From contig NZ_JAUSZA010000001.1 of the NCBI RefSeq assembly GCF_030817215.1, forward strand, positions 2,578,501 to 2,642,500: a DNA stretch of 64,000 bases, read 5' to 3'. Each line of letters starts with the position of its first letter. Position 1 is the first letter of the stretch. Made by a program: the position numbers and the translations under genes. The stretch is from Paenibacillus sp. V4I3 (GTDB taxonomy: Bacteria > Bacillota > Bacilli > Paenibacillales > NBRC-103111). The notes under the pieces were generated by a model. That model did not search any database and was not told where the DNA came from. It worked only from the letters and a program-made list of their open reading frames with translations. Of the stretch, positions 1 to 64,000 are shown one piece after another.

Positions 1-1
1 A

Positions 2-991
2 TATAGCTTTGATGGAACAAACTGGCATATTTACAATGGCCCATTGGTGTTTACAAATGAAGGCATAACCAATGTGAGCTTCAGGTCATATGACATAGCA
101 GGCAACATAGAAATCCAACACACGATAACGATTCAGATTGATCAAAAACCTCCAGCAGATGCAACCTTAGTTGCCGATCTTACTGCGCCGACTAACAACG
201 GTGTCACTGTAACGGTCAGCTATCCAACTGACGCAACTATGAAAGAATACAAAGTGGGCATGAATGGTGCATGGACCGCGTACACTGCTCCTGCCCTCAT
301 TTTGGATAATGATACCGTGTATGCAAGAGGAACGGATGCTGTGGGCAATGTATCCAATATAACCAACTACGCAGTAACTAATATCGATAAGATTGCACCG
401 GTAAGTATCGCATCTGTAAGTCCAGGCATCCCTAATGGAAGCAATGGATGGTATACGTCCGCTGTAACGTTAAACGTATATGCAATGGATAATTTATCAG
501 GCGTGGCGAAAATCGAATACCAAGTGAATAACGGAGAATGGATAACTTATTATGGTTCCATTCCTGCCTTTGAGGAAGGAACTTATAAGGTCGGTTATCG
601 CAGTATGGATCAAGCAGGAAATGTAGAACAGATCCAGAACGTCGAGTTTATGATTGACAGAACGGCACCAATTCTCGCTATTCAATTAGACAAAACGTCT
701 ATATGGCCGCCAAATCATCAAATGGTCACCGTTAGTGCAGTGGTGTATTCGAGCGATGCTGCATCAGGTGTTGCCTCTGTGGTATTAACCTCCATTACAT
801 GCAATGAACCGGATAGCGGCGAAGGTGATATTGGGGCAGATTTGGGGACAACGGCTACCTCTTTTAGTTTGCGTGCTGAAAGATTAGCTACTGGTACGGG
901 ACGCATATATACAATTACTTATACGATAACCGACCAAGCGGGCAATAAATCAACATCAGTAAGCACAGTTATTGTACCGCATAACCAATAA
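2..991 (+). CDS. Cell-surface protein with OmpL47/Ig-like repeats (5' partial)
   Basis: The open frame runs in from the left edge, so the N-terminus and any signal peptide are outside the window; 330 residues remain. At least two repeats of the OmpL47-like type are visible, each with a pattern of Y-x-x-N-G-x-W-x-x-Y followed by an aromatic-rich strand and a D-x-x-G-N-V-E/S turn. The C-terminal segment has the WPPNH, LRAER, GRIYTITY and VPH motifs seen at the ends of many secreted Bacillota adhesin or hydrolase proteins. The role is probably as spacer domains of a large exported protein, possibly a glycan-active enzyme whose catalytic part lies upstream. The domain type is fairly clear; the function of the whole protein is not known. 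Confidence 0.75.
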   Translation, partial: YSFDGTNWHIYNGPLVFTNEGITNVSFRSYDIAGNIEIQHTITIQIDQKPPADATLVADLTAPTNNGVTVTVSYPTDATMKEYKVGMNGAWTAYTAPALILDNDTVYARGTDAVGNVSNITNYAVTNIDKIAPVSIASVSPGIPNGSNGWYTSAVTLNVYAMDNLSGVAKIEYQVNNGEWITYYGSIPAFEEGTYKVGYRSMDQAGNVEQIQNVEFMIDRTAPILAIQLDKTSIWPPNHQMVTVSAVVYSSDAASGVASVVLTSITCNEPDSGEGDIGADLGTTATSFSLRAERLATGTGRIYTITYTITDQAGNKSTSVSTVIVPHNQ

Positions 992-1031
992 GTTAAGTTA
1001 TACCAGACAGCAAATCCGTGAGTTTGCCCAG

Positions 1032-1065
1032 CTTGTTGAGAAACTTCAACAGGTTCTTTTTATTT
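1032..1065 (+). terminator. Putative rho-independent terminator of the surface protein
   Basis: An eight-pair stem (1032-1039 with 1046-1053, one G-U pair) is followed by a T-rich tract. The stem is AT-rich, so its strength is uncertain. Confidence 0.5.
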
Positions 1066-1251
1066 AACTGGCATGCAGCCAATTATTCGGCGAATAAGAT
1101 AAAAAATAATTGTTTCATTCATGTTACTACTAGACCTTAAAGTATAGAATAAATCTGTAATTGAAGTCTTTTGTCTAAATATAAAGATCCTTCTCTTTGC
1201 TAAAAGGATAATCAAATTTTACAAACTTATATTTAAGGAGGCTTGCTATTC

Positions 1252-2307
1252 ATGAACCCGTTGTACATATCGCAAAAGCTATACGAGCACTACGAGCATA
1301 TGGACGAGGTAAAGCATTATTACGGATTGTTGTCCATCTACGCGCTGCTGCAAACTGCTGAAGAGAAGCAGGATCGGGTACTGTTAGAGAAATGCAAACA
1401 CATCTTGTCTCGCTTTCCGGACCGAATTGAGCACCCGCGTTACAATTTTCCAAGCTACCGTATTGGCGGTATCCCCAAGGCTTATGCGCTGATGAAAGGC
1501 TATATGCCGGAGGCGAGCAATCAGGTAAGAGAGTATGCCGAGGAAATGATGACCGCCACAAGGGATCGTAAAGGCATTATGTCGTATCCGTATGCTCCAG
1601 AAGAGGAATTGATATGGATCGATGTCGCTATGGCAGTGACTCCATATTTGCTGTTCGCGGGACTTGCGCTTGACGAACAGCGGTATATCGACGAAGCGGC
1701 CAATCAAACGTTTCTTATGTATGAGGAATTTCTCGACTCCGAAAATGGCTTGCTTCATCAAAGCAAGAATTGGGCAGGACCTGGGAAATTTTCCGAGGAT
1801 CATTGGAGTAGGGGAAACGGATGGGGATATATGCCTCTAGCCGAGCTCGTGCAGCATCTTCCGCCAAGTTCCGTCCATCGGCCGAAGGCGGAGAAATACT
1901 TCAAGGATTTATCGACGGCACTGCTTCCCTATCAGTCCAAACGAGGCTTATGGAGACAGGAAATTCCGTTTGAATACTCCTATGAGGAAACGTCGGGAAC
2001 AGGACTAATCCTATATGGAATTGGCATTGGATTGCGTATGGGGCTATTAGACAAGGACACTTATTTCCCCGTCCTTCAGAAAGGTATAGAAGGGTTGAAC
2101 AAGATTAGCATCAATCCGGATTATTCAACAGAACGCAGTTGTCCAGGATGTTTGTGTCCTGGCGAAGGCGAGGATAGAGGTACTGTGCAGTCCTATGTAA
2201 CGTTGATGCTGCCGCATCGAGATGAACATCATAGCTTCGCACCGTTAATGTTTTCTATGGTTGAGGCTTACCGAAACGGAATCTATGATGTTCCTCGTAA
2301 TGACTGA
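1252..2307 (+). CDS. GH88/GH105-like unsaturated glucuronyl/rhamnogalacturonyl hydrolase
   Basis: Predicted cytoplasmic glycosidase that removes the unsaturated uronate left at the non-reducing end by polysaccharide lyases. The 351-residue protein matches the length of YteR/YesR-type enzymes. A W-I-D motif near residue 124 and an H-W-S-R-G-N-G-W-G motif near 184-192 correspond to the family's catalytic Asp region and active-site aromatic stretch. The ATG at 1252 is preceded by AAGGAGG at 1235-1241; an in-frame TTG at 1243 is too close to that site. The heparinase-like lyase follows after 60 bp, consistent with lyase and hydrolase acting in sequence. Substrate specificity cannot be read from the sequence. 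Confidence 0.82.
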   Translation: MNPLYISQKLYEHYEHMDEVKHYYGLLSIYALLQTAEEKQDRVLLEKCKHILSRFPDRIEHPRYNFPSYRIGGIPKAYALMKGYMPEASNQVREYAEEMMTATRDRKGIMSYPYAPEEELIWIDVAMAVTPYLLFAGLALDEQRYIDEAANQTFLMYEEFLDSENGLLHQSKNWAGPGKFSEDHWSRGNGWGYMPLAELVQHLPPSSVHRPKAEKYFKDLSTALLPYQSKRGLWRQEIPFEYSYEETSGTGLILYGIGIGLRMGLLDKDTYFPVLQKGIEGLNKISINPDYSTERSCPGCLCPGEGEDRGTVQSYVTLMLPHRDEHHSFAPLMFSMVEAYRNGIYDVPRND

Positions 2308-2366
2308 ACATGAATCAGGCAGCAACGGGGCATGCCGAATAGGTCATGACAATGGGAGGTCTGGTT

Positions 2367-4412
2367 TTGGGAAGAATTCTCGGAAACTTGGAAGAATTAC
2401 GCAGTCGTATTTACAAGGATACAGGTAAAATAAGAGATCTTTGGACATCGATGGAGGAGCGGGTCAGGGAGCATACGAAATCTCCAGGTTTGATGCAGCC
2501 GGGAGATACACAGGAGTGGTGGCACCTGATTTGGGAAAGACTCAGCGATGCCGCATTTGTGCAAGCTGTCAAACCGAGTGAAGAGCTGCAAACGTGGCTT
2601 AGAGAAATTGTACTTGAGGTCTGTGATAAACCAATCAATGAATGGATAGGCCCCTGGTTCAGGTCAAGAAGCCTTCCACTAATGGGAACTTTGGAAACGG
2701 CTCATACCTCAATCGCCATCGCAATCGTGATTGACTTATGCCCTGAGCTATTCAGCGATGAGGAATTGTTGATTATTAAGGTCAACTTGAGAACCAAGGG
2801 GATGGATCCGTGTAAGGCTGCTGCTAATCAATATTTGAATGCGAGAGATCAAATTAGCAATTGGTTTATGGTTCTATTAAACGGTATAGGGACGGTCGCA
2901 GCGGTACTGGATGATCGGGAAACCGTTGCGGAAACCGTAGAATATTACAAGGCAGCGGCTATGCTCTATAACGAAGATAGCTACGGCGAGTCGGTGCAAT
3001 ATAGTAATTATGCAACCATTCATTTAAGCCATTTGCGAGAAATCTTGACGCGATACGATCCGAACCTCGAAGAGAATCTGGATATTGGGTGTTATGCGAA
3101 GCTGATGCCTTGGTATGCGGCGAGCTTTATGTATATGAAGCCGCTTGAGGGATGGGGATTGGAGCGATATCCCAGAACGGTGAACTTTGGCGATAGCTCA
3201 GCTATGTTTCGCCCTTCTGGGGATGTACTGCTCCATGTAGCTGCCCGAGCCAAACGACAGTTCCCGATTGAATCCGGTATAGCACGCTGGTTATTCGAAC
3301 GAATGTACGCAAATCCACGATTAGGACCTGATGAGGGTGCATCTTTCGGTTTTAATAATAGCTCCCAGTTTCTCAGCATTCTACTTTATCAAGAAGCAGC
3401 GGAAGCGTTGACGCCGGAGCAGGCAGGGATTCCGCTCCTGTCATCGTTTGAGGTGGGTAACATTATTGCAAGAGATCGCTGGGAGCGGCCGGTTACTGTG
3501 CTGGCAATTCAAGGGGGCTTCAAGCCGCATCATATCACTGCCCATCGGCATGAGGACCAAAATAGCTTTATTCTGTCACATAGGCAGGAACGTTTCTTTG
3601 TCGACCCGGGTCACTGCTGCTATAGATTGAGAACACAGGACTTCACGAAATCAACAACTTCGCACAATACATGGAGTTTTGAAGCGGAGGATAAGGTTGG
3701 AAACCCGTTTGTGATCGAACAGAAGCCCGTACACGGGAACATTTACAAACCGACATCCCTGTTTAATCATAATCGCATTGTCAAAGAATTGGATGGCATT
3801 CATGTAGTCCGATCGGATGCGGCAGAGCTTTACGGCGAGCCGATCCGCAGTGCAGAGCGGACATGGATCGCGGCGATGCCGCACACCCTTTTTATCATCG
3901 ACAGGATTCAAGCTGACCGTCCGGTTAAGGTGAGGAGCCACTTTGTGATCAATAACCGTGATAATCGGTTAAAGGCAAAGGTAGCCGCAGAAACGAAGCT
4001 AGTGTTCAGGCGAAACGAAGCAGGAATGAAATTTTTTCAAGTGAGCGCTACGTCAGATGGGGAGATTAACTCAAACCGACTGTCGTTGGACTGGGGATAT
4101 GTTCACGATTGTTATCATCCGCTGCCGAATCAAAAGGGGCAAGGGGCGGAAGGTAGTGCTTCTATATTCCGTTATAAGAGCGAGAGGTATCAGACACAGC
4201 ACACCATCATTTATGCCATTGCAATGGATGATACGGAAACGGTAAGGCACTGGCACATACTGCCATTATCGGACCATCATTTCTATGTTGAGCCTCCGGC
4301 AAAGACGGGGGGATATTCCTTACAATTGATGGAGAATGAAGATTTGATTGTTAAGGATCATTCGAGTGGTCGGGAGTACCTCATTAGCCAAAGCGATATG
4401 ACTCCGCGGTAA
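2367..4412 (+). CDS. Heparinase II/III family protein (polysaccharide lyase-like)
   Basis: About 680 residues with an alpha-helical N-terminal half (toroid-like) and a beta-rich C-terminal half of the heparinase II/III type. The segment HHITAHRHEDQNSF, near residue 390, is the typical His/Asp-rich motif of the family; a DPGHCCY stretch and SHNTW follow. No signal peptide is evident, so it would act on imported oligosaccharides, feeding the upstream hydrolase. The start is uncertain: TTG 2367 has GGGAGG at 2354-2359, whereas the ATG at 2346 lacks a good site. Substrate (heparin-like, alginate-like or other uronan) is unknown. Confidence 0.8.
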   Translation: MGRILGNLEELRSRIYKDTGKIRDLWTSMEERVREHTKSPGLMQPGDTQEWWHLIWERLSDAAFVQAVKPSEELQTWLREIVLEVCDKPINEWIGPWFRSRSLPLMGTLETAHTSIAIAIVIDLCPELFSDEELLIIKVNLRTKGMDPCKAAANQYLNARDQISNWFMVLLNGIGTVAAVLDDRETVAETVEYYKAAAMLYNEDSYGESVQYSNYATIHLSHLREILTRYDPNLEENLDIGCYAKLMPWYAASFMYMKPLEGWGLERYPRTVNFGDSSAMFRPSGDVLLHVAARAKRQFPIESGIARWLFERMYANPRLGPDEGASFGFNNSSQFLSILLYQEAAEALTPEQAGIPLLSSFEVGNIIARDRWERPVTVLAIQGGFKPHHITAHRHEDQNSFILSHRQERFFVDPGHCCYRLRTQDFTKSTTSHNTWSFEAEDKVGNPFVIEQKPVHGNIYKPTSLFNHNRIVKELDGIHVVRSDAAELYGEPIRSAERTWIAAMPHTLFIIDRIQADRPVKVRSHFVINNRDNRLKAKVAAETKLVFRRNEAGMKFFQVSATSDGEINSNRLSLDWGYVHDCYHPLPNQKGQGAEGSASIFRYKSERYQTQHTIIYAIAMDDTETVRHWHILPLSDHHFYVEPPAKTGGYSLQLMENEDLIVKDHSSGREYLISQSDMTPR

Positions 4413-4450
4413 GGTAAAGACTTAGCGATATCTTTGCATGTCATCGCCTA

Positions 4451-5260
4451 TTATCCTGTGATGTAATCTGAAGGGTTCGCGCCTGTCAGCTTTTTGAATA
4501 AGCGGCTGAAATAGTAGATATCCTGAAAGCCTACCGACAACGCTGCTTCCGTCACGTTACATTCTCCGCTTAGCAGGAGATCCTTGGCTTTGTTGATACG
4601 GATATGGTTCTGGTATTGTATGGCGGTCATACCGGTGATTTTTTTGAACAACAAACGAAAATGAGAATCGCTCATGTCCGCAAGCTTTGCAAGCTCATCG
4701 ATGGAAAAATGGTTCTTATAATTGGATAGAATCAAGTTGGCTGTTTGCTCGATCGCGTTATAGTGGGCAGACCCGTGAATCGTCCGATCCTGTTCCTTGA
4801 TAAGGTGATACAGAATATCCATAATGATGCTTTTGCATTTTATAACGAAACCGCTCCGCTTGCCGGACCAAACCAGATTAAGCTCTGCGAAAAGGGAGGG
4901 AAGCCTGTATAGATGCGGGCTGCGAGTCACATGATCCAATCGGTCCAAAGATTCCTGGGAATTCTCGTTAAGGAATTGAATATCGAATGCCACTGTATAA
5001 AAGGACCAGGGATTCATCGGATTAGAGGAAGCTGAACGCACAAGGCCTTTTGGAAAAAACAGCAGATCCCCTTTTTTAACACTTATTTCTTTTCCATTAA
5101 TACCGTATAAAGCCTCACCATCCTTGCAGAAAGCGATAATATAGGCATCGTGATTGACGATCCGGTCATATTTCCAATGTGGATTCGGTTCCCGTTCGTA
5201 GACATTTCCGATGCTTGATATGTTGAAGTCATAATCATTTTGTACATGAAGATTAGACAT
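4451..5260 (-). CDS. AraC family transcriptional regulator
   Basis: A 269-residue protein with an N-terminal cupin-like sensing domain (roughly residues 20-150) and a C-terminal AraC double helix-turn-helix (roughly 170-266). The latter carries the recognisable F-x-x-L-F-K-K-I-T-G, A-x-x-x-L-L-L-S-G and V-G-F-x-D-x-Y-Y-F-S-R-L-F-K-K motifs. It is convergent with the lyase gene and divergent from the RraA-ADH-SDR operon, with a 130-bp shared upstream region. It is the likely activator of one or both flanking operons, responding to a sugar acid. ATG start at 5260 with a GGAG-type site upstream. Confidence 0.88.
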   Translation of the reverse strand: MSNLHVQNDYDFNISSIGNVYEREPNPHWKYDRIVNHDAYIIAFCKDGEALYGINGKEISVKKGDLLFFPKGLVRSASSNPMNPWSFYTVAFDIQFLNENSQESLDRLDHVTRSPHLYRLPSLFAELNLVWSGKRSGFVIKCKSIIMDILYHLIKEQDRTIHGSAHYNAIEQTANLILSNYKNHFSIDELAKLADMSDSHFRLLFKKITGMTAIQYQNHIRINKAKDLLLSGECNVTEAALSVGFQDIYYFSRLFKKLTGANPSDYITG

Positions 5261-5390
5261 TGGTTCATCGCTCCATCGAAATAGGATTGTTATTTTTATT
5301 ATAATAACGCGATTAGATGAATGTCCAGCACTATGTAAGCCTTATCATTAATAATCAATTCGTACAAATCAAATAGTGGAGGGAAACAAG

Positions 5391-6098
5391 ATGAATTTGG
5401 ATCAATTGAAAGCCAATCGAAGCAAAAGGGAGCTCAAGCCGCTTCCTATCTCCGATAAGGAGCTATGCGAGCGCTTTGGCCAAGTGTTTACAGCGGCCGT
5501 AAACGATGTATTAAGGGAGAACGGCCTTCTTCATCAAGTGCTGCCGAGCAACATCATGCCATTGAAGGATGAGATGGTGTTATGTGGGGTGGCGTTTACC
5601 GTCAAGGGCTCGAAGAATCTCACTTTGGAAAGCGAAATGGAGCAGCGGGCTAAAATGCTTGAGGAGATCGGTGCTGGATCGGTGGTCGTCTGGGATACGA
5701 GTGAGGATGATGAATCGGCGCAGTGGGGGGAAGTGATGACCATGGCGTCCAAACTGCGAGGGTGCAAGGGGGCTGTGGTTGACGGAGGTGTCCGGGATAC
5801 GAACAAGGTCCTGGAGCTTGAGTTCCCCTTGTTTTGCAAATACAGGACATCCAATGGTATGCTCGGAAGATTTCGCATGATCGATTGGCAAATACCCGTC
5901 ATGATCGGCCAAGTGTTCATTTATCCAGGGGATATTATTTTCGGAGACATTGACGGCGTTATCGTAATTCCCAGAGACATGGCCTATGACGTCCTTCTCA
6001 GGTCAGAATATATCAAAGAAAACGAGAAAGAGATAAAGCAGATGGTGCTAGATGGACTAACGCCGACGGAAGTTGTGAAAAAGGGCGGATATTTTTAA
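5391..6098 (+). CDS. RraA-like family protein (possible HMG/oxaloacetate aldolase fold)
   Basis: A 235-residue member of the RraA / demethylmenaquinone-methyltransferase-like fold. It has the family DGGVRD motif near residue 130, with the Arg-Asp pair that binds substrate and metal in the class II HMG aldolases. The later GDIIFGDIDGVIVIP stretch is also characteristic. Some members are 4-hydroxy-4-methyl-2-oxoglutarate or oxaloacetate aldolases/decarboxylases; others regulate RNase E, which is unlikely here. ATG 5391 has GGAGGG at 5377-5382, better than the in-frame GTG at 5376. First gene of a tight operon with two dehydrogenases; a role in sugar-acid breakdown is inferred. Confidence 0.8.
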   Translation: MNLDQLKANRSKRELKPLPISDKELCERFGQVFTAAVNDVLRENGLLHQVLPSNIMPLKDEMVLCGVAFTVKGSKNLTLESEMEQRAKMLEEIGAGSVVVWDTSEDDESAQWGEVMTMASKLRGCKGAVVDGGVRDTNKVLELEFPLFCKYRTSNGMLGRFRMIDWQIPVMIGQVFIYPGDIIFGDIDGVIVIPRDMAYDVLLRSEYIKENEKEIKQMVLDGLTPTEVVKKGGYF

Positions 6099-6125
6099 CG
6101 CAAAAAATCAAAGGGAGGAATGAAC

Positions 6126-7157
6126 ATGAAAGCAGCCGTATTAACGAAATGGGAAAATATCGAAATCCAAGAAGTGCCGGTTCCCGAACTAGGAGAGGAA
6201 GAATGCCTCATCAAAGTCAGGTATGCGGGAATCTGCGGTACGGACCTCCATATTTATGAAGGGCATCATCCGACAGCGAAAACACCTGTCACAATGGGGC
6301 ATGAGTTTGTCGGGACAATCGAACAAATAAACACGAAGAGCGAGACTTCTTTTAAAATAGGCGACAGGGTGGTTATGGAGCCCCTAATCAGCTGTGGCAC
6401 ATGCGAAGCTTGCAAGGAAGGTAATTGGCATGTCTGTCGGAGCCTTAAGCTCTTCGGCATTCATACGAACGGAGGTTTTGCCGAATATTTGAAAGCATCA
6501 CTGGCTAAGGTGATTAAGGTTGACGACGCGCTTTCAGACCGGATTGCGGCCATGACGGAGCCGTTTGCGGTGGGATTTCATGTGAATCGAAGAGCCGGTG
6601 TGAAAATTGGTGATCGTGTATTAGTGATTGGTGGAGGCCCTATTGGCTTGATCGTTGGCTTGGTCGCACGGGAAGGTGGTGCTTCACAGGTGGTATTCTC
6701 GGAGATCAATCCTGCTAGGGTCGAACAAATCCGCTCGTTTGGTTTTAGGGATGTGATTAATCCAGCTGAGGAAGACGGTGTGAAAAGGGCGAACGACTTG
6801 ACTGCTGAAGAAGGCTTTGACATTGTCATTGAAGTATCCGGGTCCCAAGCGGGAATCCTCTTTGCCACACAAGCGTGTAGGATAAGGGGGACAGTTGTCT
6901 TCGTAGGTTTTCCAAGCAAACTACCACAATTAAATGTACTGCAGGGGATTTTTAAAGAACTTACCATGATTGGAAGCCGAGTGTATACGTTTGGTGATTT
7001 TCAGAAAACGATTAAAATGCTTGGGAATATGGCCGCTTCAAATCAATGTGATCTGGAGAAGCTTATCAGCGACATTTGCCCATTGGAACAACTGGAGACA
7101 TCTATTCAAACGATGAAAGCAGGCAAAAATAACGGGAAAATTTTAATTGAATTTTAA
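6126..7157 (+). CDS. Zinc-dependent medium-chain alcohol dehydrogenase
   Basis: MDR-superfamily NAD(P)-dependent dehydrogenase of about 343 residues, in the sorbitol/threonine dehydrogenase-like group. Visible motifs are the catalytic zinc ligand CGTD, GHEFVG, the four-cysteine structural zinc lobe (CGTCEACKEGNWHVC) and the Rossmann signature GGGPIGL. It likely oxidises a sugar alcohol or sugar acid in the pathway shared with its neighbours. ATG 6126 gives proper spacing from GGGAGG at 6112-6117; ATG 6120 is only two bases away from it. It follows the RraA-like gene by 27 bp. Confidence 0.85.
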   Translation: MKAAVLTKWENIEIQEVPVPELGEEECLIKVRYAGICGTDLHIYEGHHPTAKTPVTMGHEFVGTIEQINTKSETSFKIGDRVVMEPLISCGTCEACKEGNWHVCRSLKLFGIHTNGGFAEYLKASLAKVIKVDDALSDRIAAMTEPFAVGFHVNRRAGVKIGDRVLVIGGGPIGLIVGLVAREGGASQVVFSEINPARVEQIRSFGFRDVINPAEEDGVKRANDLTAEEGFDIVIEVSGSQAGILFATQACRIRGTVVFVGFPSKLPQLNVLQGIFKELTMIGSRVYTFGDFQKTIKMLGNMAASNQCDLEKLISDICPLEQLETSIQTMKAGKNNGKILIEF

Positions 7158-7178
7158 CGGAAAAAGGATGTGGTTCGG

Positions 7179-7892
7179 ATGAATCGGTTAAAAGATAAAG
7201 CCGTTGCCATCATCGGCGCTAGCGGGGGTATGGGCCAAGCTGTCGCCAAAGCATTAGCTGCAGAAGGGGCTAGGCTTGCATTGGGATCGCGAAGTGAGCA
7301 AGCTCTAGCAGAACTGACTGCCTGTCTTGTAAGGAACGGAGCCGAAGCCGTTTGTAAGGCATTAGACGTAACAAGTGAGCAAGAAGTACAGGCATTCTTC
7401 GACATGGCATCACAGGCTTTTGGCCACCTTGATGTACTATTGAATTTGGCGGGTTTAAGTATTCCTGCTTCGATTGCCGAGATGTCCGTGGAGCAATATG
7501 AACAATCCATCGATGTGAATCTGAAGGGTACTTTCCTTTGCTCTAAACATTTTATTCCGCTTGTGAACACGGAGCACGGGGCTTTGATTGTCAACATAGG
7601 TTCCATGGCTGCCAAACGGGCGAACTCTGGAGCGCCCCTCTATTGTACTGCCAAGGCTGCCGTCAATATGTTCTCGCAGGGACTGGCCTTACAGTTGGTG
7701 GAGAAAAACATTCGAGTCACCACGTTAAACCCGGGAGCTACGGATAGCGGCTTTTGGGGGACGCGACCGGTCGCGAGGGACAAATTCATGACGACCACCG
7801 ACGTAGCTGAAATGCTGATGTTTGTTCTTCAAATGAATCCACGAGTCGTTGTTCATGAAATCAATTTCGAGTCATTTGCGGTTTTTAAGTAG
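7179..7892 (+). CDS. SDR family oxidoreductase
   Basis: Classical short-chain dehydrogenase of about 237 residues. It has the N-terminal cofactor motif G-A-S-G-G-M-G, an N-L-A-G variant of the NNAG strand, a catalytic Ser in N-I-G-S-M and the Y-C-T-A-K catalytic pair. It is probably 3-oxoacyl-reductase-like in sequence, but the context suggests a sugar or sugar-acid substrate. Last gene of the RraA-ADH-SDR operon. ATG 7179 was chosen over the in-frame GTG at 7170 because an AAGGATG-type site lies upstream of it. Confidence 0.83.
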   Translation: MNRLKDKAVAIIGASGGMGQAVAKALAAEGARLALGSRSEQALAELTACLVRNGAEAVCKALDVTSEQEVQAFFDMASQAFGHLDVLLNLAGLSIPASIAEMSVEQYEQSIDVNLKGTFLCSKHFIPLVNTEHGALIVNIGSMAAKRANSGAPLYCTAKAAVNMFSQGLALQLVEKNIRVTTLNPGATDSGFWGTRPVARDKFMTTTDVAEMLMFVLQMNPRVVVHEINFESFAVFK

Positions 7893-7912
7893 GTTCAATA
7901 AACGGATAGCCG

Positions 7913-7936
7913 CCCTCTGGTATTTTTTCCAGAGGG
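7913..7936. terminator. Inverted repeat between convergent genes, possible terminator
   Basis: A perfect 8-bp stem (CCCTCTGG / CCAGAGGG) with the T-run in the loop rather than after the stem. It sits between the SDR gene and the convergent WYL gene, so it may stop transcription from either side, but it lacks a classic U-tract. Confidence 0.4.
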
Positions 7937-7941
7937 TTGGA

Positions 7942-8742
7942 CTATGACTGCTCATACCTAGCCAAAGCTCTTTTGGCCGATTCAAGCATTCTCCTTTGCA
8001 AATGATCGCCTTGGGTGACACGCACGCGCTTACCCAAGAAACGAAGTTTGCTAAGGACATATTCGGCTTCATTATTTTGAAAGGTTAATCGGATTGTATA
8101 TGATTCTTGAATTTCATCGTAATCAACTTGCTTCTCAAAACAAGAGAAGGCATACAAAATCCGGGATAATTCTCGATTGTACTCCTTTATAACCTCAATC
8201 GTTGCATGAATCTGACGTTTTTGCAGCAGTTTCTCTATATCTAAACCAATTTGGGCAACTCGCTCAGGAGAAATGGACAACTCTTTGATCGATTCAATTT
8301 TTTCGAGTTTCGTACTCATCATTGCTCGATGTCTGATGTGATACCAGAGCAAGTACCATTCTTTTTTCACCAAGGAATACTCAAGCTTATAGGGAAAAGC
8401 CATTTCATTGGTAAAAGTCCGATCATCCTTCACTCTGTAAGTAAGTTGGATAGCGGCTTGACTCGTAATGAATCGACGTAATGCGCGAAGCATCGGGTGA
8501 TAGACTAGCTTCTCCTTACTTCGAGCTTTCTCAATAAAGGCATCAGAAAAATCCAAGGTATTCTCATCAACTAGGACAGATTCAAGCTTTTCCAATGTCA
8601 CTGAAGTGAAAGCATAGGACGCAGAGGGGTGGTTAAGCATGGTTTTCAGCCATGACCTTTCCTGTGAGGTAATCATGAAAGTGCCCGAATTCTCTAGCCG
8701 CGTAATCATTTGATAGTTAAATATTTTCTCGAACAGGTTCAT
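7942..8742 (-). CDS. WYL-domain transcriptional regulator, second gene of a pair
   Basis: About 266 residues with the architecture of WYL regulators: an N-terminal winged-helix-like part, a central WYL-type beta domain containing KKEWYLLWYHIRHRA, and a C-terminal WCX-like extension ending in RVTQGDHLQRRMLESAKRAL. WYL domains sense nucleic-acid-derived or nucleotide ligands in several defence and repair systems. The ATG at 8742 overlaps the 3' end of the preceding WYL reading frame by about 26 bp, so the two form one transcription unit pointing away from the RtcB gene. A TTG start at 8772 is possible. Likely controls the divergent RNA-repair genes (inference). Confidence 0.8.
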   Translation of the reverse strand: MNLFEKIFNYQMITRLENSGTFMITSQERSWLKTMLNHPSASYAFTSVTLEKLESVLVDENTLDFSDAFIEKARSKEKLVYHPMLRALRRFITSQAAIQLTYRVKDDRTFTNEMAFPYKLEYSLVKKEWYLLWYHIRHRAMMSTKLEKIESIKELSISPERVAQIGLDIEKLLQKRQIHATIEVIKEYNRELSRILYAFSCFEKQVDYDEIQESYTIRLTFQNNEAEYVLSKLRFLGKRVRVTQGDHLQRRMLESAKRALARYEQS

Positions 8743-10043
8743 AATACGTCTCGAGCTCCTTCCACTCCGCAATCATCTCATTCCGAAAATAGATCGGTTC
8801 AAGCACTTCGCAGCTAGATCCGAAGCTTCTAATCCAAGGCTTAATTTCCGTAGTTCCATTAACCTTAATTTCGAAAATAAACGAATCGATCTGTTCTTCC
8901 GTAATCTCTCCCCACTGCCCCTGAAGAAGGACACGATCTTTAATGAAATTCGGCCCCGTATGCGCCTGGGTTAAAAAATCTTACTTTCAAGATAACCGAT
9001 CGTCCGGTATCAAGGACCCAACTATGCTTGATACTCTCCTCCAATACACTTTTCTTCTCATCAAAAAGGATTGAGTCGACAGTCTCACCTTGCTCAATTT
9101 GAGTCATGCCTTCCATACGATATTTCTTGATACCATGCCGGTAATCATAAGCAAGAAGATACCATCGTCCATATTGGTGATCGTAGACAATTTTGAGTGG
9201 TAGTGTTTTCTGCAGCTTCCCTTCCATTTCGCGTTCAAACAATGGATTTGTGTTTTTCGATGAATAGGACTGCGAATTTTTAGGCGAAAAGTATAAGAAC
9301 TCGATTTTGCGGCGTTTTTGGATCGCTGATAGAAGGATGGAAAGATGCGCTTCATCCAAAATACGTGAGTGGTAATGATATTTATAAAGGAATGGTTCTA
9401 TGGATGTTGGCTCGGATGAGGTCCGATTCATATGCTTTTTTAGCCCGTCTCGCAGTAAATAGCCTTGAACGGACGGTACCTGTGTATTCGACATCACATC
9501 AACAAAATCATAGAGGTCAAGAAGCTCATCCTGGCTAAGTTCATGGATTAAATCATTATGTATGCGATAACGATAGGGGCGTGGTCCAGGCACTTTTTTA
9601 ATGACACCGACTTCTTCGAGATATTTCAAGTCGTTTCGAACCGTTTTCTCATCAGGAAGTGAGGAATCGGTTTGGATATCTTTACTACATACATCCAGCA
9701 GCTCAATAGCGGTAAGTGCCTGCTCATTCAAAGCAGTAAGCAAAGTAGAAATTCGTTGACTTTCGGATTCTTTCAATGACTTTGCTCGAAATAAGAACAG
9801 CAGCATAGGATCAGTTGAATCGAAATAGCTGTAGCGCAGCATCTCGGCGAATTCTTTCCTTTGCGTGTCCGGTGCTTGTTGATACATAGTCGCTACGATT
9901 TCTTTTAACCGGCGTAAGGTTTTATCAAAGGTATGAACCGAGATACCGAGCCTCTCCGCAAATTGCTGACGACTGTACGCACCGCTAGTGAGGACAAGCA
10001 TTCGCAGAAATTGAATTTCTTTATCAAAGCTTTCCTTGGCCAT
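8717..10043 (-). pseudogene. Frameshifted WYL-domain regulator (or sequencing error)
   Basis: The first frame encodes 367 residues: a DeoR-like N-terminal helix-turn-helix, a middle region and a WYL domain containing GRWYLLAYDYRHGIKKYRMEGM. It then stops at 8940-8942, just inside the C-terminal WCX domain. A second frame continues without a stop to 8717 and encodes the missing end, including residues NFIKDRVLLQG and EIKPWIRSFGSSCEVLEP, typical of the WCX fold. Removing one base from the run of four C at 8954-8957 joins the frames into about 442 residues. This may be a true inactivating mutation, phase variation at a short homopolymer, slippage, or an assembly error. It faces the RtcB gene, with the divergent starts 157 bp apart. 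Confidence 0.8.
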
Positions 10044-10200
10044 TTGTATCCCTCGCTCTTCATTTCAACCTTTACTTATTGTAACAGGGGAGCGATATGG
10101 AGAAAATGGAAAACTTTTCACCTGTCGTCATACTTTCACCATGTTCGTTCGAAAGGAAATAAGCGAAGATAGCTTTAGAAGAAAAACGGAGGTTAACCAA

Positions 10201-11619
10201 ATGGATATGAAAACAATCGTACACGGCGGTAATCATTATGAAAAGGAACTAGAGCATGGCAATCTACATGTTTTTGCTAACCCGGATGTTTTCCAATCCT
10301 TTGAGAACAAAGTATTCGAAATGGCAGATAATAACCTGCGTATTCCGCGTAATGTGCATATGAGCTATACCCCGGACGCCCATGTTGGTATTGGTACTTG
10401 CATTGGGACAACGGCAGTTTGGAGTATGAAAGACGGGTTCGTTTCCCCATCAATTGTTGGCGTAGATATCGGCTGTGGCATGCGCGTACATACAACATCC
10501 CTGCACAAACGTGATATTCAAGACAAGGGTGTTCGTAGAGCGCTAATCAAAGCGATCGAGAAATATGTTCCAACGAATGAACGAACGAATACGAATTATT
10601 CCGATATCGATATCATGAATGTGGTACAGGACGGGTTAAAGGGACTTCCCGAGAAATACGTTCCGAATGAACAGTGGTTGTCACATGTTGAGGAGTCAAC
10701 ATTCAAGTTTGACCATGCCTACCTTGAGAATTTGCCAGCAAAAATCCGTAAGTATGCCCATGGGCAGCTGGGGACGCTTGGCGGCGGGAACCATTTTATA
10801 GAAATTCAATATCTAGAAGTGGCGGAGGCTCATAAGGATGTAGGGGCAAAATGGGGCTTGTTCGACGGTCAAGTTGTCGTCATGATTCACTCCGGGTCCC
10901 GTGCATGGGGAGCTATGTTGGGTCAAGAATTCACCAAGGTTTTCAGAGAAGCCATGCAAAGCTGGGGAATCGAAAATCCCGACCGGAATCTCTTATATGC
11001 TCCTATTGCAAGTCAAGAAGGGCAAACCTACTTAAATCTGATGTATTCCGCTCTAAACTTTGCGGTAAGTAATCGACATATGATTGCCTTTGGCGTGCGT
11101 GAAGCTTTCAGGGAAGTATTTGGCGGGGATGAAGAGTTGCCTGTTCTATATGACCTCATGCATAACTATGCGCTAAAGGAATTTCACCGCAATCAGCCGA
11201 TGCTCGTTCATCGAAAGGGAGCGACAAGAGCGCTGCCGCCAGGTCATTTCCTGAATACAGCTGCCTATAAAGAAACGGGACATCCGGCATTAATCCCCGG
11301 TTCAATGGGAACCTCATCCTACATTATGGTTGGGAAAGAGGAAGGACTGAAAAACTTCTACTCCATCTGTCACGGTGCGGGCAGAGCGAGATCACGGAAA
11401 GCAACAAAAGAGCTTGTCACCGTCGATCAATTCGCGCAATCGATGAAAGTTGGAACGGATGATGAGATTCTCGTTAATCATCGTTCTCTGCAAACCATCC
11501 TTGATGAATGTCCGCAAGCCTATAAAGATGTGGATCAGATTATTGATAGTGTTGTGGGTGCATCGTTAGCTGATGTGGTGGCGACTTGTAAGCCGATGGT
11601 TGCGATTAAAGGGGTTTAA
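10201..11619 (+). CDS. rtcB: RtcB family RNA ligase, copy 1
   Basis: RtcB joins RNA 2',3'-cyclic-phosphate or 3'-phosphate ends to 5'-OH ends using GTP and Mn2+. The 472 residues contain the full motif set: D-A-H-V-G at 59-63, V-D-I-G-C-G-M with the metal Cys at 92, G-G-G-N-H near 194-198, H-S-G-S-R at 230, L-M-H-N-Y at 321, and C-H-G-A-G-R with the guanylylated His at 391. All expected catalytic residues appear intact. ATG 10201 has GGAGGT at about 10188-10193; the frame stays open upstream to 10036, but that part has no family similarity. It is divergent from the WYL pair and directly upstream of the permuted tRNA-like RNA. A second copy lies 2.7 kb downstream. Confidence 0.93.
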   Translation: MDMKTIVHGGNHYEKELEHGNLHVFANPDVFQSFENKVFEMADNNLRIPRNVHMSYTPDAHVGIGTCIGTTAVWSMKDGFVSPSIVGVDIGCGMRVHTTSLHKRDIQDKGVRRALIKAIEKYVPTNERTNTNYSDIDIMNVVQDGLKGLPEKYVPNEQWLSHVEESTFKFDHAYLENLPAKIRKYAHGQLGTLGGGNHFIEIQYLEVAEAHKDVGAKWGLFDGQVVVMIHSGSRAWGAMLGQEFTKVFREAMQSWGIENPDRNLLYAPIASQEGQTYLNLMYSALNFAVSNRHMIAFGVREAFREVFGGDEELPVLYDLMHNYALKEFHRNQPMLVHRKGATRALPPGHFLNTAAYKETGHPALIPGSMGTSSYIMVGKEEGLKNFYSICHGAGRARSRKATKELVTVDQFAQSMKVGTDDEILVNHRSLQTILDECPQAYKDVDQIIDSVVGASLADVVATCKPMVAIKGV

Positions 11620-11651
11620 GAAATTGTAGTGATGATAGACGTCAATGGACG

Positions 11652-11657
11652 TATAAT
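11652..11657 (+). promoter_or_regulatory. Perfect -10 hexamer upstream of the tRNA-like RNA
   Basis: TATAAT lies 33 bp after the rtcB stop, but no good -35 sits at 16-18 bp. A GACGTC palindrome is just upstream. A start near 11664 would give a leader of about 90 nt before the tRNA-like domain. A second -10-like hexamer (TATACT, 11744-11749) is closer to it. Weak evidence. Confidence 0.3.
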
Positions 11658-11752
11658 CATAAATTTGGATGTATGTACGGATGACTTTACCTAGGCTAGG
11701 ATTTCAAATAGTCCGGCAGTGCTCACACATCTCTATGTGTTTGTATACTGTA

Positions 11753-11860
11753 ATGTTCATTTCGGCGTACATTCCCCAGGTGCAGGGGTTCGAATCCCCT
11801 ATCGTGTGGAACGATTAGCTCAGTGGTAGAGCACTCGACTTTTAATCGAGCGAAAAACAT
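11753..11860 (+). ncRNA. Circularly permuted tRNA-Lys(UUU)-like RNA
   Basis: All arms of a tRNA are present, but the 3' half comes first. T arm: stem 11784-11788/11796-11800 with loop TTCGAAT. Acceptor 3' strand: from 11801. Five-base loop GTGGA: 11806-11810. Acceptor 5' strand: 11811-11815, perfectly complementary to 11801-11805. Then T8-A9-like TA, D arm 11818-11832 with loop AGTGGTA, A26, and anticodon arm 11834-11850 with loop CTTTTAA (anticodon UUU, Lys). The GG of the D loop and TTC-A of the T loop needed for the tRNA elbow are kept. The acceptor is closed by a loop with no room for CCA or a spacer. A leader (11753-11764) pairs with the trailer (11851-11860), five plus five pairs around a two-base bulge. 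It resembles a tRNA mimic, as in YrlA-type Y RNAs, or a permuted pre-tRNA; whether it is transcribed is unknown. Confidence 0.72.
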
Positions 11861-12121
11861 CCCCTATTGATTGTGTATTGGAGTCTTCTGTGGCTCTCAG
11901 ATAGCACACTGCACTAAGGCTATGCAGTCTGCAGATACCGATTGCAAGAATGCTTAAAACCGTTTGTTAAATAAAGGGAAGATAGACGGTTTGCTAGTGA
12001 AACCCGACATCTCCAACTAGTTTCAAATGGCTGTTATTCATTACTTGTATTCTTAAGCAGAATTCCGCCCTACTCGCAGGAGGACTCCAAATACGTGATC
12101 TATCATTCAAGGAGGTTTAAC

Positions 12122-13234
12122 ATGTTTAAAAAAGTGACGATACAAAATGACGAACGAGGACTGCTTTTTCGTAAAGGCAGCTACTATAAAAGCTTACAAC
12201 CAGGCACTTATCGGTTGTCTCCATTTTCGGATGATAACGTTGAGATTCTAAATATCATGCACCCTTTTAATGTAAAAGGGAAAGATCTTCAGTTGTTTAT
12301 GCATGACGAAATACTCATACAAGAGCTGGATATTGTGCAAGTTCAAGACTATGAATACGTTCTGCATTATGAAGATGGCAAATTTGTTGGTTTGTTGACA
12401 GCTGGAAGCTATGCCTTTTGGAATGCTTTGAAAAAGCACACCTATCTTCGTACAGATATACGTAATCCTGAATTACCAAAGGAAATTGATCCAGCTATCA
12501 TTCCTAAGCTAATTGGTTATTATCAAACATTTGATGTGGCTAGTTACGAAAGTGGAGCTTTGTTTTACAACCATGTCATGCAAAAGGAGCTTGCTCCCGG
12601 CAAATATTATTTCTGGAAGGGACCTATAGGAGTCTCTGTGAAAACCATCGACCTGCGCCAACAACAAATGGATATGACGGGGCAAGAAATGATGACGGAG
12701 GATAAGGTAACTCTTCGACTTAACTTTGTGTGCCAATATCGTATTGTGAATCCACTTCGAGCGCTTGAAATCAAGTCGTTTGAAGAGCAAATGTACATTC
12801 AACTGCAGCTTGTTTTACGTGAGTATGTTGGTACGTTGAGATTAGATGAATTGCTGAAAATGAAACAGGAAATCACCACCTACGTTTTGTCACGCTTGAA
12901 TGAGAAAAGTCTAGATTATGGCGTGCAGTTCTTATCCGCAGGTGTGAAAGATATTATTCTGCCGGGTGATGTTAAGGATATTCTGAATACGGTCTTGTTG
13001 GCTGAGAAGAAGGCTCAAGCCAATCTCATTACGCGGCGTGAGGAGACAGCTTCTACTCGGAGCTTGCTCAATACGGCTAAGCTTATGGATGAGAACCAAA
13101 CCCTGTTTCGTTTGAAGGAGCTTGAATTTCTTGAGAAGATATGTGAGAAAATCGGGACGATCTCTTTCAATGGTGGAGGTAACTTACTAGAGCAGCTGAA
13201 TTCGCTTGTTGGAGATAAAAACATTTCTAAGTAA
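12122..13234 (+). CDS. Slipin/SPFH (band 7) family protein without a membrane anchor
   Basis: About 370 residues. The C-terminal two thirds form an SPFH domain (roughly 165-300), including E-D-K-V-T-L-R-L-N-F-V-C-Q-Y-R-I-V and the A-E-K-K-A-Q-A-N helix start. The N-terminal region carries three similar beta units with a G-L/A-L-F...PG-x-Y-x-F/L pattern near residues 12-35, 90-105 and 150-172. No hydrophobic membrane segment precedes the SPFH domain. Slipins are recurrent neighbours of RtcB-type repair genes and are thought to be oligomeric scaffolds. ATG 12122 has a strong AAGGAGG at 12110-12116. It lies between the tRNA-like RNA and the small ORF cassette. Confidence 0.82.
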   Translation: MFKKVTIQNDERGLLFRKGSYYKSLQPGTYRLSPFSDDNVEILNIMHPFNVKGKDLQLFMHDEILIQELDIVQVQDYEYVLHYEDGKFVGLLTAGSYAFWNALKKHTYLRTDIRNPELPKEIDPAIIPKLIGYYQTFDVASYESGALFYNHVMQKELAPGKYYFWKGPIGVSVKTIDLRQQQMDMTGQEMMTEDKVTLRLNFVCQYRIVNPLRALEIKSFEEQMYIQLQLVLREYVGTLRLDELLKMKQEITTYVLSRLNEKSLDYGVQFLSAGVKDIILPGDVKDILNTVLLAEKKAQANLITRREETASTRSLLNTAKLMDENQTLFRLKELEFLEKICEKIGTISFNGGGNLLEQLNSLVGDKNISK

Positions 13235-13290
13235 TGATAAATTTTATTAATAGGCACGATCATTATAATTAATCTTTCCGCCGCAACGGA

Positions 13291-13320
13291 TTGACAGTAC
13301 TTAGGTTTGACTCGTATGAT
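13291..13320 (+). promoter_or_regulatory. Strong sigma-A type promoter for the 29-codon ORF
   Basis: TTGACA (13291-13296) and TATGAT (13315-13320) are separated by 18 bp, predicting a start near 13327, 26 bp before the small ORF's start codon. Confidence 0.75.
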
Positions 13321-13352
13321 GTTTGTAAATGAATGGAAAGGAGGCCGACGAT

Positions 13353-13442
13353 ATGATTCGCAATCAAATTTCTATGAATAACCTGACAATTGAAAAGCAA
13401 TTCATACCATCGGTCTCAACCGGACTTTTGACGAATACGTAG
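13353..13442 (+). CDS. Small ORF, 29 residues, unknown function
   Basis: ATG at 13353 follows AAAGGAGG (13338-13345) at good spacing and opens 29 codons ending in TAG at 13440-13442. The peptide is polar and non-hydrophobic, with two methionines near the start and a C-terminal FIPSVSTGLLTNT. I recognise no family. The unit is notable because it has its own near-consensus promoter upstream and a strong terminator 39 bp after the stop, making a 190-nt transcript inside the RNA-repair locus. It could be a genuine small protein, a leader peptide controlling readthrough into the RlaP-RtcB-AAA operon, or the visible part of a small RNA. Confidence 0.55.
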   Translation: MIRNQISMNNLTIEKQFIPSVSTGLLTNT

Positions 13443-13480
13443 GTACTCTTTGAGTAGGCCTAGTTTAAATTTGACATGAT

Positions 13481-13516
13481 AAAGCCGTAGACGATGTTGG
13501 TCTATGGCTTTTTTTG
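13481..13516 (+). terminator. Strong rho-independent terminator or attenuator
   Basis: An 11-pair stem (AAAGCCGTAGA with TCTATGGCTTT, one G-U) with a nine-base loop and a seven-T tract. It lies after the small ORF and 33 bp before the RlaP start codon, so it either ends the small transcript or attenuates the downstream operon. Confidence 0.85.
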
Positions 13517-13548
13517 CGTCCGCATAATACGAAGAGAGGGTGAGTCCC

Positions 13549-14331
13549 ATGACATTTGATATGAATAAAATAGATAGTGAGCTTAAACGAATTGAACAAG
13601 AGGAAGGCGTGCGGATCCTTTATGCCTGTGAATCGGGTAGTAGAGCGTGGGGGTTTCCATCGAAAGACAGTGATTATGATGTGAGGTTTATCTACGTAAG
13701 ACCTGTGGATTGGTACCTATCCATATTTGAGAAACGAGATGTCATTGAGCGTCCGATCAGCGATCAGCTGGACATCAACGGTTGGGATTTGAAAAAGGCG
13801 CTGAACTTGTTTCGCAAATCGAACCCACCTTTGCTCGAATGGCTCCAGTCGCCGATTCAGTACATGGAGCAATACGGTGTAACGGAGCAAATCCGCCAGC
13901 TTTCACCGTTAACCTTTTCACCGCGGTCCAGTATGTATCACTATTTGCATATGGCCAAAGGGAACTTTCGGGAATATTTACAGGGTGAGTATGTGAAAAT
14001 CAAAAAGTACTTTTATGTGTTACGCCCAATACTGGCTTGCCAGTGGATTGAAGAGCGCGGCAGTATGCCGCCGATGGATTTTGAAGATCTGGTGGAGCAA
14101 ATGCTGCCGGAATCGAAATTAAAACAAGAAGTATATACGTTGTTGACGCGTAAGAAGGCTGGCGTCGAATTCGACTTAGAGCCGAAAATTACGGTAATCA
14201 ACGATTATCTAGATCGACAAATCGCTTATTTTGAAGAAACTGCCAAACATATCGCTGTCTCTGGTGAAAAGCAAGAAGCAGCATTAGATGCTTTATTCCG
14301 AGATGCGCTGAGGGAGGTTTGGGGTTCATAG
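13549..14331 (+). CDS. RlaP-type RNA-repair nucleotidyltransferase (COG3541-like)
   Basis: Polymerase-beta-fold nucleotidyltransferase of 260 residues. The G-S-R-A-W-G motif at 30-35 and the metal-binding D-S-D-Y-D at 40-44 are the GSxxxG and DxD signatures of the family called RNA repair pathway DNA polymerase beta family (RlaP, YcgL-like). A helical C-terminal half follows. Expected activity is nucleotide addition to RNA ends, which would complement sealing by RtcB; the exact substrate is not established. ATG 13549 has GAGAGGG at 13533-13539. RtcB copy 2 starts 16 bp after the stop, so they are one operon. Confidence 0.85.
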   Translation: MTFDMNKIDSELKRIEQEEGVRILYACESGSRAWGFPSKDSDYDVRFIYVRPVDWYLSIFEKRDVIERPISDQLDINGWDLKKALNLFRKSNPPLLEWLQSPIQYMEQYGVTEQIRQLSPLTFSPRSSMYHYLHMAKGNFREYLQGEYVKIKKYFYVLRPILACQWIEERGSMPPMDFEDLVEQMLPESKLKQEVYTLLTRKKAGVEFDLEPKITVINDYLDRQIAYFEETAKHIAVSGEKQEAALDALFRDALREVWGS

Positions 14332-14346
14332 AGAGGAACAAAACGA

Positions 14347-15768
14347 ATGAAAGAAAATTATTTTCAGCAGGTCCAGCTCCCATCGGGAGTCGTCCATGTA
14401 TACGCAGGACCTGAGTTGTTTAAAGCCTTAGAGTATCAAGTATTTCAGATGGCCAACAACAATTTGCAGATTCCAAATCAAGTGTATATGAGCTATACGC
14501 CTGACGTACATGTCGGAGTTGGTACTTGCATAGGCACGACAGCAGTATGGAATTCGCATGACGGCTATGTGTCACCATCTATTGTAGGCAGCGATATTGG
14601 CTGTGGAATGCGAGTGCATATGACGAATTTGCACAAGGATGAGCTGAAGGATGTGAAGCTGCGCCGCAAGCTGGTGAAGACGATCGAAAAGTACTTACCC
14701 GTGGAAGATCATGCACGTGGACATTTCTCGGACATCCGATTGGAGAACATCGTCACCAAAGGACTGCATGGGCTTCCAAAGAAATATATTCCCGACGGCT
14801 ATACGCCTCGAAAGGCGACTTCGTTTACACATGTAGAAAGCAGCAAATTTACTTTGGATGAAAATGTATTGAATCGATTTCCGAGCCATGTTTGGCATCG
14901 ATCACACCGTCAGCTTGGGACGCTCGGGAATGGGAATCATTTTGCAGAGATTCAGTCGATAGAGATTGCGGAAGAGAACCGGGAGGTGGCTGAAGCATGG
15001 GGGCTATTTGATGGTCAAGTGGTCATTATGATTCACTCGGGCTCGCGTGCATGGGGTGGCTCTGTGAGTCAATATTGCAGCAGTGACATGTTGAAGGTGA
15101 TGCGGATGAACGGATTAGGAACGGCCGATCCTAAGTTGTTATTTGCACCTTTAGATCATCCGGCAGCCCAGACTTATGTAAATCTGATGTATTCGGCCCT
15201 CAATTATGCTGTTGTAAATCGCCATCTCATTGCTTATGCCATTCGAGAGGCTGGTAAAGATGTGTTTGGGTCGAAGTTTGAAATGACCACCTTGTATGAT
15301 CTCATGCATAACTATGCTTGGGAGGAGAATCATGAAGGGCAGTCCTATTTTGTTCATCGCAAAGGGGCGACGAGGTCGCTTCCGGCAGGCCATCCAAGCA
15401 ATCCGCAGCCTTATCTAAACACAGGTCACCCTGCGCTGATTCCGGGTTCAATGGGGACATCTTCCTACATTATGGTAGGAGCTCCGGGTGGCAAAGCCAA
15501 CTTTCACTCCATCTGTCATGGAGCAGGACGAATTCGCTCGCGTAGTGCGACGAAAAGATTGATAACGCTGAATGAATTTGCCTCTTCCATGCGAGTAGGT
15601 ACAGATGAGGAAATTGTCGTTAACCAAAGGTCGTTAGAGTCGATTCTAGATGAATCGCCTCAAGCTTACAAGGATGTTGATCAAATTATTGAAAGTGTCG
15701 TCGGAGCGGGGTTGGCTGAAGTTGTAGCCAAGTGTAAGCCTATGGCGGCAGTAAAAGGTGCCAAATGA
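14347..15768 (+). CDS. rtcB: RtcB family RNA ligase, copy 2
   Basis: A 473-residue second RtcB with the same motif layout as copy 1: D-V-H-V-G at 53-57, S-D-I-G-C-G-M with Cys at 86, G-N-G-N-H, H-S-G-S-R-A-W-G, H-R-K-G-A-T-R and C-H-G-A-G-R with the predicted guanylylated His. Extensive identity with copy 1 through the core indicates duplication within one subfamily, with divergence mainly at the N-terminus and around the residue 150-165 insertion. It is co-directional with RlaP and overlaps the AAA gene by an ATGA junction at 15765-15768, implying translational coupling. The pair may have split duties, for example different RNA ends or inducible versus basal repair. Confidence 0.93.
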   Translation: MKENYFQQVQLPSGVVHVYAGPELFKALEYQVFQMANNNLQIPNQVYMSYTPDVHVGVGTCIGTTAVWNSHDGYVSPSIVGSDIGCGMRVHMTNLHKDELKDVKLRRKLVKTIEKYLPVEDHARGHFSDIRLENIVTKGLHGLPKKYIPDGYTPRKATSFTHVESSKFTLDENVLNRFPSHVWHRSHRQLGTLGNGNHFAEIQSIEIAEENREVAEAWGLFDGQVVIMIHSGSRAWGGSVSQYCSSDMLKVMRMNGLGTADPKLLFAPLDHPAAQTYVNLMYSALNYAVVNRHLIAYAIREAGKDVFGSKFEMTTLYDLMHNYAWEENHEGQSYFVHRKGATRSLPAGHPSNPQPYLNTGHPALIPGSMGTSSYIMVGAPGGKANFHSICHGAGRIRSRSATKRLITLNEFASSMRVGTDEEIVVNQRSLESILDESPQAYKDVDQIIESVVGAGLAEVVAKCKPMAAVKGAK

Positions 15769-17075
15769 ATAATGCGCAAAGTATAAGAATTAATGAAGAA
15801 TCAGCGGCTGTATCAGCTCCGTTTAGGTCTGAAGGTGGCTCGCTTACAGCGTATAGGGACTATGCCTATGTATTAGAACGTATTCAATATGTGCTGGGAG
15901 ATAAATATGGTCACCAATTCGAACCCTATTTGAGTGATGATGGAAAAGAAGAGTATTGGGAGCTGCTTGAACAGGATGTGAAGACAGGGTCTAGTGATGT
16001 GCAGTTCGTCACTAAGATCTTAGACCATATGGAGTCACGTGCATTCGGAATAGATGCGGAAAATGAAGCATCGGCTTATCGGACGTTTCCTACACTGCGC
16101 AATAACGTTTTCGCTTACCCGTCCTGGGGAATCGCGTTAGCTAGAGTACCTATCTTTCGCATGAATGGCGTCGGAGAAGAGGATTTTGTTTTTGCTGTGG
16201 ATGATGCGAGTCTGCTGCGTTTTTTGGAGCACGCTCGGCAGCGTCGAAGAGACTTGGATCGGCGACAAGTGACTGTTTTCACGGATGGACCTCATGGAAT
16301 GGAAAAGGAACTGGCTCCTATTACACGCATGGTCGACCGTACGGAGGTCATCATGAAAGACGAAGTGAAGACAGATATTTATCGCTCTATCGATCAGTTT
16401 TTTGCTGAGGATCGTGCCTTTTTCAAAGAGTATGAGCTTCCTTACAAAAGAGGCATCCTGCTTTATGGGAAGCCTGGTAATGGAAAAACAACGCTTGTTA
16501 AATCGATTGCCGGCAGCGTAAAAGCTCCTGTTGCTTATTGGCAAATAACGGAGAACACCGGTAGCGAATCTATTCAAGAGGTGTTTCAAGCTGCGGCTAA
16601 AATGGCGCCAATGATTCTTGTAATTGAAGATATCGACGCTATGCCTCAGCGGGCAAGGTCGTACTTTTTAAACATTTTGGATGGTGCGACTTCCAAAGAA
16701 GGCATTTTTCTCATTGGGACAACGAATTATCCGGAGCAAATTGATCCGGCACTTATGAACCGGGCAGGGAGATTCGACCGTGCTTATGAAATCAAACTTC
16801 CTGACCTAGAGCTGAGACAAATCTATTTGGAGCAAAAGGGGATAGGGAAGCTTCTGAGCGAAGAGATGATTCGCGTAACGGCGAAGCAAACAGAAGGGTT
16901 TACTTTTGCCCAGTTAAATGAATTGTATGTATCGGCTGCGCTTCAGTGGCATTATGAGCAATGCGTGAATATCGAGAAGTTGGTGAAATCGATGAAGTCG
17001 GATCTGCATAAAGGGCAGACAATGTCATGGATGAAAGAGGATGCGGATGTGAGGGTTGGGTTTTTGGTTAGTTGA
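15765..17075 (+). CDS. AAA+ ATPase coupled to RtcB (BCS1/FtsH-like core)
   Basis: A 436-residue protein with a unique N-terminal half (about 1-200) and a C-terminal classical AAA module. Walker A G-K-P-G-N-G-K-T-T is at 235-243, Walker B I-L-V-I-E-D-I-D near 284-291, sensor 1 G-T-T-N at 318-321 and arginine finger N-R-A-G-R-F-D-R at 332-339. All nucleotide-handling residues are present. Its start overlaps the RtcB stop, strongly suggesting the two products work together, perhaps remodelling damaged RNA or RNPs or recycling the ligase. The N-terminal domain does not suggest a known family to me. A terminator-poor 262-bp gap separates it from the next operon. Confidence 0.85.
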   Translation: MNNAQSIRINEESAAVSAPFRSEGGSLTAYRDYAYVLERIQYVLGDKYGHQFEPYLSDDGKEEYWELLEQDVKTGSSDVQFVTKILDHMESRAFGIDAENEASAYRTFPTLRNNVFAYPSWGIALARVPIFRMNGVGEEDFVFAVDDASLLRFLEHARQRRRDLDRRQVTVFTDGPHGMEKELAPITRMVDRTEVIMKDEVKTDIYRSIDQFFAEDRAFFKEYELPYKRGILLYGKPGNGKTTLVKSIAGSVKAPVAYWQITENTGSESIQEVFQAAAKMAPMILVIEDIDAMPQRARSYFLNILDGATSKEGIFLIGTTNYPEQIDPALMNRAGRFDRAYEIKLPDLELRQIYLEQKGIGKLLSEEMIRVTAKQTEGFTFAQLNELYVSAALQWHYEQCVNIEKLVKSMKSDLHKGQTMSWMKEDADVRVGFLVS

Positions 17076-17086
17076 GGATGCAGGTG

Positions 17087-17102
17087 AATTTCCTAGGAAA
17101 TT
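17087..17102. repeat. 16-bp perfect palindrome before the SWIM operon
   Basis: AATTTCCTAGGAAATT, 12 bp after the AAA stop codon. Related AGGAAATT-like half sites recur at about 17262-17267 near a mini-ORF of five codons (17273-17290, with AGGAGG before it). An extended -10-like TGGTATGAA is at 17193-17201. It is a possible operator for the downstream five-gene operon. Confidence 0.4.
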
Positions 17103-17337
17103 ATTTGCAACGACAACAAAGGATTTTTTTGGATTAAATGAACTCAATATGTGAGGATTTCCTCTTTGGCTTCAACCTCCTAGTCATGTAGGTGGTATGA
17201 ACAGTCACAAGGGATATCCTTTTTTTTGTTTTTCTAGTCCTTCGTTCTATTTTAGGAGGAAATTCCATACCCATGAAAAAGGAAAATTAGGAACAGTGTG
17301 GAAACTGTTTGTATAACCAAGTTATGAGGGGTACAAG

Positions 17338-18777
17338 ATGAATTATTTAACGGAATCGTATGTAGATAGTTTGGCGCTTAACAGCAGTGCGATCAAGAAT
17401 GGTAAGGATTTGGTGAAGAAAAATAGTTTTCCGCTGCTCTGTCAGTCGGAGGATGGGACGATCATTTTTGGGGAGTGTAAAGGCAGTGGAAAGGACCCGT
17501 ATCGATGTTCGGTCGATGTGGCGAAAGAGGGGAATCCCGTATTCCGCTGTTCATGCCCGAGCCGTCAGTTTCCGTGCAAACACAATCTGGGTTTGATGTA
17601 TGCCTATACGTCAGGCAAGACATTCATCACTGCACCCGTTCCACAAGATATTGTGGACAAAAGGGAGAAGGCGGAGAAGCGGGAGGAAAAGAAGAAAGAA
17701 CCTGTCGACCCGGATGCTCCAGTTGTTAAGCGCAAGACGAACAAGTCAGCGTTAATGAAGAAAATAGCTGCACAGCTGGAAGGGATCAGTATTGCTGAGA
17801 AGCTTATCCTGCAGCTAGTACAGTCAGGGCTAGGAGGCCTGGACAAAAAGGCGCTGCAAACCGCTGAAGAGCAGGCAAAACAGCTCGGCAACTATTATAT
17901 CCCTGGGATCCAAACGGCGCTTCGTGATTTGACGCTGCAGTTCCGAGCAGAGGAGGATCGGGAGACCGTGTATACAAACGTGATCGAGCAGCTTACCACG
18001 CTGCAAGCATTGATCAAGAAAAGCAGGGAGTACCTCAACAGCAGATTGGAAAATCCAGATCATCCTATGGATACGGAATCAACGTTGGAAGAATGGATTG
18101 GGCATGCCTGGCAAATCGCAGAACTGAGGGAGTATGGTCGCGTTCGCAGCGAGTCCTCGGAATTGCTGCAGTTGTCGTTCCGATCCTATACGGATCAGGC
18201 GAGGGGCGAGTTCATAGATGAAGGATACTGGTCGGACCTACAAAACGGACAGCTCCACATCACAAGAACGTATCGGCCATTCCGTGCAGCGAAATACATA
18301 CGAGAAGAAGATTCTGTATTTCAAGTCGTTGAAGCGAAAGAACTTGCGCAATACCCCGGGGAGCTTAACACGAGAGTGCGTTGGGAGGAAGCGACGTTCC
18401 GCGAAGCTGACTCACTGGATTTTCAGAAAATCCGTGCGTCAGCTCACAAGTCATTCCCAGAAGTCATTAAACAAGTGAAGAATCAGATTAAAAATCCACT
18501 TTCGGACAAGCGCCCTGTCGTACTGCTGCAATTTGCTGAGATCAAGAAGACGGAAACTGCCTATATATTGTTAGATGAACAGGGCAAGCAGATTCCTCTT
18601 GCGGACATTCCATATCTCAGCGAGCCTACGACTCATTTGCTGTCTATGCTAAATAAGACGTTCTTACAGAATCAGGCGATTATGGTTATGTTCGAACACA
18701 ATTGGAAGCATAACAGGCTTGAGGCTCAGCCTTTAAGCATCGTAACGACAAATGAAGTCGTTCGCTTGCTTTATTGA
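17338..18777 (+). CDS. SWIM zinc-finger protein (YehQ-like)
   Basis: A 479-residue protein with a SWIM zinc finger near the N-terminus: the ligands C71, C73, C80 and H82 fit the CxCx(n)CxH pattern. The finger is followed by a charged linker rich in Lys and Glu (about 100-125) and a long helical region. SWIM domains bind nucleic acids or proteins. First gene of an operon whose order is SWIM, HEAT, MoxR, DUF5682, VWA; the same family combination is found as yehQ, yehL, yehM and yehP in E. coli. ATG 17338 follows a GAGGGG site. The function of this system is not established; placement after RtcB genes suggests RNA or RNP work. Confidence 0.82.
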   Translation: MNYLTESYVDSLALNSSAIKNGKDLVKKNSFPLLCQSEDGTIIFGECKGSGKDPYRCSVDVAKEGNPVFRCSCPSRQFPCKHNLGLMYAYTSGKTFITAPVPQDIVDKREKAEKREEKKKEPVDPDAPVVKRKTNKSALMKKIAAQLEGISIAEKLILQLVQSGLGGLDKKALQTAEEQAKQLGNYYIPGIQTALRDLTLQFRAEEDRETVYTNVIEQLTTLQALIKKSREYLNSRLENPDHPMDTESTLEEWIGHAWQIAELREYGRVRSESSELLQLSFRSYTDQARGEFIDEGYWSDLQNGQLHITRTYRPFRAAKYIREEDSVFQVVEAKELAQYPGELNTRVRWEEATFREADSLDFQKIRASAHKSFPEVIKQVKNQIKNPLSDKRPVVLLQFAEIKKTETAYILLDEQGKQIPLADIPYLSEPTTHLLSMLNKTFLQNQAIMVMFEHNWKHNRLEAQPLSIVTTNEVVRLLY

Positions 18778-18801
18778 AGAATAGAATTAGGAGACGAACC
18801 C

Positions 18802-20619
18802 ATGAGTATAGATCTATTGTTTGAGCTGCAGCATGAGGTGCGGCGTTTGTTTATAGCGGGGAGCGGGATGGCGGCGGGCGATTTACGTTTGCAGAAAATG
18901 CTTCCCCAATTGCAGAAGTTAGGCGAGTCGGCTCCGGTGTTTAACCGAATGGCTCAGGCGGTTAGCCAAGTTCTGGACACGGATACGAGTGGTTCAGCGA
19001 GCAGACTTCTAGAGTTAGGCATGCTGTTAAATTCCGTGCTGTACACGCAAGGGAAAACGGAGACGAAAGAGGACCTCGTACCTATGGAAGGAACGGAAGC
19101 GAAGCTTTCGACGTCAATTCCTTACCGCAAGCTGAATCCACTCATTGAGGCATTGACGCAAAAAGGTCAGGGCCGAATGGAGCAGGTTCGTCAAGGGTAC
19201 GACGATGGGTTGTTTCATGATTTCCGGGTCATACCTGCCGCTGTTTCTGCGTTAGACGATAGTTATGTAGAAATACCCGATTTTCTTCATCGAAAGGTGT
19301 TGCCCACACTCGGAATGGAGGCACTCCCCGCGCTTCAGCAGCAATTCCGGCTGGGTGGAGGGAAAGGTGACGCCCGCAGATTGGAACTTATCCATGAGTT
19401 GCTTTCGCTATCTGCCTTAGACATCCTTTTGCAAGCTGCCAAACAGGGTTCAACGGAAGTCCGCTCCACGGCGATTGAGCTTCTGGGGGATTACCCTGAT
19501 CAAGAGGATTTTATTTTGGAGCAAGCTGATGATAAGAAAAAAGAGGTACGCAGAGCGGCCTTATTCGCCTTATCTCGGCTTGGGACGGAGCAAGCGATCG
19601 CTCGCCTTTACAAGGCACTGGGTTCGAAGGATCAGGATCTTGCCATAGAACCAATTCAATTATGCAAGGCCAACGATTTGACTCTCAGCGTCATCGGGCA
19701 TGCGGAAAGTGTGTTGGAGCGAATCGTTCAACGTACAAAGGTGGAAGATTCCGCACAACAGTTGTTGGCGGACATCCGCAGCTTACAAGGCAAAAGAGTA
19801 CCGGAAGTCGTAGATTTCCTAGAAAAATTGCTGTCTACGACTAGTTTTATTGTTCTGGAAACGGAAGCCGTACAGGAGGTAGCAGCTGATCTTCTATTGC
19901 AATTAGATCTGCCTGAGGCAGACAGTTTTGCTGTTACTTTGCATGAGGCGTACAATCGCAAATTTATTGCTTACAGCTTTAGAGCGGCTATCAAGATTCT
20001 TCCTCCAGAGGACGTCTACGAACGCTTTTGCCATGACCTTAAGGATAAAAAGCAGCCTGCGGCTAAGGATTTATTGCGAGTATTGTATGAAGTGACACCG
20101 ACGCTGCTTTACCAAGTAGATGAGCCAGGAGTGGCTGCTTCATCATCCGATTTTACAACATGGGATCCACGATGGGTGCATCTTTTTGTGAAATTGGACG
20201 AGGAAGAGCTCGTGTGTAGATTTGCTCAAGTCCCGGACCCGAAAGTCACGGCGTATCTGGTCAAAAAATGCGAAGAGCTGCCTAATTTTAACCGAAATAA
20301 AACAGCTAATATGTTGTTGATCCTCTTCAGCCAACACTATCAGGATGCGCCAAAGCTGCTCATGGATATATTGGAAAAAGGCGGAGCCAAGCAGTTCTAT
20401 TATTTGGATCGAGTCCAACTTACATTGCTTTCTTTACTGCCAAGGCCTTATGCAGAGAGATTGCAGCTATTCGCAGAAGGGCTATCCTATCAGGGTATGA
20501 AAAATCAATTGCTAGAAATCGCGGAAACGATAGCTGCGAAGCCGGAGCAAACCGAACCGTCAGATAACGAAGAGAAGGGACAGGGATTATGGGGATGGAT
20601 CAAAAGCAAGATGTCGTAA
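18802..20619 (+). CDS. HEAT-repeat scaffold protein
   Basis: A 605-residue, largely helical protein. At least three HEAT-like repeats are visible between about 195 and 290, with the pattern V-R-S-T-A-I-E-L-L-G then V-R-R-A-A-L-F-A-L-S-R-L-G and a DLAIEPIQL unit. No enzyme motif or membrane segment is seen. It lies 24 bp after the SWIM gene and its 3' end overlaps the MoxR start by 31 bp, so translation is coupled. Probable role: scaffold or substrate adaptor for the MoxR-VWA complex. Confidence 0.78.
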   Translation: MSIDLLFELQHEVRRLFIAGSGMAAGDLRLQKMLPQLQKLGESAPVFNRMAQAVSQVLDTDTSGSASRLLELGMLLNSVLYTQGKTETKEDLVPMEGTEAKLSTSIPYRKLNPLIEALTQKGQGRMEQVRQGYDDGLFHDFRVIPAAVSALDDSYVEIPDFLHRKVLPTLGMEALPALQQQFRLGGGKGDARRLELIHELLSLSALDILLQAAKQGSTEVRSTAIELLGDYPDQEDFILEQADDKKKEVRRAALFALSRLGTEQAIARLYKALGSKDQDLAIEPIQLCKANDLTLSVIGHAESVLERIVQRTKVEDSAQQLLADIRSLQGKRVPEVVDFLEKLLSTTSFIVLETEAVQEVAADLLLQLDLPEADSFAVTLHEAYNRKFIAYSFRAAIKILPPEDVYERFCHDLKDKKQPAAKDLLRVLYEVTPTLLYQVDEPGVAASSSDFTTWDPRWVHLFVKLDEEELVCRFAQVPDPKVTAYLVKKCEELPNFNRNKTANMLLILFSQHYQDAPKLLMDILEKGGAKQFYYLDRVQLTLLSLLPRPYAERLQLFAEGLSYQGMKNQLLEIAETIAAKPEQTEPSDNEEKGQGLWGWIKSKMS

Positions 20620-21686
20620 GGTTACCCTCTGAACGTTTATACATCGAAGAATTGGAAGCTTTGAAGAAATTGGATCAGGATGCGAAGCCAGCCGGGTGGC
20701 AGCTTTCTCCGAAGGCGGTACTGACGTTTCTGATTGGTGGAAATGTAAAAGGGGTCGCGATTACGCCAAAATATATTGGCAATAAACGGCTGGTAGAAAT
20801 GGCGATAGCCACGCTGCTGACTGACCGTGCTCTCATGCTGATCGGGGAGCCGGGAACGGCTAAATCCTGGCTTTCGGAAAATCTGACAGCAGCCATCCAT
20901 GGGGATTCTGGCAAAGTCATTCAAGGAACGGCAGGCACGAGCGAGGAGCATATCCGTTATTCTTGGAATTATGCCATGCTGCTAGCGCAAGGACCTTCCG
21001 ATCAAGCGATTATCAAAAGCCCGATTTTCCGCGCAATGGAAACAGGCGGGATCGCCAGATTCGAAGAGATCTCGCGCTGTGCGTCCGAAGTACAGGACGC
21101 TTTGATCTCCATCTTGTCGGAGAAGACGATCTCGATTCCGGAACTGGGCAGAGAAGTGTTCGCTGCAAGGGGATTTTCTATCATCGCAACGGCCAACACG
21201 CGCGACCGTGGAGTGAACGAGATGTCAGCCGCCTTGAAACGTCGATTTAACATCATCGTGCTTCCAGCCCCTTCGGATATTGATACAGAAGTGGAGATTG
21301 TTCGCAAACGTGTCAGAGAGATTTCGACGAGCTATGAATTGAGAGCGTCACTCCCAGGGGAGGAGGCGGTGCGCAAGGTTGTGACGATTTTCCGCGAGCT
21401 GCGCAGCGGGATGACACTCGACGGCAAAGAGAAGGTGAAAGGGCCGAGTGGTGTGATTTCGACGGCTGAAGCGATTTCGCTTCTAACGGGCAGCATGGCG
21501 CTTGCAGGAAGCTTTGGCAGCGGACAGATTAGTGAAGAAGATATTGCCGCCGGGCTGCAGGGAGCTATTGTGAAAGATGAAGAGAAAGACCGCCTCGTAT
21601 GGAAGGAATATCTAGAAAATGTGATGAAAAAGCGGGGATCGACATGGAGAAATCTGTACTTCGCGTGCTCGGAGATGAACAACTAG
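20589..21686 (+). CDS. MoxR-type AAA+ ATPase (YehL-like)
   Basis: A 365-residue MoxR ATPase. Walker A G-E-P-G-T-A-K-S is at 86-93, a Walker B-like F-E-E-I near 158-161, sensor 1 A-T-A-N-T-R-D near 200-206, and the A-L-K-R-R-F arginine region at 215-220. MoxR proteins act with VWA-domain partners as chaperones for assembly or activation of complexes, and a VWA gene closes this operon. The second Walker B acidic residue is Glu in a variant E-E rather than D-E context, as occurs in this family. ATG 20589 overlaps the HEAT gene; an AAGGGA site precedes it. Confidence 0.88.
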   Translation: MGMDQKQDVVRLPSERLYIEELEALKKLDQDAKPAGWQLSPKAVLTFLIGGNVKGVAITPKYIGNKRLVEMAIATLLTDRALMLIGEPGTAKSWLSENLTAAIHGDSGKVIQGTAGTSEEHIRYSWNYAMLLAQGPSDQAIIKSPIFRAMETGGIARFEEISRCASEVQDALISILSEKTISIPELGREVFAARGFSIIATANTRDRGVNEMSAALKRRFNIIVLPAPSDIDTEVEIVRKRVREISTSYELRASLPGEEAVRKVVTIFRELRSGMTLDGKEKVKGPSGVISTAEAISLLTGSMALAGSFGSGQISEEDIAAGLQGAIVKDEEKDRLVWKEYLENVMKKRGSTWRNLYFACSEMNN

Positions 21687-24016
21687 ATCGCAGTCAGGGG
21701 GTTCATGTTTTTGGTATAAGACATTTATCTCCTGCTGGCGCTTTCCACCTGCTGGCTTTCTTAGATGAAGTGAAGCCTACGGCAGTGCTCGTTGAAGGAC
21801 CAAGCGACGCAAGCGGGTTTATTGCTGAACTAACCTCGCATGGCGTTGTTCCGCCGATTGCCATTTTGGCGTATACGGATCAATTGCCAGTAAGGACCCT
21901 GTTGTACCCATATGCTGATTATTCGCCGGAATATCAGGCCTTTCAATGGGCAAGCCGCAACGATGCGCAGGCTGAATTTATCGATCTACCTTCCGAACAT
22001 GCCTTGGCTCTCTACGAGCAAAGGAAACGGAGGTCATCCTCTGCTGAGGAAGAGAGCAATCAGACGGAGGACGACGCTTTTCGGGCGTATGTCCACGAAC
22101 AGAGGACACTGTATCAACAGCTTGCTGAACTGTCGGAAGAACCGGACTACGAGGCTTATTGGGAGCGCCATTTTGAACATAATATGCAAAAAGACGCCTA
22201 CCGCCATGGCATTTATCAATTTTCGGCTCAAATGCGTGATCTGACTGCGGGGCAGGAGTGGCAATTTGCGCCACAGGAAGCGGCTTACAATGAAATTCGG
22301 GAAGCTTACATGCGGCGCAAAATTCAGGATACTATTGAAGCTGGGCACGCTCCTGAGAAAATTGTAGTCGTAACCGGCGCGCATCATGCCTCCGTATTAG
22401 ACTTCCGCTTTCCAGTGATGACGGATGAAGAGATGAAAGGGCTGCCCAAGTCGACAACTAAGCTTACGTTGATGCCTTTTTCTTACTACAAGCTGTCTTC
22501 GCACTCAGGCTATGGGGCGGGGAACCAGGCACCCGCTTATTATGAATTGTTCTGGCAGTGCCTCCAAAAAGGTGATCTGAGCAGGCTACCTTCCTTGTAT
22601 TTCTCACAGGTAGCCGCGTATCTCAGAGAACATGGCACTTATAGATCCACAGCTTCGCTCATCGAAGGTGTGAGACTGGCAGAGGCTCTTGCTGCTTTGC
22701 ACGATGGTAGTCATCCTACGTGGAAAGACCTTCGGGACGCTGCAACCGTATGTCTCGGTCATGGGGAGCTTTCGACAATTGCGGAAGCTTTGGCAAGGAC
22801 AGACGTGGGCACGGCCATCGGCAGATTGCCAGAAGGAGTCAGCCAGACGCCAATTCAAGATGATTTGAACAGAGAGCTCAAGCGGCTCAAGCTGGAGAAA
22901 TTCAAAACTACGGTTGCTACAACCTTGGAGTTGGATTTACGTGAAAACCGCAGGGTGAAGTTGGAGGAAGCTGCTTTTCTGGATTTGAAGCGGTCTGTTC
23001 TCCTGCATCGGCTGGAATTGCTGGGCATTAACTTTGCCAAGAAGCAAAGAGTGAATCAAGACTCCGCATCGTGGGCGGAGAACTGGGTGCTGCAGTGGAC
23101 GCCGGAAGCTGAGATTCAAGCGGTGGAGTCGACCTTGAAGGGGGAGACGATTGAGCTGGCCGCGGCTTTCGTGCTGAAGGAGCGGCTCGATGTTTGCGGC
23201 GATATCGCGGAAGCTTCGCGCATCATTCGCATCGCCTGCGACTGCACGTTGACGCAGCTGATGGAGCAGGCCAAATCCACGCTGCAAGGGCTTGCGGTGG
23301 ATACAGGCAATTTCGAGCAGGTCGCAGGGGCGGCCTACGAGCTGTCGGTGTTGATCCGTTATGGATCGATTCGCCGAATCGAAACGGGTACCTTAGTTCC
23401 GCTGCTTCAGCAGTTATTCCTGCGGGGAACGCTGCTTCTCGTAGATAGCGCGGGCTGCAACGATGACGCCGCTCAGGGCATGGTTCGAGCAATTCAGTCG
23501 CTGCATACAATTGCTCAAGACCATTTTGAAGTGGTAGACGATGGTTTATGGTTGAATAAACTGCAAGAGCTAGCATCGCGTGATGACCGAAATGCAAAGC
23601 TGTCGGGCTTCGCTTTTGCTATTTTGCTTGAGCGCAATGAAATACCGGATGAGCGCGTTGCGACGGAAGTTTCACGTCGCCTGTCACCGGGGATTCCCGT
23701 TGATCTGGGAGCGGGATGGTTCGAAGGCATGTCGATGCGCAACCGATACGCGCTGCTGTCTAGGCAAACGTTGTGGCAGCAGCTCGATGTCTATATCGGA
23801 TCGCTGGAAAAAGAGGCCTTCCAACGTTCACTTGTGTTTCTGCGCCGAGCTTTCGGTTCATTCGAACCGAGGGAGAAGGCATCGGTGGCCGAGATGATGG
23901 GCGATATTTGGGGCGTTGGCGCCGATAACGCCGGAACTGCTTTGCAACACCCGTTAAGCGAGGAAGAGAAGGAGAAGCTGGATGAGCTCAACGATTTTGA
24001 TTTTGGGGATTTGTAG
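21644..24016 (+). CDS. DUF5682 family protein (YehM-like)
   Basis: About 790 residues. The N-terminal region begins with V-F-G-I-R-H-L-S-P-A-G, followed by V-L-V-E-G-P-S-D-A-S and, further on, V-V-T-G-A-H-H-A-S. This matches the DUF5682 family, which has a TraB/EreA-like ring of conserved His and Glu in some members; a hydrolase-like active site is possible but unproven. The remainder is helical and poorly conserved. The family is a regular partner of MoxR-VWA operons. ATG 21644 has GGGGA upstream and overlaps the MoxR gene by 43 bp; the ATG at 21599 lacks a well-placed site. Confidence 0.78.
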   Translation: MEKSVLRVLGDEQLDRSQGVHVFGIRHLSPAGAFHLLAFLDEVKPTAVLVEGPSDASGFIAELTSHGVVPPIAILAYTDQLPVRTLLYPYADYSPEYQAFQWASRNDAQAEFIDLPSEHALALYEQRKRRSSSAEEESNQTEDDAFRAYVHEQRTLYQQLAELSEEPDYEAYWERHFEHNMQKDAYRHGIYQFSAQMRDLTAGQEWQFAPQEAAYNEIREAYMRRKIQDTIEAGHAPEKIVVVTGAHHASVLDFRFPVMTDEEMKGLPKSTTKLTLMPFSYYKLSSHSGYGAGNQAPAYYELFWQCLQKGDLSRLPSLYFSQVAAYLREHGTYRSTASLIEGVRLAEALAALHDGSHPTWKDLRDAATVCLGHGELSTIAEALARTDVGTAIGRLPEGVSQTPIQDDLNRELKRLKLEKFKTTVATTLELDLRENRRVKLEEAAFLDLKRSVLLHRLELLGINFAKKQRVNQDSASWAENWVLQWTPEAEIQAVESTLKGETIELAAAFVLKERLDVCGDIAEASRIIRIACDCTLTQLMEQAKSTLQGLAVDTGNFEQVAGAAYELSVLIRYGSIRRIETGTLVPLLQQLFLRGTLLLVDSAGCNDDAAQGMVRAIQSLHTIAQDHFEVVDDGLWLNKLQELASRDDRNAKLSGFAFAILLERNEIPDERVATEVSRRLSPGIPVDLGAGWFEGMSMRNRYALLSRQTLWQQLDVYIGSLEKEAFQRSLVFLRRAFGSFEPREKASVAEMMGDIWGVGADNAGTALQHPLSEEEKEKLDELNDFDFGDL

Positions 24017-24019
24017 CCT

Positions 24020-25231
24020 ATGACCATGATAGATCAAGAACAATTAAAGCGTTGGCGGTTAATTCTGGGTGCTGCTTCTGAAGAGAAGCTGCAGTCTTTT
24101 GGGGCTGGAGACGGAATGCTCGACGAGGAGTCGAGACTCATAGATGAGGCGCTTGCCGCGATCTATGATGAGACATCCGGAGGCAATATGGATGACGGAT
24201 CGAACTTGGGCGGCCCCCGCAAAGCGGGGCTTGGCCCTTCGTCCCCGAAGCTTGCCAAGTGGCTGGGCGATATCCGAACCTTTTTCCCGCCGGACGTGGT
24301 CTCCGTCATTCAGTCCGATGCCATTGAGCGCAAAGGCTTGAAGCAGCTGCTCTTCGAGCCGGAGCTTCTTTCCCAAGTGAAGCCGGACATCCAAATGGTA
24401 GCCACGTTAATGGCGCTCAAAGGGAAAATACCGGAGAAAACGAAAGAAACAGCAAGGCAATTAGTGAAAGAAGTTGTAGATGAAATCGTGAAGCGGCTTT
24501 CGCAGGATCTGCGCCGAGCTGTTACTGGTGCCTTGAATCGCAGGCAGCATTCGCCGCTGCCTTCGTCCACGGGATTGGACTGGAACACAACCATCCGCAA
24601 AAATCTAAAGCACTACGACAAGGAGCGCGGTCTCCTGCTGCCCGAAAAAGTCTACTTCTTTGATCGAGCGCGTCGGAGCAAAGAGTGGACGGTCATCCTG
24701 GATATTGACCAAAGCGGTTCGATGGCGGGTTCTGTCATTTACGCCTCCATTATTGGCTCGATTTTCGCCAGTATGCCGGCTCTGGACACGCGAGTGGTTG
24801 CTTTTGACACCGAGGTGGTTGATTTAAGTGAGCAGTGTGCTGAGGATCCCGTTGATATGCTGTTTGGGATTCAGCTTGGCGGGGGAACGGATATTAACAA
24901 ATCCATCGCTTATTGCGAGCCTTTTATCACGGAGCCGAAGAAAACACTGTTTATCTTGGTCTCAGATTTGTATGAAGGCGGCAATCGCACAGAGATGATT
25001 CAACGGCTTGTCGACATGCATCAGGCTGGCGTGAAGACGATCTGCTTACTCGCTTTATCTGACCAGGGTGTGCCTTCATATGACGATGCTGTTGCTAAAA
25101 AACTGGCTCAATACGGTATCCCTTGTTTCGGATGTTCTCCCGAGAAGGTTCCGGAATTGATGGAAGGTGCATTAAAAGGGCATGATCTTGCGGTACTTGC
25201 GGAGAGGGTGAAGCATGGTAAGGGGATGTAG
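24020..25231 (+). CDS. VWA-domain protein (YehP/CoxE-like)
   Basis: A 403-residue protein with a C-terminal von Willebrand A domain. The metal-ion-dependent adhesion site is intact: D-x-S-x-S at 230-234, Thr 290 in G-G-G-T-D and Asp 316 in V-S-D-L. The N-terminal 200 residues are helical. This is the expected partner of the MoxR ATPase three bases-to-two-genes upstream. It starts 3 bp after DUF5682 and ends the operon, followed by a terminator-like structure. A cytoplasmic location is likely because no signal peptide is present. Confidence 0.86.
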   Translation: MTMIDQEQLKRWRLILGAASEEKLQSFGAGDGMLDEESRLIDEALAAIYDETSGGNMDDGSNLGGPRKAGLGPSSPKLAKWLGDIRTFFPPDVVSVIQSDAIERKGLKQLLFEPELLSQVKPDIQMVATLMALKGKIPEKTKETARQLVKEVVDEIVKRLSQDLRRAVTGALNRRQHSPLPSSTGLDWNTTIRKNLKHYDKERGLLLPEKVYFFDRARRSKEWTVILDIDQSGSMAGSVIYASIIGSIFASMPALDTRVVAFDTEVVDLSEQCAEDPVDMLFGIQLGGGTDINKSIAYCEPFITEPKKTLFILVSDLYEGGNRTEMIQRLVDMHQAGVKTICLLALSDQGVPSYDDAVAKKLAQYGIPCFGCSPEKVPELMEGALKGHDLAVLAERVKHGKGM

Positions 25232-25244
25232 CTTATAATGCTAG

Positions 25245-25289
25245 CTGCTGAAAAGTCTTAAGCGTAAACTCAATGAGCAGTTTTTTTTT
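25245..25289 (+). terminator. Putative terminator of the SWIM-VWA operon
   Basis: CTGCT at 25245-25249 pairs with AGCAG at 25276-25280 around a long loop with a further short AGT/ACT pairing, followed by nine T. The T-tract is strong and the stem is weak. Confidence 0.5.
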
Positions 25290-25306
25290 GGGAAGGGAGT
25301 GTTCTC

Positions 25307-26557
25307 TTGAGAGGTAGGATTCACGGATTGCTGTTTTTTGTTTGTTTACTGGGTCTGTGTATCGGTTTTTTGACGTCTACGGCATATGCTTGTTCCCGCG
25401 GGCCGACAACGTTGGAGGAAGATTTTCTGGAAGCGAGTGCGATCTTTACGGCAAAAGTCACGAGCGTGGATGCTGTTTATCCGTCGCAGAAAGCGGCAGT
25501 GGTGGAACCAGATAAAGTATTCAAGGGGCAGTCTCCGGCCTTTGTAGTGACCAATGATGATTCGGACCAATGCGGTGCCGGTATTGAAGTTGGAGAAACC
25601 TATCTATTTTACTCGCACGGATGGGATTTACCCTACGTTAGTGTATTTGATACGCATCTTCTTAGTACAGAAAGAGCAGAAAAGCTGACTCAGTGGCTCT
25701 CAGATAGGACTGAGAAACAACAACCTAAGCCTCCGCGCACGGAGACTATTCTTGCCCATAGACAGGGAGAGATCCGGGTATTTTTTGAACGTCATGATAG
25801 AGGGTACTCGAAAAAGTCGTTCATAACGAACAACTCCATTTATGTTCCTCTTTCCTTTTTCAACGATACTCTTTGGCATTCGGCGAACTGGAATGAGGAT
25901 AGGAATGAAATTGTTATTGATGCAACGAACCGTTTAGAATTCGAAGAGCTAGATCCCGGCGACCTCCTTGCTCCCCATAGAGGGGCGCCTAAAGAAATTA
26001 GCGCAGCGTACAATGATATTAAAATCAAAGTCAAAAGTGAAACCCTACTGGAACATCCGGAAGCGTTTGTTTCGGGCGATGAAATCTTTGTTCCTTTACG
26101 CGCGATCGCGGAAAAGTTTGGTTATGAAGTCGAATGGATAGACAGTTCTTCTTCTGTCATTCTCCACCTCCCCCTTGAACAGCAGAGCGGGCCCAAAACT
26201 TTGGGAATGAGATATACCAACAATATCGGGTTGGAAGGCAATCTTGAGATAGAGCGTTTAACAGCGAATGAGATTACGTATCGGGCTTATCACGGACATC
26301 TTCAGAAAGGTATTGAAGTTAAGCCAGAAACGGTTCCTTTTGCGGAAATGTTAAAAGAAGAGCTTGGATATCGGAAATATGGTGTACAATTTTATTTAAA
26401 AATGGATAAACAGGACATTCGGCTGTTAGTGTCTTATGAACTCCTACGCAAAATCGAAAGTGACGCTTCATTTCGTGAAAAAGTTGGGGCGAAATTAGGA
26501 GAGCCGGTGAGTGAGATACCTCGCAACAGGTTACTGACAATAAGAGACTTTGAGTGA
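25307..26557 (+). CDS. Secreted protein with NTR/TIMP-like N-terminus and copper-amine-oxidase stalk domains
   Basis: A 416-residue exported protein. A signal peptide (about 1-29) ends in S-T-A-Y-A and is followed by mature C-S-R-G-P, the start expected for the TIMP/netrin-like domains of Bacillales, with a paired Cys further on in D-Q-C-G-A. The C-terminal half has two copies of the stalk motif (copper amine oxidase N-terminal domain), including I-F-V-P-L-R-A-I-A-E-K-F-G. Extracytoplasmic role unknown. The TTG start at 25307 has GGGAAGGGA upstream. Confidence 0.72.
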   Translation: MRGRIHGLLFFVCLLGLCIGFLTSTAYACSRGPTTLEEDFLEASAIFTAKVTSVDAVYPSQKAAVVEPDKVFKGQSPAFVVTNDDSDQCGAGIEVGETYLFYSHGWDLPYVSVFDTHLLSTERAEKLTQWLSDRTEKQQPKPPRTETILAHRQGEIRVFFERHDRGYSKKSFITNNSIYVPLSFFNDTLWHSANWNEDRNEIVIDATNRLEFEELDPGDLLAPHRGAPKEISAAYNDIKIKVKSETLLEHPEAFVSGDEIFVPLRAIAEKFGYEVEWIDSSSSVILHLPLEQQSGPKTLGMRYTNNIGLEGNLEIERLTANEITYRAYHGHLQKGIEVKPETVPFAEMLKEELGYRKYGVQFYLKMDKQDIRLLVSYELLRKIESDASFREKVGAKLGEPVSEIPRNRLLTIRDFE

Positions 26558-26619
26558 AAATATCAATACTTTCTCAAATTTCTATCATTTTCTATTAATT
26601 AATTCTATCCTATTCGTAG

Positions 26620-26625
26620 TATAAT
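26620..26625 (+). promoter_or_regulatory. -10 element upstream of yhaM
   Basis: A perfect TATAAT 28 bp before the yhaM start codon in a very AT-rich region; the -35 is poor. Confidence 0.4.
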
Positions 26626-26653
26626 GTTCCTAATGACATATGGAGGAACTAAA

Positions 26654-27610
26654 ATGACGTTAATTAAGCAATTGCAAGCACCAGAAGAGTTTGTAGGCTA
26701 CTACCTCATTAAAGAATTAGAAGTTAAACAAACGAATACCACGCCTGCCAAAGATTTCATGGACATTGTGTTATGCGATGCTAGTGGGCAGATCTCTGCA
26801 AAGCTATGGGATGTTAGCGCGACTGATAAAGAAACGTTTTTCCCGATGACGTTGGTCAAAGTTCAAGGCTTAGTTCAAAACTATCGTGATAAATTACAGG
26901 TGAAAATCGGTAGATTGCGCAAGGCGCTGCCAGAGGATGGCGTACATATTACGGAGTTCATCCGTTCAGCACCGATTAGTCCAATCGATCTTATTCATAC
27001 GATAAATCAAGTTTTGGAAAGTATTACGAATCCGGCCATCAAGTCGATTGTTTCGTTCTGTGTGACCAAAGTTGAAGAGAAGCTAAACCATTACCCCGCT
27101 GCCAAAACGCATCATCATGCCTACTTCGCCGGCCTTGCTTATCATATTGTACGGATGCTGGAGATTGGTGAATTTATTTGTAAACAGCGGCCGTTTCTCA
27201 ATCCAGATTTAATTAAAGCGGGCATCATTTTGCACGATATTGCCAAACCGGAAGAAATGATCGCGCAGTTAGGTATCGTTTCTGATTACAGTGTGCAAGG
27301 AAAGCTGCTCGGACACATCTCGATGGCGTCGAACTGGATTACGGAAGCTGCCTTGCATCATGGGATTGATCTCCAGTCGGATGTTGTCATTGGTCTGCAG
27401 CATATTGTGCTGTCCCACCACAACTTGCCAGAATGGGGGAGTCCGGTACTGCCCCAAATTCCTGAAGCTGTTGCTTTACATTACATTGATTCGATGGATG
27501 CGAAGCTGCAGATGGTTGAGGATACTCTGATGACAACGCCAGAGACAGAAGCATGGACGCCGATGATCCGCGGACTAGAAAATAAGGCGATGTATCGTTT
27601 GAACTTATAA
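26654..27610 (+). CDS. yhaM: 3'-5' exoribonuclease YhaM
   Basis: A 318-residue protein with the YhaM layout: an N-terminal OB-fold nucleic-acid-binding domain (about 10-95, with KLWDVSATDKETFFPMTLVKV) and a C-terminal HD phosphohydrolase domain. The H-H-H of KTHHHAYF and the H-D of I-L-H-D-I-A-K-P supply metal ligands. B. subtilis YhaM degrades RNA and DNA from the 3' end with Mn2+ or Co2+. ATG 26654 has TGGAGGA at 26641-26647; the earlier in-frame start at 26624 has no good site. It is monocistronic, with a clear terminator after it. Confidence 0.9.
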   Translation: MTLIKQLQAPEEFVGYYLIKELEVKQTNTTPAKDFMDIVLCDASGQISAKLWDVSATDKETFFPMTLVKVQGLVQNYRDKLQVKIGRLRKALPEDGVHITEFIRSAPISPIDLIHTINQVLESITNPAIKSIVSFCVTKVEEKLNHYPAAKTHHHAYFAGLAYHIVRMLEIGEFICKQRPFLNPDLIKAGIILHDIAKPEEMIAQLGIVSDYSVQGKLLGHISMASNWITEAALHHGIDLQSDVVIGLQHIVLSHHNLPEWGSPVLPQIPEAVALHYIDSMDAKLQMVEDTLMTTPETEAWTPMIRGLENKAMYRLNL

Positions 27611-27627
27611 TCTATATCAAAATAACG

Positions 27628-27664
27628 AAAACTGCGTGAGCACAGATGCTCACGCAGTTTTTTT
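27628..27664. terminator. Strong terminator shared by yhaM and the convergent Lrp gene
   Basis: A 15-pair perfect stem (27628-27642 with 27647-27661), loop CAGA, flanked by A on the left and seven T on the right, so it can act in both directions. Confidence 0.92.
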
Positions 27665-27672
27665 GTCATTTC

Positions 27673-28134
27673 TCACAGTTCCAATCCAGTTCCTTGTTTA
27701 AACCGTTTAATGACGACCTGCGTATTAACGCGTACGACGCCTTTCAATTTGTAGATATTTTGGTAGAGGAAGTCTTCGAGCGCAGCATCGTCTTTGAGCA
27801 AGGCATGCATGTGCAGGGAGCTGCTCCCCGTCATTTGATAAATACTAATAACGTTGGAGTCAGCAGAGAGTAGGTTGCCTACTTCCTCAGCAAACCGCGG
27901 CTCCACTTCGACTTCGAAAAAAGCGCTGATAACTTTACCTAATTTCGTCGCGTTCAACCGAATTGTAAAGTTTTCGATGACTTCCTTTTCGATGAGGTTT
28001 TCGACTCGTTTTTGAATCGCAACACGTGAGAGATTGAGTATTTCCCCGATTTTTGCATAGGATATCCGGCCATTCTCATGTAGTAACTTGATGATTTCTT
28101 GATCTACTTGATCGAGGTGAGGAAGCTCCAACAT
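27673..28134 (-). CDS. Lrp/AsnC family transcriptional regulator
   Basis: A 153-residue Lrp-type regulator: an N-terminal winged helix-turn-helix (about 8-60, L-D-Q-V-D-Q-E-I-I-K-L-L-H-E-N-G-R) and a C-terminal RAM domain (about 70-150) containing M-T-G-S-S-S-L. Such proteins bind amino acids or related small molecules. The gene is divergent from the amidohydrolase cluster across a 269-bp region with a consensus promoter and palindromes, so it is a strong candidate for that cluster's regulator and for autoregulation. An AAAGGAGT site precedes the ATG. Confidence 0.88.
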   Translation of the reverse strand: MLELPHLDQVDQEIIKLLHENGRISYAKIGEILNLSRVAIQKRVENLIEKEVIENFTIRLNATKLGKVISAFFEVEVEPRFAEEVGNLLSADSNVISIYQMTGSSSLHMHALLKDDAALEDFLYQNIYKLKGVVRVNTQVVIKRFKQGTGLEL

Positions 28135-28297
28135 AGGTAAGACTCCTTTGTCGTAAAATATATACAGTTGTTAATATTATCATAGTATTCTCATGAAAAG
28201 AACAAATTTTACGTTCGAAATCGAACTATGTTAATCAAAACAATTAAAATTATGATAAAAACGTAACTATATCTAGTGTTTCCGTTTACAAATGGAG

Positions 28298-28326
28298 TTG
28301 ACGATAAAAAGGTTCATTCATATAAT
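28298..28326 (+). promoter_or_regulatory. Near-consensus sigma-A promoter for the N-heterocycle cluster
   Basis: TTGACG (28298-28303) and a perfect TATAAT (28321-28326) are spaced by 17 bp, predicting a start near 28333. Confidence 0.8.
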
Positions 28327-28327
28327 A

Positions 28328-28341
28328 ATGTTAATTAACAT
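28328..28341. promoter_or_regulatory. 14-bp palindromic operator overlapping the transcription start
   Basis: ATGTTAATTAACAT is a perfect palindrome covering the predicted start point. A related inverted pair, ATGTTA at 28369-28374 and TAACAT at 28382-28387, lies just before the ribosome site, and another ATGTTAAT is near 28228. The repeated motif suggests binding of a dimeric regulator, perhaps the divergent Lrp-type protein. Confidence 0.55.
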
Positions 28342-28403
28342 AACACATAAATAAATATAAACAAATTTATGTTAGATTATATAACATTTGAGGGGGTGGT
28401 AAA

Positions 28404-29789
28404 ATGTCAAACAAATTAATTTACAACGGTACGGTGTTGACCATGAATGCCACCAATCAGATTTTCAAACCAGGCTATGTGTATATGGAGCACGATGTGA
28501 TCCGTGAAGTGGGGGAATGGAAATCAGACGGGAGCTTGGACCATTTAATCTTACAATCATCCTATACGTACAATGCTTCGGGTAAAGTCGTCATTCCCGG
28601 GATTATTAATGGCCACACCCATTTGTTTCAAACATTCATGAGAGGGGTATCGGATCACTCGCCGCTCACACAGTGGCTGAAGGAAATTATTTGGCCGATG
28701 AGTCTCACGATGGAGCCTGAAGATTTTTATTTAGCTGCTTTAATTGGGTGTATCGAAAATTTAAAATCGGGCGCGACATATATGATGGATCACCATTATA
28801 TCCACACGTTTCCAGAGAATGATGCAAGTGTACTGCAAGCGATGGTGGATTCAGGGATTCGCGGACATTTGGCGAGAGGCGGCTCGGATTTGGCAGGAGA
28901 AGTCCGATTAAGGGAGACCGAGGAACAGATCTTTGACAGTACAGATCGATTGCTCGATGAATGGGATGGCGCTGCTTCCGGCCGGATTCGAATTGCACTG
29001 GGGCCGCTTAATTTATATGGATGCTCCCGAGGGTATTTAGAACGGGCCGCTGTCTTTAGCCGGGATCGCAAGCTGATTTCTCACGTACATGTCGCTGAAA
29101 CGAGCGAACAGATCGACACGACGATGGCCCGCTATGGCCTGCGCAATTTGGAATTGCTGAATGAAGTTGGACTGCTGGGTGAGCAAACTCAGGTTGTTCA
29201 TGGAGTGTGGCTTGATGATGGAGAACTAGAAATGATTCGTACAAAGCAAGCTTCCGTCATTCATTGTCCTGTATCCAATATGTACTTAGCTTCTGGTGTT
29301 GCCAGAGTACCTGAAATGCTGCGTATGGGCATTAATGTCGCCCTAGGTACGGATGGTCCTGGCAGCAATAATTGCCAAGATAACTTAGAAGTGCTGAAGT
29401 TCACGGCATGCTTGCATAAGGTGAATGAGCTGGATGCTACCTTATTACCGCCGATGGATGTGCTGCGTATGGCTACAGTGAATGGTGCAAAGGCCGTTGG
29501 AAGGAGTGCTGATTTGGGCAGTCTTGAGCCAGGAAAGAAGGCAGATCTAGTGACCGTAGATATGATGAAAGCCCATATTAGTCCCGTGCATCGTGCTTCT
29601 TCAGCGCTGGTTTATAACGCGAACGGCAATGATGTCGATCTCGTTATTGTTGGCGGTCAGGTTGTTGTTGAGAAGGGGATAAGCACGTGGATCGATGAGC
29701 AAGTAATTCTACAAAGAGCCCAAGTAAGGGTTGATGCTCTGCGCAATAAGCTGGCTGGGCAATATCCTGTTTTTGCAAATATAGAGTAG
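28404..29789 (+). CDS. Amidohydrolase (TrzA/guanine or SAH deaminase-like)
   Basis: A 461-residue metal-dependent hydrolase of the ATZ/TRZ and S-adenosylhomocysteine-deaminase-like branch. The metal ligands are visible: H71-x-H73 in N-G-H-T-H-L-F-Q, H in S-H-V-H-V-A-E, H in V-I-H-C-P and D in L-G-T-D-G-P-G. The family removes amino or halogen groups from purines, pyrimidines and triazines; the substrate here is unknown. First gene of the cluster, with a G-rich AGGGGGTGG ribosome site before ATG 28404. Confidence 0.85.
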   Translation: MSNKLIYNGTVLTMNATNQIFKPGYVYMEHDVIREVGEWKSDGSLDHLILQSSYTYNASGKVVIPGIINGHTHLFQTFMRGVSDHSPLTQWLKEIIWPMSLTMEPEDFYLAALIGCIENLKSGATYMMDHHYIHTFPENDASVLQAMVDSGIRGHLARGGSDLAGEVRLRETEEQIFDSTDRLLDEWDGAASGRIRIALGPLNLYGCSRGYLERAAVFSRDRKLISHVHVAETSEQIDTTMARYGLRNLELLNEVGLLGEQTQVVHGVWLDDGELEMIRTKQASVIHCPVSNMYLASGVARVPEMLRMGINVALGTDGPGSNNCQDNLEVLKFTACLHKVNELDATLLPPMDVLRMATVNGAKAVGRSADLGSLEPGKKADLVTVDMMKAHISPVHRASSALVYNANGNDVDLVIVGGQVVVEKGISTWIDEQVILQRAQVRVDALRNKLAGQYPVFANIE

Positions 29790-29802
29790 GAGGATGATTT
29801 CA

Positions 29803-30798
29803 ATGGCTTTACAACGTCTACATGATCCTGTACTTGAAAACGATTGGCATGCTGTGTACCTCGCGTCTGAGCTGAAAGACCAACCTGTGGGTGTCATCAT
29901 TTTGGGTGAAAGAGTAGCGATTTACCGCTCTAGCCAAGGGGTTCATGCCCTGCAAGATCTATGCGTTCACCGTGGAGCCATGCTTTCCAAAGGGTGGGTA
30001 CAAGATGATGTCCTTGTCTGTCCATACCATGGCTGGCAGTATGATTCATCTGGACAATGTGTCTGTATTCCAGCACAGCCTAAGGGGGAGAAGATTCCTC
30101 TCAGAGCTAAAGCGCAAACCTATGCCTGTGAAGAGAAATACGGTTTTATCTGGGTATGTATAGGTGAACCCGTGGCGCCTTTGCCTCATTTCGAAGAGTT
30201 TGCTAATCCAGAATTTCGTCCATTACCATGTGGCCCATACAAAGTTACAGCAGCTGGAACGAGAGTGATTGAGAATTTTACAGATTTTGCGCATTTGATG
30301 TTCGTCCATCAGAATCTGCTCGGACACCCCGACTATGCGGAGCTGCCCGACTTTCAGGTTATCAAGGAGAAGGAACGCATTTATATCGATAATATCCCGA
30401 TCTTTCAACCGGTTGCCCATTCCGGCTCGGATAAGAGTGAAGGTACGACTTATGTCTATATGAAAGAAGTTTATCGGCCTTTATCCGCTCGATTGTCCAA
30501 AGCAGATCCGAGCAATGGCCAAACCTTGTGGATTATGTTGACGGTATTGCCTGTTGCTGCAGAAGAATGCGTTGTATTTATGATGGTATCGCGGAATTAT
30601 GCCTATGACGTAGATGATGCGAATTTTATTCGCTTCCAGGATATCGTGTTTGAACAAGATGCGAGGGTAATAGAGACTCAGAAGCCGGAGCTGTTGCCAC
30701 TGGATCTGCAGGTCGAACTCAACCATAAGGTGGATCGTTTCTCCATTGCGTATCGTCGTTGGTTGAAAGAATTAGGCGTGGTGGTTGGTACAATATAA
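29803..30798 (+). CDS. Rieske non-haem iron oxygenase
   Basis: A 331-residue ring-hydroxylating or demethylating oxygenase subunit. The Rieske [2Fe-2S] ligands are C54-x-H56 and C73-x-x-H76. The mononuclear iron site is indicated by E-N-F-T-D-F-A-H-L-M-F-V-H near residues 150-166. It resembles the vanillate-demethylase-type oxygenases. No dedicated ferredoxin reductase gene is present in the cluster; the WrbA-like flavoprotein or a distant reductase could supply electrons. ATG 29803 fits the TAGGAGGA site at 29787-29794 better than the ATG at 29794. Confidence 0.87.
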   Translation: MALQRLHDPVLENDWHAVYLASELKDQPVGVIILGERVAIYRSSQGVHALQDLCVHRGAMLSKGWVQDDVLVCPYHGWQYDSSGQCVCIPAQPKGEKIPLRAKAQTYACEEKYGFIWVCIGEPVAPLPHFEEFANPEFRPLPCGPYKVTAAGTRVIENFTDFAHLMFVHQNLLGHPDYAELPDFQVIKEKERIYIDNIPIFQPVAHSGSDKSEGTTYVYMKEVYRPLSARLSKADPSNGQTLWIMLTVLPVAAEECVVFMMVSRNYAYDVDDANFIRFQDIVFEQDARVIETQKPELLPLDLQVELNHKVDRFSIAYRRWLKELGVVVGTI

Positions 30799-30910
30799 GA
30801 GAACGTTCGTCTTCCATGCAATATTAGTGTGTTTTTCTAAAATAATTCTTGGAAAAGTAATAAAAAGACGTACTTTTATTGTGTGAAAATACAAAACGTT
30901 AGTCTATTCG

Positions 30911-30940
30911 TTGACTTGAACAGGCCATCAACTCTATATT
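30911..30940 (+). promoter_or_regulatory. Putative internal promoter before the substrate-binding protein
   Basis: TTGACT (30911-30916), 18-bp spacer, TATATT (30935-30940), in a 195-bp gap following the Rieske gene. Confidence 0.6.
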
Positions 30941-30993
30941 TGACTAAAGATTGACTTTTGTAGAGAAAACCAAATATGGAGGGGAAGTTTAAT

Positions 30994-32094
30994 ATGAAAC
31001 CATTTAATCTTACTAATCCGCTTGCAGCGAAACGCCCAGTTGTTTTGTCCATTAGCTTAGTTATGATCTCAAGTATGCTCGCCGCATGCGGTAACGCGGG
31101 CTCCTCGGTTTCAACGTCAGCGCCATCTTCAGCACCATCGGCTGCAACGACGGCTTCCACTGCTCCAGCAGCTTCACCGGCTTCGACTACAGCTACCAAA
31201 GCAGTCTTACCTGCAACTGTTGTTTTAAACTGGTTCGCCGAACCCGAACATGGTGGGAACTTTGCGGCCTTGGCCAAAGGATTCTATAAAGATGCAGGAT
31301 TTGATATGACGCTCATGCCGGGTGGTCCACAGGTTTCTTCTACACAAATCGTCGCTTCAGGCAAAGCGCAATTCGGTATGGCGAATGGTGATGATATCCT
31401 GGTAGCCAGACAAGAGGGTATTCCGATTGTAGCCATTGCAACCTCCATGCAAAAGAGTCCGCAAGCTGTGTTTTATCATAAAGAAGATACTGCGATTAAA
31501 GATTTTGGTGATTTAAACGGACATAAGGTATATGTGGCTTCAACGGCCAGCTTCTGGCAATTTATTAAGAAGAAATACAAATTAGACAGTGCCCAAGAAA
31601 TGAAATACACAGGTCAATTAGTTAACTTTGTCAGCGATCCAAAAGCTCTTACGCAAGGGTATGTAACTTCTGAACCGTTCACGCTCACTCAGCAAAAGGT
31701 AGAGCATGGCACGCTCTTGGTTGCCGATTCCGGTTATAACATTTACGCTGGCGTATACTTCACTACGGAGAAAATGATTGCTGAACATCCAGACCAAGTG
31801 AAGGCTTTCGTCGAAGCCACGGTTAAAGGCTGGGATTATTACAAGGATCATTCCGAGGAGATCAATCCTTCCATTCAAGTGAAGAATCCAGATATGGGCT
31901 TAGATATGATGAAATTTAGCGCTGCTAAAGAGATGGACTTTGTATTCGGCGGAGATGCAGCAACCAAAGGTACGGGCATTATGACGAAAGAACGTTGGTC
32001 AGAAGTTCAAAAGCAGCTTGTAGATGTAGGTGTTCTCAAAACAGCAGAGAACATCGACAAAGTGTTCACAACGCAATTTTTACCTAAGAAGTAA
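30994..32094 (+). CDS. ABC transporter substrate-binding lipoprotein, NMT1/THI5-SsuA type
   Basis: A 366-residue exported lipoprotein: hydrophobic signal with lipobox M-L-A-A-C (Cys 32), then a Ser/Thr/Ala/Pro-rich linker (about 35-75) and an NMT1-like binding domain starting V-V-L-N-W-F-A-E-P-E-H-G-G. This family binds pyrimidine thiamin precursors, sulfonates, riboflavin or similar small compounds. The cognate ATPase (35217) and permease (37397) are in the same cluster but separated by enzyme genes. GGAGGGG (30978-30984) precedes ATG 30994. Confidence 0.88.
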   Translation: MKPFNLTNPLAAKRPVVLSISLVMISSMLAACGNAGSSVSTSAPSSAPSAATTASTAPAASPASTTATKAVLPATVVLNWFAEPEHGGNFAALAKGFYKDAGFDMTLMPGGPQVSSTQIVASGKAQFGMANGDDILVARQEGIPIVAIATSMQKSPQAVFYHKEDTAIKDFGDLNGHKVYVASTASFWQFIKKKYKLDSAQEMKYTGQLVNFVSDPKALTQGYVTSEPFTLTQQKVEHGTLLVADSGYNIYAGVYFTTEKMIAEHPDQVKAFVEATVKGWDYYKDHSEEINPSIQVKNPDMGLDMMKFSAAKEMDFVFGGDAATKGTGIMTKERWSEVQKQLVDVGVLKTAENIDKVFTTQFLPKK

Positions 32095-32129
32095 GAGATA
32101 AAATAAGAAATAAACAGGGGGTGGCGGCA

Positions 32130-33509
32130 TTGGCTTCTATTATGAATATGGATTTAGTGAACGTTCGATTGCCAATGGAGGATGAGGGGCATTTGTTTCG
32201 TCTCTCGATTCGTGATGGCGTTTGGACTCAGATTCAGAAGCAAGAAGCTAATGCTGCCCATTCTGGTGCAATGTCATTAGAACAATGGAAACCTCAGATT
32301 GCTACAGGCGAATCGGGCGTCTCGTTCATTGACCTTGAAGGAAAAATAATACTGCCAGGCTTCGTAGATGCCCATATGCATTTAGACAAATCATTCTCGC
32401 TAACTTCGGTTGAGAACCGGAGCGGGACATTAGAAGAGGCCGTACGCAATTATTCAAGTGCATCACCGTCTTTTACCAAAAATGAGATTAAATCAAGAAT
32501 AATGCGTTCGGCTTTGCAAGCTTTGTCATTTGGTACTACGCATATTCGTACACATCTTGATTTTAATTTGAGAGCCTCACGTGAGGTAGCGTTACGTACA
32601 ATTGAGGCTGCTTTGGAAGCCAAAGAAGCATTAGCGCCTTATATCAGCTTGCAGCTGTTTCCGATGTGTCCCTACAATTTCATGTCGCTAGATGTTGATG
32701 CCGTAGAGGAAGCGCTAAAGATGGGCGTCGATGGGATTGGTGGAGCGCCGCACTTGTCATTAACTCCTAAGGAAGATATCGATTATATATTCAAATTAGC
32801 AGAGAAATATGATGTGCCGATTGATCTGCATTGTGATGAAACAGACAACCCAGCTATGCGCACAATCGAACATATCGCTTTGCGAACGAAATCAGAGGGC
32901 TATTCAGGAAGAGTTACCGTCGATCATTTATGTGCGCTAGCTTCGATGACGGATCAGGATGCTCACGGCATCATTGAACGCATGGCTGACGCGAGGCTCA
33001 AAGCAGTCTCATTACCTGCTGTCAATTTGTATTTGCAAGGAAGGCATGACGGATTCCCCGTTAGACGTGGAGTAACTCGTTTGAAGGAAATCTGGGAAGC
33101 AGGTATTCCTATTGCCGTGGCTTCTGATAATATTCACGATCCCTTTCACCCTTTTGGCAGAGGCGATTTATTGCAGATTGCTCTTATTGGCTCCTATGCC
33201 GCTCATATGGGGCGACCGGATGATCTTCGCACACTGCTGCGCATGATCACAGATGTGCCCGCCAAGGTGCTCGGTCTAACTTCCTATGAGGTAATGGCTG
33301 GTAATCATGCGAATTTTGTTATCATAGACGGAAGTACCCCGGAAGAGCTCTTTACCATGCTGCCTGAACGCCGCTTTGTATATAGTCAAGGAAGCTTTGT
33401 ACGAATGGCTGCAAATAAAGCCGAGTGGCAGGATAAGACCTTAGCTCATTATTGGCAAGAAGCAGTTGAGAATGTATCCTTCCATAAACATGAATTCGCG
33501 AAAGGGTGA
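32130..33509 (+). CDS. Amidohydrolase, cytosine-deaminase-like branch (paralogue 1)
   Basis: About 460 residues. Family motifs are P-G-F-V-D-A-H-M-H-L-D-K (metal His pair), I-R-T-H-L-D, D-L-H-C-D-E-T-D, a V-D-H-L-C-A-L His and the catalytic Asp in A-S-D-N-I-H-D-P-F. They follow the same order as in E. coli CodA, but the N-terminal region is longer and sequence is divergent. Function is probably deamination or ring opening of an N-heterocycle. The start is likely TTG 32130, eight bases after AGGGGG; GTG 32121 overlaps that site. Confidence 0.8.
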   Translation: MASIMNMDLVNVRLPMEDEGHLFRLSIRDGVWTQIQKQEANAAHSGAMSLEQWKPQIATGESGVSFIDLEGKIILPGFVDAHMHLDKSFSLTSVENRSGTLEEAVRNYSSASPSFTKNEIKSRIMRSALQALSFGTTHIRTHLDFNLRASREVALRTIEAALEAKEALAPYISLQLFPMCPYNFMSLDVDAVEEALKMGVDGIGGAPHLSLTPKEDIDYIFKLAEKYDVPIDLHCDETDNPAMRTIEHIALRTKSEGYSGRVTVDHLCALASMTDQDAHGIIERMADARLKAVSLPAVNLYLQGRHDGFPVRRGVTRLKEIWEAGIPIAVASDNIHDPFHPFGRGDLLQIALIGSYAAHMGRPDDLRTLLRMITDVPAKVLGLTSYEVMAGNHANFVIIDGSTPEELFTMLPERRFVYSQGSFVRMAANKAEWQDKTLAHYWQEAVENVSFHKHEFAKG

Positions 33510-33517
33510 GCGTCTTA

Positions 33518-34234
33518 ATGGCTAACCTGTTGGTCATCTATTACAGCGCATTCGGTCACGTATTCCAAATGGCGCAGGCTGTCGCAGATGGAGCTAGCCA
33601 ATCCGGAGCGCATCAGGTCAGGATCGTTCGTATTCCGGAAATGATTGCTGCTCAAAATCGTGTTATTCAGCAAGATAATGAAAGATCCAGAGCGGGAAAT
33701 GAGCAGTTGGCAAGCCCAGCGACGCTTTCTAAGCAATTCCGTTTAACAGATCGTTACAGTAAATATGAAGCTACGAAAGCCTTGCAGCAGGATATTCCTA
33801 TCGCGACGAACGATGATTTGCGTTGGGCGAATGGAATTCTATGGGGATTTCCGACGTATTATGGCACAATGCCTGCCCAAGTTAAGCTATTTCTTGAAAT
33901 GGCTGGGGAGCTTTGTATAGAAGGTGCTTTGGAAGGAAAACCTACGGGCATTTTTAACAGTACAGCCTCCATTCATACGGGACATGAAGCCGCTATTTTA
34001 ACCGCTATGGTTCCCTTATTTCATTTTGGCATGATATTCGTGGGACTGCCTTATTCGGAGAATCCCGAATATTTAACGGCTGATGCGATTGGCTGCTCAC
34101 CTTATGGGGCATCGACATTGGCTGGGCCTGACAGTTCGCTATCTCCGGATCCAAGAGAGCTTCTGATGGCAGCTCGATTAGGAGAGCGGGTTGCTGATGT
34201 AGCCGCTGCTTTACAGCTATTCCAATCAAGATAA
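33518..34234 (+). CDS. WrbA-like flavodoxin-fold NAD(P)H:quinone oxidoreductase
   Basis: A 238-residue flavodoxin-like protein. The FMN phosphate loop is Y-Y-S-A-F-G-H-V, and the family W-G-F-P-T-Y-Y-G-T-M-P-A-Q-V-K and F-N-S-T-A-S-I-H-T-G-H-E motifs are present. WrbA enzymes reduce quinones using FMN; here it may also deliver electrons to the Rieske oxygenase (inference). ATG 33518 is used; a GTG at 33506 would give a GTGA overlap with the preceding gene. Confidence 0.83.
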   Translation: MANLLVIYYSAFGHVFQMAQAVADGASQSGAHQVRIVRIPEMIAAQNRVIQQDNERSRAGNEQLASPATLSKQFRLTDRYSKYEATKALQQDIPIATNDDLRWANGILWGFPTYYGTMPAQVKLFLEMAGELCIEGALEGKPTGIFNSTASIHTGHEAAILTAMVPLFHFGMIFVGLPYSENPEYLTADAIGCSPYGASTLAGPDSSLSPDPRELLMAARLGERVADVAAALQLFQSR

Positions 34235-34276
34235 GCATAATTTTCTTAATTTTGAACGACGCTAATTTGAAAGCTT

Positions 34277-34312
34277 AAGATCCGCTCTTCACTTTGAGTT
34301 TGGGTCTTTTTT
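34277..34312 (+). terminator. Rho-independent terminator inside the catabolic cluster
   Basis: AAGATCC...GAG/CTC...GGGTCTT stem with one G-T pairing and a six-T tail. The next promoter's -35 region begins inside the tail. Confidence 0.65.
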
Positions 34313-34337
34313 CATAAGAGCTTATGCGTACTATAAT
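34309..34337 (+). promoter_or_regulatory. Promoter of the creatininase-family gene
   Basis: Perfect TATAAT at 34332-34337 with a TTTTCA -35-like hexamer 17 bp upstream. It supports a translation start downstream of 34344 rather than the ATGs at 34324 or 34336. Confidence 0.55.
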
Positions 34338-34362
34338 GTCCACTCACTTGGAGGTGCTCAAC

Positions 34363-35175
34363 TTGTCATTCAGTCGTTATCAAGGTAAGGCGTGGGATCG
34401 CTGCTTTTTTCCCCGCTTAAGTAAGCTCGAGGTTGCTCAGGTTCCCAAAGATAATGCGCTCATCGTTCTGCCGGTTGGCGCGATTGAGCAGCATGGTCCG
34501 CATATGCCGGTGTTTACCGATACTTTAATTTCCGAAGTGCTCTTGACCGAGGCTTTCGAACAGCTTCCCGATCATGCGAATATATGGCTGCTGCCGGCCA
34601 TTCCATACGGGAAAAGCACGGAGCACCTTGGCCATCCAGGGACTATAACGTTATCGGCAACTACATTAATGGCTGTCGTGATGGATATAGCGAAAAGCTT
34701 GAGTAAAAGCGGATTTCAGAAATTAGTACTAGTGAACACGCATGGGGGTAACACGGATTTATTAAATATGATGGGCCGGGAAATCCGTATTGAAACGGGG
34801 CTGGCTGTATTTCGATTAGATCCTGGCGGACTCGGTGCCGCTGATGAGTGGATAACGCCGCTGGAGAAGCAGGCTGGTATTCATGCGGGGGACATGGAAA
34901 CTTCCTTAGTGATGTCTGCTAAGCCTGATTGGGTTCATATGGAGCTGGCTCCTACGGAATATCCGAATTACCCGGATTCGCGTTATTTGGCTCTTCGCAA
35001 TCGTGCCTTTGCTTGGGTGATGGATGATTTATCTTATTCGGGGATATCTGGCGATGCTACGCAAGCAACGATAACGAAAGGCCATGCGATGGCTGAAAGG
35101 TACGGTGCTTTTATCGCCGAGGCTTTGCTCACCTTTCAAGCTTTTGAGATGAAGTCATTGAAAAAGGAACAATAA
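34363..35175 (+). CDS. Creatininase-family amidohydrolase
   Basis: A 270-residue protein with the creatininase-fold signature V-G-A-I-E-Q-H-G-P-H-M-P and N-T-H-G-G-N, together with the metal-binding H-A-G-D-M-E-T-S near residue 175. Relatives hydrolyse creatinine, formamidopyrimidines or other cyclic amides. The TTG start at 34363 has GGAGGT at 34350-34355; upstream ATGs overlap the predicted -10 element. Co-directional with the transporter ATPase gene 42 bp downstream. Confidence 0.85.
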   Translation: MSFSRYQGKAWDRCFFPRLSKLEVAQVPKDNALIVLPVGAIEQHGPHMPVFTDTLISEVLLTEAFEQLPDHANIWLLPAIPYGKSTEHLGHPGTITLSATTLMAVVMDIAKSLSKSGFQKLVLVNTHGGNTDLLNMMGREIRIETGLAVFRLDPGGLGAADEWITPLEKQAGIHAGDMETSLVMSAKPDWVHMELAPTEYPNYPDSRYLALRNRAFAWVMDDLSYSGISGDATQATITKGHAMAERYGAFIAEALLTFQAFEMKSLKKEQ

Positions 35176-35216
35176 CGGAGGAAAGTTCCAAAAATCAAAT
35201 ACAGGAGATGAAGTAA

Positions 35217-36020
35217 ATGGCTATGAATTCTTCTCTGATCCATACATCCAATTCACAAGTATCCGGCCCTAAATTCGTAATCATGGATAATCTCTCTAAG
35301 ACGTACCCAAACGGTACAATTGCCTTGCAAGATGTGAATCTAACGATACAAGAAGGGGAGTTCCTTTGTTTTGTTGGTCCGTCTGGGTGTGGGAAATCAA
35401 CAATTTTCAAAATGATTACAGGTCTTGCCAAGCCGAGTAAAGGGACGTTAGATGTGTTTGGAACGACGCCCAAAGAAGCGCGCAAACAAAGTGATATCGC
35501 TTTTGTTTTCCAGGATCATACGCTGCTGCCTTGGTCTACGGTAGAAGCTAACGTAAGATTGCCGCTTGAATTGCGCGGTGTAGATAAGAAGACACAGAAA
35601 GAAGAGGCTCAGCGCGTGTTGGAGCTGGTCGGCTTGAAGGACTATATGAAGGTGCTGCCTAGACAGCTTTCCGGAGGAATGAAGATGCGTGTCTCCATCG
35701 CGCGTGCGCTCATTTCGAGACCTAAGCTGCTTCTCATGGATGAGCCCTTCGGCGCCTTAGACGAAATTACGCGTCAAACCTTGCAAATGGAGCTGCTTAA
35801 TATTTGGCAGCAGGATAAATCCATGACGGTGCTATTCGTCACGCATAACGTATTCGAATCGGTATTCTTATCCACAAGTGTTGTTGTGATGACACCGCGT
35901 CCAGGTAAAATATCGGCGAGGCTTGATATCCCAGTCCCTTTTCCACGAGATGAAAGCTTCCGGACAACGACGCAATTCAGTGATTTAGTTCGTGAAGTAT
36001 CTGAAGCTTTGGATCATTGA
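35217..36020 (+). CDS. ABC transporter ATP-binding protein, SsuB/TauB type
   Basis: A 267-residue ATPase: Walker A G-P-S-G-C-G-K-S-T, Q-loop in F-V-F-Q-D-H, signature L-S-G-G-M-K-M-R, Walker B L-L-L-M-D-E-P-F and a switch His in V-T-H-N. It energises the importer formed with the permease at 37397 and the binding protein at 30994. AGGAGATGAAG precedes the ATG. Confidence 0.92.
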   Translation: MAMNSSLIHTSNSQVSGPKFVIMDNLSKTYPNGTIALQDVNLTIQEGEFLCFVGPSGCGKSTIFKMITGLAKPSKGTLDVFGTTPKEARKQSDIAFVFQDHTLLPWSTVEANVRLPLELRGVDKKTQKEEAQRVLELVGLKDYMKVLPRQLSGGMKMRVSIARALISRPKLLLMDEPFGALDEITRQTLQMELLNIWQQDKSMTVLFVTHNVFESVFLSTSVVVMTPRPGKISARLDIPVPFPRDESFRTTTQFSDLVREVSEALDH

Positions 36021-36041
36021 TACGAAAGGGTGAATAAGCTC

Positions 36042-37379
36042 ATGGCCATGAATATTAGCTGGGAGAAAGAGATACAGGAGCAGCTTGCTAAGGAAATCGT
36101 GTTTGTTGATGGCGAAACGAGAGAAAAGCTCTCTAAAGATTATTACTGGTACTCCCCTGTTCTTAATCGCCAATTACAGAATATGAAAGCGGCCGATGTC
36201 GTTGCCATACCGCGCAATGAAGCCGAGGTGGCAGAAGTATTAGCCTTCGGTTACCGCCATAACATTCCCGTTACCGTTCGTGGAGCTGGTACAGGTAATT
36301 ATGGTCAAGCGGTTCCCCTACAGGGCGGTATTGTCTTAGATCTAAGCCGAATGGATGAAATTCTCGAAATCGGACCTGGATATGCTCGTTTACAATGTGG
36401 AGTTCGTCTAGGTGTCATTGATAAAAAGGCTCGAGAAGTCGGACAAGAAATTCGCATTTATCCCAGCACTTATGTGAAAGCGACGGTTGGCGGCTTTATA
36501 AGCGGTGGTTCCGGCGGAATCGGCTCAATTACCCACGGAAATCTATGGGATGGCAATGTGCTGGAAGCCGTCATTTATACGATGGAAGAATCTCCGCAGC
36601 GCTTGGTTATCCAAGGCCGTGATTTATTTGATTATATTCATAATTATGGGACGACCGGAATTTTGACAGAGGTGACCATCCCGCTTTCTCCTCGCACCGA
36701 GTGGGCTCAGGCTATAGCAAATTTCGACACCTTCGAGCAATCAATGCGATTCGGTGAGGCTCTTGCCAGAGAGGAAGCCATTCTGAAACGGCTCATTGCT
36801 CCGATGGAGTGGCCAATTCCCTCTTATTTCGTTCCGTTTGCCAAAGTGATCAAGCCTGGCATAGCCGCTGTCATGCTTGAATTTGCTGAGGATACGCTGC
36901 CGTTAGTCGAAGCTCTTGCCCAAAGTTATGGCGGGCACATCGGCCATCTTATTGAGGCTAAAAATTACCGGAAAACGATCGGGGTATCGGATTTTACATG
37001 GAATCATACGACATTATGGGCAATGAAAACGGACTCTTCCATGACGTATCTGCAAGCTGGCTTTAAGCTGGATTGCTATATGGAACAAATTCAGAAGATT
37101 AAAGACAAATATGGGGAAGAAGTTTACCTACATTTTGAATGGGTACGCAGCGGTGGGGAAATCTCACCAAATTCGCTTCCGGTTGTTCGCTTTGAGAGCG
37201 AAGAACGCTTATACGAGATCATTCACTATTGTGAATCGATCGGCGTGAAAATATTTGATCCTCATACCTGGGTGTTGGATCATGGCGGACGTGGTGAAGT
37301 TGGCAGCATGGAGCGCAAGAAACGTGAGAATGATCCAAGGGGGCTGCTGAATCCAGGGAAAATCATTTATGAGATGTAA
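36042..37379 (+). CDS. FAD-binding oxidase (PCMH / FAD_binding_4 type)
   Basis: A 445-residue flavoenzyme related to glycolate oxidase GlcD and D-lactate dehydrogenase. The FAD-binding PCMH-type domain (about 45-225) has V-R-G-A-G-T-G-N-Y-G and the later G-G-F-I-S-G-G-S-G-G-I-G-S loop. The C-terminal part ends in D-P-R-G-L-L-N-P-G-K, a motif common in this family. It would oxidise a hydroxy acid or amine intermediate. It sits between the ATPase and permease genes. ATG 36042 was chosen over the GTG at 36030. Confidence 0.85.
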   Translation: MAMNISWEKEIQEQLAKEIVFVDGETREKLSKDYYWYSPVLNRQLQNMKAADVVAIPRNEAEVAEVLAFGYRHNIPVTVRGAGTGNYGQAVPLQGGIVLDLSRMDEILEIGPGYARLQCGVRLGVIDKKAREVGQEIRIYPSTYVKATVGGFISGGSGGIGSITHGNLWDGNVLEAVIYTMEESPQRLVIQGRDLFDYIHNYGTTGILTEVTIPLSPRTEWAQAIANFDTFEQSMRFGEALAREEAILKRLIAPMEWPIPSYFVPFAKVIKPGIAAVMLEFAEDTLPLVEALAQSYGGHIGHLIEAKNYRKTIGVSDFTWNHTTLWAMKTDSSMTYLQAGFKLDCYMEQIQKIKDKYGEEVYLHFEWVRSGGEISPNSLPVVRFESEERLYEIIHYCESIGVKIFDPHTWVLDHGGRGEVGSMERKKRENDPRGLLNPGKIIYEM

Positions 37380-37396
37380 ATGAAGGGGGACGTACA

Positions 37397-38293
37397 ATGG
37401 CTGTAGATTCTAAATACCTGCAAATACTACCGGATGAAATATTCCCTGCCCGCGAACGGGCGGCTTGGGCTAATCGATTGGAAGATGGGGCCTCACCAGG
37501 GCTTCGACTTCTGATGCTGCTTAAGCATCTTTTACCACCGCTAGTTGCGTTTGTTGTTTTCATCGGAGGCTGGGAACTCATTGCTTATTTAGTGAAAGCT
37601 CCTGTTTATCTCGTACCTAAGCCTTCCGATATCGTCGCAGCAGCCGTAGAAAACAGACATGGACTTTGGGTATCTGTAAGGACAACGACGTTGGAAGCTG
37701 TGCTTGGATTTTTCCTCAGCATTATATTAGGAGTTACTGGTGCCATTCTTTTGGCAAGCTCCAAATGGATTGAGAAGAGTGTTTATCCTTATGCGATAAT
37801 TTTACAGACCATTCCGATTGTCGCCATTGCCCCTCTCATTGTGATATGGTTCGATGCGGGTGTGAATGCGATTGTCATTATTACATTCTTAATCGGATTC
37901 TTCCCGATGCTTTCGAATACGTTAATCGGTCTAAATTCCACAGATCAAAATATGAGTAACCTGTTTTATTTATATAATGCGAATGCGATTCAAACGATGT
38001 GGAGGCTGCGAATACCAGCTGCCCTGCCTTATATCATAGCCGGTCTGAAAATCTCCTGTACTTTATCCGTGGTCGGGGCTATTGTCGGTGAATACATTGC
38101 CGGTATCGGCGGAGGTCAAGGCGGACTTGGTTATGCGATAACGTATGCCGCTGCTCGTTTAAAAACTCCTTATTTATTCGCTTGTGGACTTTCAGCATCA
38201 GCACTGGGCATTATTTTCTTCTTATTAGTCAACGCTTTCGCCAAATGGCTGCTTAGTTCGTGGCATGAATCCGAGATGAAAAAGGATAACTAA
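37397..38293 (+). CDS. ABC transporter permease, SsuC/TauC type
   Basis: A 298-residue integral membrane protein with about six transmembrane segments. The EAA-like loop between them is within R-L-R-I-P-A-A-L-P-Y-I-I-A-G-L-K. It pairs with the ATPase at 35217 and the NMT1-type binding protein. The cytosine-deaminase-like gene follows after 32 bp. Confidence 0.9.
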   Translation: MAVDSKYLQILPDEIFPARERAAWANRLEDGASPGLRLLMLLKHLLPPLVAFVVFIGGWELIAYLVKAPVYLVPKPSDIVAAAVENRHGLWVSVRTTTLEAVLGFFLSIILGVTGAILLASSKWIEKSVYPYAIILQTIPIVAIAPLIVIWFDAGVNAIVIITFLIGFFPMLSNTLIGLNSTDQNMSNLFYLYNANAIQTMWRLRIPAALPYIIAGLKISCTLSVVGAIVGEYIAGIGGGQGGLGYAITYAAARLKTPYLFACGLSASALGIIFFLLVNAFAKWLLSSWHESEMKKDN

Positions 38294-38325
38294 ATGGCAC
38301 CAAGGTAAAGAGGGTGAGTTAGCTG

Positions 38326-39573
38326 CTGGATATTGTATTTCGTAATGTGCGTATGCTTGGACATTCGGAGGACCGAGGTCTTGTAGATATCGGTGTAAAA
38401 AACGGCAAAATCGCCGTGCTTGGAAGTATTGCCGAACATGGGGAACGCGAAATTGATGGGATTGGTCACCTGCTGCTCCCGCCATTTGTGGAGTCCCATA
38501 TTCACTTGGACACCGTCCTAACGGCGGGGGAGCCCGCCTGGAATGAGAGCGGGACCCTATACGAAGGCATCGGATTATGGCAAAAGCGGAAACAAGCGCT
38601 CACCTACGAAGACGTCACGGAACGAGCAGAGAAGGTGCTTCGGATGCAGATGGCTGCCGGTATCCTGCATGTACGCACCCAAGCAGATATCTCAGATCCG
38701 AATCTGACTGCACTACGTGCACTTCTTGCCTTGCGCGAGCGCGTAAAACCATACATGAACCTGCAAGTTATCGCGTTTCCTCAAGACGGTATTCGCGCGT
38801 GTCCCGATAATGAACGCCGTCTGGAGCAAGCTTTGGAGCTTGGCGCAGATGGCATTGGGGCGATTCCGCATCTAGAACCTATGCGTGAGGAAGGGCTATT
38901 ATCGCTTGAAATTTGCTTCAATCTAGCAGAGAAGTATAGCTGCTTCGTCCATGTTTTTTGCGATGAAATGGACGATGCTCACTCCACGTTCTTAGAAAGC
39001 GTTGCCCATCTCGCGATTCGTTCTGGACTACGCGAGCGAGTAACAGCTGCGCATGCGAACGCTGCGGCCTATTATGGGGAAGCTTATTACCAGAAGGTGC
39101 AGGGAATGCTTGCGCGCTCGGGCGTGAATGTCGTTTGTTGTCCGCTCATCAATAGTGCTATGCAGGGCAGATATGACGGCTATCCCAAAGGCCGAGGCAT
39201 CACTCGAATTAAGGAATTATGGTCGGCTGGCATTAATGTGAGCATTGCACATGACGATATTCAGACCCCTTTCTATCCGCTGGGTACAGGGAATATGCTG
39301 CAAGCAGCTCATATCGCTGCCCATTTAGCTCATATGACGGGGCGCGAGGAAGTGGCGGAGCTTGTGCGTATGATCACGACACGTGCAGCGAGCACCCTGC
39401 AGCTCAAGGAATATGGGCTCGAGATTGGCCATCCAGCCAGCTTTATCCTGCTGCCTGGAGATGACGCTATGGATCTTGTTCGAGAGCAGCCTAGTTGTCG
39501 GTATGTTGTGAGCCAAGGCCGCATTGTGGCTGAAACTGTGCCTGCAAGGAGTCAATTGTTCACTACATTGTAA
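38326..39573 (+). CDS. Cytosine deaminase-like amidohydrolase (CodA family, paralogue 2)
   Basis: About 415 residues, closely following E. coli CodA: E-S-H-I-H-L-D (metal His pair), the following T-V-L-T-A-G-E-P-A-W-N-E-S-G-T-L stretch, V-R-T-Q-A-D-I-S-D, H-V-F-C-D-E, A-A-H-A-N and the catalytic Asp in A-H-D-D-I. It would deaminate cytosine, isoguanine or a related ring. The N-terminal strand L-D-I-V-F-R-N-V-R-M-L continues upstream of the first usual start (GTG 38347) to CTG 38326 or 38323, eight bases after GAGGGTGAG, so a CTG start is likely. Last gene of the cluster. Confidence 0.85.
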   Translation: MDIVFRNVRMLGHSEDRGLVDIGVKNGKIAVLGSIAEHGEREIDGIGHLLLPPFVESHIHLDTVLTAGEPAWNESGTLYEGIGLWQKRKQALTYEDVTERAEKVLRMQMAAGILHVRTQADISDPNLTALRALLALRERVKPYMNLQVIAFPQDGIRACPDNERRLEQALELGADGIGAIPHLEPMREEGLLSLEICFNLAEKYSCFVHVFCDEMDDAHSTFLESVAHLAIRSGLRERVTAAHANAAAYYGEAYYQKVQGMLARSGVNVVCCPLINSAMQGRYDGYPKGRGITRIKELWSAGINVSIAHDDIQTPFYPLGTGNMLQAAHIAAHLAHMTGREEVAELVRMITTRAASTLQLKEYGLEIGHPASFILLPGDDAMDLVREQPSCRYVVSQGRIVAETVPARSQLFTTL

Positions 39574-39595
39574 ATGTGAATATTTATACAATAAG

Positions 39596-39630
39596 CAGTC
39601 CCCCTGTTGTTATTTCGCAGGGGGCTGTTT
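39596..39630 (+). terminator. Terminator of the N-heterocycle cluster
   Basis: GTCCCCCTG pairs with CAGGGGG-CT around an 11-base loop, followed by a T-rich stretch. Confidence 0.7.
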
Positions 39631-39737
39631 ATGTTTTGTTTTTCAAATGTTTACCAGTGAATAAGAAGGGAAAGCAAAGAAACCTGTCGAATTTATATTG
39701 TTAATTACTTACAGTTTTCTTCGGGGGAGGAAAATAA

Positions 39738-41633
39738 ATGAAACGGATATCTCGAGAACTCTGGAAAACGATGTTGGTTATGATCTTCTGTTGTGGATTC
39801 ATGTCTTCCCATGCTTATGCCGATGATAAAGTGGATTTGAAAGCGATCCCAGATTGGAGCATCATGTGGGGTGATCCGCCAGGTGGTCTAGAAGGAGTAA
39901 TTGCTGCTTCCTCCAATCATTGGATTAAAGTCATTAACGGCGAATCATCTCCCAAGAAACCGAAAGAAGTTTCTTCGGCATGGATTAGACTCCAACTTCC
40001 ATCCCATATACCTAAAGACTATGGCATATACATTGAAGGAATTCATACGCAGAACCTTTGGGTGTACATTGGCGATCGCTTAGTTCGAGAAACCGAGTTT
40101 AATTTTCCATATGATAAACAAAGAAGTTTATTTCCTATTGGCAGTGAGGATGGAGGGAAAGACGTTTATTTAAAGCTGGAGACAAAAATGGATCGCTTGG
40201 GTATACATTCAGCAATTAAGCTGGATAATTATACGTCTTTGATGCAAACATTTGTATTTCAGGATTTGCCGGACATTATACTAGGGTGTGTCTTTCTCTT
40301 CATGGCTGTGATGATACCGATAGGTTCTTTCTTCCTGAGAAAAGTTCAATTTATAAGCTGGGTTTTAATTAGTGTACTTAATTTAACGCTTGGAACTATA
40401 TTTATTACATATTCCGCTTTCATGTACGCAAACTTTACGAACTATGGCGGTTTATATATTGCTTTATTTGATATATCGCTTGCCGTTTTCTTGCCGACAC
40501 TCACTTATTATTTTGAAAAAATATTTGATGACGGCAAATATAATCTGATTCGTTGGTTTAGAAAATTCCAGGTTATGTATTCATTTTCATTAATTACTTT
40601 TATGCTCGTTAATCTACTCAATGATTATCGTTTTAGCAAAGTTTATTCATTTTTTTCGGTTAACGTTTTAGGAATTATTATGATTAGTCAGTTCATTTTA
40701 ATGATTGGTTTCTCCCTCAAGTTTGTGCGAAAAGGGAACAAGGAAGCTGTTATTTTCTCATCCTGTTTTTTCTTGTTAGCTTTTATGAGTACGCTAGACC
40801 TTATATATTACTTTGCTAGTTCTCAAAACTATAAGTTTTTCTTCTGGAAATGGGGAGTTGTAGGATTTATTATTGCCATTATTGTCGTATTAGGCAGGCG
40901 CTTTGCCATCAATCAGGAACATATGATTAACTATTCCAAGGAATTAGAATTCTATAACCATCAGCTTCAGCTCTCGGATAAGATGGAAATGATAAGCTCG
41001 TTGGCCGCATCTGTCGCTCATGAGGTCAGAAATCCTTTGCAGGTAACACGAGGTTTCTTACAGCTTATTGCTGCTAGAACAGATGATAAGAACAAAGAAT
41101 ATATGGGCATCGCGATTGAAGAATTAGATCGGGCTTCTGTAATCATCACGGATTTCCTGACATTTGCCAAGCCACAGCTTGATGATCTCGTTGATTTAAA
41201 TGTTTCCAAGGAAATTAACCAGATTGAAGGTATTATTGTTCCGCTAGCCACTTTGCATGGCGGGCGGATAACCGTTAGTGTTCCTAATGATTTATATTTA
41301 CGCGGAAATGCTTCGAAATTGAAGCAAGTGCTGATTAACATTATCAAAAATAGCATTGAAGCCTTTCAGGTTGATGGTCAAATTCATATATGGGCGTATG
41401 CTAAACAGGAGAAGGTTTATATTCATATCAAAGATAACGGTGAGGGGATTGAACCCGCGCAGTTGATCAAATTAGGGGAACCCTATTATTCAACAAAAAC
41501 AAAGGGGACAGGACTTGGACTCATGATTACTTTTCGAATCATTGAGGCGATGCAGGGACATATTGAGTTCCAAAGTCAGAGATATATTGGGACGGAGGTA
41601 ATACTCTGTTTTCCCTCGATTGCTGTTAAATAA
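39738..41633 (+). CDS. Membrane sensor histidine kinase with 7TM-DISM-like sensor
   Basis: A 631-residue kinase: signal peptide (about 1-28), extracytoplasmic beta domain (about 30-170), about seven transmembrane segments (about 175-390), a short linker, HisKA domain with phosphoacceptor His in S-V-A-H-E-V-R-N-P near residue 425, and an HATPase domain with N-I-I-K-N-S, D-N-G-E-G-I and G-T-G-L-G-L boxes. The layout fits 7TMR-DISM kinases; the catalytic half resembles KinB-like sporulation kinases. No response regulator gene is adjacent. ATG 39738 has GGGGGAGG before it. Confidence 0.87.
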   Translation: MKRISRELWKTMLVMIFCCGFMSSHAYADDKVDLKAIPDWSIMWGDPPGGLEGVIAASSNHWIKVINGESSPKKPKEVSSAWIRLQLPSHIPKDYGIYIEGIHTQNLWVYIGDRLVRETEFNFPYDKQRSLFPIGSEDGGKDVYLKLETKMDRLGIHSAIKLDNYTSLMQTFVFQDLPDIILGCVFLFMAVMIPIGSFFLRKVQFISWVLISVLNLTLGTIFITYSAFMYANFTNYGGLYIALFDISLAVFLPTLTYYFEKIFDDGKYNLIRWFRKFQVMYSFSLITFMLVNLLNDYRFSKVYSFFSVNVLGIIMISQFILMIGFSLKFVRKGNKEAVIFSSCFFLLAFMSTLDLIYYFASSQNYKFFFWKWGVVGFIIAIIVVLGRRFAINQEHMINYSKELEFYNHQLQLSDKMEMISSLAASVAHEVRNPLQVTRGFLQLIAARTDDKNKEYMGIAIEELDRASVIITDFLTFAKPQLDDLVDLNVSKEINQIEGIIVPLATLHGGRITVSVPNDLYLRGNASKLKQVLINIIKNSIEAFQVDGQIHIWAYAKQEKVYIHIKDNGEGIEPAQLIKLGEPYYSTKTKGTGLGLMITFRIIEAMQGHIEFQSQRYIGTEVILCFPSIAVK

Positions 41634-41670
41634 AAATAGGTGCTGTGCTAACAAAGCACAGCACCTATTT
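41634..41670. terminator. Strong bidirectional terminator
   Basis: A 16-pair perfect stem (41634-41649 with 41655-41670) and a five-base loop, with A and T runs on either side. It separates the kinase from the convergent NHLP peptide gene. Confidence 0.9.
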
Positions 41671-41680
41671 CATATTCGTT

Positions 41681-41920
41681 TTACCACATATTTTCAGTGC
41701 CATTCGTAGTAACCAATACTTTTGCAGGATTCGTAGGAATGACAAGTACAAACTCAGTTGAAGTTTCTTCAACCGCTTTAACTTTGATGTCATCAGGAAG
41801 TGTGATGTTAAATGCTTGTTTTAGCGCGGCTTTTGGATTAGCAATAAGTTGGTTCTTGAATGCTTCATCTTCCCAAGCTTTTTGAATAATTTGAGCTTTC
41901 AATGTTTCATTTGATGACAT
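41681..41920 (-). CDS. NHLP-type (nitrile-hydratase-like leader) RiPP precursor-like peptide
   Basis: A 79-residue peptide whose first 60 residues match the NHLP leader family: an N-terminal helix with I-I-Q-K-A-W-E-D-E-A-F-K, the P-K-A-A-L-K-Q-A-F motif, and the F-V-L-V-I-P-T-N-P strand that usually ends the leader fold. The tail is short (A-K-V-L-V-T-T-N-G-T-E-N-M-W), without a Gly-Gly cleavage site and without Cys. It follows the isoprenoid-synthase-like gene by 80 bp on the same strand. AAGGAGTG precedes the ATG. It may be a peptide-product precursor or a stand-alone member with another role; no LanM, YcaO, radical SAM or peptidase-ABC gene is nearby. Confidence 0.78.
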   Translation of the reverse strand: MSSNETLKAQIIQKAWEDEAFKNQLIANPKAALKQAFNITLPDDIKVKAVEETSTEFVLVIPTNPAKVLVTTNGTENMW

Positions 41921-42000
41921 TACTAATCACTCCTTGTCAATTGGGTAATTTTACCTTCATGACAAATTATAACATGAATATTCAGAATAATCTACCAAAA

Positions 42001-42933
42001 TCAACTAGATTTCGACAAAAAATAGTTTAAACCACCTTGTGCTAGCATTTTTCTACTATTTTTGATTTCGTTTGAACCTCTAAGTATGTTTTCCACAAGC
42101 GAGTCATGGAAATTGATCATTTGTGTCATGGATATTTGTAAGCCTAGCAATTGCTCATGATGAATAATTGCGATTTGCCCATACAAATCCAGAAAGTCAT
42201 GCACATACAACTGCTGCTTCACCATTTCGGGCGATACAGTACTATCCGTTGATAGCTGCAAATGCTTACGCAGCGAAGCCACTAAGCAATTGTAAGAACC
42301 CTCTTCCAAATCTTCTTCCCAGTCAGCCCAATCATCCAGCATTTGTAAAGTGATAAGCGTTTGTTCTACAGCCGCAGTGACGACAGGGATAAGGTGGGCT
42401 TGATTTGATAGTAGAAGAGCTCCCGTGCTGGCATTTTTGACGGGACTTGCTTTCTTAGCGACTTTGCCAATGTCGTGATGGAAGTAATCGGATTGCTGCT
42501 CATTGGAAACAGCTTCAGACCATTCCATGATATACGTCTCGTAGTAACTCCAGAAAGGCGACCCGGCAGGGAACATTTCTCTATAAGTGGATAGAAACTG
42601 CATATGAAATAAATTGGCGAGCGGCAGCTTGTCCTTATGCTCACCTTTGGCTGAATCCATGATATCGTCTTGTATAAAATAGTAGAGCATTACAAATACA
42701 TTCGCTAATGAGAGTTTATTTATCGACTCTGGTTGCAGTTCAGTGATGTCTTTCATCCAATACGGAAGAAGGTAACAGATATAATTTTTAGTGCTTTCTT
42801 CTTTTCTTCCGTCAAATGTAGCTAAATAAGCAAGTCCAATGTGATCTAACGGTGCTGGAAATCCGCTAACGATGCGTTCTGCCTCCGCAAATACGTCAGC
42901 AAGATCTTTCTCATGAGCCAAAAACCAGTTCAT
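42001..42933 (-). CDS. Class 1 isoprenoid-synthase-like protein
   Basis: A 310-residue all-helical protein. An aspartate-rich motif D-D-I-M-D occurs at 89-93 and a second L-D-D-W-A-D-W-E-E-D at 199-208, the spacing and form of the first and second Asp-rich motifs in trans-prenyl-synthase and class 1 terpene synthase folds, which bind diphosphate through Mg2+. Overall sequence is otherwise divergent, so substrate and even activity are open. It overlaps the regulator stop by one base (TGATG) and precedes the NHLP peptide, so peptide prenylation is a testable idea. ATG 42933 has AAAGGA before it. Confidence 0.65.
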   Translation of the reverse strand: MNWFLAHEKDLADVFAEAERIVSGFPAPLDHIGLAYLATFDGRKEESTKNYICYLLPYWMKDITELQPESINKLSLANVFVMLYYFIQDDIMDSAKGEHKDKLPLANLFHMQFLSTYREMFPAGSPFWSYYETYIMEWSEAVSNEQQSDYFHHDIGKVAKKASPVKNASTGALLLSNQAHLIPVVTAAVEQTLITLQMLDDWADWEEDLEEGSYNCLVASLRKHLQLSTDSTVSPEMVKQQLYVHDFLDLYGQIAIIHHEQLLGLQISMTQMINFHDSLVENILRGSNEIKNSRKMLAQGGLNYFLSKSS

Positions 42934-45218
42934 CAAACATCAATTCCTTTCTGAATAGAAGGTGCTGAATTTTGAGTATAATGTTTTCTGAAATCGTTTG
43001 GTGTAATGCCATTATACTTCTTAAACTTTCTGTAAAAGTACGAGTCGCTGGTGAAGCCGGTCTTTTCCGCTATTTCTGCCACAGAGAGGGAAGAGTGTAG
43101 GAGCAGTTCTTTCGATTTATTCATACGGACGTCTTGAATCAAATCCGTAAGCGCTGCCATCGTATGTTGTTTATATAACCTACTGATATAAATAGGAGAC
43201 ATATCCAGTTCATCGGCAATGAAATTTAAAGATAAGTTCTGGTTTGCATAATCCTTCTCGATAATGTCATTCATTTTTTTAATTAATTCCACATGCTTGG
43301 AGCTTCTTTTTTCATCCAGCTTTTTGTAAAGCAGCTCGAACAAGTGGTAGAACTGAACATTAATTTCTTCAATGGTTTCTACTTGATTCAGGGAAGCGGT
43401 TGTCGTATCCAAATAAAGTGGAAGGGCTATGGCGTTATTCTTATTGATCGTATTAAGAACGTTATTTACCGTAAGTGTTAAATGGGATATAGCTAATTGA
43501 ACAACTGAATAGGAAAATTCGGCAGTTTCATTAACAATATCAGCGTAAATGGTTTCCGCTTCGGTTGAATCTCCGGTCATTAGACAATCGACCAGTTGTT
43601 TTTCCTTATGTGTTGGAAATTTATACTCCTTAGATCGATACTCCATGATCTCTTCTGACCATATGATGCATCCGTGACCTCTGAACAATCGGTGGTAGGA
43701 AGCTTCCAACAGCTGTTTATAGAGGTGAATGCATTGCCCTGCATGATCTTGTAAGGGACTTATGGTGATGGAGACGGACAGCTTGATATAGTCGGCAATG
43801 GATGTTTGCATCTTGTGGAGTATAGCCATGAATGCCTCATGATCCCACTCGAAATCGGACTCCTGCGCGGTAAGCAGCAGCAAGATATGGTCATCGCCCA
43901 TATCAATGGCTTCGGCTTGAAAGGTGGGGGAGCTAATCTCTGTGCATATATTCATTACGGCATATCGCAACAATTTAAACTGATCCTGATATTTATTAAC
44001 GTTATCTGTAAAGTGATCAATTTTTACCATAATTAACAAAGAAGAATGCTGAATGGTTATTTTTGATCCAAAATAACGCAATTTTTCTTGCAAGGCTATC
44101 GGGTGATAGGCCTCTCTTCCCATAATAATATTTCTCAGGAAATCCTGACGTAAGATTTGTAGATTGTCTCTTTTTTCGATTTCTAATGTTTTTAAGCTGC
44201 GTATCACTTTATCGATGGGATCGAAAAGTTTTCGTGAAGTGAAGAACGAAATAAGTAATCCCGCAATGAGTATGCTCAAGCTGATGTAAATCGTTTTCGT
44301 TCTCATGCTCTTGATTTCTTTCGTGATGATGGTATAAGGTGTCGTTCGTACATATCGCCATCCCAATGAATCCGGAGCTGTGTATGAAATCAGCGACTTT
44401 GTGTTATCAACAGAGTCTACCAAATACCCAGGAGATGATGCGTTGGCAATAATCTTCTTGATGTAAGTTATATCCGAATAATTGGTCAATACCGGATTAA
44501 CTCCGTCAGTGGAGAGCAGTAAGCCCTCATTATTAATAATAAATTCGTTGCTGGAACGGCTGTTTGTTATGTTTTTCAAGGATTTATTGAAGAAAGATTC
44601 CGAGATATTCACAATAACTGCGGAGTTTAAGGAATTATTTATATTGATTGCATCATAACACAAATAGGAATAAATACCGACCTTAGAGACTGTGAGTTGA
44701 GCGTTGCCAACTAAATTAAACGTTCTGGGAACGGGTAGAAAAGGCGTATAATCCTGAAAATGGTCCAAAATATCTACCATGCTTTGATCGCCTAGTGTGG
44801 ATTTGGATTGAATGCCGCTTTGAGAATTGTCGGAGCTGACGTAGAAAAGATCTGATTTACCGTTATACACATAGATGGAATCAATAAATGGCATCGCGAA
44901 GCGATAATTGTTGAGCTGCTGCATGGCGCTAGTTACATCGTAGATATCAGGTTTATCGTAAAACAACAGCTTACTGATGACAAAATCCCGATAAATTTGA
45001 AAGGACAAGGAGGTAGCTGTCCCTGTTATGGTTCGAATTTCCTGACTGGTTTGCATCAAACTGTTGGAATCGGATTCGTACACTTGATTGAGCGCGATAT
45101 TATCGAAATTAAAATGAAGAATGCTGGAGGATACAAGCAGAGTGATGACAATAGACAAAATGATACTCAGCAGTATATTTCGATATACCTTTTTGTTGTC
45201 ATGAGTGCGCTTCATCAT
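42933..45218 (-). CDS. YesN-like AraC regulator with membrane cache sensor
   Basis: About 760 residues: an N-terminal transmembrane helix (about 13-35), an extracytoplasmic sensor (about 40-290), a second transmembrane helix (about 305-325), a cytoplasmic linker and a C-terminal AraC helix-turn-helix pair with I-A-E-K-T-G-F-T-S-D-S-Y-F-Y-R-K-F-K-K. This is the typical Paenibacillus regulator beside sugar ABC transporters. It is divergent from the LplB/LplC-like transporter, 269 bp away, and likely activates it. The ATG at 45218 follows GGGGGG; an upstream start at 45275 is less likely. Its 3' end is coupled to the isoprenoid-synthase-like gene. Confidence 0.87.
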   Translation of the reverse strand: MMKRTHDNKKVYRNILLSIILSIVITLLVSSSILHFNFDNIALNQVYESDSNSLMQTSQEIRTITGTATSLSFQIYRDFVISKLLFYDKPDIYDVTSAMQQLNNYRFAMPFIDSIYVYNGKSDLFYVSSDNSQSGIQSKSTLGDQSMVDILDHFQDYTPFLPVPRTFNLVGNAQLTVSKVGIYSYLCYDAININNSLNSAVIVNISESFFNKSLKNITNSRSSNEFIINNEGLLLSTDGVNPVLTNYSDITYIKKIIANASSPGYLVDSVDNTKSLISYTAPDSLGWRYVRTTPYTIITKEIKSMRTKTIYISLSILIAGLLISFFTSRKLFDPIDKVIRSLKTLEIEKRDNLQILRQDFLRNIIMGREAYHPIALQEKLRYFGSKITIQHSSLLIMVKIDHFTDNVNKYQDQFKLLRYAVMNICTEISSPTFQAEAIDMGDDHILLLLTAQESDFEWDHEAFMAILHKMQTSIADYIKLSVSITISPLQDHAGQCIHLYKQLLEASYHRLFRGHGCIIWSEEIMEYRSKEYKFPTHKEKQLVDCLMTGDSTEAETIYADIVNETAEFSYSVVQLAISHLTLTVNNVLNTINKNNAIALPLYLDTTTASLNQVETIEEINVQFYHLFELLYKKLDEKRSSKHVELIKKMNDIIEKDYANQNLSLNFIADELDMSPIYISRLYKQHTMAALTDLIQDVRMNKSKELLLHSSLSVAEIAEKTGFTSDSYFYRKFKKYNGITPNDFRKHYTQNSAPSIQKGIDV

Positions 45219-45428
45219 GAGACTATCCCCCCTGGTTCGTAGGAAAAGTATATCGTACCTATTTGGCACTTGCAATGGAACCAGATGAGTCGAAAGGAAG
45301 AAAAAGTACCGAAAAATCCGGAAAGTCCATGAATGTTTAAAATGTACATACTTGCATAAGGAGCCTAAACTGCAAATTATTCATATTTAGTATCATATCT
45401 TCACTATCTCTTCCAGAATAGCTAGCTA

Positions 45429-45434
45429 TATAAT
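45429..45434 (+). promoter_or_regulatory. -10 element of the carbohydrate ABC operon
   Basis: Perfect TATAAT 53 bp upstream of the first permease, without a good -35, as expected for an AraC-activated promoter. Confidence 0.45.
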
Positions 45435-45487
45435 TCGAGCATGACATACAAATCAACATTCAAAATTAGGCAGGGAGGCTTCGCAGC

Positions 45488-46411
45488 ATGTTACGAAAGA
45501 ATGGTTTCTTGTACGAGTTAAACAAAAACAAAATTTTGTTTCTCATGATAGCACCAACATTAGTATTCTTTTTCATTAATTCTTATGTGCCGATGGTTGG
45601 GATCTACTTCGCGTTTACCAGATTCGATTTTAATGGAGGGTTATTCGGAAGTCCATTTGTGGGATTAGAAAACTTTAAATTCCTATGGAAGTCGGGAGCG
45701 CTATGGGGACTGACGAGAAATACAGTGGCTTATAACCTTGCTTTTATTTTATTTGTAAATGGCGCAGCGATCTTTTGTGCGATTATGTTAAGTGAAATGA
45801 AAGGCAAGGCATTTAAGAAGATCACGCAATCCGTCATGTTTTTACCTTACTTTATATCGTTTGTTTTATTGAATGCTATTGCGTATAACATGTTTAATTA
45901 CGATACGGGCTTTGTGAATACCACGCTAAAGTCATTTGGTTCGAATCCGATGGATATTTATAACACACCGATAGCTTGGATATTCCTTTTGGTCATTTTC
46001 TATGTGTGGAAAAACTTAGGTTATACGATGGTCATCTACCTCGCTACTATTACAGGCATTAGCGATGAATATTACGAAGCCGCGAAAATCGATGGTGCGA
46101 ATATTTTTCAAAGGATTTGGTACATTACGGTGCCCATGCTAAAGCCAACCTTTATCATATTACTCCTGTTTTCATTGGGAAGTATCATGAAAGGACAATT
46201 CGATCTCTTTTATCAGCTCATTGGAAACAACGGGATCTTGTACAATACAACAGATATTCTGGATACTTACGTATTTCGTTCACTAAAAGTGACATTCGAT
46301 ATCGGGATGGCGACTTCAGCCGGATTGTTCCAGTCCTTCTTCGGTTTTGTATTGATAATGACAGTGAACTATTTCATTAAAAAATCAAATGAAGAGTATG
46401 CGCTTTTCTAG
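45488..46411 (+). CDS. Carbohydrate ABC transporter permease, LplB type
   Basis: A 307-residue permease with about six transmembrane segments. The EAA loop is Y-Y-E-A-A-K-I-D-G-A-N-I-F-Q-R-I-W. It starts the operon LplB-like, LplC-like, solute-binding protein. No ATPase gene is present, as usual for these systems that share the MsmX-type ATPase. GGGAGG precedes ATG 45488. Confidence 0.9.
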   Translation: MLRKNGFLYELNKNKILFLMIAPTLVFFFINSYVPMVGIYFAFTRFDFNGGLFGSPFVGLENFKFLWKSGALWGLTRNTVAYNLAFILFVNGAAIFCAIMLSEMKGKAFKKITQSVMFLPYFISFVLLNAIAYNMFNYDTGFVNTTLKSFGSNPMDIYNTPIAWIFLLVIFYVWKNLGYTMVIYLATITGISDEYYEAAKIDGANIFQRIWYITVPMLKPTFIILLLFSLGSIMKGQFDLFYQLIGNNGILYNTTDILDTYVFRSLKVTFDIGMATSAGLFQSFFGFVLIMTVNYFIKKSNEEYALF

Positions 46412-46422
46412 GGGAGGTTCCA

Positions 46423-47313
46423 GTGAAGTCTAACAGTATTGATTCTGTCGCGTTTTATATTATTGCCTATCTAATCATCATAACGATTTCCGTGATCTGT
46501 ATTTTTCCTTTTTTACTGTTGATATCGGGGTCATTTACCGACAATGAGTCGATTGTTCGTGATGGTTACCATTTGATTCCGAAAGTATTTTCCCTTGCAG
46601 CCTATGAAGCCGTTCTAACATTCCCAGGAAAAGTACTAAGGGCTTATGGGGTAACGATCTTCGTTACCATCGTTGGTACAACGCTTGGATTGTTCATGAT
46701 GACGATGGCTGGTTATGTCTTGCAACGAAAAGATTTCAGGTACCGTAATCAACTTTCCTTTTACATTTATTTTACTACGCTGTTTGGCGGAGGCCTGGTA
46801 CCTTGGTACATTATGATCACCAAATATTTGCAATTGACGGATACGTATGCAGCTCTTATTTTTCCAGGGCTCATGACTCCTTTCCTAATTATATTAATGA
46901 GAAGCTTCATTAAATCCTCCATACCGGAGGAGCTTACAGAGTCATCAAAGATTGACGGTGCCAACGATTTTACGATTTATTATCGTGTAGTGCTTCCTTT
47001 AGCAATGCCAGGTATTGCAACAGTAGGGTTATTCCTGGCATTGCATTATTGGAATAGTTGGTTCTCTACGTCGCTGTTCATCAACGATCAGGATAAATAC
47101 GAACTGCAGTATTTTCTGTATAACATTATTAATACAGCTGCAGCCGTTTCGCAGCTAGGCGTGAGTACGGGGGTTTCATTCGGACAGGATATCCCAACGG
47201 AATCCACCAAACTGGCTATGGCTATGATTGTTACGGGTCCAATTCTCCTTCTATATCCGTTCGTACAAAGGTTTTTCGTTAAAGGATTAACGATTGGCGC
47301 TGTCAAAGGTTAG
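46423..47313 (+). CDS. Carbohydrate ABC transporter permease, LplC/YtcP type
   Basis: A 296-residue permease with about six transmembrane helices and an EAA loop S-S-K-I-D-G-A-N-D-F-T-I-Y-Y. The GTG start at 46423 follows GGGGAGG and is 11 bp after the LplB-like stop. Together with its neighbour it forms the membrane pore for an oligosaccharide importer. Confidence 0.9.
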   Translation: MKSNSIDSVAFYIIAYLIIITISVICIFPFLLLISGSFTDNESIVRDGYHLIPKVFSLAAYEAVLTFPGKVLRAYGVTIFVTIVGTTLGLFMMTMAGYVLQRKDFRYRNQLSFYIYFTTLFGGGLVPWYIMITKYLQLTDTYAALIFPGLMTPFLIILMRSFIKSSIPEELTESSKIDGANDFTIYYRVVLPLAMPGIATVGLFLALHYWNSWFSTSLFINDQDKYELQYFLYNIINTAAAVSQLGVSTGVSFGQDIPTESTKLAMAMIVTGPILLLYPFVQRFFVKGLTIGAVKG

Positions 47314-47377
47314 AACTGAAACGGATACTTGCCGTCAGCTAACATATATTATTCAAGAATAAAAAGGGAGGATTTAT

Positions 47378-48961
47378 ATGAAAAGTAATTTGAAAAAGAT
47401 ATACAGTGCATCTATGGTACTAGCGTTAGCAGGTTCCGTTGTCGCTGGGTGCAGCAGTTCGACTACACCATCGTCCAGTCCTACTGCTGGAACGCAAGCA
47501 ACGAAAACACCTGAGGCTTCCGCTGTCAGCAAACCAGCAGGTCTTGATACTTCGAAGAAAGTAGAGCTACAATTTTATATGTTAGGTCCAGCGCCTAAGG
47601 ATCTTTCCGTCATCGAAGAAGAAGTTAACAAGCTGGCACTTAAGGATCTGAATGCGACGGTCAAGTTTAATTTCACGACATGGACCGACTGGGATCAGAA
47701 ATATAAGCTGCTTCTATCGTCAGGACAGCCGATCGATTTGATTTTTACAGCTGATTGGACGCAGTATCAATCCTATGCGAAAAAAGGAGCTTTCCTTCCG
47801 CTGGATGAATTGCTCCCTAAAGCAGCTCCTAAATTAAACAGCTTCGTGCCTAAAGATATGTGGGATGCGGTTAAAATTGACGGGAAAATCTATACTGTTC
47901 CTGCCACCTACAAAGAGTATGTGACAACAGGCTTTATCTGGCGTGAAGATCTCAGAGAGAAATTCAATTTGCCGAAGCCGGATTCGCTTGCCAACTTTGA
48001 AGCTTATCTGGATGGAATTAAGAAGAACGTGCCGGATATGATCCCGTTGGCAGCAAACAGCGATGTGAAAACGAATCTTTCAGATCTTTATAAAAATTTA
48101 ACGATAGATCCGGTTGGAGCACTTCCTTACGGAATTGGTATTCCCTATAAAAATCCTTCGGAAGTTACTTCCTACTGGGGCTCAGCTGAGCATTTAAAAG
48201 AGCTGCAAACCTATAAAAAATGGCAGGATAAAGGCTACATTACCAAAAACGTTCTGAATGTTAAAGACTCTATGACAGATCTGATTATAAACGGTAAAGC
48301 TGCGGCCAACATAGGCGATAACCCAAGCCGCTTTAATGATCAGAAGATCAAAATTGATGGTACGCATCCGGACTGGAAACTCGAATACTATCCAGCGCCT
48401 CTGATAAAGGGGCATGCAGAGCCTGTGCATCCTATTCATAATGGATTTGCGATTCCGAAAAGCAGTAAAAATCCAGAGAGAGCTCTTGCCTTCTACGAAA
48501 AAATGGTTACAGACAAAACATACAATCAATTAACGGAGTATGGAATTGAAGGTAAGAACTATAAGGTTGAAAACGGATACTATACGATGATCGGCGATAA
48601 TAACAGCAATGGATTCCCTAGAGAATCTATGCAAGGTTGGGCGTGGAGAAATCCTGAATTTATGCTCTTCGACAAAGGCTATGATGGCGTAAAGAAAATT
48701 TTCGCAGATCTTGATAAAATTTCATCACCAGATAAATTTACAGGTTTCGCTGAAGACTATACGAGCTACCAAGCTGAGAAAGCAGCTTTAGAGCAAGTCG
48801 AAAAGCAATATCTGTATCCTCTGGAAGCAGGTCTAGTAGCAGATGTTGAAGGCGGACTCAAAACCTTTATGGAAAAAGCCAAATCAGCAGGGCTGGAGAA
48901 AATCCAGGCAGAATACAAAAAACAATGGCTTGAGTATGTAAAAGTTGCAGGGATTAAATAG
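47378..48961 (+). CDS. Extracellular sugar-binding lipoprotein
   Basis: A 527-residue family-1-like solute-binding protein of the LplA type: signal peptide with lipobox V-V-A-G-C (Cys 25), a Ser/Thr-rich linker, then a large two-lobed domain with P-I-D-L-I-F-T-A-D-W and S-S-K-N-P-E-R-A-L motifs. It supplies the preceding permeases. The substrate is unknown, but the regulator type and size suggest an oligosaccharide. GGGAGG precedes ATG 47378. Confidence 0.88.
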   Translation: MKSNLKKIYSASMVLALAGSVVAGCSSSTTPSSSPTAGTQATKTPEASAVSKPAGLDTSKKVELQFYMLGPAPKDLSVIEEEVNKLALKDLNATVKFNFTTWTDWDQKYKLLLSSGQPIDLIFTADWTQYQSYAKKGAFLPLDELLPKAAPKLNSFVPKDMWDAVKIDGKIYTVPATYKEYVTTGFIWREDLREKFNLPKPDSLANFEAYLDGIKKNVPDMIPLAANSDVKTNLSDLYKNLTIDPVGALPYGIGIPYKNPSEVTSYWGSAEHLKELQTYKKWQDKGYITKNVLNVKDSMTDLIINGKAAANIGDNPSRFNDQKIKIDGTHPDWKLEYYPAPLIKGHAEPVHPIHNGFAIPKSSKNPERALAFYEKMVTDKTYNQLTEYGIEGKNYKVENGYYTMIGDNNSNGFPRESMQGWAWRNPEFMLFDKGYDGVKKIFADLDKISSPDKFTGFAEDYTSYQAEKAALEQVEKQYLYPLEAGLVADVEGGLKTFMEKAKSAGLEKIQAEYKKQWLEYVKVAGIK

Positions 48962-48974
48962 GTAAGCAAGTTGA

Positions 48975-49027
48975 GGGATTCACAGTCTATTGTCATCCTG
49001 GATGGCAGTTGCTGTGAGTCCCTTTTT
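48975..49027 (+). terminator. Terminator of the carbohydrate ABC operon
   Basis: GGGATTCACAG pairs with CTGTGAGTCCC (one imperfect position) and is followed by five T. Confidence 0.75.
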
Positions 49028-49058
49028 CGTATTCACCTATAGAAGTTAACTATTCACA

Positions 49059-49110
49059 TTGACAGAGGGATTTATTTTATATACATTTGAAACAAATCGA
49101 TTGTTTACAA
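49059..49110 (+). promoter_or_regulatory. Promoter and OhrR-like operator
   Basis: TTGACA at 49059-49064 and TACATT at 49082-49087 are 17 bp apart. An inverted repeat, TTGAAACAA (49087-49095) and TTGTTTACAA (49101-49110), covers the start region. A similar AT-rich dyad is the usual target of MarR/OhrR proteins, suggesting autoregulation. Confidence 0.6.
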
Positions 49111-49139
49111 TATGACTGAACAGAAAGGAAACCAATCCA

Positions 49140-49580
49140 ATGAGCAGCAGTGAATTTTTAAAGCTAGAAAATCAACTGTGCTTTAGTCTATATGCAAGTT
49201 CGAGAGCCATTACTCGCATGTATCGCCCTTTTCTTGAAGGTTTGGGGATTACCTATCCGCAATATTTGGTGCTGTTGGTTCTCTGGGATCAAAAGGAAAG
49301 TACAGTCAAAGAGCTTAGCGAGAAGCTTGATCTTGATTCGGGTACTTTGACACCTATGCTTAAGCGGATGGAAGCTCAGCAACTGGTTCAAAGGAAACGA
49401 TCTTCTGAAGATGAACGTGTCGTGAATATTCAAATCACAGAAGCGGGTCTTGCCCTTTACGAGAAGGCACTTTGTATCCCACAGTCGCTGCTTGCGTCAA
49501 GCGGGCTATCTCCTGAAGAAATTTACACTTTTAATGAACAGTTAAAACGTATTATCAGCAGCGTAAATGCGTTCGATTAA
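49140..49580 (+). CDS. ohrR: OhrR-type organic peroxide sensor (MarR family)
   Basis: A 146-residue winged-helix repressor. Near-identical key blocks to B. subtilis OhrR are visible: L-E-N-Q-L-C-F-x-L-Y-A-S-S-R with the reactive Cys at 14, I-T-Y-P-Q-Y-L and L-D-S-G-T-L-T-P-M-L-K-R-M-E. Oxidation of this Cys by organic hydroperoxides releases DNA. No ohrA-like peroxidase gene lies within the window, so its targets must be elsewhere apart from its own promoter and perhaps the adjacent transporter. Confidence 0.88.
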   Translation: MSSSEFLKLENQLCFSLYASSRAITRMYRPFLEGLGITYPQYLVLLVLWDQKESTVKELSEKLDLDSGTLTPMLKRMEAQQLVQRKRSSEDERVVNIQITEAGLALYEKALCIPQSLLASSGLSPEEIYTFNEQLKRIISSVNAFD

Positions 49581-49615
49581 GGAACGACTATAGGTTTTTG
49601 AAGTGAGGATCTGGA

Positions 49616-50536
49616 ATGAGTTATTTCATATACATTTTAGTGAATAACATTGTACCTATTAGTATTATGATTGCGATCGGCGCAGCGATGTACCGCGCTT
49701 TCCAGATTGATATTAAGACATTATCGAAGCTTAATTTCTACGTGTTTTCACCCGCCTTAGTTTTTGTTAAGCTGTATGAGTCCGAAATGAACTTGCATAT
49801 TTTAATGCAGGTTCTCTTGTTTTTTGTCCTATTCTTTAGTCTCCTTTTTGCCAGCATTGAGGTTGTTATTCGGTTGAAAAAGATGCAGCGCGGTATGCGT
49901 ATTGCCATGCGCAATAGTGTTATTTTCTACAATAGCGCTAACTACGCACTGCCGCTGAATCAAACTGTTTTTGGTGGGAATGCCTATACGTTATCTATCC
50001 AAATCGTGATCATGATTATGCAAACGCTAATTCCCAATACATACGGCATCTATACCTTAAATGCACATAAATCTACTTGGAAAGCAACGATGAAAACCAT
50101 TCTTTCCTTACCGGTCATTTACGCCATTCCGATTGCACTGCTGCTGCGGTATTTCCATTTACCTGTTCCGGGATCGATTCATATACCGCTGCAGTATATT
50201 TCAAACGCTTTTATGGCGACAGCTTTGCTGACCCTAGGTGTGCAGCTTGGCGGTATGAAATGGGAATTTCATTTTTCCAATGTGCTCGTTTCTAATATAC
50301 TAAGACTTGCCGCAGGACCGCTGCTCGGATTTTTCGTTGTTTGGCTGCTTGGGATTGAAGGGATTACGGCCAAAGCATTGATTCTCTCGTGTGCTGTGCC
50401 GACCTCTTTAAGCAGTGTGCTGCTGGCCATTGAATATGAGAATGAACCGGAGTTTTCTTCACAGGCTGTCTTTACTTCAACTTTATTTAGTATGTTTACA
50501 ATTCCAGTTGTTATCTTTTGTTTGGATTTTATATGA
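49616..50536 (+). CDS. AEC family transporter (auxin efflux carrier-like)
   Basis: A 306-residue membrane protein with about ten hydrophobic segments in the two-fold arrangement of the AEC/bile-acid family, including N-Y-A-L-P-L-N and the C-terminal S-C-A-V-P-T-S motif. Related bacterial proteins carry malate or other organic acids. It starts 36 bp after ohrR and may be co-transcribed with it. Confidence 0.85.
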   Translation: MSYFIYILVNNIVPISIMIAIGAAMYRAFQIDIKTLSKLNFYVFSPALVFVKLYESEMNLHILMQVLLFFVLFFSLLFASIEVVIRLKKMQRGMRIAMRNSVIFYNSANYALPLNQTVFGGNAYTLSIQIVIMIMQTLIPNTYGIYTLNAHKSTWKATMKTILSLPVIYAIPIALLLRYFHLPVPGSIHIPLQYISNAFMATALLTLGVQLGGMKWEFHFSNVLVSNILRLAAGPLLGFFVVWLLGIEGITAKALILSCAVPTSLSSVLLAIEYENEPEFSSQAVFTSTLFSMFTIPVVIFCLDFI

Positions 50537-50625
50537 ACATGGATGGGAATCATGAAGTTAGCAGGAATTTCGACATTTTTCGGCGAATGGGTAATCATAC
50601 TTATCTTTAAAGGGGGACATCCTTA

Positions 50626-50928
50626 GTGCGTTACCAATTTTGTCAGTATGTTACGATTGTGGATATGAATGAAGAAATTTTGTCAGAGGTATTATTTGAC
50701 CATGGCGATTTTGAATCGAATGCATTAACGATTGGTTCATCTGTGGTGATTTATCAGCTTGGTCTGAAACAATTTGATGTTGTTTATGACAAAAGAGAAG
50801 GCAAAACCACTCGTAATAAGGTTGTAGATATTGAACTCGATCTTATCAAAAAGCCTTCGGTAACACGTGTGTTTTTGGAGCCCGTGCGGTTAATTGTCGG
50901 TCAGCATGATATTGGCGAAGTGGAATAA
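50626..50928 (+). CDS. Conserved hypothetical protein, 100 residues
   Basis: A 100-residue beta-rich cytoplasmic protein with GTG start 50626 after AAAGGGGGA. No family is recognised and there are no cysteine clusters or membrane segments. It lies between the AEC transporter and the DUF423 gene with short gaps. Confidence 0.65.
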   Translation: MRYQFCQYVTIVDMNEEILSEVLFDHGDFESNALTIGSSVVIYQLGLKQFDVVYDKREGKTTRNKVVDIELDLIKKPSVTRVFLEPVRLIVGQHDIGEVE

Positions 50929-50961
50929 ATAATATCGTTTCGGAAAGGAAAGAAGACGAGA

Positions 50962-51327
50962 ATGATGAAACTTTTTTTGCTGATAGGCAGTTTGAATGCA
51001 TTTCTTTCAGTCGCTCTAGGCGCTTTTGGGGCTCATTACTTGAAACAAAGGATTCCGGATAAGATAGATGTGTTTCAGACCGGCGTACAATATCACATGA
51101 TTCATGCGATAGCCCTCATCCTTATTGCTCTTTTGTCAGATAAGCTGGCAAATAGCTCGATGGTGAATGCATCGGGGTGGGGCATTTTTATTGGTATTAT
51201 CCTGTTCTCAGGTAGTTTATATGGCTTGAGTCTGACTGGACTCAAGTTTTTTGGACCCATTACCCCACTAGGCGGGCTCAGTTTCTTGGTTGGATGGATA
51301 CTTCTAGCCGTGGCCGCTTACAAATAA
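50962..51327 (+). CDS. DUF423 family small membrane protein (YwdK/YgdD-like)
   Basis: A 121-residue protein with four predicted transmembrane helices. It has the DUF423 pattern G-A-F-G-A-H-x-L-K near residue 22 and F-Q-T-G-V-Q-Y-H-M-I-H-A. Function of the family is unknown. A clear terminator follows. Confidence 0.87.
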   Translation: MMKLFLLIGSLNAFLSVALGAFGAHYLKQRIPDKIDVFQTGVQYHMIHAIALILIALLSDKLANSSMVNASGWGIFIGIILFSGSLYGLSLTGLKFFGPITPLGGLSFLVGWILLAVAAYK

Positions 51328-51335
51328 GAAAATGG

Positions 51336-51364
51336 AAAGAGTCAGGAAATCTGACTCTTTTTTC
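51336..51364 (+). terminator. Rho-independent terminator after the DUF423 gene
   Basis: A 10-pair stem AAAGAGTCAG/CTGACTCTTT with loop GAAAT and a run of T. Confidence 0.9.
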
Positions 51365-51462
51365 ATTGTATTTTGTCTTCTAAGCAGGAAAAAGCTCGGA
51401 TCATGTAGAAAGTAATCCATGACGGATTCGATCATTCTTCCTTAATTGAATGGATGTGGCGC

Positions 51463-52998
51463 ATGGCTGATATCATGGGGAACCAATCAGAAACGGGTAA
51501 GCCAATTGCTTCGGAACTAAAACTATTCACAAGCCATGAGCTATATCATCAATTGTTTGGTTGCGCAGTCATTTCAATGGCAATCGTTAGTCTGGACGGC
51601 AGGTTACTCATGGTTAATACATCGTTATGCCGCCTCTTAGGATACGCAGAAGAAGAATTGATTGGTCTGCCTATTCAGGAGTTTTCGCATCTTGATGATG
51701 TGGCTACCTATGCAGAACTATGCGAACAGACCCTTCGTGGTGAGCGGGAATCTACTCAAAGAGAGAATCGCTATGTCCATAAGGATGGCACCATAATATG
51801 GGGAATTATTCAAGTTTCCTTCATTCGTGATACGGAAGCGTATCCAAATCTTGTAGTTGTGCAGATTCAAGATGTATCGGAAAGAAAACGTTTGGAGCAT
51901 AAGCTTGAGGAAAGCAGGCGTAGCTATCAATCCCTGCTAAATCATAACCAAAATCAACTCATTCTAAATGCCGTTTCAGAGGGCATGTTTGGCATCGATG
52001 AGCATTTTGGCACTACGTTTTGGAATAAAGCGGCGGAGTGCTTAACGGGTTACACCTATGAAGAAATGGTGGGGAAGAATCCTTATCTCGTTTTGACACG
52101 TGCTAGTGGAACCGATGAAGATTTGCAAATCAAGAATGAAACTGTGTTAGATCGAACGATGCTCGAAGGGGTTTGTGATTGTTCAAACGAGATCTTTTAC
52201 AAAAAAAATGGAGACTCGTTTCCGGTTGAATACATGACTTCGCCGATCTTGGATCAAGATCAAATCATTGGAGTTGTCCTATCATTCAAGGATATTACTG
52301 AGCGGCAGCGTACGGAAGAGCTGCTCCACAGGTCAGATAAGATGTCCCTTATCGGGCAGCTTGCTGCTGGAGTTGCTCACGAAATTCGTAATCCATTGAC
52401 TACCCTCAAAGGATTTATGCAATTTCTGCACCAGGGTGCTGTAAATAAAAAAGAATACCATGATATTATGATGTCCGAACTAGAACGGATCGAACTGATT
52501 ACGACAGAAATGCTCGTTCTCGCTAAGCCGCAATTCATACAATACCAGCCCAAAAGTATCGAGAATATTATCAAAAGTGTCATAACCCTGCTTGAGACAC
52601 AGGCCATTATTAGTAATATTCAATTCGTTGTCGCTATGGAGCATCATCTGCCGCTTGTTCATTGCGAGGAAAACCAGCTGAAGCAATCCTTCATTAATTT
52701 GCTCAAAAATGCGATAGAAGCCATGCCAGATGGCGGAAAAATCGATATTCAACTATTTTCAGTTGGAGACAAAACGGTGCGTGTGTTGTTTCAAGATAGA
52801 GGGCATGGGATATCGGAGGATGTATTGGCTAGGCTTGGAGAGCCCTTTTATACAACGAAGGAAAAAGGGACTGGGCTTGGCATCATGATTACGAATAAAA
52901 TCATTGAGGATCATCATGGCCAGTTTGTGGTTGAGAGCAAGGTGGGAGAAGGAACGGTTGTCAGTGTGACGCTTCCTATTACCAATAGTGAGCAGTAA
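51463..52998 (+). CDS. PAS-PAS sensor histidine kinase (sporulation-kinase-like)
   Basis: A 511-residue soluble kinase: two PAS domains (about 30-145 and 160-285), a HisKA domain with phosphoacceptor in A-G-V-A-H-E-I-R-N-P near residue 305, and an HATPase domain with N-L-L-K-N-A, D-R-G-H-G-I and G-T-G-L-G boxes. It resembles KinA/KinE-type kinases; no response regulator is adjacent. It is followed 14 bp later by the GGDEF-EAL gene, so both signalling proteins are likely co-expressed. ATG 51463 or 51454 could be the start; neither has a strong ribosome site. Confidence 0.85.
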   Translation: MADIMGNQSETGKPIASELKLFTSHELYHQLFGCAVISMAIVSLDGRLLMVNTSLCRLLGYAEEELIGLPIQEFSHLDDVATYAELCEQTLRGERESTQRENRYVHKDGTIIWGIIQVSFIRDTEAYPNLVVVQIQDVSERKRLEHKLEESRRSYQSLLNHNQNQLILNAVSEGMFGIDEHFGTTFWNKAAECLTGYTYEEMVGKNPYLVLTRASGTDEDLQIKNETVLDRTMLEGVCDCSNEIFYKKNGDSFPVEYMTSPILDQDQIIGVVLSFKDITERQRTEELLHRSDKMSLIGQLAAGVAHEIRNPLTTLKGFMQFLHQGAVNKKEYHDIMMSELERIELITTEMLVLAKPQFIQYQPKSIENIIKSVITLLETQAIISNIQFVVAMEHHLPLVHCEENQLKQSFINLLKNAIEAMPDGGKIDIQLFSVGDKTVRVLFQDRGHGISEDVLARLGEPFYTTKEKGTGLGIMITNKIIEDHHGQFVVESKVGEGTVVSVTLPITNSEQ

Positions 52999-53012
52999 GA
53001 GGAGGCTAATTT

Positions 53013-54881
53013 GTGAAAAACCGGCTCTATATTGGCGGATATCTGTTAGTCGCCATATTCGTAAGCTTTTACGTAAAGCCGTATGCTGCATGGATTTATT
53101 TGCTTGCCTCACTAGTGCTGCTTATCGTGCTGCTTAGAAAGAGTGGAAGTATACAATCCTTAAAAAAAGAAATGCCGCGGGATCACACTTATTTAAATGT
53201 GCTTGATTCCTTATTCGAGCACAATCCTAATGCGATTGGTATTTTTGATCAAGATGGTAAATTTATTCGGATTAATTTAGCGGCAGAAACCATCCTCGGC
53301 TACTCCGTATTTGAGCTGCTCAATCAACCGTTTATCAGCTTTGTTACACAAGAGCAGCTGGAGCGGACAGGTAGCCAGCTTGAACAAGTGAGAAGCGGGA
53401 CTCCTGTTACCTTTGAAACAGCTGTTATACATAAAAGCGGCTACCGGGTGGATTTGAACGTGACTGCTGTTCCTGTTGATTTGCAGCCTAATTCCAAAGG
53501 CAATATTCTAATATGCCAGGATATCACAGAACGTAAGCGCGGTGATGAGCAAGTTCGCTACATGGCTTATTATGATGATATGACAGGGCTGCCGAACAGG
53601 CGTATGTTCAGAGATAACTTGAATGAGCGGCTAAGTATTTCCAAATCCATTGGACAAAAGGTAGCTGTCTTCTATTTGGACATCGATCGCTTCAAGCTGG
53701 TCAATGACAGCTTCGGTTATGATTACGGAAACATGCTGCTGCTGCAGTTAGCGGAGCGTTTCACGAGATGTGTAACGGTCAATGATTATTTAGCTCGCAC
53801 GGAAGGCGATGAATTTGCCTTTTTCTATACGAATGTGGCCGATTCTAATGACGTAATTGCGGTTATAGCAGAGATAAATCGTGTCCTCGAAAAGCCGTTT
53901 CTTTTAGAACAATATGAACTACATATTACAGCTAGTATTGGCGTTGCGATTTCCTCTGATGACGCCGATGAAGCGGAAATACTTATGAAATATGCTGACA
54001 TTGCATTAGCTAGAGCCAAAGAGAAGGGGCGCAACGACTTTCAGATCTTCAATACGGACATGAAGTCAGTTTCAATCAACCGCCTCAAGCTGGAGAGTGA
54101 GCTTCGCAGAGCGATAGTCGGGGATGAGTTCATCTTATACTATCAGCCTCAGGTCGATATTGAAACGGGAAGCATTGTCGGTGTCGAAGCCTTAATTCGC
54201 TGGGATCATCCGGAGAAAGGTCTCATCTCGCCAAACTATTTCATTCCCTTTGCTGAGGAGTCCGGATTGATCGTGCCGATCGGTGAATGGGTACTGCGCG
54301 CTGCATGTAAGCAAAATAAAGCATGGCAGAACCAAGGGTATTCGATGATGCCGATATCTGTGAATCTGTCTATGCGGCAGTTTTTTCAACACAATCTCAA
54401 AGGCAAGATCAGACATGTTTTGGAACAAACAGGACTTGATCCGCAGTACTTGGAACTTGAAATCACCGAAAGCATGACGATGGATGTTGATCACGCCATT
54501 CAGTGCTTACTTGAGCTTAAGGAGCTAGGCGTGAATGTAAGCATTGATGATTTTGGGACAGGCTACAGTTCGCTGTACTACTTAAAGAAATTTCCGATTG
54601 ATAAGCTGAAGATCGATCGTTCCTTTGTTCGAGATATCATGGTGGATCCGAATGACGCGGCCATCGTGGCCACGATTATTGCGATGACGCACCATTTGAA
54701 CTTGAAGGTCATTGCTGAAGGCGTAGAAACTGAAGATCAACTGCATTTTCTGCATCAGAATCGCTGTAATGAGGTGCAGGGCTATTGGTTTAGTCCACCC
54801 GTAAGTGCGGATGAACTAGAACAAATGCTAAGAACGGGTATTCCAAATGCTTCAGCTGCTGCGTCTGTCCATGCCAAATAA
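53013..54881 (+). CDS. PAS-GGDEF-EAL cyclic-di-GMP signalling protein
   Basis: A 622-residue protein: one or two N-terminal transmembrane helices (about 5-45), a PAS domain (about 65-180), a GGDEF domain (about 185-345) and an EAL domain (about 360-610). The GGDEF active loop reads E-G-D-E-F near residue 264, with Glu replacing the first Gly; some enzymes with this change stay active, but reduced or lost cyclase activity is possible. The EAL domain has E-A-L, E-I-T-E-S, D-D-F-G-T-G-Y and D-K-L-K-I-D, so phosphodiesterase activity is likely. GTG start after GAGGAGG. Confidence 0.87.
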   Translation: MKNRLYIGGYLLVAIFVSFYVKPYAAWIYLLASLVLLIVLLRKSGSIQSLKKEMPRDHTYLNVLDSLFEHNPNAIGIFDQDGKFIRINLAAETILGYSVFELLNQPFISFVTQEQLERTGSQLEQVRSGTPVTFETAVIHKSGYRVDLNVTAVPVDLQPNSKGNILICQDITERKRGDEQVRYMAYYDDMTGLPNRRMFRDNLNERLSISKSIGQKVAVFYLDIDRFKLVNDSFGYDYGNMLLLQLAERFTRCVTVNDYLARTEGDEFAFFYTNVADSNDVIAVIAEINRVLEKPFLLEQYELHITASIGVAISSDDADEAEILMKYADIALARAKEKGRNDFQIFNTDMKSVSINRLKLESELRRAIVGDEFILYYQPQVDIETGSIVGVEALIRWDHPEKGLISPNYFIPFAEESGLIVPIGEWVLRAACKQNKAWQNQGYSMMPISVNLSMRQFFQHNLKGKIRHVLEQTGLDPQYLELEITESMTMDVDHAIQCLLELKELGVNVSIDDFGTGYSSLYYLKKFPIDKLKIDRSFVRDIMVDPNDAAIVATIIAMTHHLNLKVIAEGVETEDQLHFLHQNRCNEVQGYWFSPPVSADELEQMLRTGIPNASAAASVHAK

Positions 54882-54927
54882 AAGTAAGAGGGTATCCATA
54901 TTCTAGGAAACCCTCTTACTTTTATTT
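54881..54927. terminator. Bidirectional terminator
   Basis: A 13-pair stem AAAGTAAGAGGGT / ACCCTCTTACTTT with a 16-base loop, A-rich on the left and T-rich on the right, between convergent genes. Confidence 0.85.
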
Positions 54928-55423
54928 AGAAAGCGACATAATCATCAATTTCATTCAATTTGAATAAGTAGACCTTCTTCTCATCTACATGATACACCGA
55001 TACATTTTGATTACTGCTATCATAATTCAAAATCCGACATGGAAGATTAAGCTGGATTCCTTGACCTTTGATAACCGTTAAACGGATTAACGTATTATTC
55101 ACTTTGAAACTTTCCAATTGCTCAATAATTGTATCTGAAGCTCCGCTGTTGTCGGTGGCTTTCGCCGTAGCTGTTACAGTTGAAGCTGGGACAGCAGCCG
55201 TTTTTTTGCTTGGTTGTAACGGAGGAGTGCTCTCTTTTTTGGTGTTAAGTTCAATCAATTTGCCAAGTTGAATGCCATTAATAATTTGGTAATCCTTGAC
55301 TGTATCCACATTCAGAAGATGAAGGAGCTTTTCCATGGCAAGGCCATTCGTGGCATCTTCAATCAGAATTTCTACGGTAAATAAATGCCCATTCGGACTT
55401 ATATTTGCTTTTCCTTGACTCAT
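54926..55423 (-). CDS. Conserved hypothetical protein, 165 residues
   Basis: A cytoplasmic-looking protein in two parts: an N-terminal alpha/beta region (1-65) and a C-terminal beta region (105-165) joined by a Ser/Thr/Ala/Lys-rich linker. There is no recognised domain, signal peptide or membrane helix. It has its own transcription unit, convergent with the GGDEF-EAL gene. A GGAGGCT-type site precedes the ATG. Confidence 0.7.
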   Translation of the reverse strand: MSQGKANISPNGHLFTVEILIEDATNGLAMEKLLHLLNVDTVKDYQIINGIQLGKLIELNTKKESTPPLQPSKKTAAVPASTVTATAKATDNSGASDTIIEQLESFKVNNTLIRLTVIKGQGIQLNLPCRILNYDSSNQNVSVYHVDEKKVYLFKLNEIDDYVAF

Positions 55424-55604
55424 ATAGCCTCCTTGCTGCCCAGAAACTGCGCTAGTACTTACTATATCATGATATCAAACCCAAATATAGCTTGCTTTCC
55501 CCATGAATTTGAAATTCACCCGAAACTTTTCAAACCTTTCTTACACCGTACTAGCCGACCGCGCATATACTACCGTAAGACTGCGAAGAGGAGCTGTGCA
55601 GAGC

Positions 55605-55907
55605 ATGATGCGCGTTGAACCCATTCTCCTTGAAGGACGTACTGCAATTGCTATTGAAGTGAAGCTGCCGAAAACGACGTTGTTGGTTGTGACAACGGAT
55701 AAAGGTTATATTATGTGTGGCGCTCTCGATGTTGCGCTGCTCAATGAACGCTTGAAGGACAGGAATATTGTAGCTGCACGGGCAACGGGGGTTCGTACGA
55801 TTGAGGAACTTCTGGAAGCGCCGCTTGAATCGGTGACACACACTGCAGAAGATTTGGGTATTGTAGCTGGGATGACGGGACGGGAAGCCATTTTGAAAAT
55901 GATGTAA
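55605..55907 (+). CDS. DUF1805 family protein (YunC-like)
   Basis: A 100-residue protein matching the YunC/DUF1805 family, with T-D-K-G-Y-I-M-C-G-A-L-D and L-N-E-R-L-x-D-R. Structural relatives are small alpha/beta proteins of unknown function. The frame is open to 55503, but ATG 55605, preceded by GAGGAG at 55588-55593, gives the family length. Confidence 0.83.
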   Translation: MMRVEPILLEGRTAIAIEVKLPKTTLLVVTTDKGYIMCGALDVALLNERLKDRNIVAARATGVRTIEELLEAPLESVTHTAEDLGIVAGMTGREAILKMM

Positions 55908-55931
55908 AAGTGTTTTGAATGACAAAATTAG

Positions 55932-55970
55932 AACGCTTAGGATCTTTGGATCTCGGCGTTTTTATTTATT
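55932..55970 (+). terminator. Putative terminator after the YunC-like gene
   Basis: AACGC/GCGTT outer stem around a GGATC-rich imperfect hairpin, followed by a T-rich tract. Confidence 0.55.
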
Positions 55971-56140
55971 TGAGCATAATGACCAATAAACTTTCTTAAC
56001 ATTGTGCAGATATCTAAAAATGTGAAAAATTAGCCATTTTCAATATATTTCTAGCGAATTTCCTTAACAAAGGCGTTGTTATTTTATTGACCAAGTGTTA
56101 AAATATGATTCGTCCATTACATAGAACGGGGGGAATTATT

Positions 56141-56929
56141 TTGAAAAAATTAATGTTTTTTATACTGACTGCAGCTTTAGTTGTTGCTCTTGCAGGTTGT
56201 GGTTCTAAGGAAAGTGGTGGCACGAAGTACAAATTTGCTACTGATGCTGCCTATGCACCAATGGAATATATGGATAAAGATAAGATGACTGGCTTTGATA
56301 TCGATTTTCTTGCTGAAGTGATGAAGGAAGCAGGTCTTTCCTACGAAGTCGCGAACACAGGCTGGGATACCATGCTAACAAGTGTGAAGCAAGGTAAAGA
56401 GTTTCAAGCAGGAATTTCCAGCGTTTCAATTACAGATGAGCGTAAACAAACTTACGATTACTCCATCCCTTACTTCGAATCGACGAACATGATTCTTGTT
56501 AAAGAAGGCAGCCCGATCAAAAGCGCGGTAGACTTGAAAGACAAGAAAGTAGCTGTTCAAATTTCTACAACAGCGGATACGCTGATGAGCAAAATTATGG
56601 GCGAGAAGAACCCATCCTTGAAACGTCTGGATAATAACACATTAGCTTTAATGGAGCTTGAAAATAACGGTGTTGACGCTGTTGTAGCTGATATTGCTAT
56701 TGTTCGTGAATATGTGAAAAATAATCCGAACAAGAAATTCACTACGATTTCTGATCCGAAAAACTTTGAGTCCGAATACTACGGTATTTTGTTTCCTAAA
56801 GGCAGCGAGCTTAAAGCAAAGTTAGACCCGGCAATCAAGAAAGTTATTGAGAACGGTGCTTATGCAAAAGTGTACAAAAAATGGTTCGGTCAAGAGCCGG
56901 ATACAAAGAAATTACTTGAACAAAAATAA
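56141..56929 (+). CDS. Polar amino-acid ABC transporter substrate-binding lipoprotein
   Basis: A 262-residue family-3 solute-binding protein: signal peptide and lipobox A-L-A-G-C (Cys 20), then A-P-M-E-Y-M-D-K-D-K-M-T-G-F-D-I-D-F and the C-terminal Y-K-K-W-F-G motif. It likely binds a polar amino acid such as cystine, glutamine or arginine. The TTG start at 56141 follows GGGGGGA; the ATG at 56105 has no site. A hairpin terminator after the stop may limit readthrough into the permease. Confidence 0.88.
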   Translation: MKKLMFFILTAALVVALAGCGSKESGGTKYKFATDAAYAPMEYMDKDKMTGFDIDFLAEVMKEAGLSYEVANTGWDTMLTSVKQGKEFQAGISSVSITDERKQTYDYSIPYFESTNMILVKEGSPIKSAVDLKDKKVAVQISTTADTLMSKIMGEKNPSLKRLDNNTLALMELENNGVDAVVADIAIVREYVKNNPNKKFTTISDPKNFESEYYGILFPKGSELKAKLDPAIKKVIENGAYAKVYKKWFGQEPDTKKLLEQK

Positions 56930-56938
56930 TAGGTCAAC

Positions 56939-56972
56939 AGCATGCGTGACTTCAACCTTACGCATGCTTTTG
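56939..56972 (+). terminator. Intra-operon attenuating terminator
   Basis: A perfect 9-pair stem AGCATGCGT/ACGCATGCT with a 12-base loop and a short T-run, between binding-protein and permease genes. This placement would give more binding protein than permease. Confidence 0.75.
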
Positions 56973-57012
56973 TTCTGTAAATAGCAAAAAAAATGAAGAA
57001 AGGAAGTGTGGA

Positions 57013-57660
57013 ATGGATTTTCGTTTTGATATCATTTTTGAATATTTACCTTTATTGCTCAAGGGTACGCTCTGGACTATTGGCATCTCCATTCTTTCCA
57101 TCCTGTTCGGCTCTGTACTAGGGTTAGCTGTTGGATTAGGCAAAATGTCGCACCGTGCCTACTTAAGATGGCCGACTAGTATGTACGTTAACTTTTTCCG
57201 CGGCACACCGCTGCTTGTTCAGATACTGCTTGTCCACTTTGGAATCGTTCCATTATTCATAGGAACAACGAATGCGATCATCGCTTCAATTGTTGCCTTG
57301 TCTTTGAATTCAGCAGGCTATATGGCCGAAATTTTCAGAGCCGGTATTCAATCCATCGATAAAGGACAGACGGAAGCCGCGCACTCGCTAGGAATGACCC
57401 ATTACCAAACCATGAAATCGGTTATTTTGCCTCAGGCGATTAAACGTATGATTCCTCCATTTGGGAATGAATTTATCGTACTGATTAAGGATTCCTCCCT
57501 GTTCGCTGTTATTGCTGCACCAGAATTGATGTATTGGTCCAATGCGATGCGCAGCCAATACTTTAAAGTCTGGGAACCTTACTTGACAGCTGCTCTTATT
57601 TATTTCATTCTCACTTACTCTCTAAGCAAGCTGCTTGCTTATCTGGAAAGGAAAGTGTAG
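57013..57660 (+). CDS. Amino-acid ABC transporter permease (HisMQ/TcyB type)
   Basis: A 215-residue permease with about five transmembrane helices. The EAA-type loop is [15 protein letters not shown] followed by I-L-P-Q-A. It pairs with the upstream binding protein and the ATPase four bases after its stop. AAAGGAAG precedes ATG 57013. Confidence 0.92.
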
Positions 57661-57664
57661 AGAT

Positions 57665-58396
57665 ATGACTGCAATGATCGAAGTTAGAAATCTTAAAAAA
57701 TCGTTCGGAGATAATGTCGTCCTTCGAGATATTAGTGCCGATATTCAGAACCAAGAGGTTCTTGTTGTGATAGGACCTTCGGGATCAGGGAAATCGACAT
57801 TTCTGCGTTGTTTGAACCTGTTAGAACAACCGGATAGCGGCAGTATCTTGATTGAAGGTAAATCGATTATGGATCCGATGAATAAGATCAATGAGATCCG
57901 TATGGAGCTCGGAATGGTCTTCCAGCGGTTTCATTTGTTCCCGCATATGAAAGTCATTGATAATATCATGTTGGCACCTCTTCAAGTGAGAAAATGGCCA
58001 GAGGATAAAGCGCGTAAGAAAGCGCTGGAGCTTCTAGATAAAGTTGGGCTTGCAGATAAAGCCAATGCCCTTCCAGACTCGCTTTCGGGCGGTCAGGCAC
58101 AGCGTGTGGCTATTGCAAGAGCACTGGCTATGGAGCCGAAGATCATGCTGTTCGATGAGCCTACATCGGCTCTTGATCCCGAAATGGTCGGGGAAGTGCT
58201 TGCTGTAATGAAGCAGCTGGCCAAAGAAGGGATGACAATGGTTGTCGTCACGCATGAAATGGGCTTCGCTCGCGAGGTCGGTGATCGCGTTATGTTTATG
58301 GAACAAGGCGTTATTGTCGAAGTAGGAAAGCCTGAGCAAATTTTTGAAAATGCCACGCAGGAACGAACGAAATCATTTTTGTCTAAAGTGCTCTAG
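57665..58396 (+). CDS. Amino-acid ABC transporter ATP-binding protein (GlnQ type)
   Basis: A 243-residue ATPase with Walker [11 protein letters not shown]-loop M-V-F-Q-R, signature L-S-G-G-Q-A-Q-R, Walker B I-M-L-F-D-E-P-T and switch H in V-T-H-E. It completes the polar amino-acid importer. The frame extends upstream, but ATG 57665 is the first start after the permease stop. Confidence 0.92.
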
Positions 58397-58425
58397 CACT
58401 TTTCAGAAGAATAGAAGTAAGCAGG

Positions 58426-58452
58426 GAGGATCGCATGTCGATCCTCTTTTTT
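58426..58452 (+). terminator. Terminator of the amino-acid ABC operon
   Basis: GAGGATCG/CGATCCTC, perfect eight-pair stem, five-base loop, then six T. Confidence 0.9.
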
Positions 58453-58625
58453 ATTTGTATCTTTTTGGCAAAAGATAGATTTATAATGAAGGTAACTATC
58501 TTATATTGAAAATAAAGGTGATTTGTTACATAGCTTTACTCATTTTTTTAAGCGCTTCCAAAAAGGTGTATTTCTCTATATCTACGCTTGGTCATTTCGA
58601 TTCCAATTCTGAAGAGGTGCTAACT

Positions 58626-59321
58626 TTGAAAACGTATGAAGATCAGGTGCCCATGGTACAAGCAATTGGCGTTACACGTGTTTTCGGGAAAGGACCGGCT
58701 GCCGTTCACGCATTGCGGGGTGCTCATTTAAGTATTCCCAAAGGCAGACTAGTAGCATTGCGGGGAAGATCAGGATCTGGTAAAACAACGCTGCTTAATA
58801 TATTAGGGGCACTCGATCATCCGTCGGAAGGCACCGTTTATTTAGAAGGCATGGAGATCAGCCGTTTATCCGAGGCGAGGCGCAATGAAGTCAGACGGAA
58901 GCAGATCGGGCTTATTTTTCAATCTTTTGCCTTGGTGCCTTATATGTCAGCCTACGAGAATGTAGAGTTTGGATTGCGCATTTCGGGTATTCACCCCAAT
59001 CAATATAAGCGTTTGGCAGAAGAAGCGCTAGATTTCGTTGGATTGAAGCCGAGAATGAAGCATCGTCCCTACGAACTTTCCGGAGGAGAACAGCAGAGGG
59101 TAGCGATTGCCAGGGCCATTGCGCACAAGCCTAAGTTGATTTTAGCAGATGAGCCTACAGCAGAGTTAGATAGCAGAATGGGTCTCCAGGTGCTTAAACT
59201 GTTCAAAGATTTGGTGCAAGAAGGAATGACAATTATTTTGACCACGCATGATCTCGCTATTATGGAAATTGTAGATGAAGTGTATGCACTGGAGGATGGT
59301 ACCATTGTCGATGAAGGTTAA
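58626..59321 (+). CDS. ABC transporter ATP-binding protein (MacB/LolD type)
   Basis: A 231-residue ATPase of the lipoprotein-export/MacB class: Walker A G-R-S-G-S-G-K-T-T, signature L-S-G-G-E-Q-Q-R, Walker B L-I-L-A-D-E-P-T-A-E-L-D, switch T-T-H-D. The TTG start at 58626 follows AGAGGTG; the earlier in-frame TTG at 58506 would add a hydrophobic leader not expected in this family. First gene of an exporter operon, overlapping the adaptor gene by 11 bp. Confidence 0.88.
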   Translation: MKTYEDQVPMVQAIGVTRVFGKGPAAVHALRGAHLSIPKGRLVALRGRSGSGKTTLLNILGALDHPSEGTVYLEGMEISRLSEARRNEVRRKQIGLIFQSFALVPYMSAYENVEFGLRISGIHPNQYKRLAEEALDFVGLKPRMKHRPYELSGGEQQRVAIARAIAHKPKLILADEPTAELDSRMGLQVLKLFKDLVQEGMTIILTTHDLAIMEIVDEVYALEDGTIVDEG

Positions 59322-60345
59322 TAAATTTGCTTCTCAGCTCGTTCTAATAACAAGTGCTATGTTTTTACTAGCGGGATGCTCTCTGTTGCCCAAAGAAGAG
59401 GAAGCGCTTAAACCGCCTTTAATCAAACCCGTAAAAGAAAATTTCGACCTTTACGAAGTGAAGAAGGGCAGCATAACGAGGAAGGTCAGTGTTGTTGGGA
59501 CTTTTAAGTCTAGTCAAACGACCAACTATTATTTTAAAGAGTCCGGTCATCGGTTAGCTGGATTGCGCGTTAAACTAGGCGATACCGTTAAGCCGGGAGA
59601 TGTGCTTGCTGAACTGGAAAAAGGCGACTTAGAAACTCGGATTGCCCTTCAAAAACTGAATCTGGAGAAATCCCAGATTGCTAGTGTGCAAACGAGGCAG
59701 TTTGACCCCGATCAAGTGCTATCGAATCGTTTGAAGGCTATAGATGTCGAAGCCGCGCAGCTCCAATTGGCCTCCCTTCAAGCCCAGCTAGACAAGACAA
59801 TGTTGACGGCCGATTCTGCGGGAGTGGTAACTTACTTAACCGATGCACAGCAGGGAAATGTCGTGGATGCCTTCAGTACGCTTGTCGTCATCGCTGATCC
59901 TACAAAGCTGCAGTTATCTTACGAATCTTCAGATTCTAGTACACTTTCCGGTATTGAAGTTGGCATGGATGTTGAAGTGAAGATTGGTTCCTCTGGAAAT
60001 AAGATACAAGGCAAAGTGCTGCGAACACCCTCAAGCTCACCTCCAACAGACAACAAAGCGCAAGCGGAAAGAAATGCGAAAACGATTATTATTGGGGTTC
60101 CCGATGGAACTGAAGGAGCAGCGATCGGTGTATCCGGAGACATAACGATCATCGTTGAGAAACGAGAAAATGTCATTGTCATACCAAGAACTGGTCTTCG
60201 AAGTTACTTAGGTAGGGATTACGTTCAAGTGTTGGTTGGTGAAAGTCGGAAGGAAATTGATGTAGAAAAAGGGCTTGTAACACCGACAGAAGTGGAAATC
60301 CGAACCGGACTAAAGGAAGGTCAGAATGTTATTTTAAATAACTAG
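59311..60345 (+). CDS. Membrane-fusion adaptor lipoprotein (HlyD/MacA-like)
   Basis: A 344-residue exported lipoprotein with lipobox L-L-A-G-C (Cys 23), a lipoyl/barrel-sandwich domain (about 60-110 and 175-210) interrupted by a short coiled-coil hairpin (about 110-170), and a C-terminal beta-barrel region ending in R-T-G-L-K-E-G-Q-N-V. It bridges the FtsX-type permease and the extracellular space. GGAGGATGG precedes ATG 59311. Confidence 0.86.
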   Translation: MKVNKFASQLVLITSAMFLLAGCSLLPKEEEALKPPLIKPVKENFDLYEVKKGSITRKVSVVGTFKSSQTTNYYFKESGHRLAGLRVKLGDTVKPGDVLAELEKGDLETRIALQKLNLEKSQIASVQTRQFDPDQVLSNRLKAIDVEAAQLQLASLQAQLDKTMLTADSAGVVTYLTDAQQGNVVDAFSTLVVIADPTKLQLSYESSDSSTLSGIEVGMDVEVKIGSSGNKIQGKVLRTPSSSPPTDNKAQAERNAKTIIIGVPDGTEGAAIGVSGDITIIVEKRENVIVIPRTGLRSYLGRDYVQVLVGESRKEIDVEKGLVTPTEVEIRTGLKEGQNVILNN

Positions 60346-60364
60346 CATCTTTAGGAGGATAGCA

Positions 60365-63250
60365 ATGGCTTTATTTCTAATGATTCTCCGTAAAATGATC
60401 AAAAACCGCTGGCTAGAGCTTAGTTTGCTTGTGGGACTAATTATTTCGGTCGCACTTGCCAGCTCAATGCCTATTTATACACACGCCATTTTACAGCGTA
60501 TGCTGATCAAAGATTTGGAAGTTCTTCAAACCAACACGCAGCAATATCCCGGGCAAGCCTATAATTCTGCCTACGTAATGGGAGAAAGCGGAGATCAACT
60601 TTTAGCGGAAACGGATGCCTTTATGGCAGAACAAAGCCAGCAGTTCGGCTTGCCGATTCTCCTATCCACGATTACGCGCAGCACAGTAAATTTCGAGCTT
60701 ACACCTAGCGATCCAAGTAAAGTAGACCCTAAAGTGAACCGTTCAGCTGAATTAACAGCGATGTCGGAGTTGGAAAAGCATATTCGCATAGTTGACGGTG
60801 TCATGCCTTCTACTGAACCTGTAGATGGTGTATATGAAGCTTGGGTATTCCCTGAACTGCTAACTCAATTAAAGATTGTACTGGGCAATGAATTGACTAT
60901 CGCTAACAAAGATTTGAAACAAAACATTCGAATAAAGCCCGTAGCTGTTATCGATCGTACAGATTATGCTGAACTTTATTGGACGAACAATATGAGCGAC
61001 TTGCGCACAAAATTTTTCATCCCCTTTGCTTTATTTGAGAAAGATTTTACGAAGAACAAAAGTTTTCCCAACACATTTTCCTATTGGAATTACATACTGG
61101 ATTATCATCAATTGAAGCTGGAAGGTCTTGAAGCCTACACTGGCACACATGAAAGGATAACCGGCTATTTAAGCAATCATTTCAACACGAATACAGTCAA
61201 AAATCCAGCGATTACCACATTGAAATTGTATGGTGAGAAAGAGAAAAAGCTCAGAATTATGCTATGGTCGCTTAATGTGCCCATTAGTATTTTACTCGCC
61301 TTCTATTTATTCATGGTTGCCAATTTGATTACAGAACGACAGAAAACAGAGATTGCCGTGCTGCGCAGCAGAGGAGCAAGCCGGACTCAGATTCTGCTAG
61401 GTTATGTGCTGGAAGGTATTTTATTAGGGGGAGTTGCCCTGCTAGTTGGTCCTCTAATTGGCCTGCAGTTAACGAAAATATTGGGTGCATCGAATGGATT
61501 CCTAGCGTTTGTCCAGCGCGCAGCAATGGAGGTCAAGCTGAATAAGGAGGCTTATCAATACGCTTTAATTGCCGTAACCGCATCGGTTTGTATGACTCTT
61601 ATTCCCGCTGTACTTGCCACTCGCGCTACAATTGTTAGCCATAAACAAACCATGGCAAGGAAGAACAAGCTCTCTTTTGTGCATAAAATGTTTATCGATG
61701 TTGTCTTATTGGCAGTTTCTATCTATTTATTACAAAGCTTTAACCGACGGATGAATGATCTGGTTGCCTTAGGGCTGGACTCTATGGACATGAAAGTAGA
61801 TCCACTCCTTTTCGTAGTCCCGGCTTTATTCATATTCGCCATGGGCCTGTTCCTACTGCGAGTATATCCGTGGGTCATTCAACTATTCTATCTCATCGGC
61901 CGAAAATGGTGGCCACCCTATTTGTATTCAACGCTGCTCCAAGTTGGCAGATCAACCACACAATATCAATTCATTATGCTGTTTATCATCATGACACTGG
62001 CAACAGGGTTGTTTAGTGCCAGCGCAGCAAGGACGATGAACAAAAATATTGAAGAGAAGATCCGTTATAAGAATGGGGCGGATATTGTTCTGCAAACCAA
62101 ATGGGACAATGATGCACCGCCTCCACAGTCAGGGCCGTCTGGTTTACAGGAAGAAGCGAGCTCAATCCCTCTTGTTAAGAAGAAAGTCCAATATACGGAG
62201 CCTCCGTTTTTGCCCTTCACACAGTTGGCAGGTGTAGAATCGGCGGCTCGAGTGTTTAATAAGAAAGATGCTTATTTCGCGCTTGGCAAAGAAACAAAAA
62301 AAACAGCATTCATGGGCATTGATACCGATGAATTCGGTCAAACAGCTTGGCTCCGCGACCATTTGCTCGATCATCACTTTTATGAGTATTTAAACCTATT
62401 GGCTGGCGATTCCAAAGCCGTGCTTATTTCCAAGTCTATTGCCGAGGAAACTGGTGCCAAAGTGGGCGATGTGGTGCATTTAGGATGGAATGATGTTGAG
62501 GGTGCCACTTGTGTTGTATATGGGATTATTGATTACTGGCCGAGCTGGAATCCCAATCCGATCTTAACCGCTGGAACCAAAACAGGGAGCAGTTCTGACA
62601 CGACGAAGCAAAGTAAAGTGGATGCACCGAAGTTAGTTATTGGGCATCTGTCCTACATTCAAAATAATATGGCCGTTGAGCCGTATGATGTTTGGCTAAA
62701 GCTAAAACCAGATATGACCAGTCAAGCTTTGTATGAGGAGCTAGAGCTTAAACATATATCGCTCTCAAGTTTAATGGATACGAAGCAAATGTTGGTTCTC
62801 TCCAAGAATGATCCATTCCAACTGGCTGTGAATGGCGTTATGACGCTGGGCTTCCTGATTGCTATTGGCATAAGCTTTATCGGGTTTCTCCTGTACTGGG
62901 TGCTTTCATTGTCCGGACGGATCTTACAATTCGGTGTGCTTAGGGCGATGGGTATTTCTTTTGCGCAGCTGATCGGAATGTTAATAGCTGAACAATTATT
63001 AACTTCTGGCGCAGCGGTTCTAATTGGCATGATTACGGGGAATACAGCCAGTCGATTATTTGTTCCTTTATTCCAATTAACTTTCGATTCCTCAAGTCAA
63101 GTGCCGCCTTTTCAAGTGAGCTTTGATCCGAGTGATCAGCTGCATTTGTACATCATTGTCACTGTGATGATAGGGACGGGTCTACTACTACTCGGCACGA
63201 TGCTGTCCAGAATTAAGATTCATCAAGCCGTTAAGCTTGGGGAGGATTAA
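60365..63250 (+). CDS. FtsX/MacB-type ABC transporter permease, large
   Basis: A 961-residue membrane protein with an N-terminal transmembrane helix, a large extracytoplasmic domain (about 40-290), a transmembrane block with R-S-R-G-A-S-R-T-Q-I-L (about 300-430), further helices near 445-550, a second extracytoplasmic domain and C-terminal helices with L-R-A-M-G-I-S-F-A-Q-L. The double FtsX layout suggests an extracellular-facing exporter or mechanotransmitter. The substrate is unknown. TAGGAGGA precedes the ATG. Confidence 0.87.
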   Translation: MALFLMILRKMIKNRWLELSLLVGLIISVALASSMPIYTHAILQRMLIKDLEVLQTNTQQYPGQAYNSAYVMGESGDQLLAETDAFMAEQSQQFGLPILLSTITRSTVNFELTPSDPSKVDPKVNRSAELTAMSELEKHIRIVDGVMPSTEPVDGVYEAWVFPELLTQLKIVLGNELTIANKDLKQNIRIKPVAVIDRTDYAELYWTNNMSDLRTKFFIPFALFEKDFTKNKSFPNTFSYWNYILDYHQLKLEGLEAYTGTHERITGYLSNHFNTNTVKNPAITTLKLYGEKEKKLRIMLWSLNVPISILLAFYLFMVANLITERQKTEIAVLRSRGASRTQILLGYVLEGILLGGVALLVGPLIGLQLTKILGASNGFLAFVQRAAMEVKLNKEAYQYALIAVTASVCMTLIPAVLATRATIVSHKQTMARKNKLSFVHKMFIDVVLLAVSIYLLQSFNRRMNDLVALGLDSMDMKVDPLLFVVPALFIFAMGLFLLRVYPWVIQLFYLIGRKWWPPYLYSTLLQVGRSTTQYQFIMLFIIMTLATGLFSASAARTMNKNIEEKIRYKNGADIVLQTKWDNDAPPPQSGPSGLQEEASSIPLVKKKVQYTEPPFLPFTQLAGVESAARVFNKKDAYFALGKETKKTAFMGIDTDEFGQTAWLRDHLLDHHFYEYLNLLAGDSKAVLISKSIAEETGAKVGDVVHLGWNDVEGATCVVYGIIDYWPSWNPNPILTAGTKTGSSSDTTKQSKVDAPKLVIGHLSYIQNNMAVEPYDVWLKLKPDMTSQALYEELELKHISLSSLMDTKQMLVLSKNDPFQLAVNGVMTLGFLIAIGISFIGFLLYWVLSLSGRILQFGVLRAMGISFAQLIGMLIAEQLLTSGAAVLIGMITGNTASRLFVPLFQLTFDSSSQVPPFQVSFDPSDQLHLYIIVTVMIGTGLLLLGTMLSRIKIHQAVKLGED

Positions 63251-63252
63251 GG

Positions 63253-64000
63253 ATGATTCACTGTGAAAATTTAGTTAAAATTTATAAAGCGGCTGACATA
63301 GAAGTCGTTGCTTTACAAGGGCTTGATCTCCATATCGAGGAGGGAGAGCTGATGGCGATTATCGGCAATAGTGGCAGTGGCAAATCGACGTTGTTGAATA
63401 TGCTTGGAGGGTTAGATCGACCTTCGGCAGGTAATCTCCACGTAGATGGGAAGGATTTGTTGAAATTTAAGGAATCGGATCTGGTGAAGTATAAAAGGGA
63501 AACCGTTGGCTTCGTCTGGCAAAATAATGCACGCAATCTGATTCCCTATTTGACAGCATTGGAAAATGTAGAGCTGCCTATCCTGCTGCAGGGACGACGC
63601 AAGCGCCACCGCGCTATAGATTTACTGGATGCTGTAGGTTTGAGCCATCGAAGAAATAACAGACTAAATGAGCTTTCTGGCGGAGAACAGCAGCGTGTGG
63701 CTATTGCTATTGCGCTCGCCAATCAGCCGAGGCTCTTGCTGGCAGATGAACCGACAGGGTCAGTCGATACGAAGATGGCGAATCAAATTCTCGATCTGTT
63801 CCGTGAGCTGAACCGCAGCTTCGGTTTAACGGTTGTTATCGTCACACACGATCCGCTTCTAGCTAAGAAAGTAGACCGCGTCGTTGCCATTCGTGACGGC
63901 AAAACCTCCTCGGAGATACTGCGGCGCAAATCGTATCAAGAGGAATTGCTGGAGCTTGAGCAAGGTATTATTGCTGCTGATGGTGACTCTCATGTTGAAT
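63253..64000 (+). CDS. ABC transporter ATP-binding protein (MacB/LolD type), 3' partial
   Basis: The open frame continues past the window end; about 249 residues are present. It has Walker A G-N-S-G-S-G-K-S-T, signature L-S-G-G-E-Q-Q-R, Walker B L-L-L-A-D-E-P-T-G-S-V-D and switch T-H-D. It follows the permease by 2 bp and is a second ATPase beside that at 58626, so the exporter may be a heterodimer or there may be a second permease outside the window. The tail after about residue 218 extends beyond the usual ATPase core, suggesting a C-terminal extension. Confidence 0.9.
   Translation, partial: MIHCENLVKIYKAADIEVVALQGLDLHIEEGELMAIIGNSGSGKSTLLNMLGGLDRPSAGNLHVDGKDLLKFKESDLVKYKRETVGFVWQNNARNLIPYLTALENVELPILLQGRRKRHRAIDLLDAVGLSHRRNNRLNELSGGEQQRVAIAIALANQPRLLLADEPTGSVDTKMANQILDLFRELNRSFGLTVVIVTHDPLLAKKVDRVVAIRDGKTSSEILRRKSYQEELLELEQGIIAADGDSHVE

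Follow-up and report, generated by a model that had tools for sequence, protein, structure and literature searches.

Among the described systems, the closest to the RNA treated here are the SPFH/Band-7 modules and their novel, cognate tRNA-like RNA, which Burroughs and Aravind reportedly described in 2016, and the YrlA RNA (Rfam RF02553). A tRNA-like RNA beside a Band-7 gene of an RNA-repair system, i.e. of the kind attributed to Burroughs and Aravind, is present in a stretch of 64,000 nucleotides of the Paenibacillus sp. V4I3 genome, a single contig of 8.17 Mb (the whole stretch analysed is hereafter called the window). Because that work is said to name such an RNA, we claim no first sighting. 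Four features described below, namely the permuted order, the three domains, the tandem arrangement of modules and the pairing of RNA and slipin away from RtcB, were not seen in Rfam 15 at the positions tested or among the entries listed in our literature searches; no slipin-linked RNA is mentioned in the titles and abstract beginnings listed there, and few subscription papers were covered.

YrlA shares with the RNA of the window the permuted order of T arm, acceptor 3' strand, cap, acceptor 5' strand, TA and D arm, as well as the absence of a CCA end, and RNA-repair operons are known as its setting. One study suggests that its tRNA-like domain inhibits an anticodon nuclease by competition, and it detected no fragments of YrlA (PMC7790460). 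In two further papers, the P. aeruginosa rtc locus is described as containing an SPFH gene (PMC13086221), and both the slipin gene alr0740 and rtcB are described as raised in an Anabaena trcR mutant (PMC10272220).

The three-domain region and its permuted module

The initial annotation described a tRNA-like RNA at positions 11784-11850 of the window, next to an RNA ligase gene. This interval of about 67 nt does not stand alone but covers only domain II, the middle part of a longer region. The whole gap between rtcB and the slipin gene aligns across loci and folds into three domains (11668-12089), and the region of about 420 nt is predicted, from the comparison of loci, to be one structured RNA that is transcribed as such. 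Domain I (11668-11773, plus strand) has a long closing helix and inner hairpins at 11695-11717 and 11719-11746; together these make up helices 1-5 of the alignment A1. Domain III (11879-12089, plus strand) has a long closing helix, a side hairpin, a conserved GAUACCG and a variable inner part. In the aligned sequences, domains I and III covary and frame the tRNA-like module.

The 77 aligned sequences gave 60 non-redundant loci, of which A1 contains 49 and A3 contains 47. Among the 11 loci left out of A1 are L101, L113 and L124, which are without the CUCGA/UCGAG arm, and two loci with long inserts, L108 and L117, are additionally omitted from A3. Since scoring used the very alignments from which the structures had been derived, the structures are favoured in the proportion of paired cells. 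For domains I and II together (49 loci, 56 pairs) 89.9% of the cells are paired, whereas shuffles reach 80.0% and the slid structure reaches at most 46%. The corresponding values of domain III, from 47 loci and 43 pairs, are 89.2%, 76.7% and at most 48%. Changes on both sides were observed in 43 of the 56 pairs of domains I and II, compared with 23.9 in shuffles, and in 34 of the 43 pairs of domain III, compared with 25.5; in domain I considered separately, 31 of 41 pairs change on both sides (49 loci). The single-sequence folding energy of the whole RNA is only mildly low (z -1.28), and the case for the RNA therefore rests on comparison. Apart from tRNA and YrlA, no Rfam match was found in the region. 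Candidate sigma-70-like sites, two on the same strand and one on the opposite strand, were rejected, as three were found against a mean of 2.4 in shuffles; the sigma-70-like site at 11722-11749 falls inside domain I.

Read from 5' to 3', domain II (11784-11850) consists of T arm, acceptor 3' strand, cap, acceptor 5' strand, TA, D arm, a single A and anticodon arm, exactly in the order initially proposed, and reading of the sequence confirms every pair that had been named. The T arm (11784-11800; AGGGG TTCGAAT CCCCT) has its stem at 11784-11788/11796-11800. In the acceptor-like hairpin (11801-11815), ATCGT at 11801-11805 pairs with ACGAT at 11811-11815, and the cap GTGGA (11806-11810) closes the end without a CCA. 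The TA linker (11816-11817) lies directly 5' of the D arm (11818-11832; GCTC AGTGGTA GAGC; stem 11818-11821/11829-11832), and a single A at 11833 stands between the D arm and the anticodon-like arm (11834-11850; CTCGA CTTTTAA TCGAG; stem 11834-11838/11846-11850). All these elements are on the plus strand. When 11782-11853 is folded alone, the minimum-energy fold returns the four stems, and the elbow residues are also in place, with TTCGAAT in the T loop and AGTGGTA in the D loop. The folding energy of this segment has a z of -1.26, and as 24 of 200 shuffles fold equally well, the energy by itself is no proof of the module. ARAGORN reported no tRNA in the window, and the Rfam search gave a forced match to an ordinary tRNA at 11809-11873 (36.3 bits).

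The comparison of loci, which had been suggested as a check, showed the stems to be conserved in related loci with compensatory changes. A T-arm match occupies the expected position in 76 of the 80 named slipin loci, i.e. the loci around orthologues of the slipin of the window, and species differ by paired changes in both the acceptor and the T stems. Across the 49 loci of A1, 95.4% of the cells of the T stem and 95.1% of those of the acceptor stem are paired, with both-side changes in three of five and four of five pairs, respectively. The D stem of 4 bp, present in the window as stated, was found in a minority of relatives: of 104 upstream regions 81 could be parsed, with L073 being read spuriously at a hairpin further on, and the stem was found in 29 of these, in three sequence versions. 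UGGUA, UGGCA or UGGUU occurs within the next 26 nt in 44 of the 52 regions that are without the stem; UGG, with which the D loop would contact the T loop, is mostly kept.

The CUCGA/UCGAG anticodon-like arm was matched in 79 of the 104 distinct upstream regions, and its pairing is complete throughout the 49 loci of A1, an alignment that excludes the three loci without the arm. Among the loops of seven nucleotides (n = 68), C32 is present in 64, U33 in 66, A37 in 59 and A38 in 61, and positions 34-36 are variable; in the other 11 of the 79 matched arms the loop is shortened to five or six nucleotides. The arm keeps the look of an anticodon loop without a fixed anticodon, and the Lys(UUU) identity given in the initial annotation is not conserved. 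Since the D stem is often absent and loops of five or six nucleotides occur, the tRNA mimicry is incomplete.

The slipin gene and the reach of the RNA

The gene downstream of the region (12122-13234, plus strand) encodes a slipin, a Band-7/SPFH protein of 370 aa. Its SPFH domain is recognised by PF01145 (1.9e-24), and its predicted architecture comprises three tandem beta units, the SPFH domain and a long C-terminal helix; no strongly hydrophobic stretch or membrane-like helix was found in it. The closest slipins in the named loci are those of Paenibacillus species (89-92% identical).

For the searches we used R1, a covariance model of domains I and II that was built from 49 sequences. R1 matches 79 of the 80 named slipin loci with 55.1-185.7 bits, 48 of them being among its building sequences. 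The single miss is L148, in which the slipin match starts at residue 69, and the three loci without the anticodon-like arm are matched nonetheless (93-113 bits). In hand-compiled lists of the genomes of the family (104 genomes), a full slipin, defined as a match below E 1e-100, was counted in 45, and the RNA is present in all 45. Two genomes have only the RNA (G022 and G057), both with slipin debris, and 57 have neither, among which G055 and G098 retain slipin fragments.

We then considered 50 loci around R1 matches (L149-L198, of which L161 and L193 are one locus and several repeat genomes of the family). A slipin match lies beside the RNA in 49 of them, the sole exception, L186, having a decayed slipin. 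The slipin fragment of L185 overlaps the RNA match, and in L149 (1930-2575) the slipin match is without the SPFH part (residues 163-313) and the RNA is recognisable.

The RNA ligase gene that was initially highlighted as the neighbour, an rtcB at 10036-11619 (plus strand), does adjoin the region in the window. In the relatives it mostly does not: RtcB was found directly upstream in nine of the 80 named loci, RtcB downstream in six and RlaP downstream in 17, at least one of these arrangements occurring in 25 loci, and these counts refer to RtcB and RlaP of the window's type. Six of the 50 loci (L183, L184, L189, L195, L197 and L198) have the RNA and the slipin without RtcB or RlaP nearby, and their flanking genes look unrelated by eye. 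The constant partner of the RNA is the downstream slipin, not RtcB. With RtcB or RlaP next to the RNA and the slipin in only 25 of the 80 named loci, it is a minority of loci that supports a link to RNA repair.

In the window, the slipin gene is followed on the plus strand by genes for the RlaP nucleotidyltransferase (13540-14331) and a second RtcB (14347-15768), and by further genes of the locus (15765-25231) that encode an AAA ATPase, a protein with a weak SWIM match, a HEAT-repeat protein, an AAA_5 ATPase, a DUF5682 protein and a VWA_CoxE protein. The last four of these stand in one run at 18802-25231. As Ro60 combines HEAT-like and vWA parts, it is conceivable, by analogy, that the run with the HEAT-repeat and VWA_CoxE proteins represents a split stand-in for Ro60. 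Two WYL-domain proteins are encoded on the minus strand at 7942-8772 and 8940-10043, divergently from the locus, and in L194 reading frames similar to WYL-domain proteins were seen by eye near the RNA and the slipin.

At its default cut-off, R1 fires in 295 of the 296 genomes of the order, hence at least 53 bits were required. With this threshold the RNA was found in 114 of the 296 genomes, the weakest match scoring 53.3 bits and the next at most 42.7 bits; the matches below the cut-off that were compared (G001, G003, G004, G021 and G062) are tandem ordinary tRNA genes. In the class (398 genomes), 17 genomes pass an E value of 1e-9, the weakest with 47.2 bits, and 10 of them are outside the order; only six to eight candidates were scored per genome under strict filters in these large searches, so that misses are likely. 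A slipin that is 59-75% identical lies downstream of the RNA in all 10 loci outside the order. The slipin search in the phylum (199 genomes) gave two matches, the genome of the window and L234, whose RNA scores 110.2 bits, and no slipin was found in phage records. A simpler IUPAC pattern of T arm, acceptor and D arm was dropped, as it mostly found tandem ordinary tRNAs (89 of 104 genomes).

In six of the 10 loci outside the order (L215, L218, L221, L222, L223 and L224), which belong to other families of Bacilli, two permuted modules in tandem could be recognised by eye. Each module has a T arm and a capped acceptor, and the second follows the D arm of the first. The loci L179-L198 and L215-L224 were picked by hand among the R1 matches, and 49 of the 114 genomes with matches in the order were opened.

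More distant slipins were looked for in a plasmid collection, where the protein search gave 44 records, in eight of which the match spans at least 80% of the protein; five of the nine best matches were opened. T-loop sequences are present in about the last 400 nt before the slipin gene in all five, from Subdoligranulum, Citrobacter, E. coli, Burkholderia and Photobacterium; in the last, where only residues from 145 onwards are matched, the slipin start is an estimate. Inspection by eye shows a T arm, a capped acceptor and a UGG, hence a permuted order, in the leaders of E. coli and Citrobacter, and the Subdoligranulum leader shows a permuted module together with CGGATACCG like that of domain III. 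The leaders of Burkholderia (L232 7675-7744) and Photobacterium (L233 5185-5322) contain unpermuted tRNA-like elements (RF00005, 44-54 bits). The anticodon arm of the Burkholderia element has a very short loop. R1 gave only 9.5-27.8 bits on the five distant leaders, and homology of the flanking domains is not supported there; the minimum-energy fold of the E. coli module alone does not give the module shape.

Among 5426 E. coli genomes, this leader, which is shorter than the region in the window, was found in 1624 and the slipin in 1623 (about 30%). At least 99% identity to the query was observed for 1304 of the 1624 leaders, compared with 762 of the 1623 slipins. The leaders are at L235 5001-5311 (E. 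coli HS, whose record has no RNA annotation) and L231 7700-8010. In Citrobacter the gene order is rtcR, a gap, slipin and nucleotidyltransferase. Upstream of both the E. coli and the Citrobacter leaders there are TGGCAC-type sequences, which resemble sigma-54 promoters.

Possible roles of the slipin-linked RNA

We lean slightly towards a reading in which the conserved, predicted RNA (about 420 nt) is a trans-acting RNA partner of the slipin and would present a permuted tRNA elbow to the machinery that handles tRNA. The leader of the slipin transcript would give rise to this RNA, which would fold as drawn, and the slipin, with its SPFH fold and no membrane-like helix, would assemble into a ring or cage holding domains I and III. 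Because its acceptor end is capped without a CCA, the mimic would be unchargeable, and it might serve as a dock or decoy for enzymes that read the elbow, such as tRNA nucleases, RtcB, RlaP and tRNA-modifying enzymes. The slipin and the RNA would then play the part that Ro60 and YrlA have in rsr-yrlBA-rtcBA operons, i.e. that of a scaffold for the repair or triage of broken tRNA. A more far-reaching and decidedly speculative version would be that the soluble slipin with its three beta units cages the 420-nt RNA and draws in anticodon nucleases, RtcB and RlaP, as a portable tRNA-triage RNP that extends from Bacilli to E. coli, with mimics that are permuted, doubled or unpermuted depending on the lineage.

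The main alternative, which we regard as possible but clearly less probable, is that the RNA acts in cis: as part of the slipin mRNA leader, it would use its tRNA-like domain to sense tRNA-handling factors or tRNA damage and would set slipin expression accordingly. The RNA lies directly 5' of the slipin gene, with some 20 nt between its end and the AGGAGG at 12110-12115, it stands beside the slipin in the loci opened, and in E. coli and Citrobacter the leaders sit between the apparent sigma-54 promoter (by eye) and the slipin. As there is no terminator-like site between the RNA and the slipin, a purely cis-acting leader fits their co-occurrence equally well. However, with its length of about 420 nt and two covarying domains besides the tRNA-like one, the RNA is large for a leader, neither a terminator-like site nor a helix covering the ribosome-binding site is found in the structures drawn, and the RNA is still recognisable in G057 (G057:C27:204324-204518), where the slipin has decayed with stops.

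It is improbable, in our estimation, that the RNA is a member of the YrlA family that lost its Ro60 partner. The two have in common the order of T arm, acceptor, TA and D arm, and RF02553 gives a sub-threshold match at 11783-11832 of the window (model positions 30-81; 32 bits, with a gathering score of 69). The same permutation was also observed in the YrlA RNAs that lie next to TROVE genes at six loci of the family (L236-L241), where RF02553 scores 38.9-53.9 bits, all below 69, four of the six match over the full length of the model (1-114), and the Y stem is visible by eye. Five of these controls were chosen through the IUPAC pattern near TROVE and L241 through TROVE alone, from 75 TROVE genomes. 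As a side observation, the RF02553 cut-off looks too strict for the YrlA of Paenibacillaceae. The Y stem that binds Ro60 in YrlA was not seen in the slipin-linked RNA, in which domains I and III flank the module instead; unlike YrlA, this RNA has an anticodon-like arm with its own loop, and its partner gene is the slipin. Moreover, R1 gave no match in the six YrlA loci. The initial remark that a Ro60-like TROVE gene is missing held for the whole genome, in which no TROVE match was found. In the order (296 genomes, again from hand-compiled lists), TROVE is present in 24 of the 114 RNA-positive and 51 of the 182 RNA-negative genomes (Fisher p 0.22; family p 1.0), and the RNA and TROVE thus occur independently. 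The slipin-linked RNA and YrlA share the module and differ in their flanks and partner gene, and the earlier description of a permuted tRNA mimic without CCA and in YrlA-like order is supported in this sense.

Circularly permuted tRNA genes are known from archaea and algae, and their 3' part of the tRNA precedes the 5' part, as it does here. The order of the parts, the stems and the adjoining RtcB of the window, which could act as the ligase, would agree with a bona fide gene of this type, whose precursor is cut and rejoined into a working tRNA. We consider this very unlikely: the slipin-linked RNA has no CCA, its anticodon varies across orthologues and its loop may have only five or six nucleotides, no D stem was found in 52 of the 81 regions that could be parsed, RtcB is upstream in only nine of 80 loci, and ARAGORN is silent. 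With no conserved anticodon, no CCA and a dispensable D stem, a working tRNA is not expected. Finally, tRNA debris or an assembly artefact, which is suggested by 35-36 nt on the side of the D arm and acceptor 5' strand with 91-94% identity to real tRNA genes of the genome, is refuted by conservation in place, compensatory changes, dozens of independent assemblies and the R1 matches in the named slipin loci, so that the earlier exclusion of a chance origin stands.

Comparison with known RNA-protein systems

A covariance model of this RNA would be of use to annotators, who would otherwise read it as a tRNA fragment or as empty sequence. In being large, conserved and structured it resembles OLE, ROOL, GOLLD and raiA, and it matches none of these in Rfam. 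If the RNA and the slipin form a particle, as in the trans-acting reading that we favour, bacterial SPFH proteins would gain an RNA partner, and the role of tRNA mimics in RNA repair would become testable in a commensal strain of E. coli.

Such a particle would recall the vault, which is composed of MVP and vault RNA. The likeness would lie in a protein of SPFH type whose predicted tandem beta units precede the SPFH domain, and in a noncoding RNA as the proposed partner. This comparison was weakened when it was tested with a model of slipin residues 1-178 alone, and one source describes the MVP domains as occurring only in the vault (PMC13100048). The tRNA mimicry by a rotated chain that is known from YrlA and Ro60 is here tied to slipins, in a much larger structured RNA.
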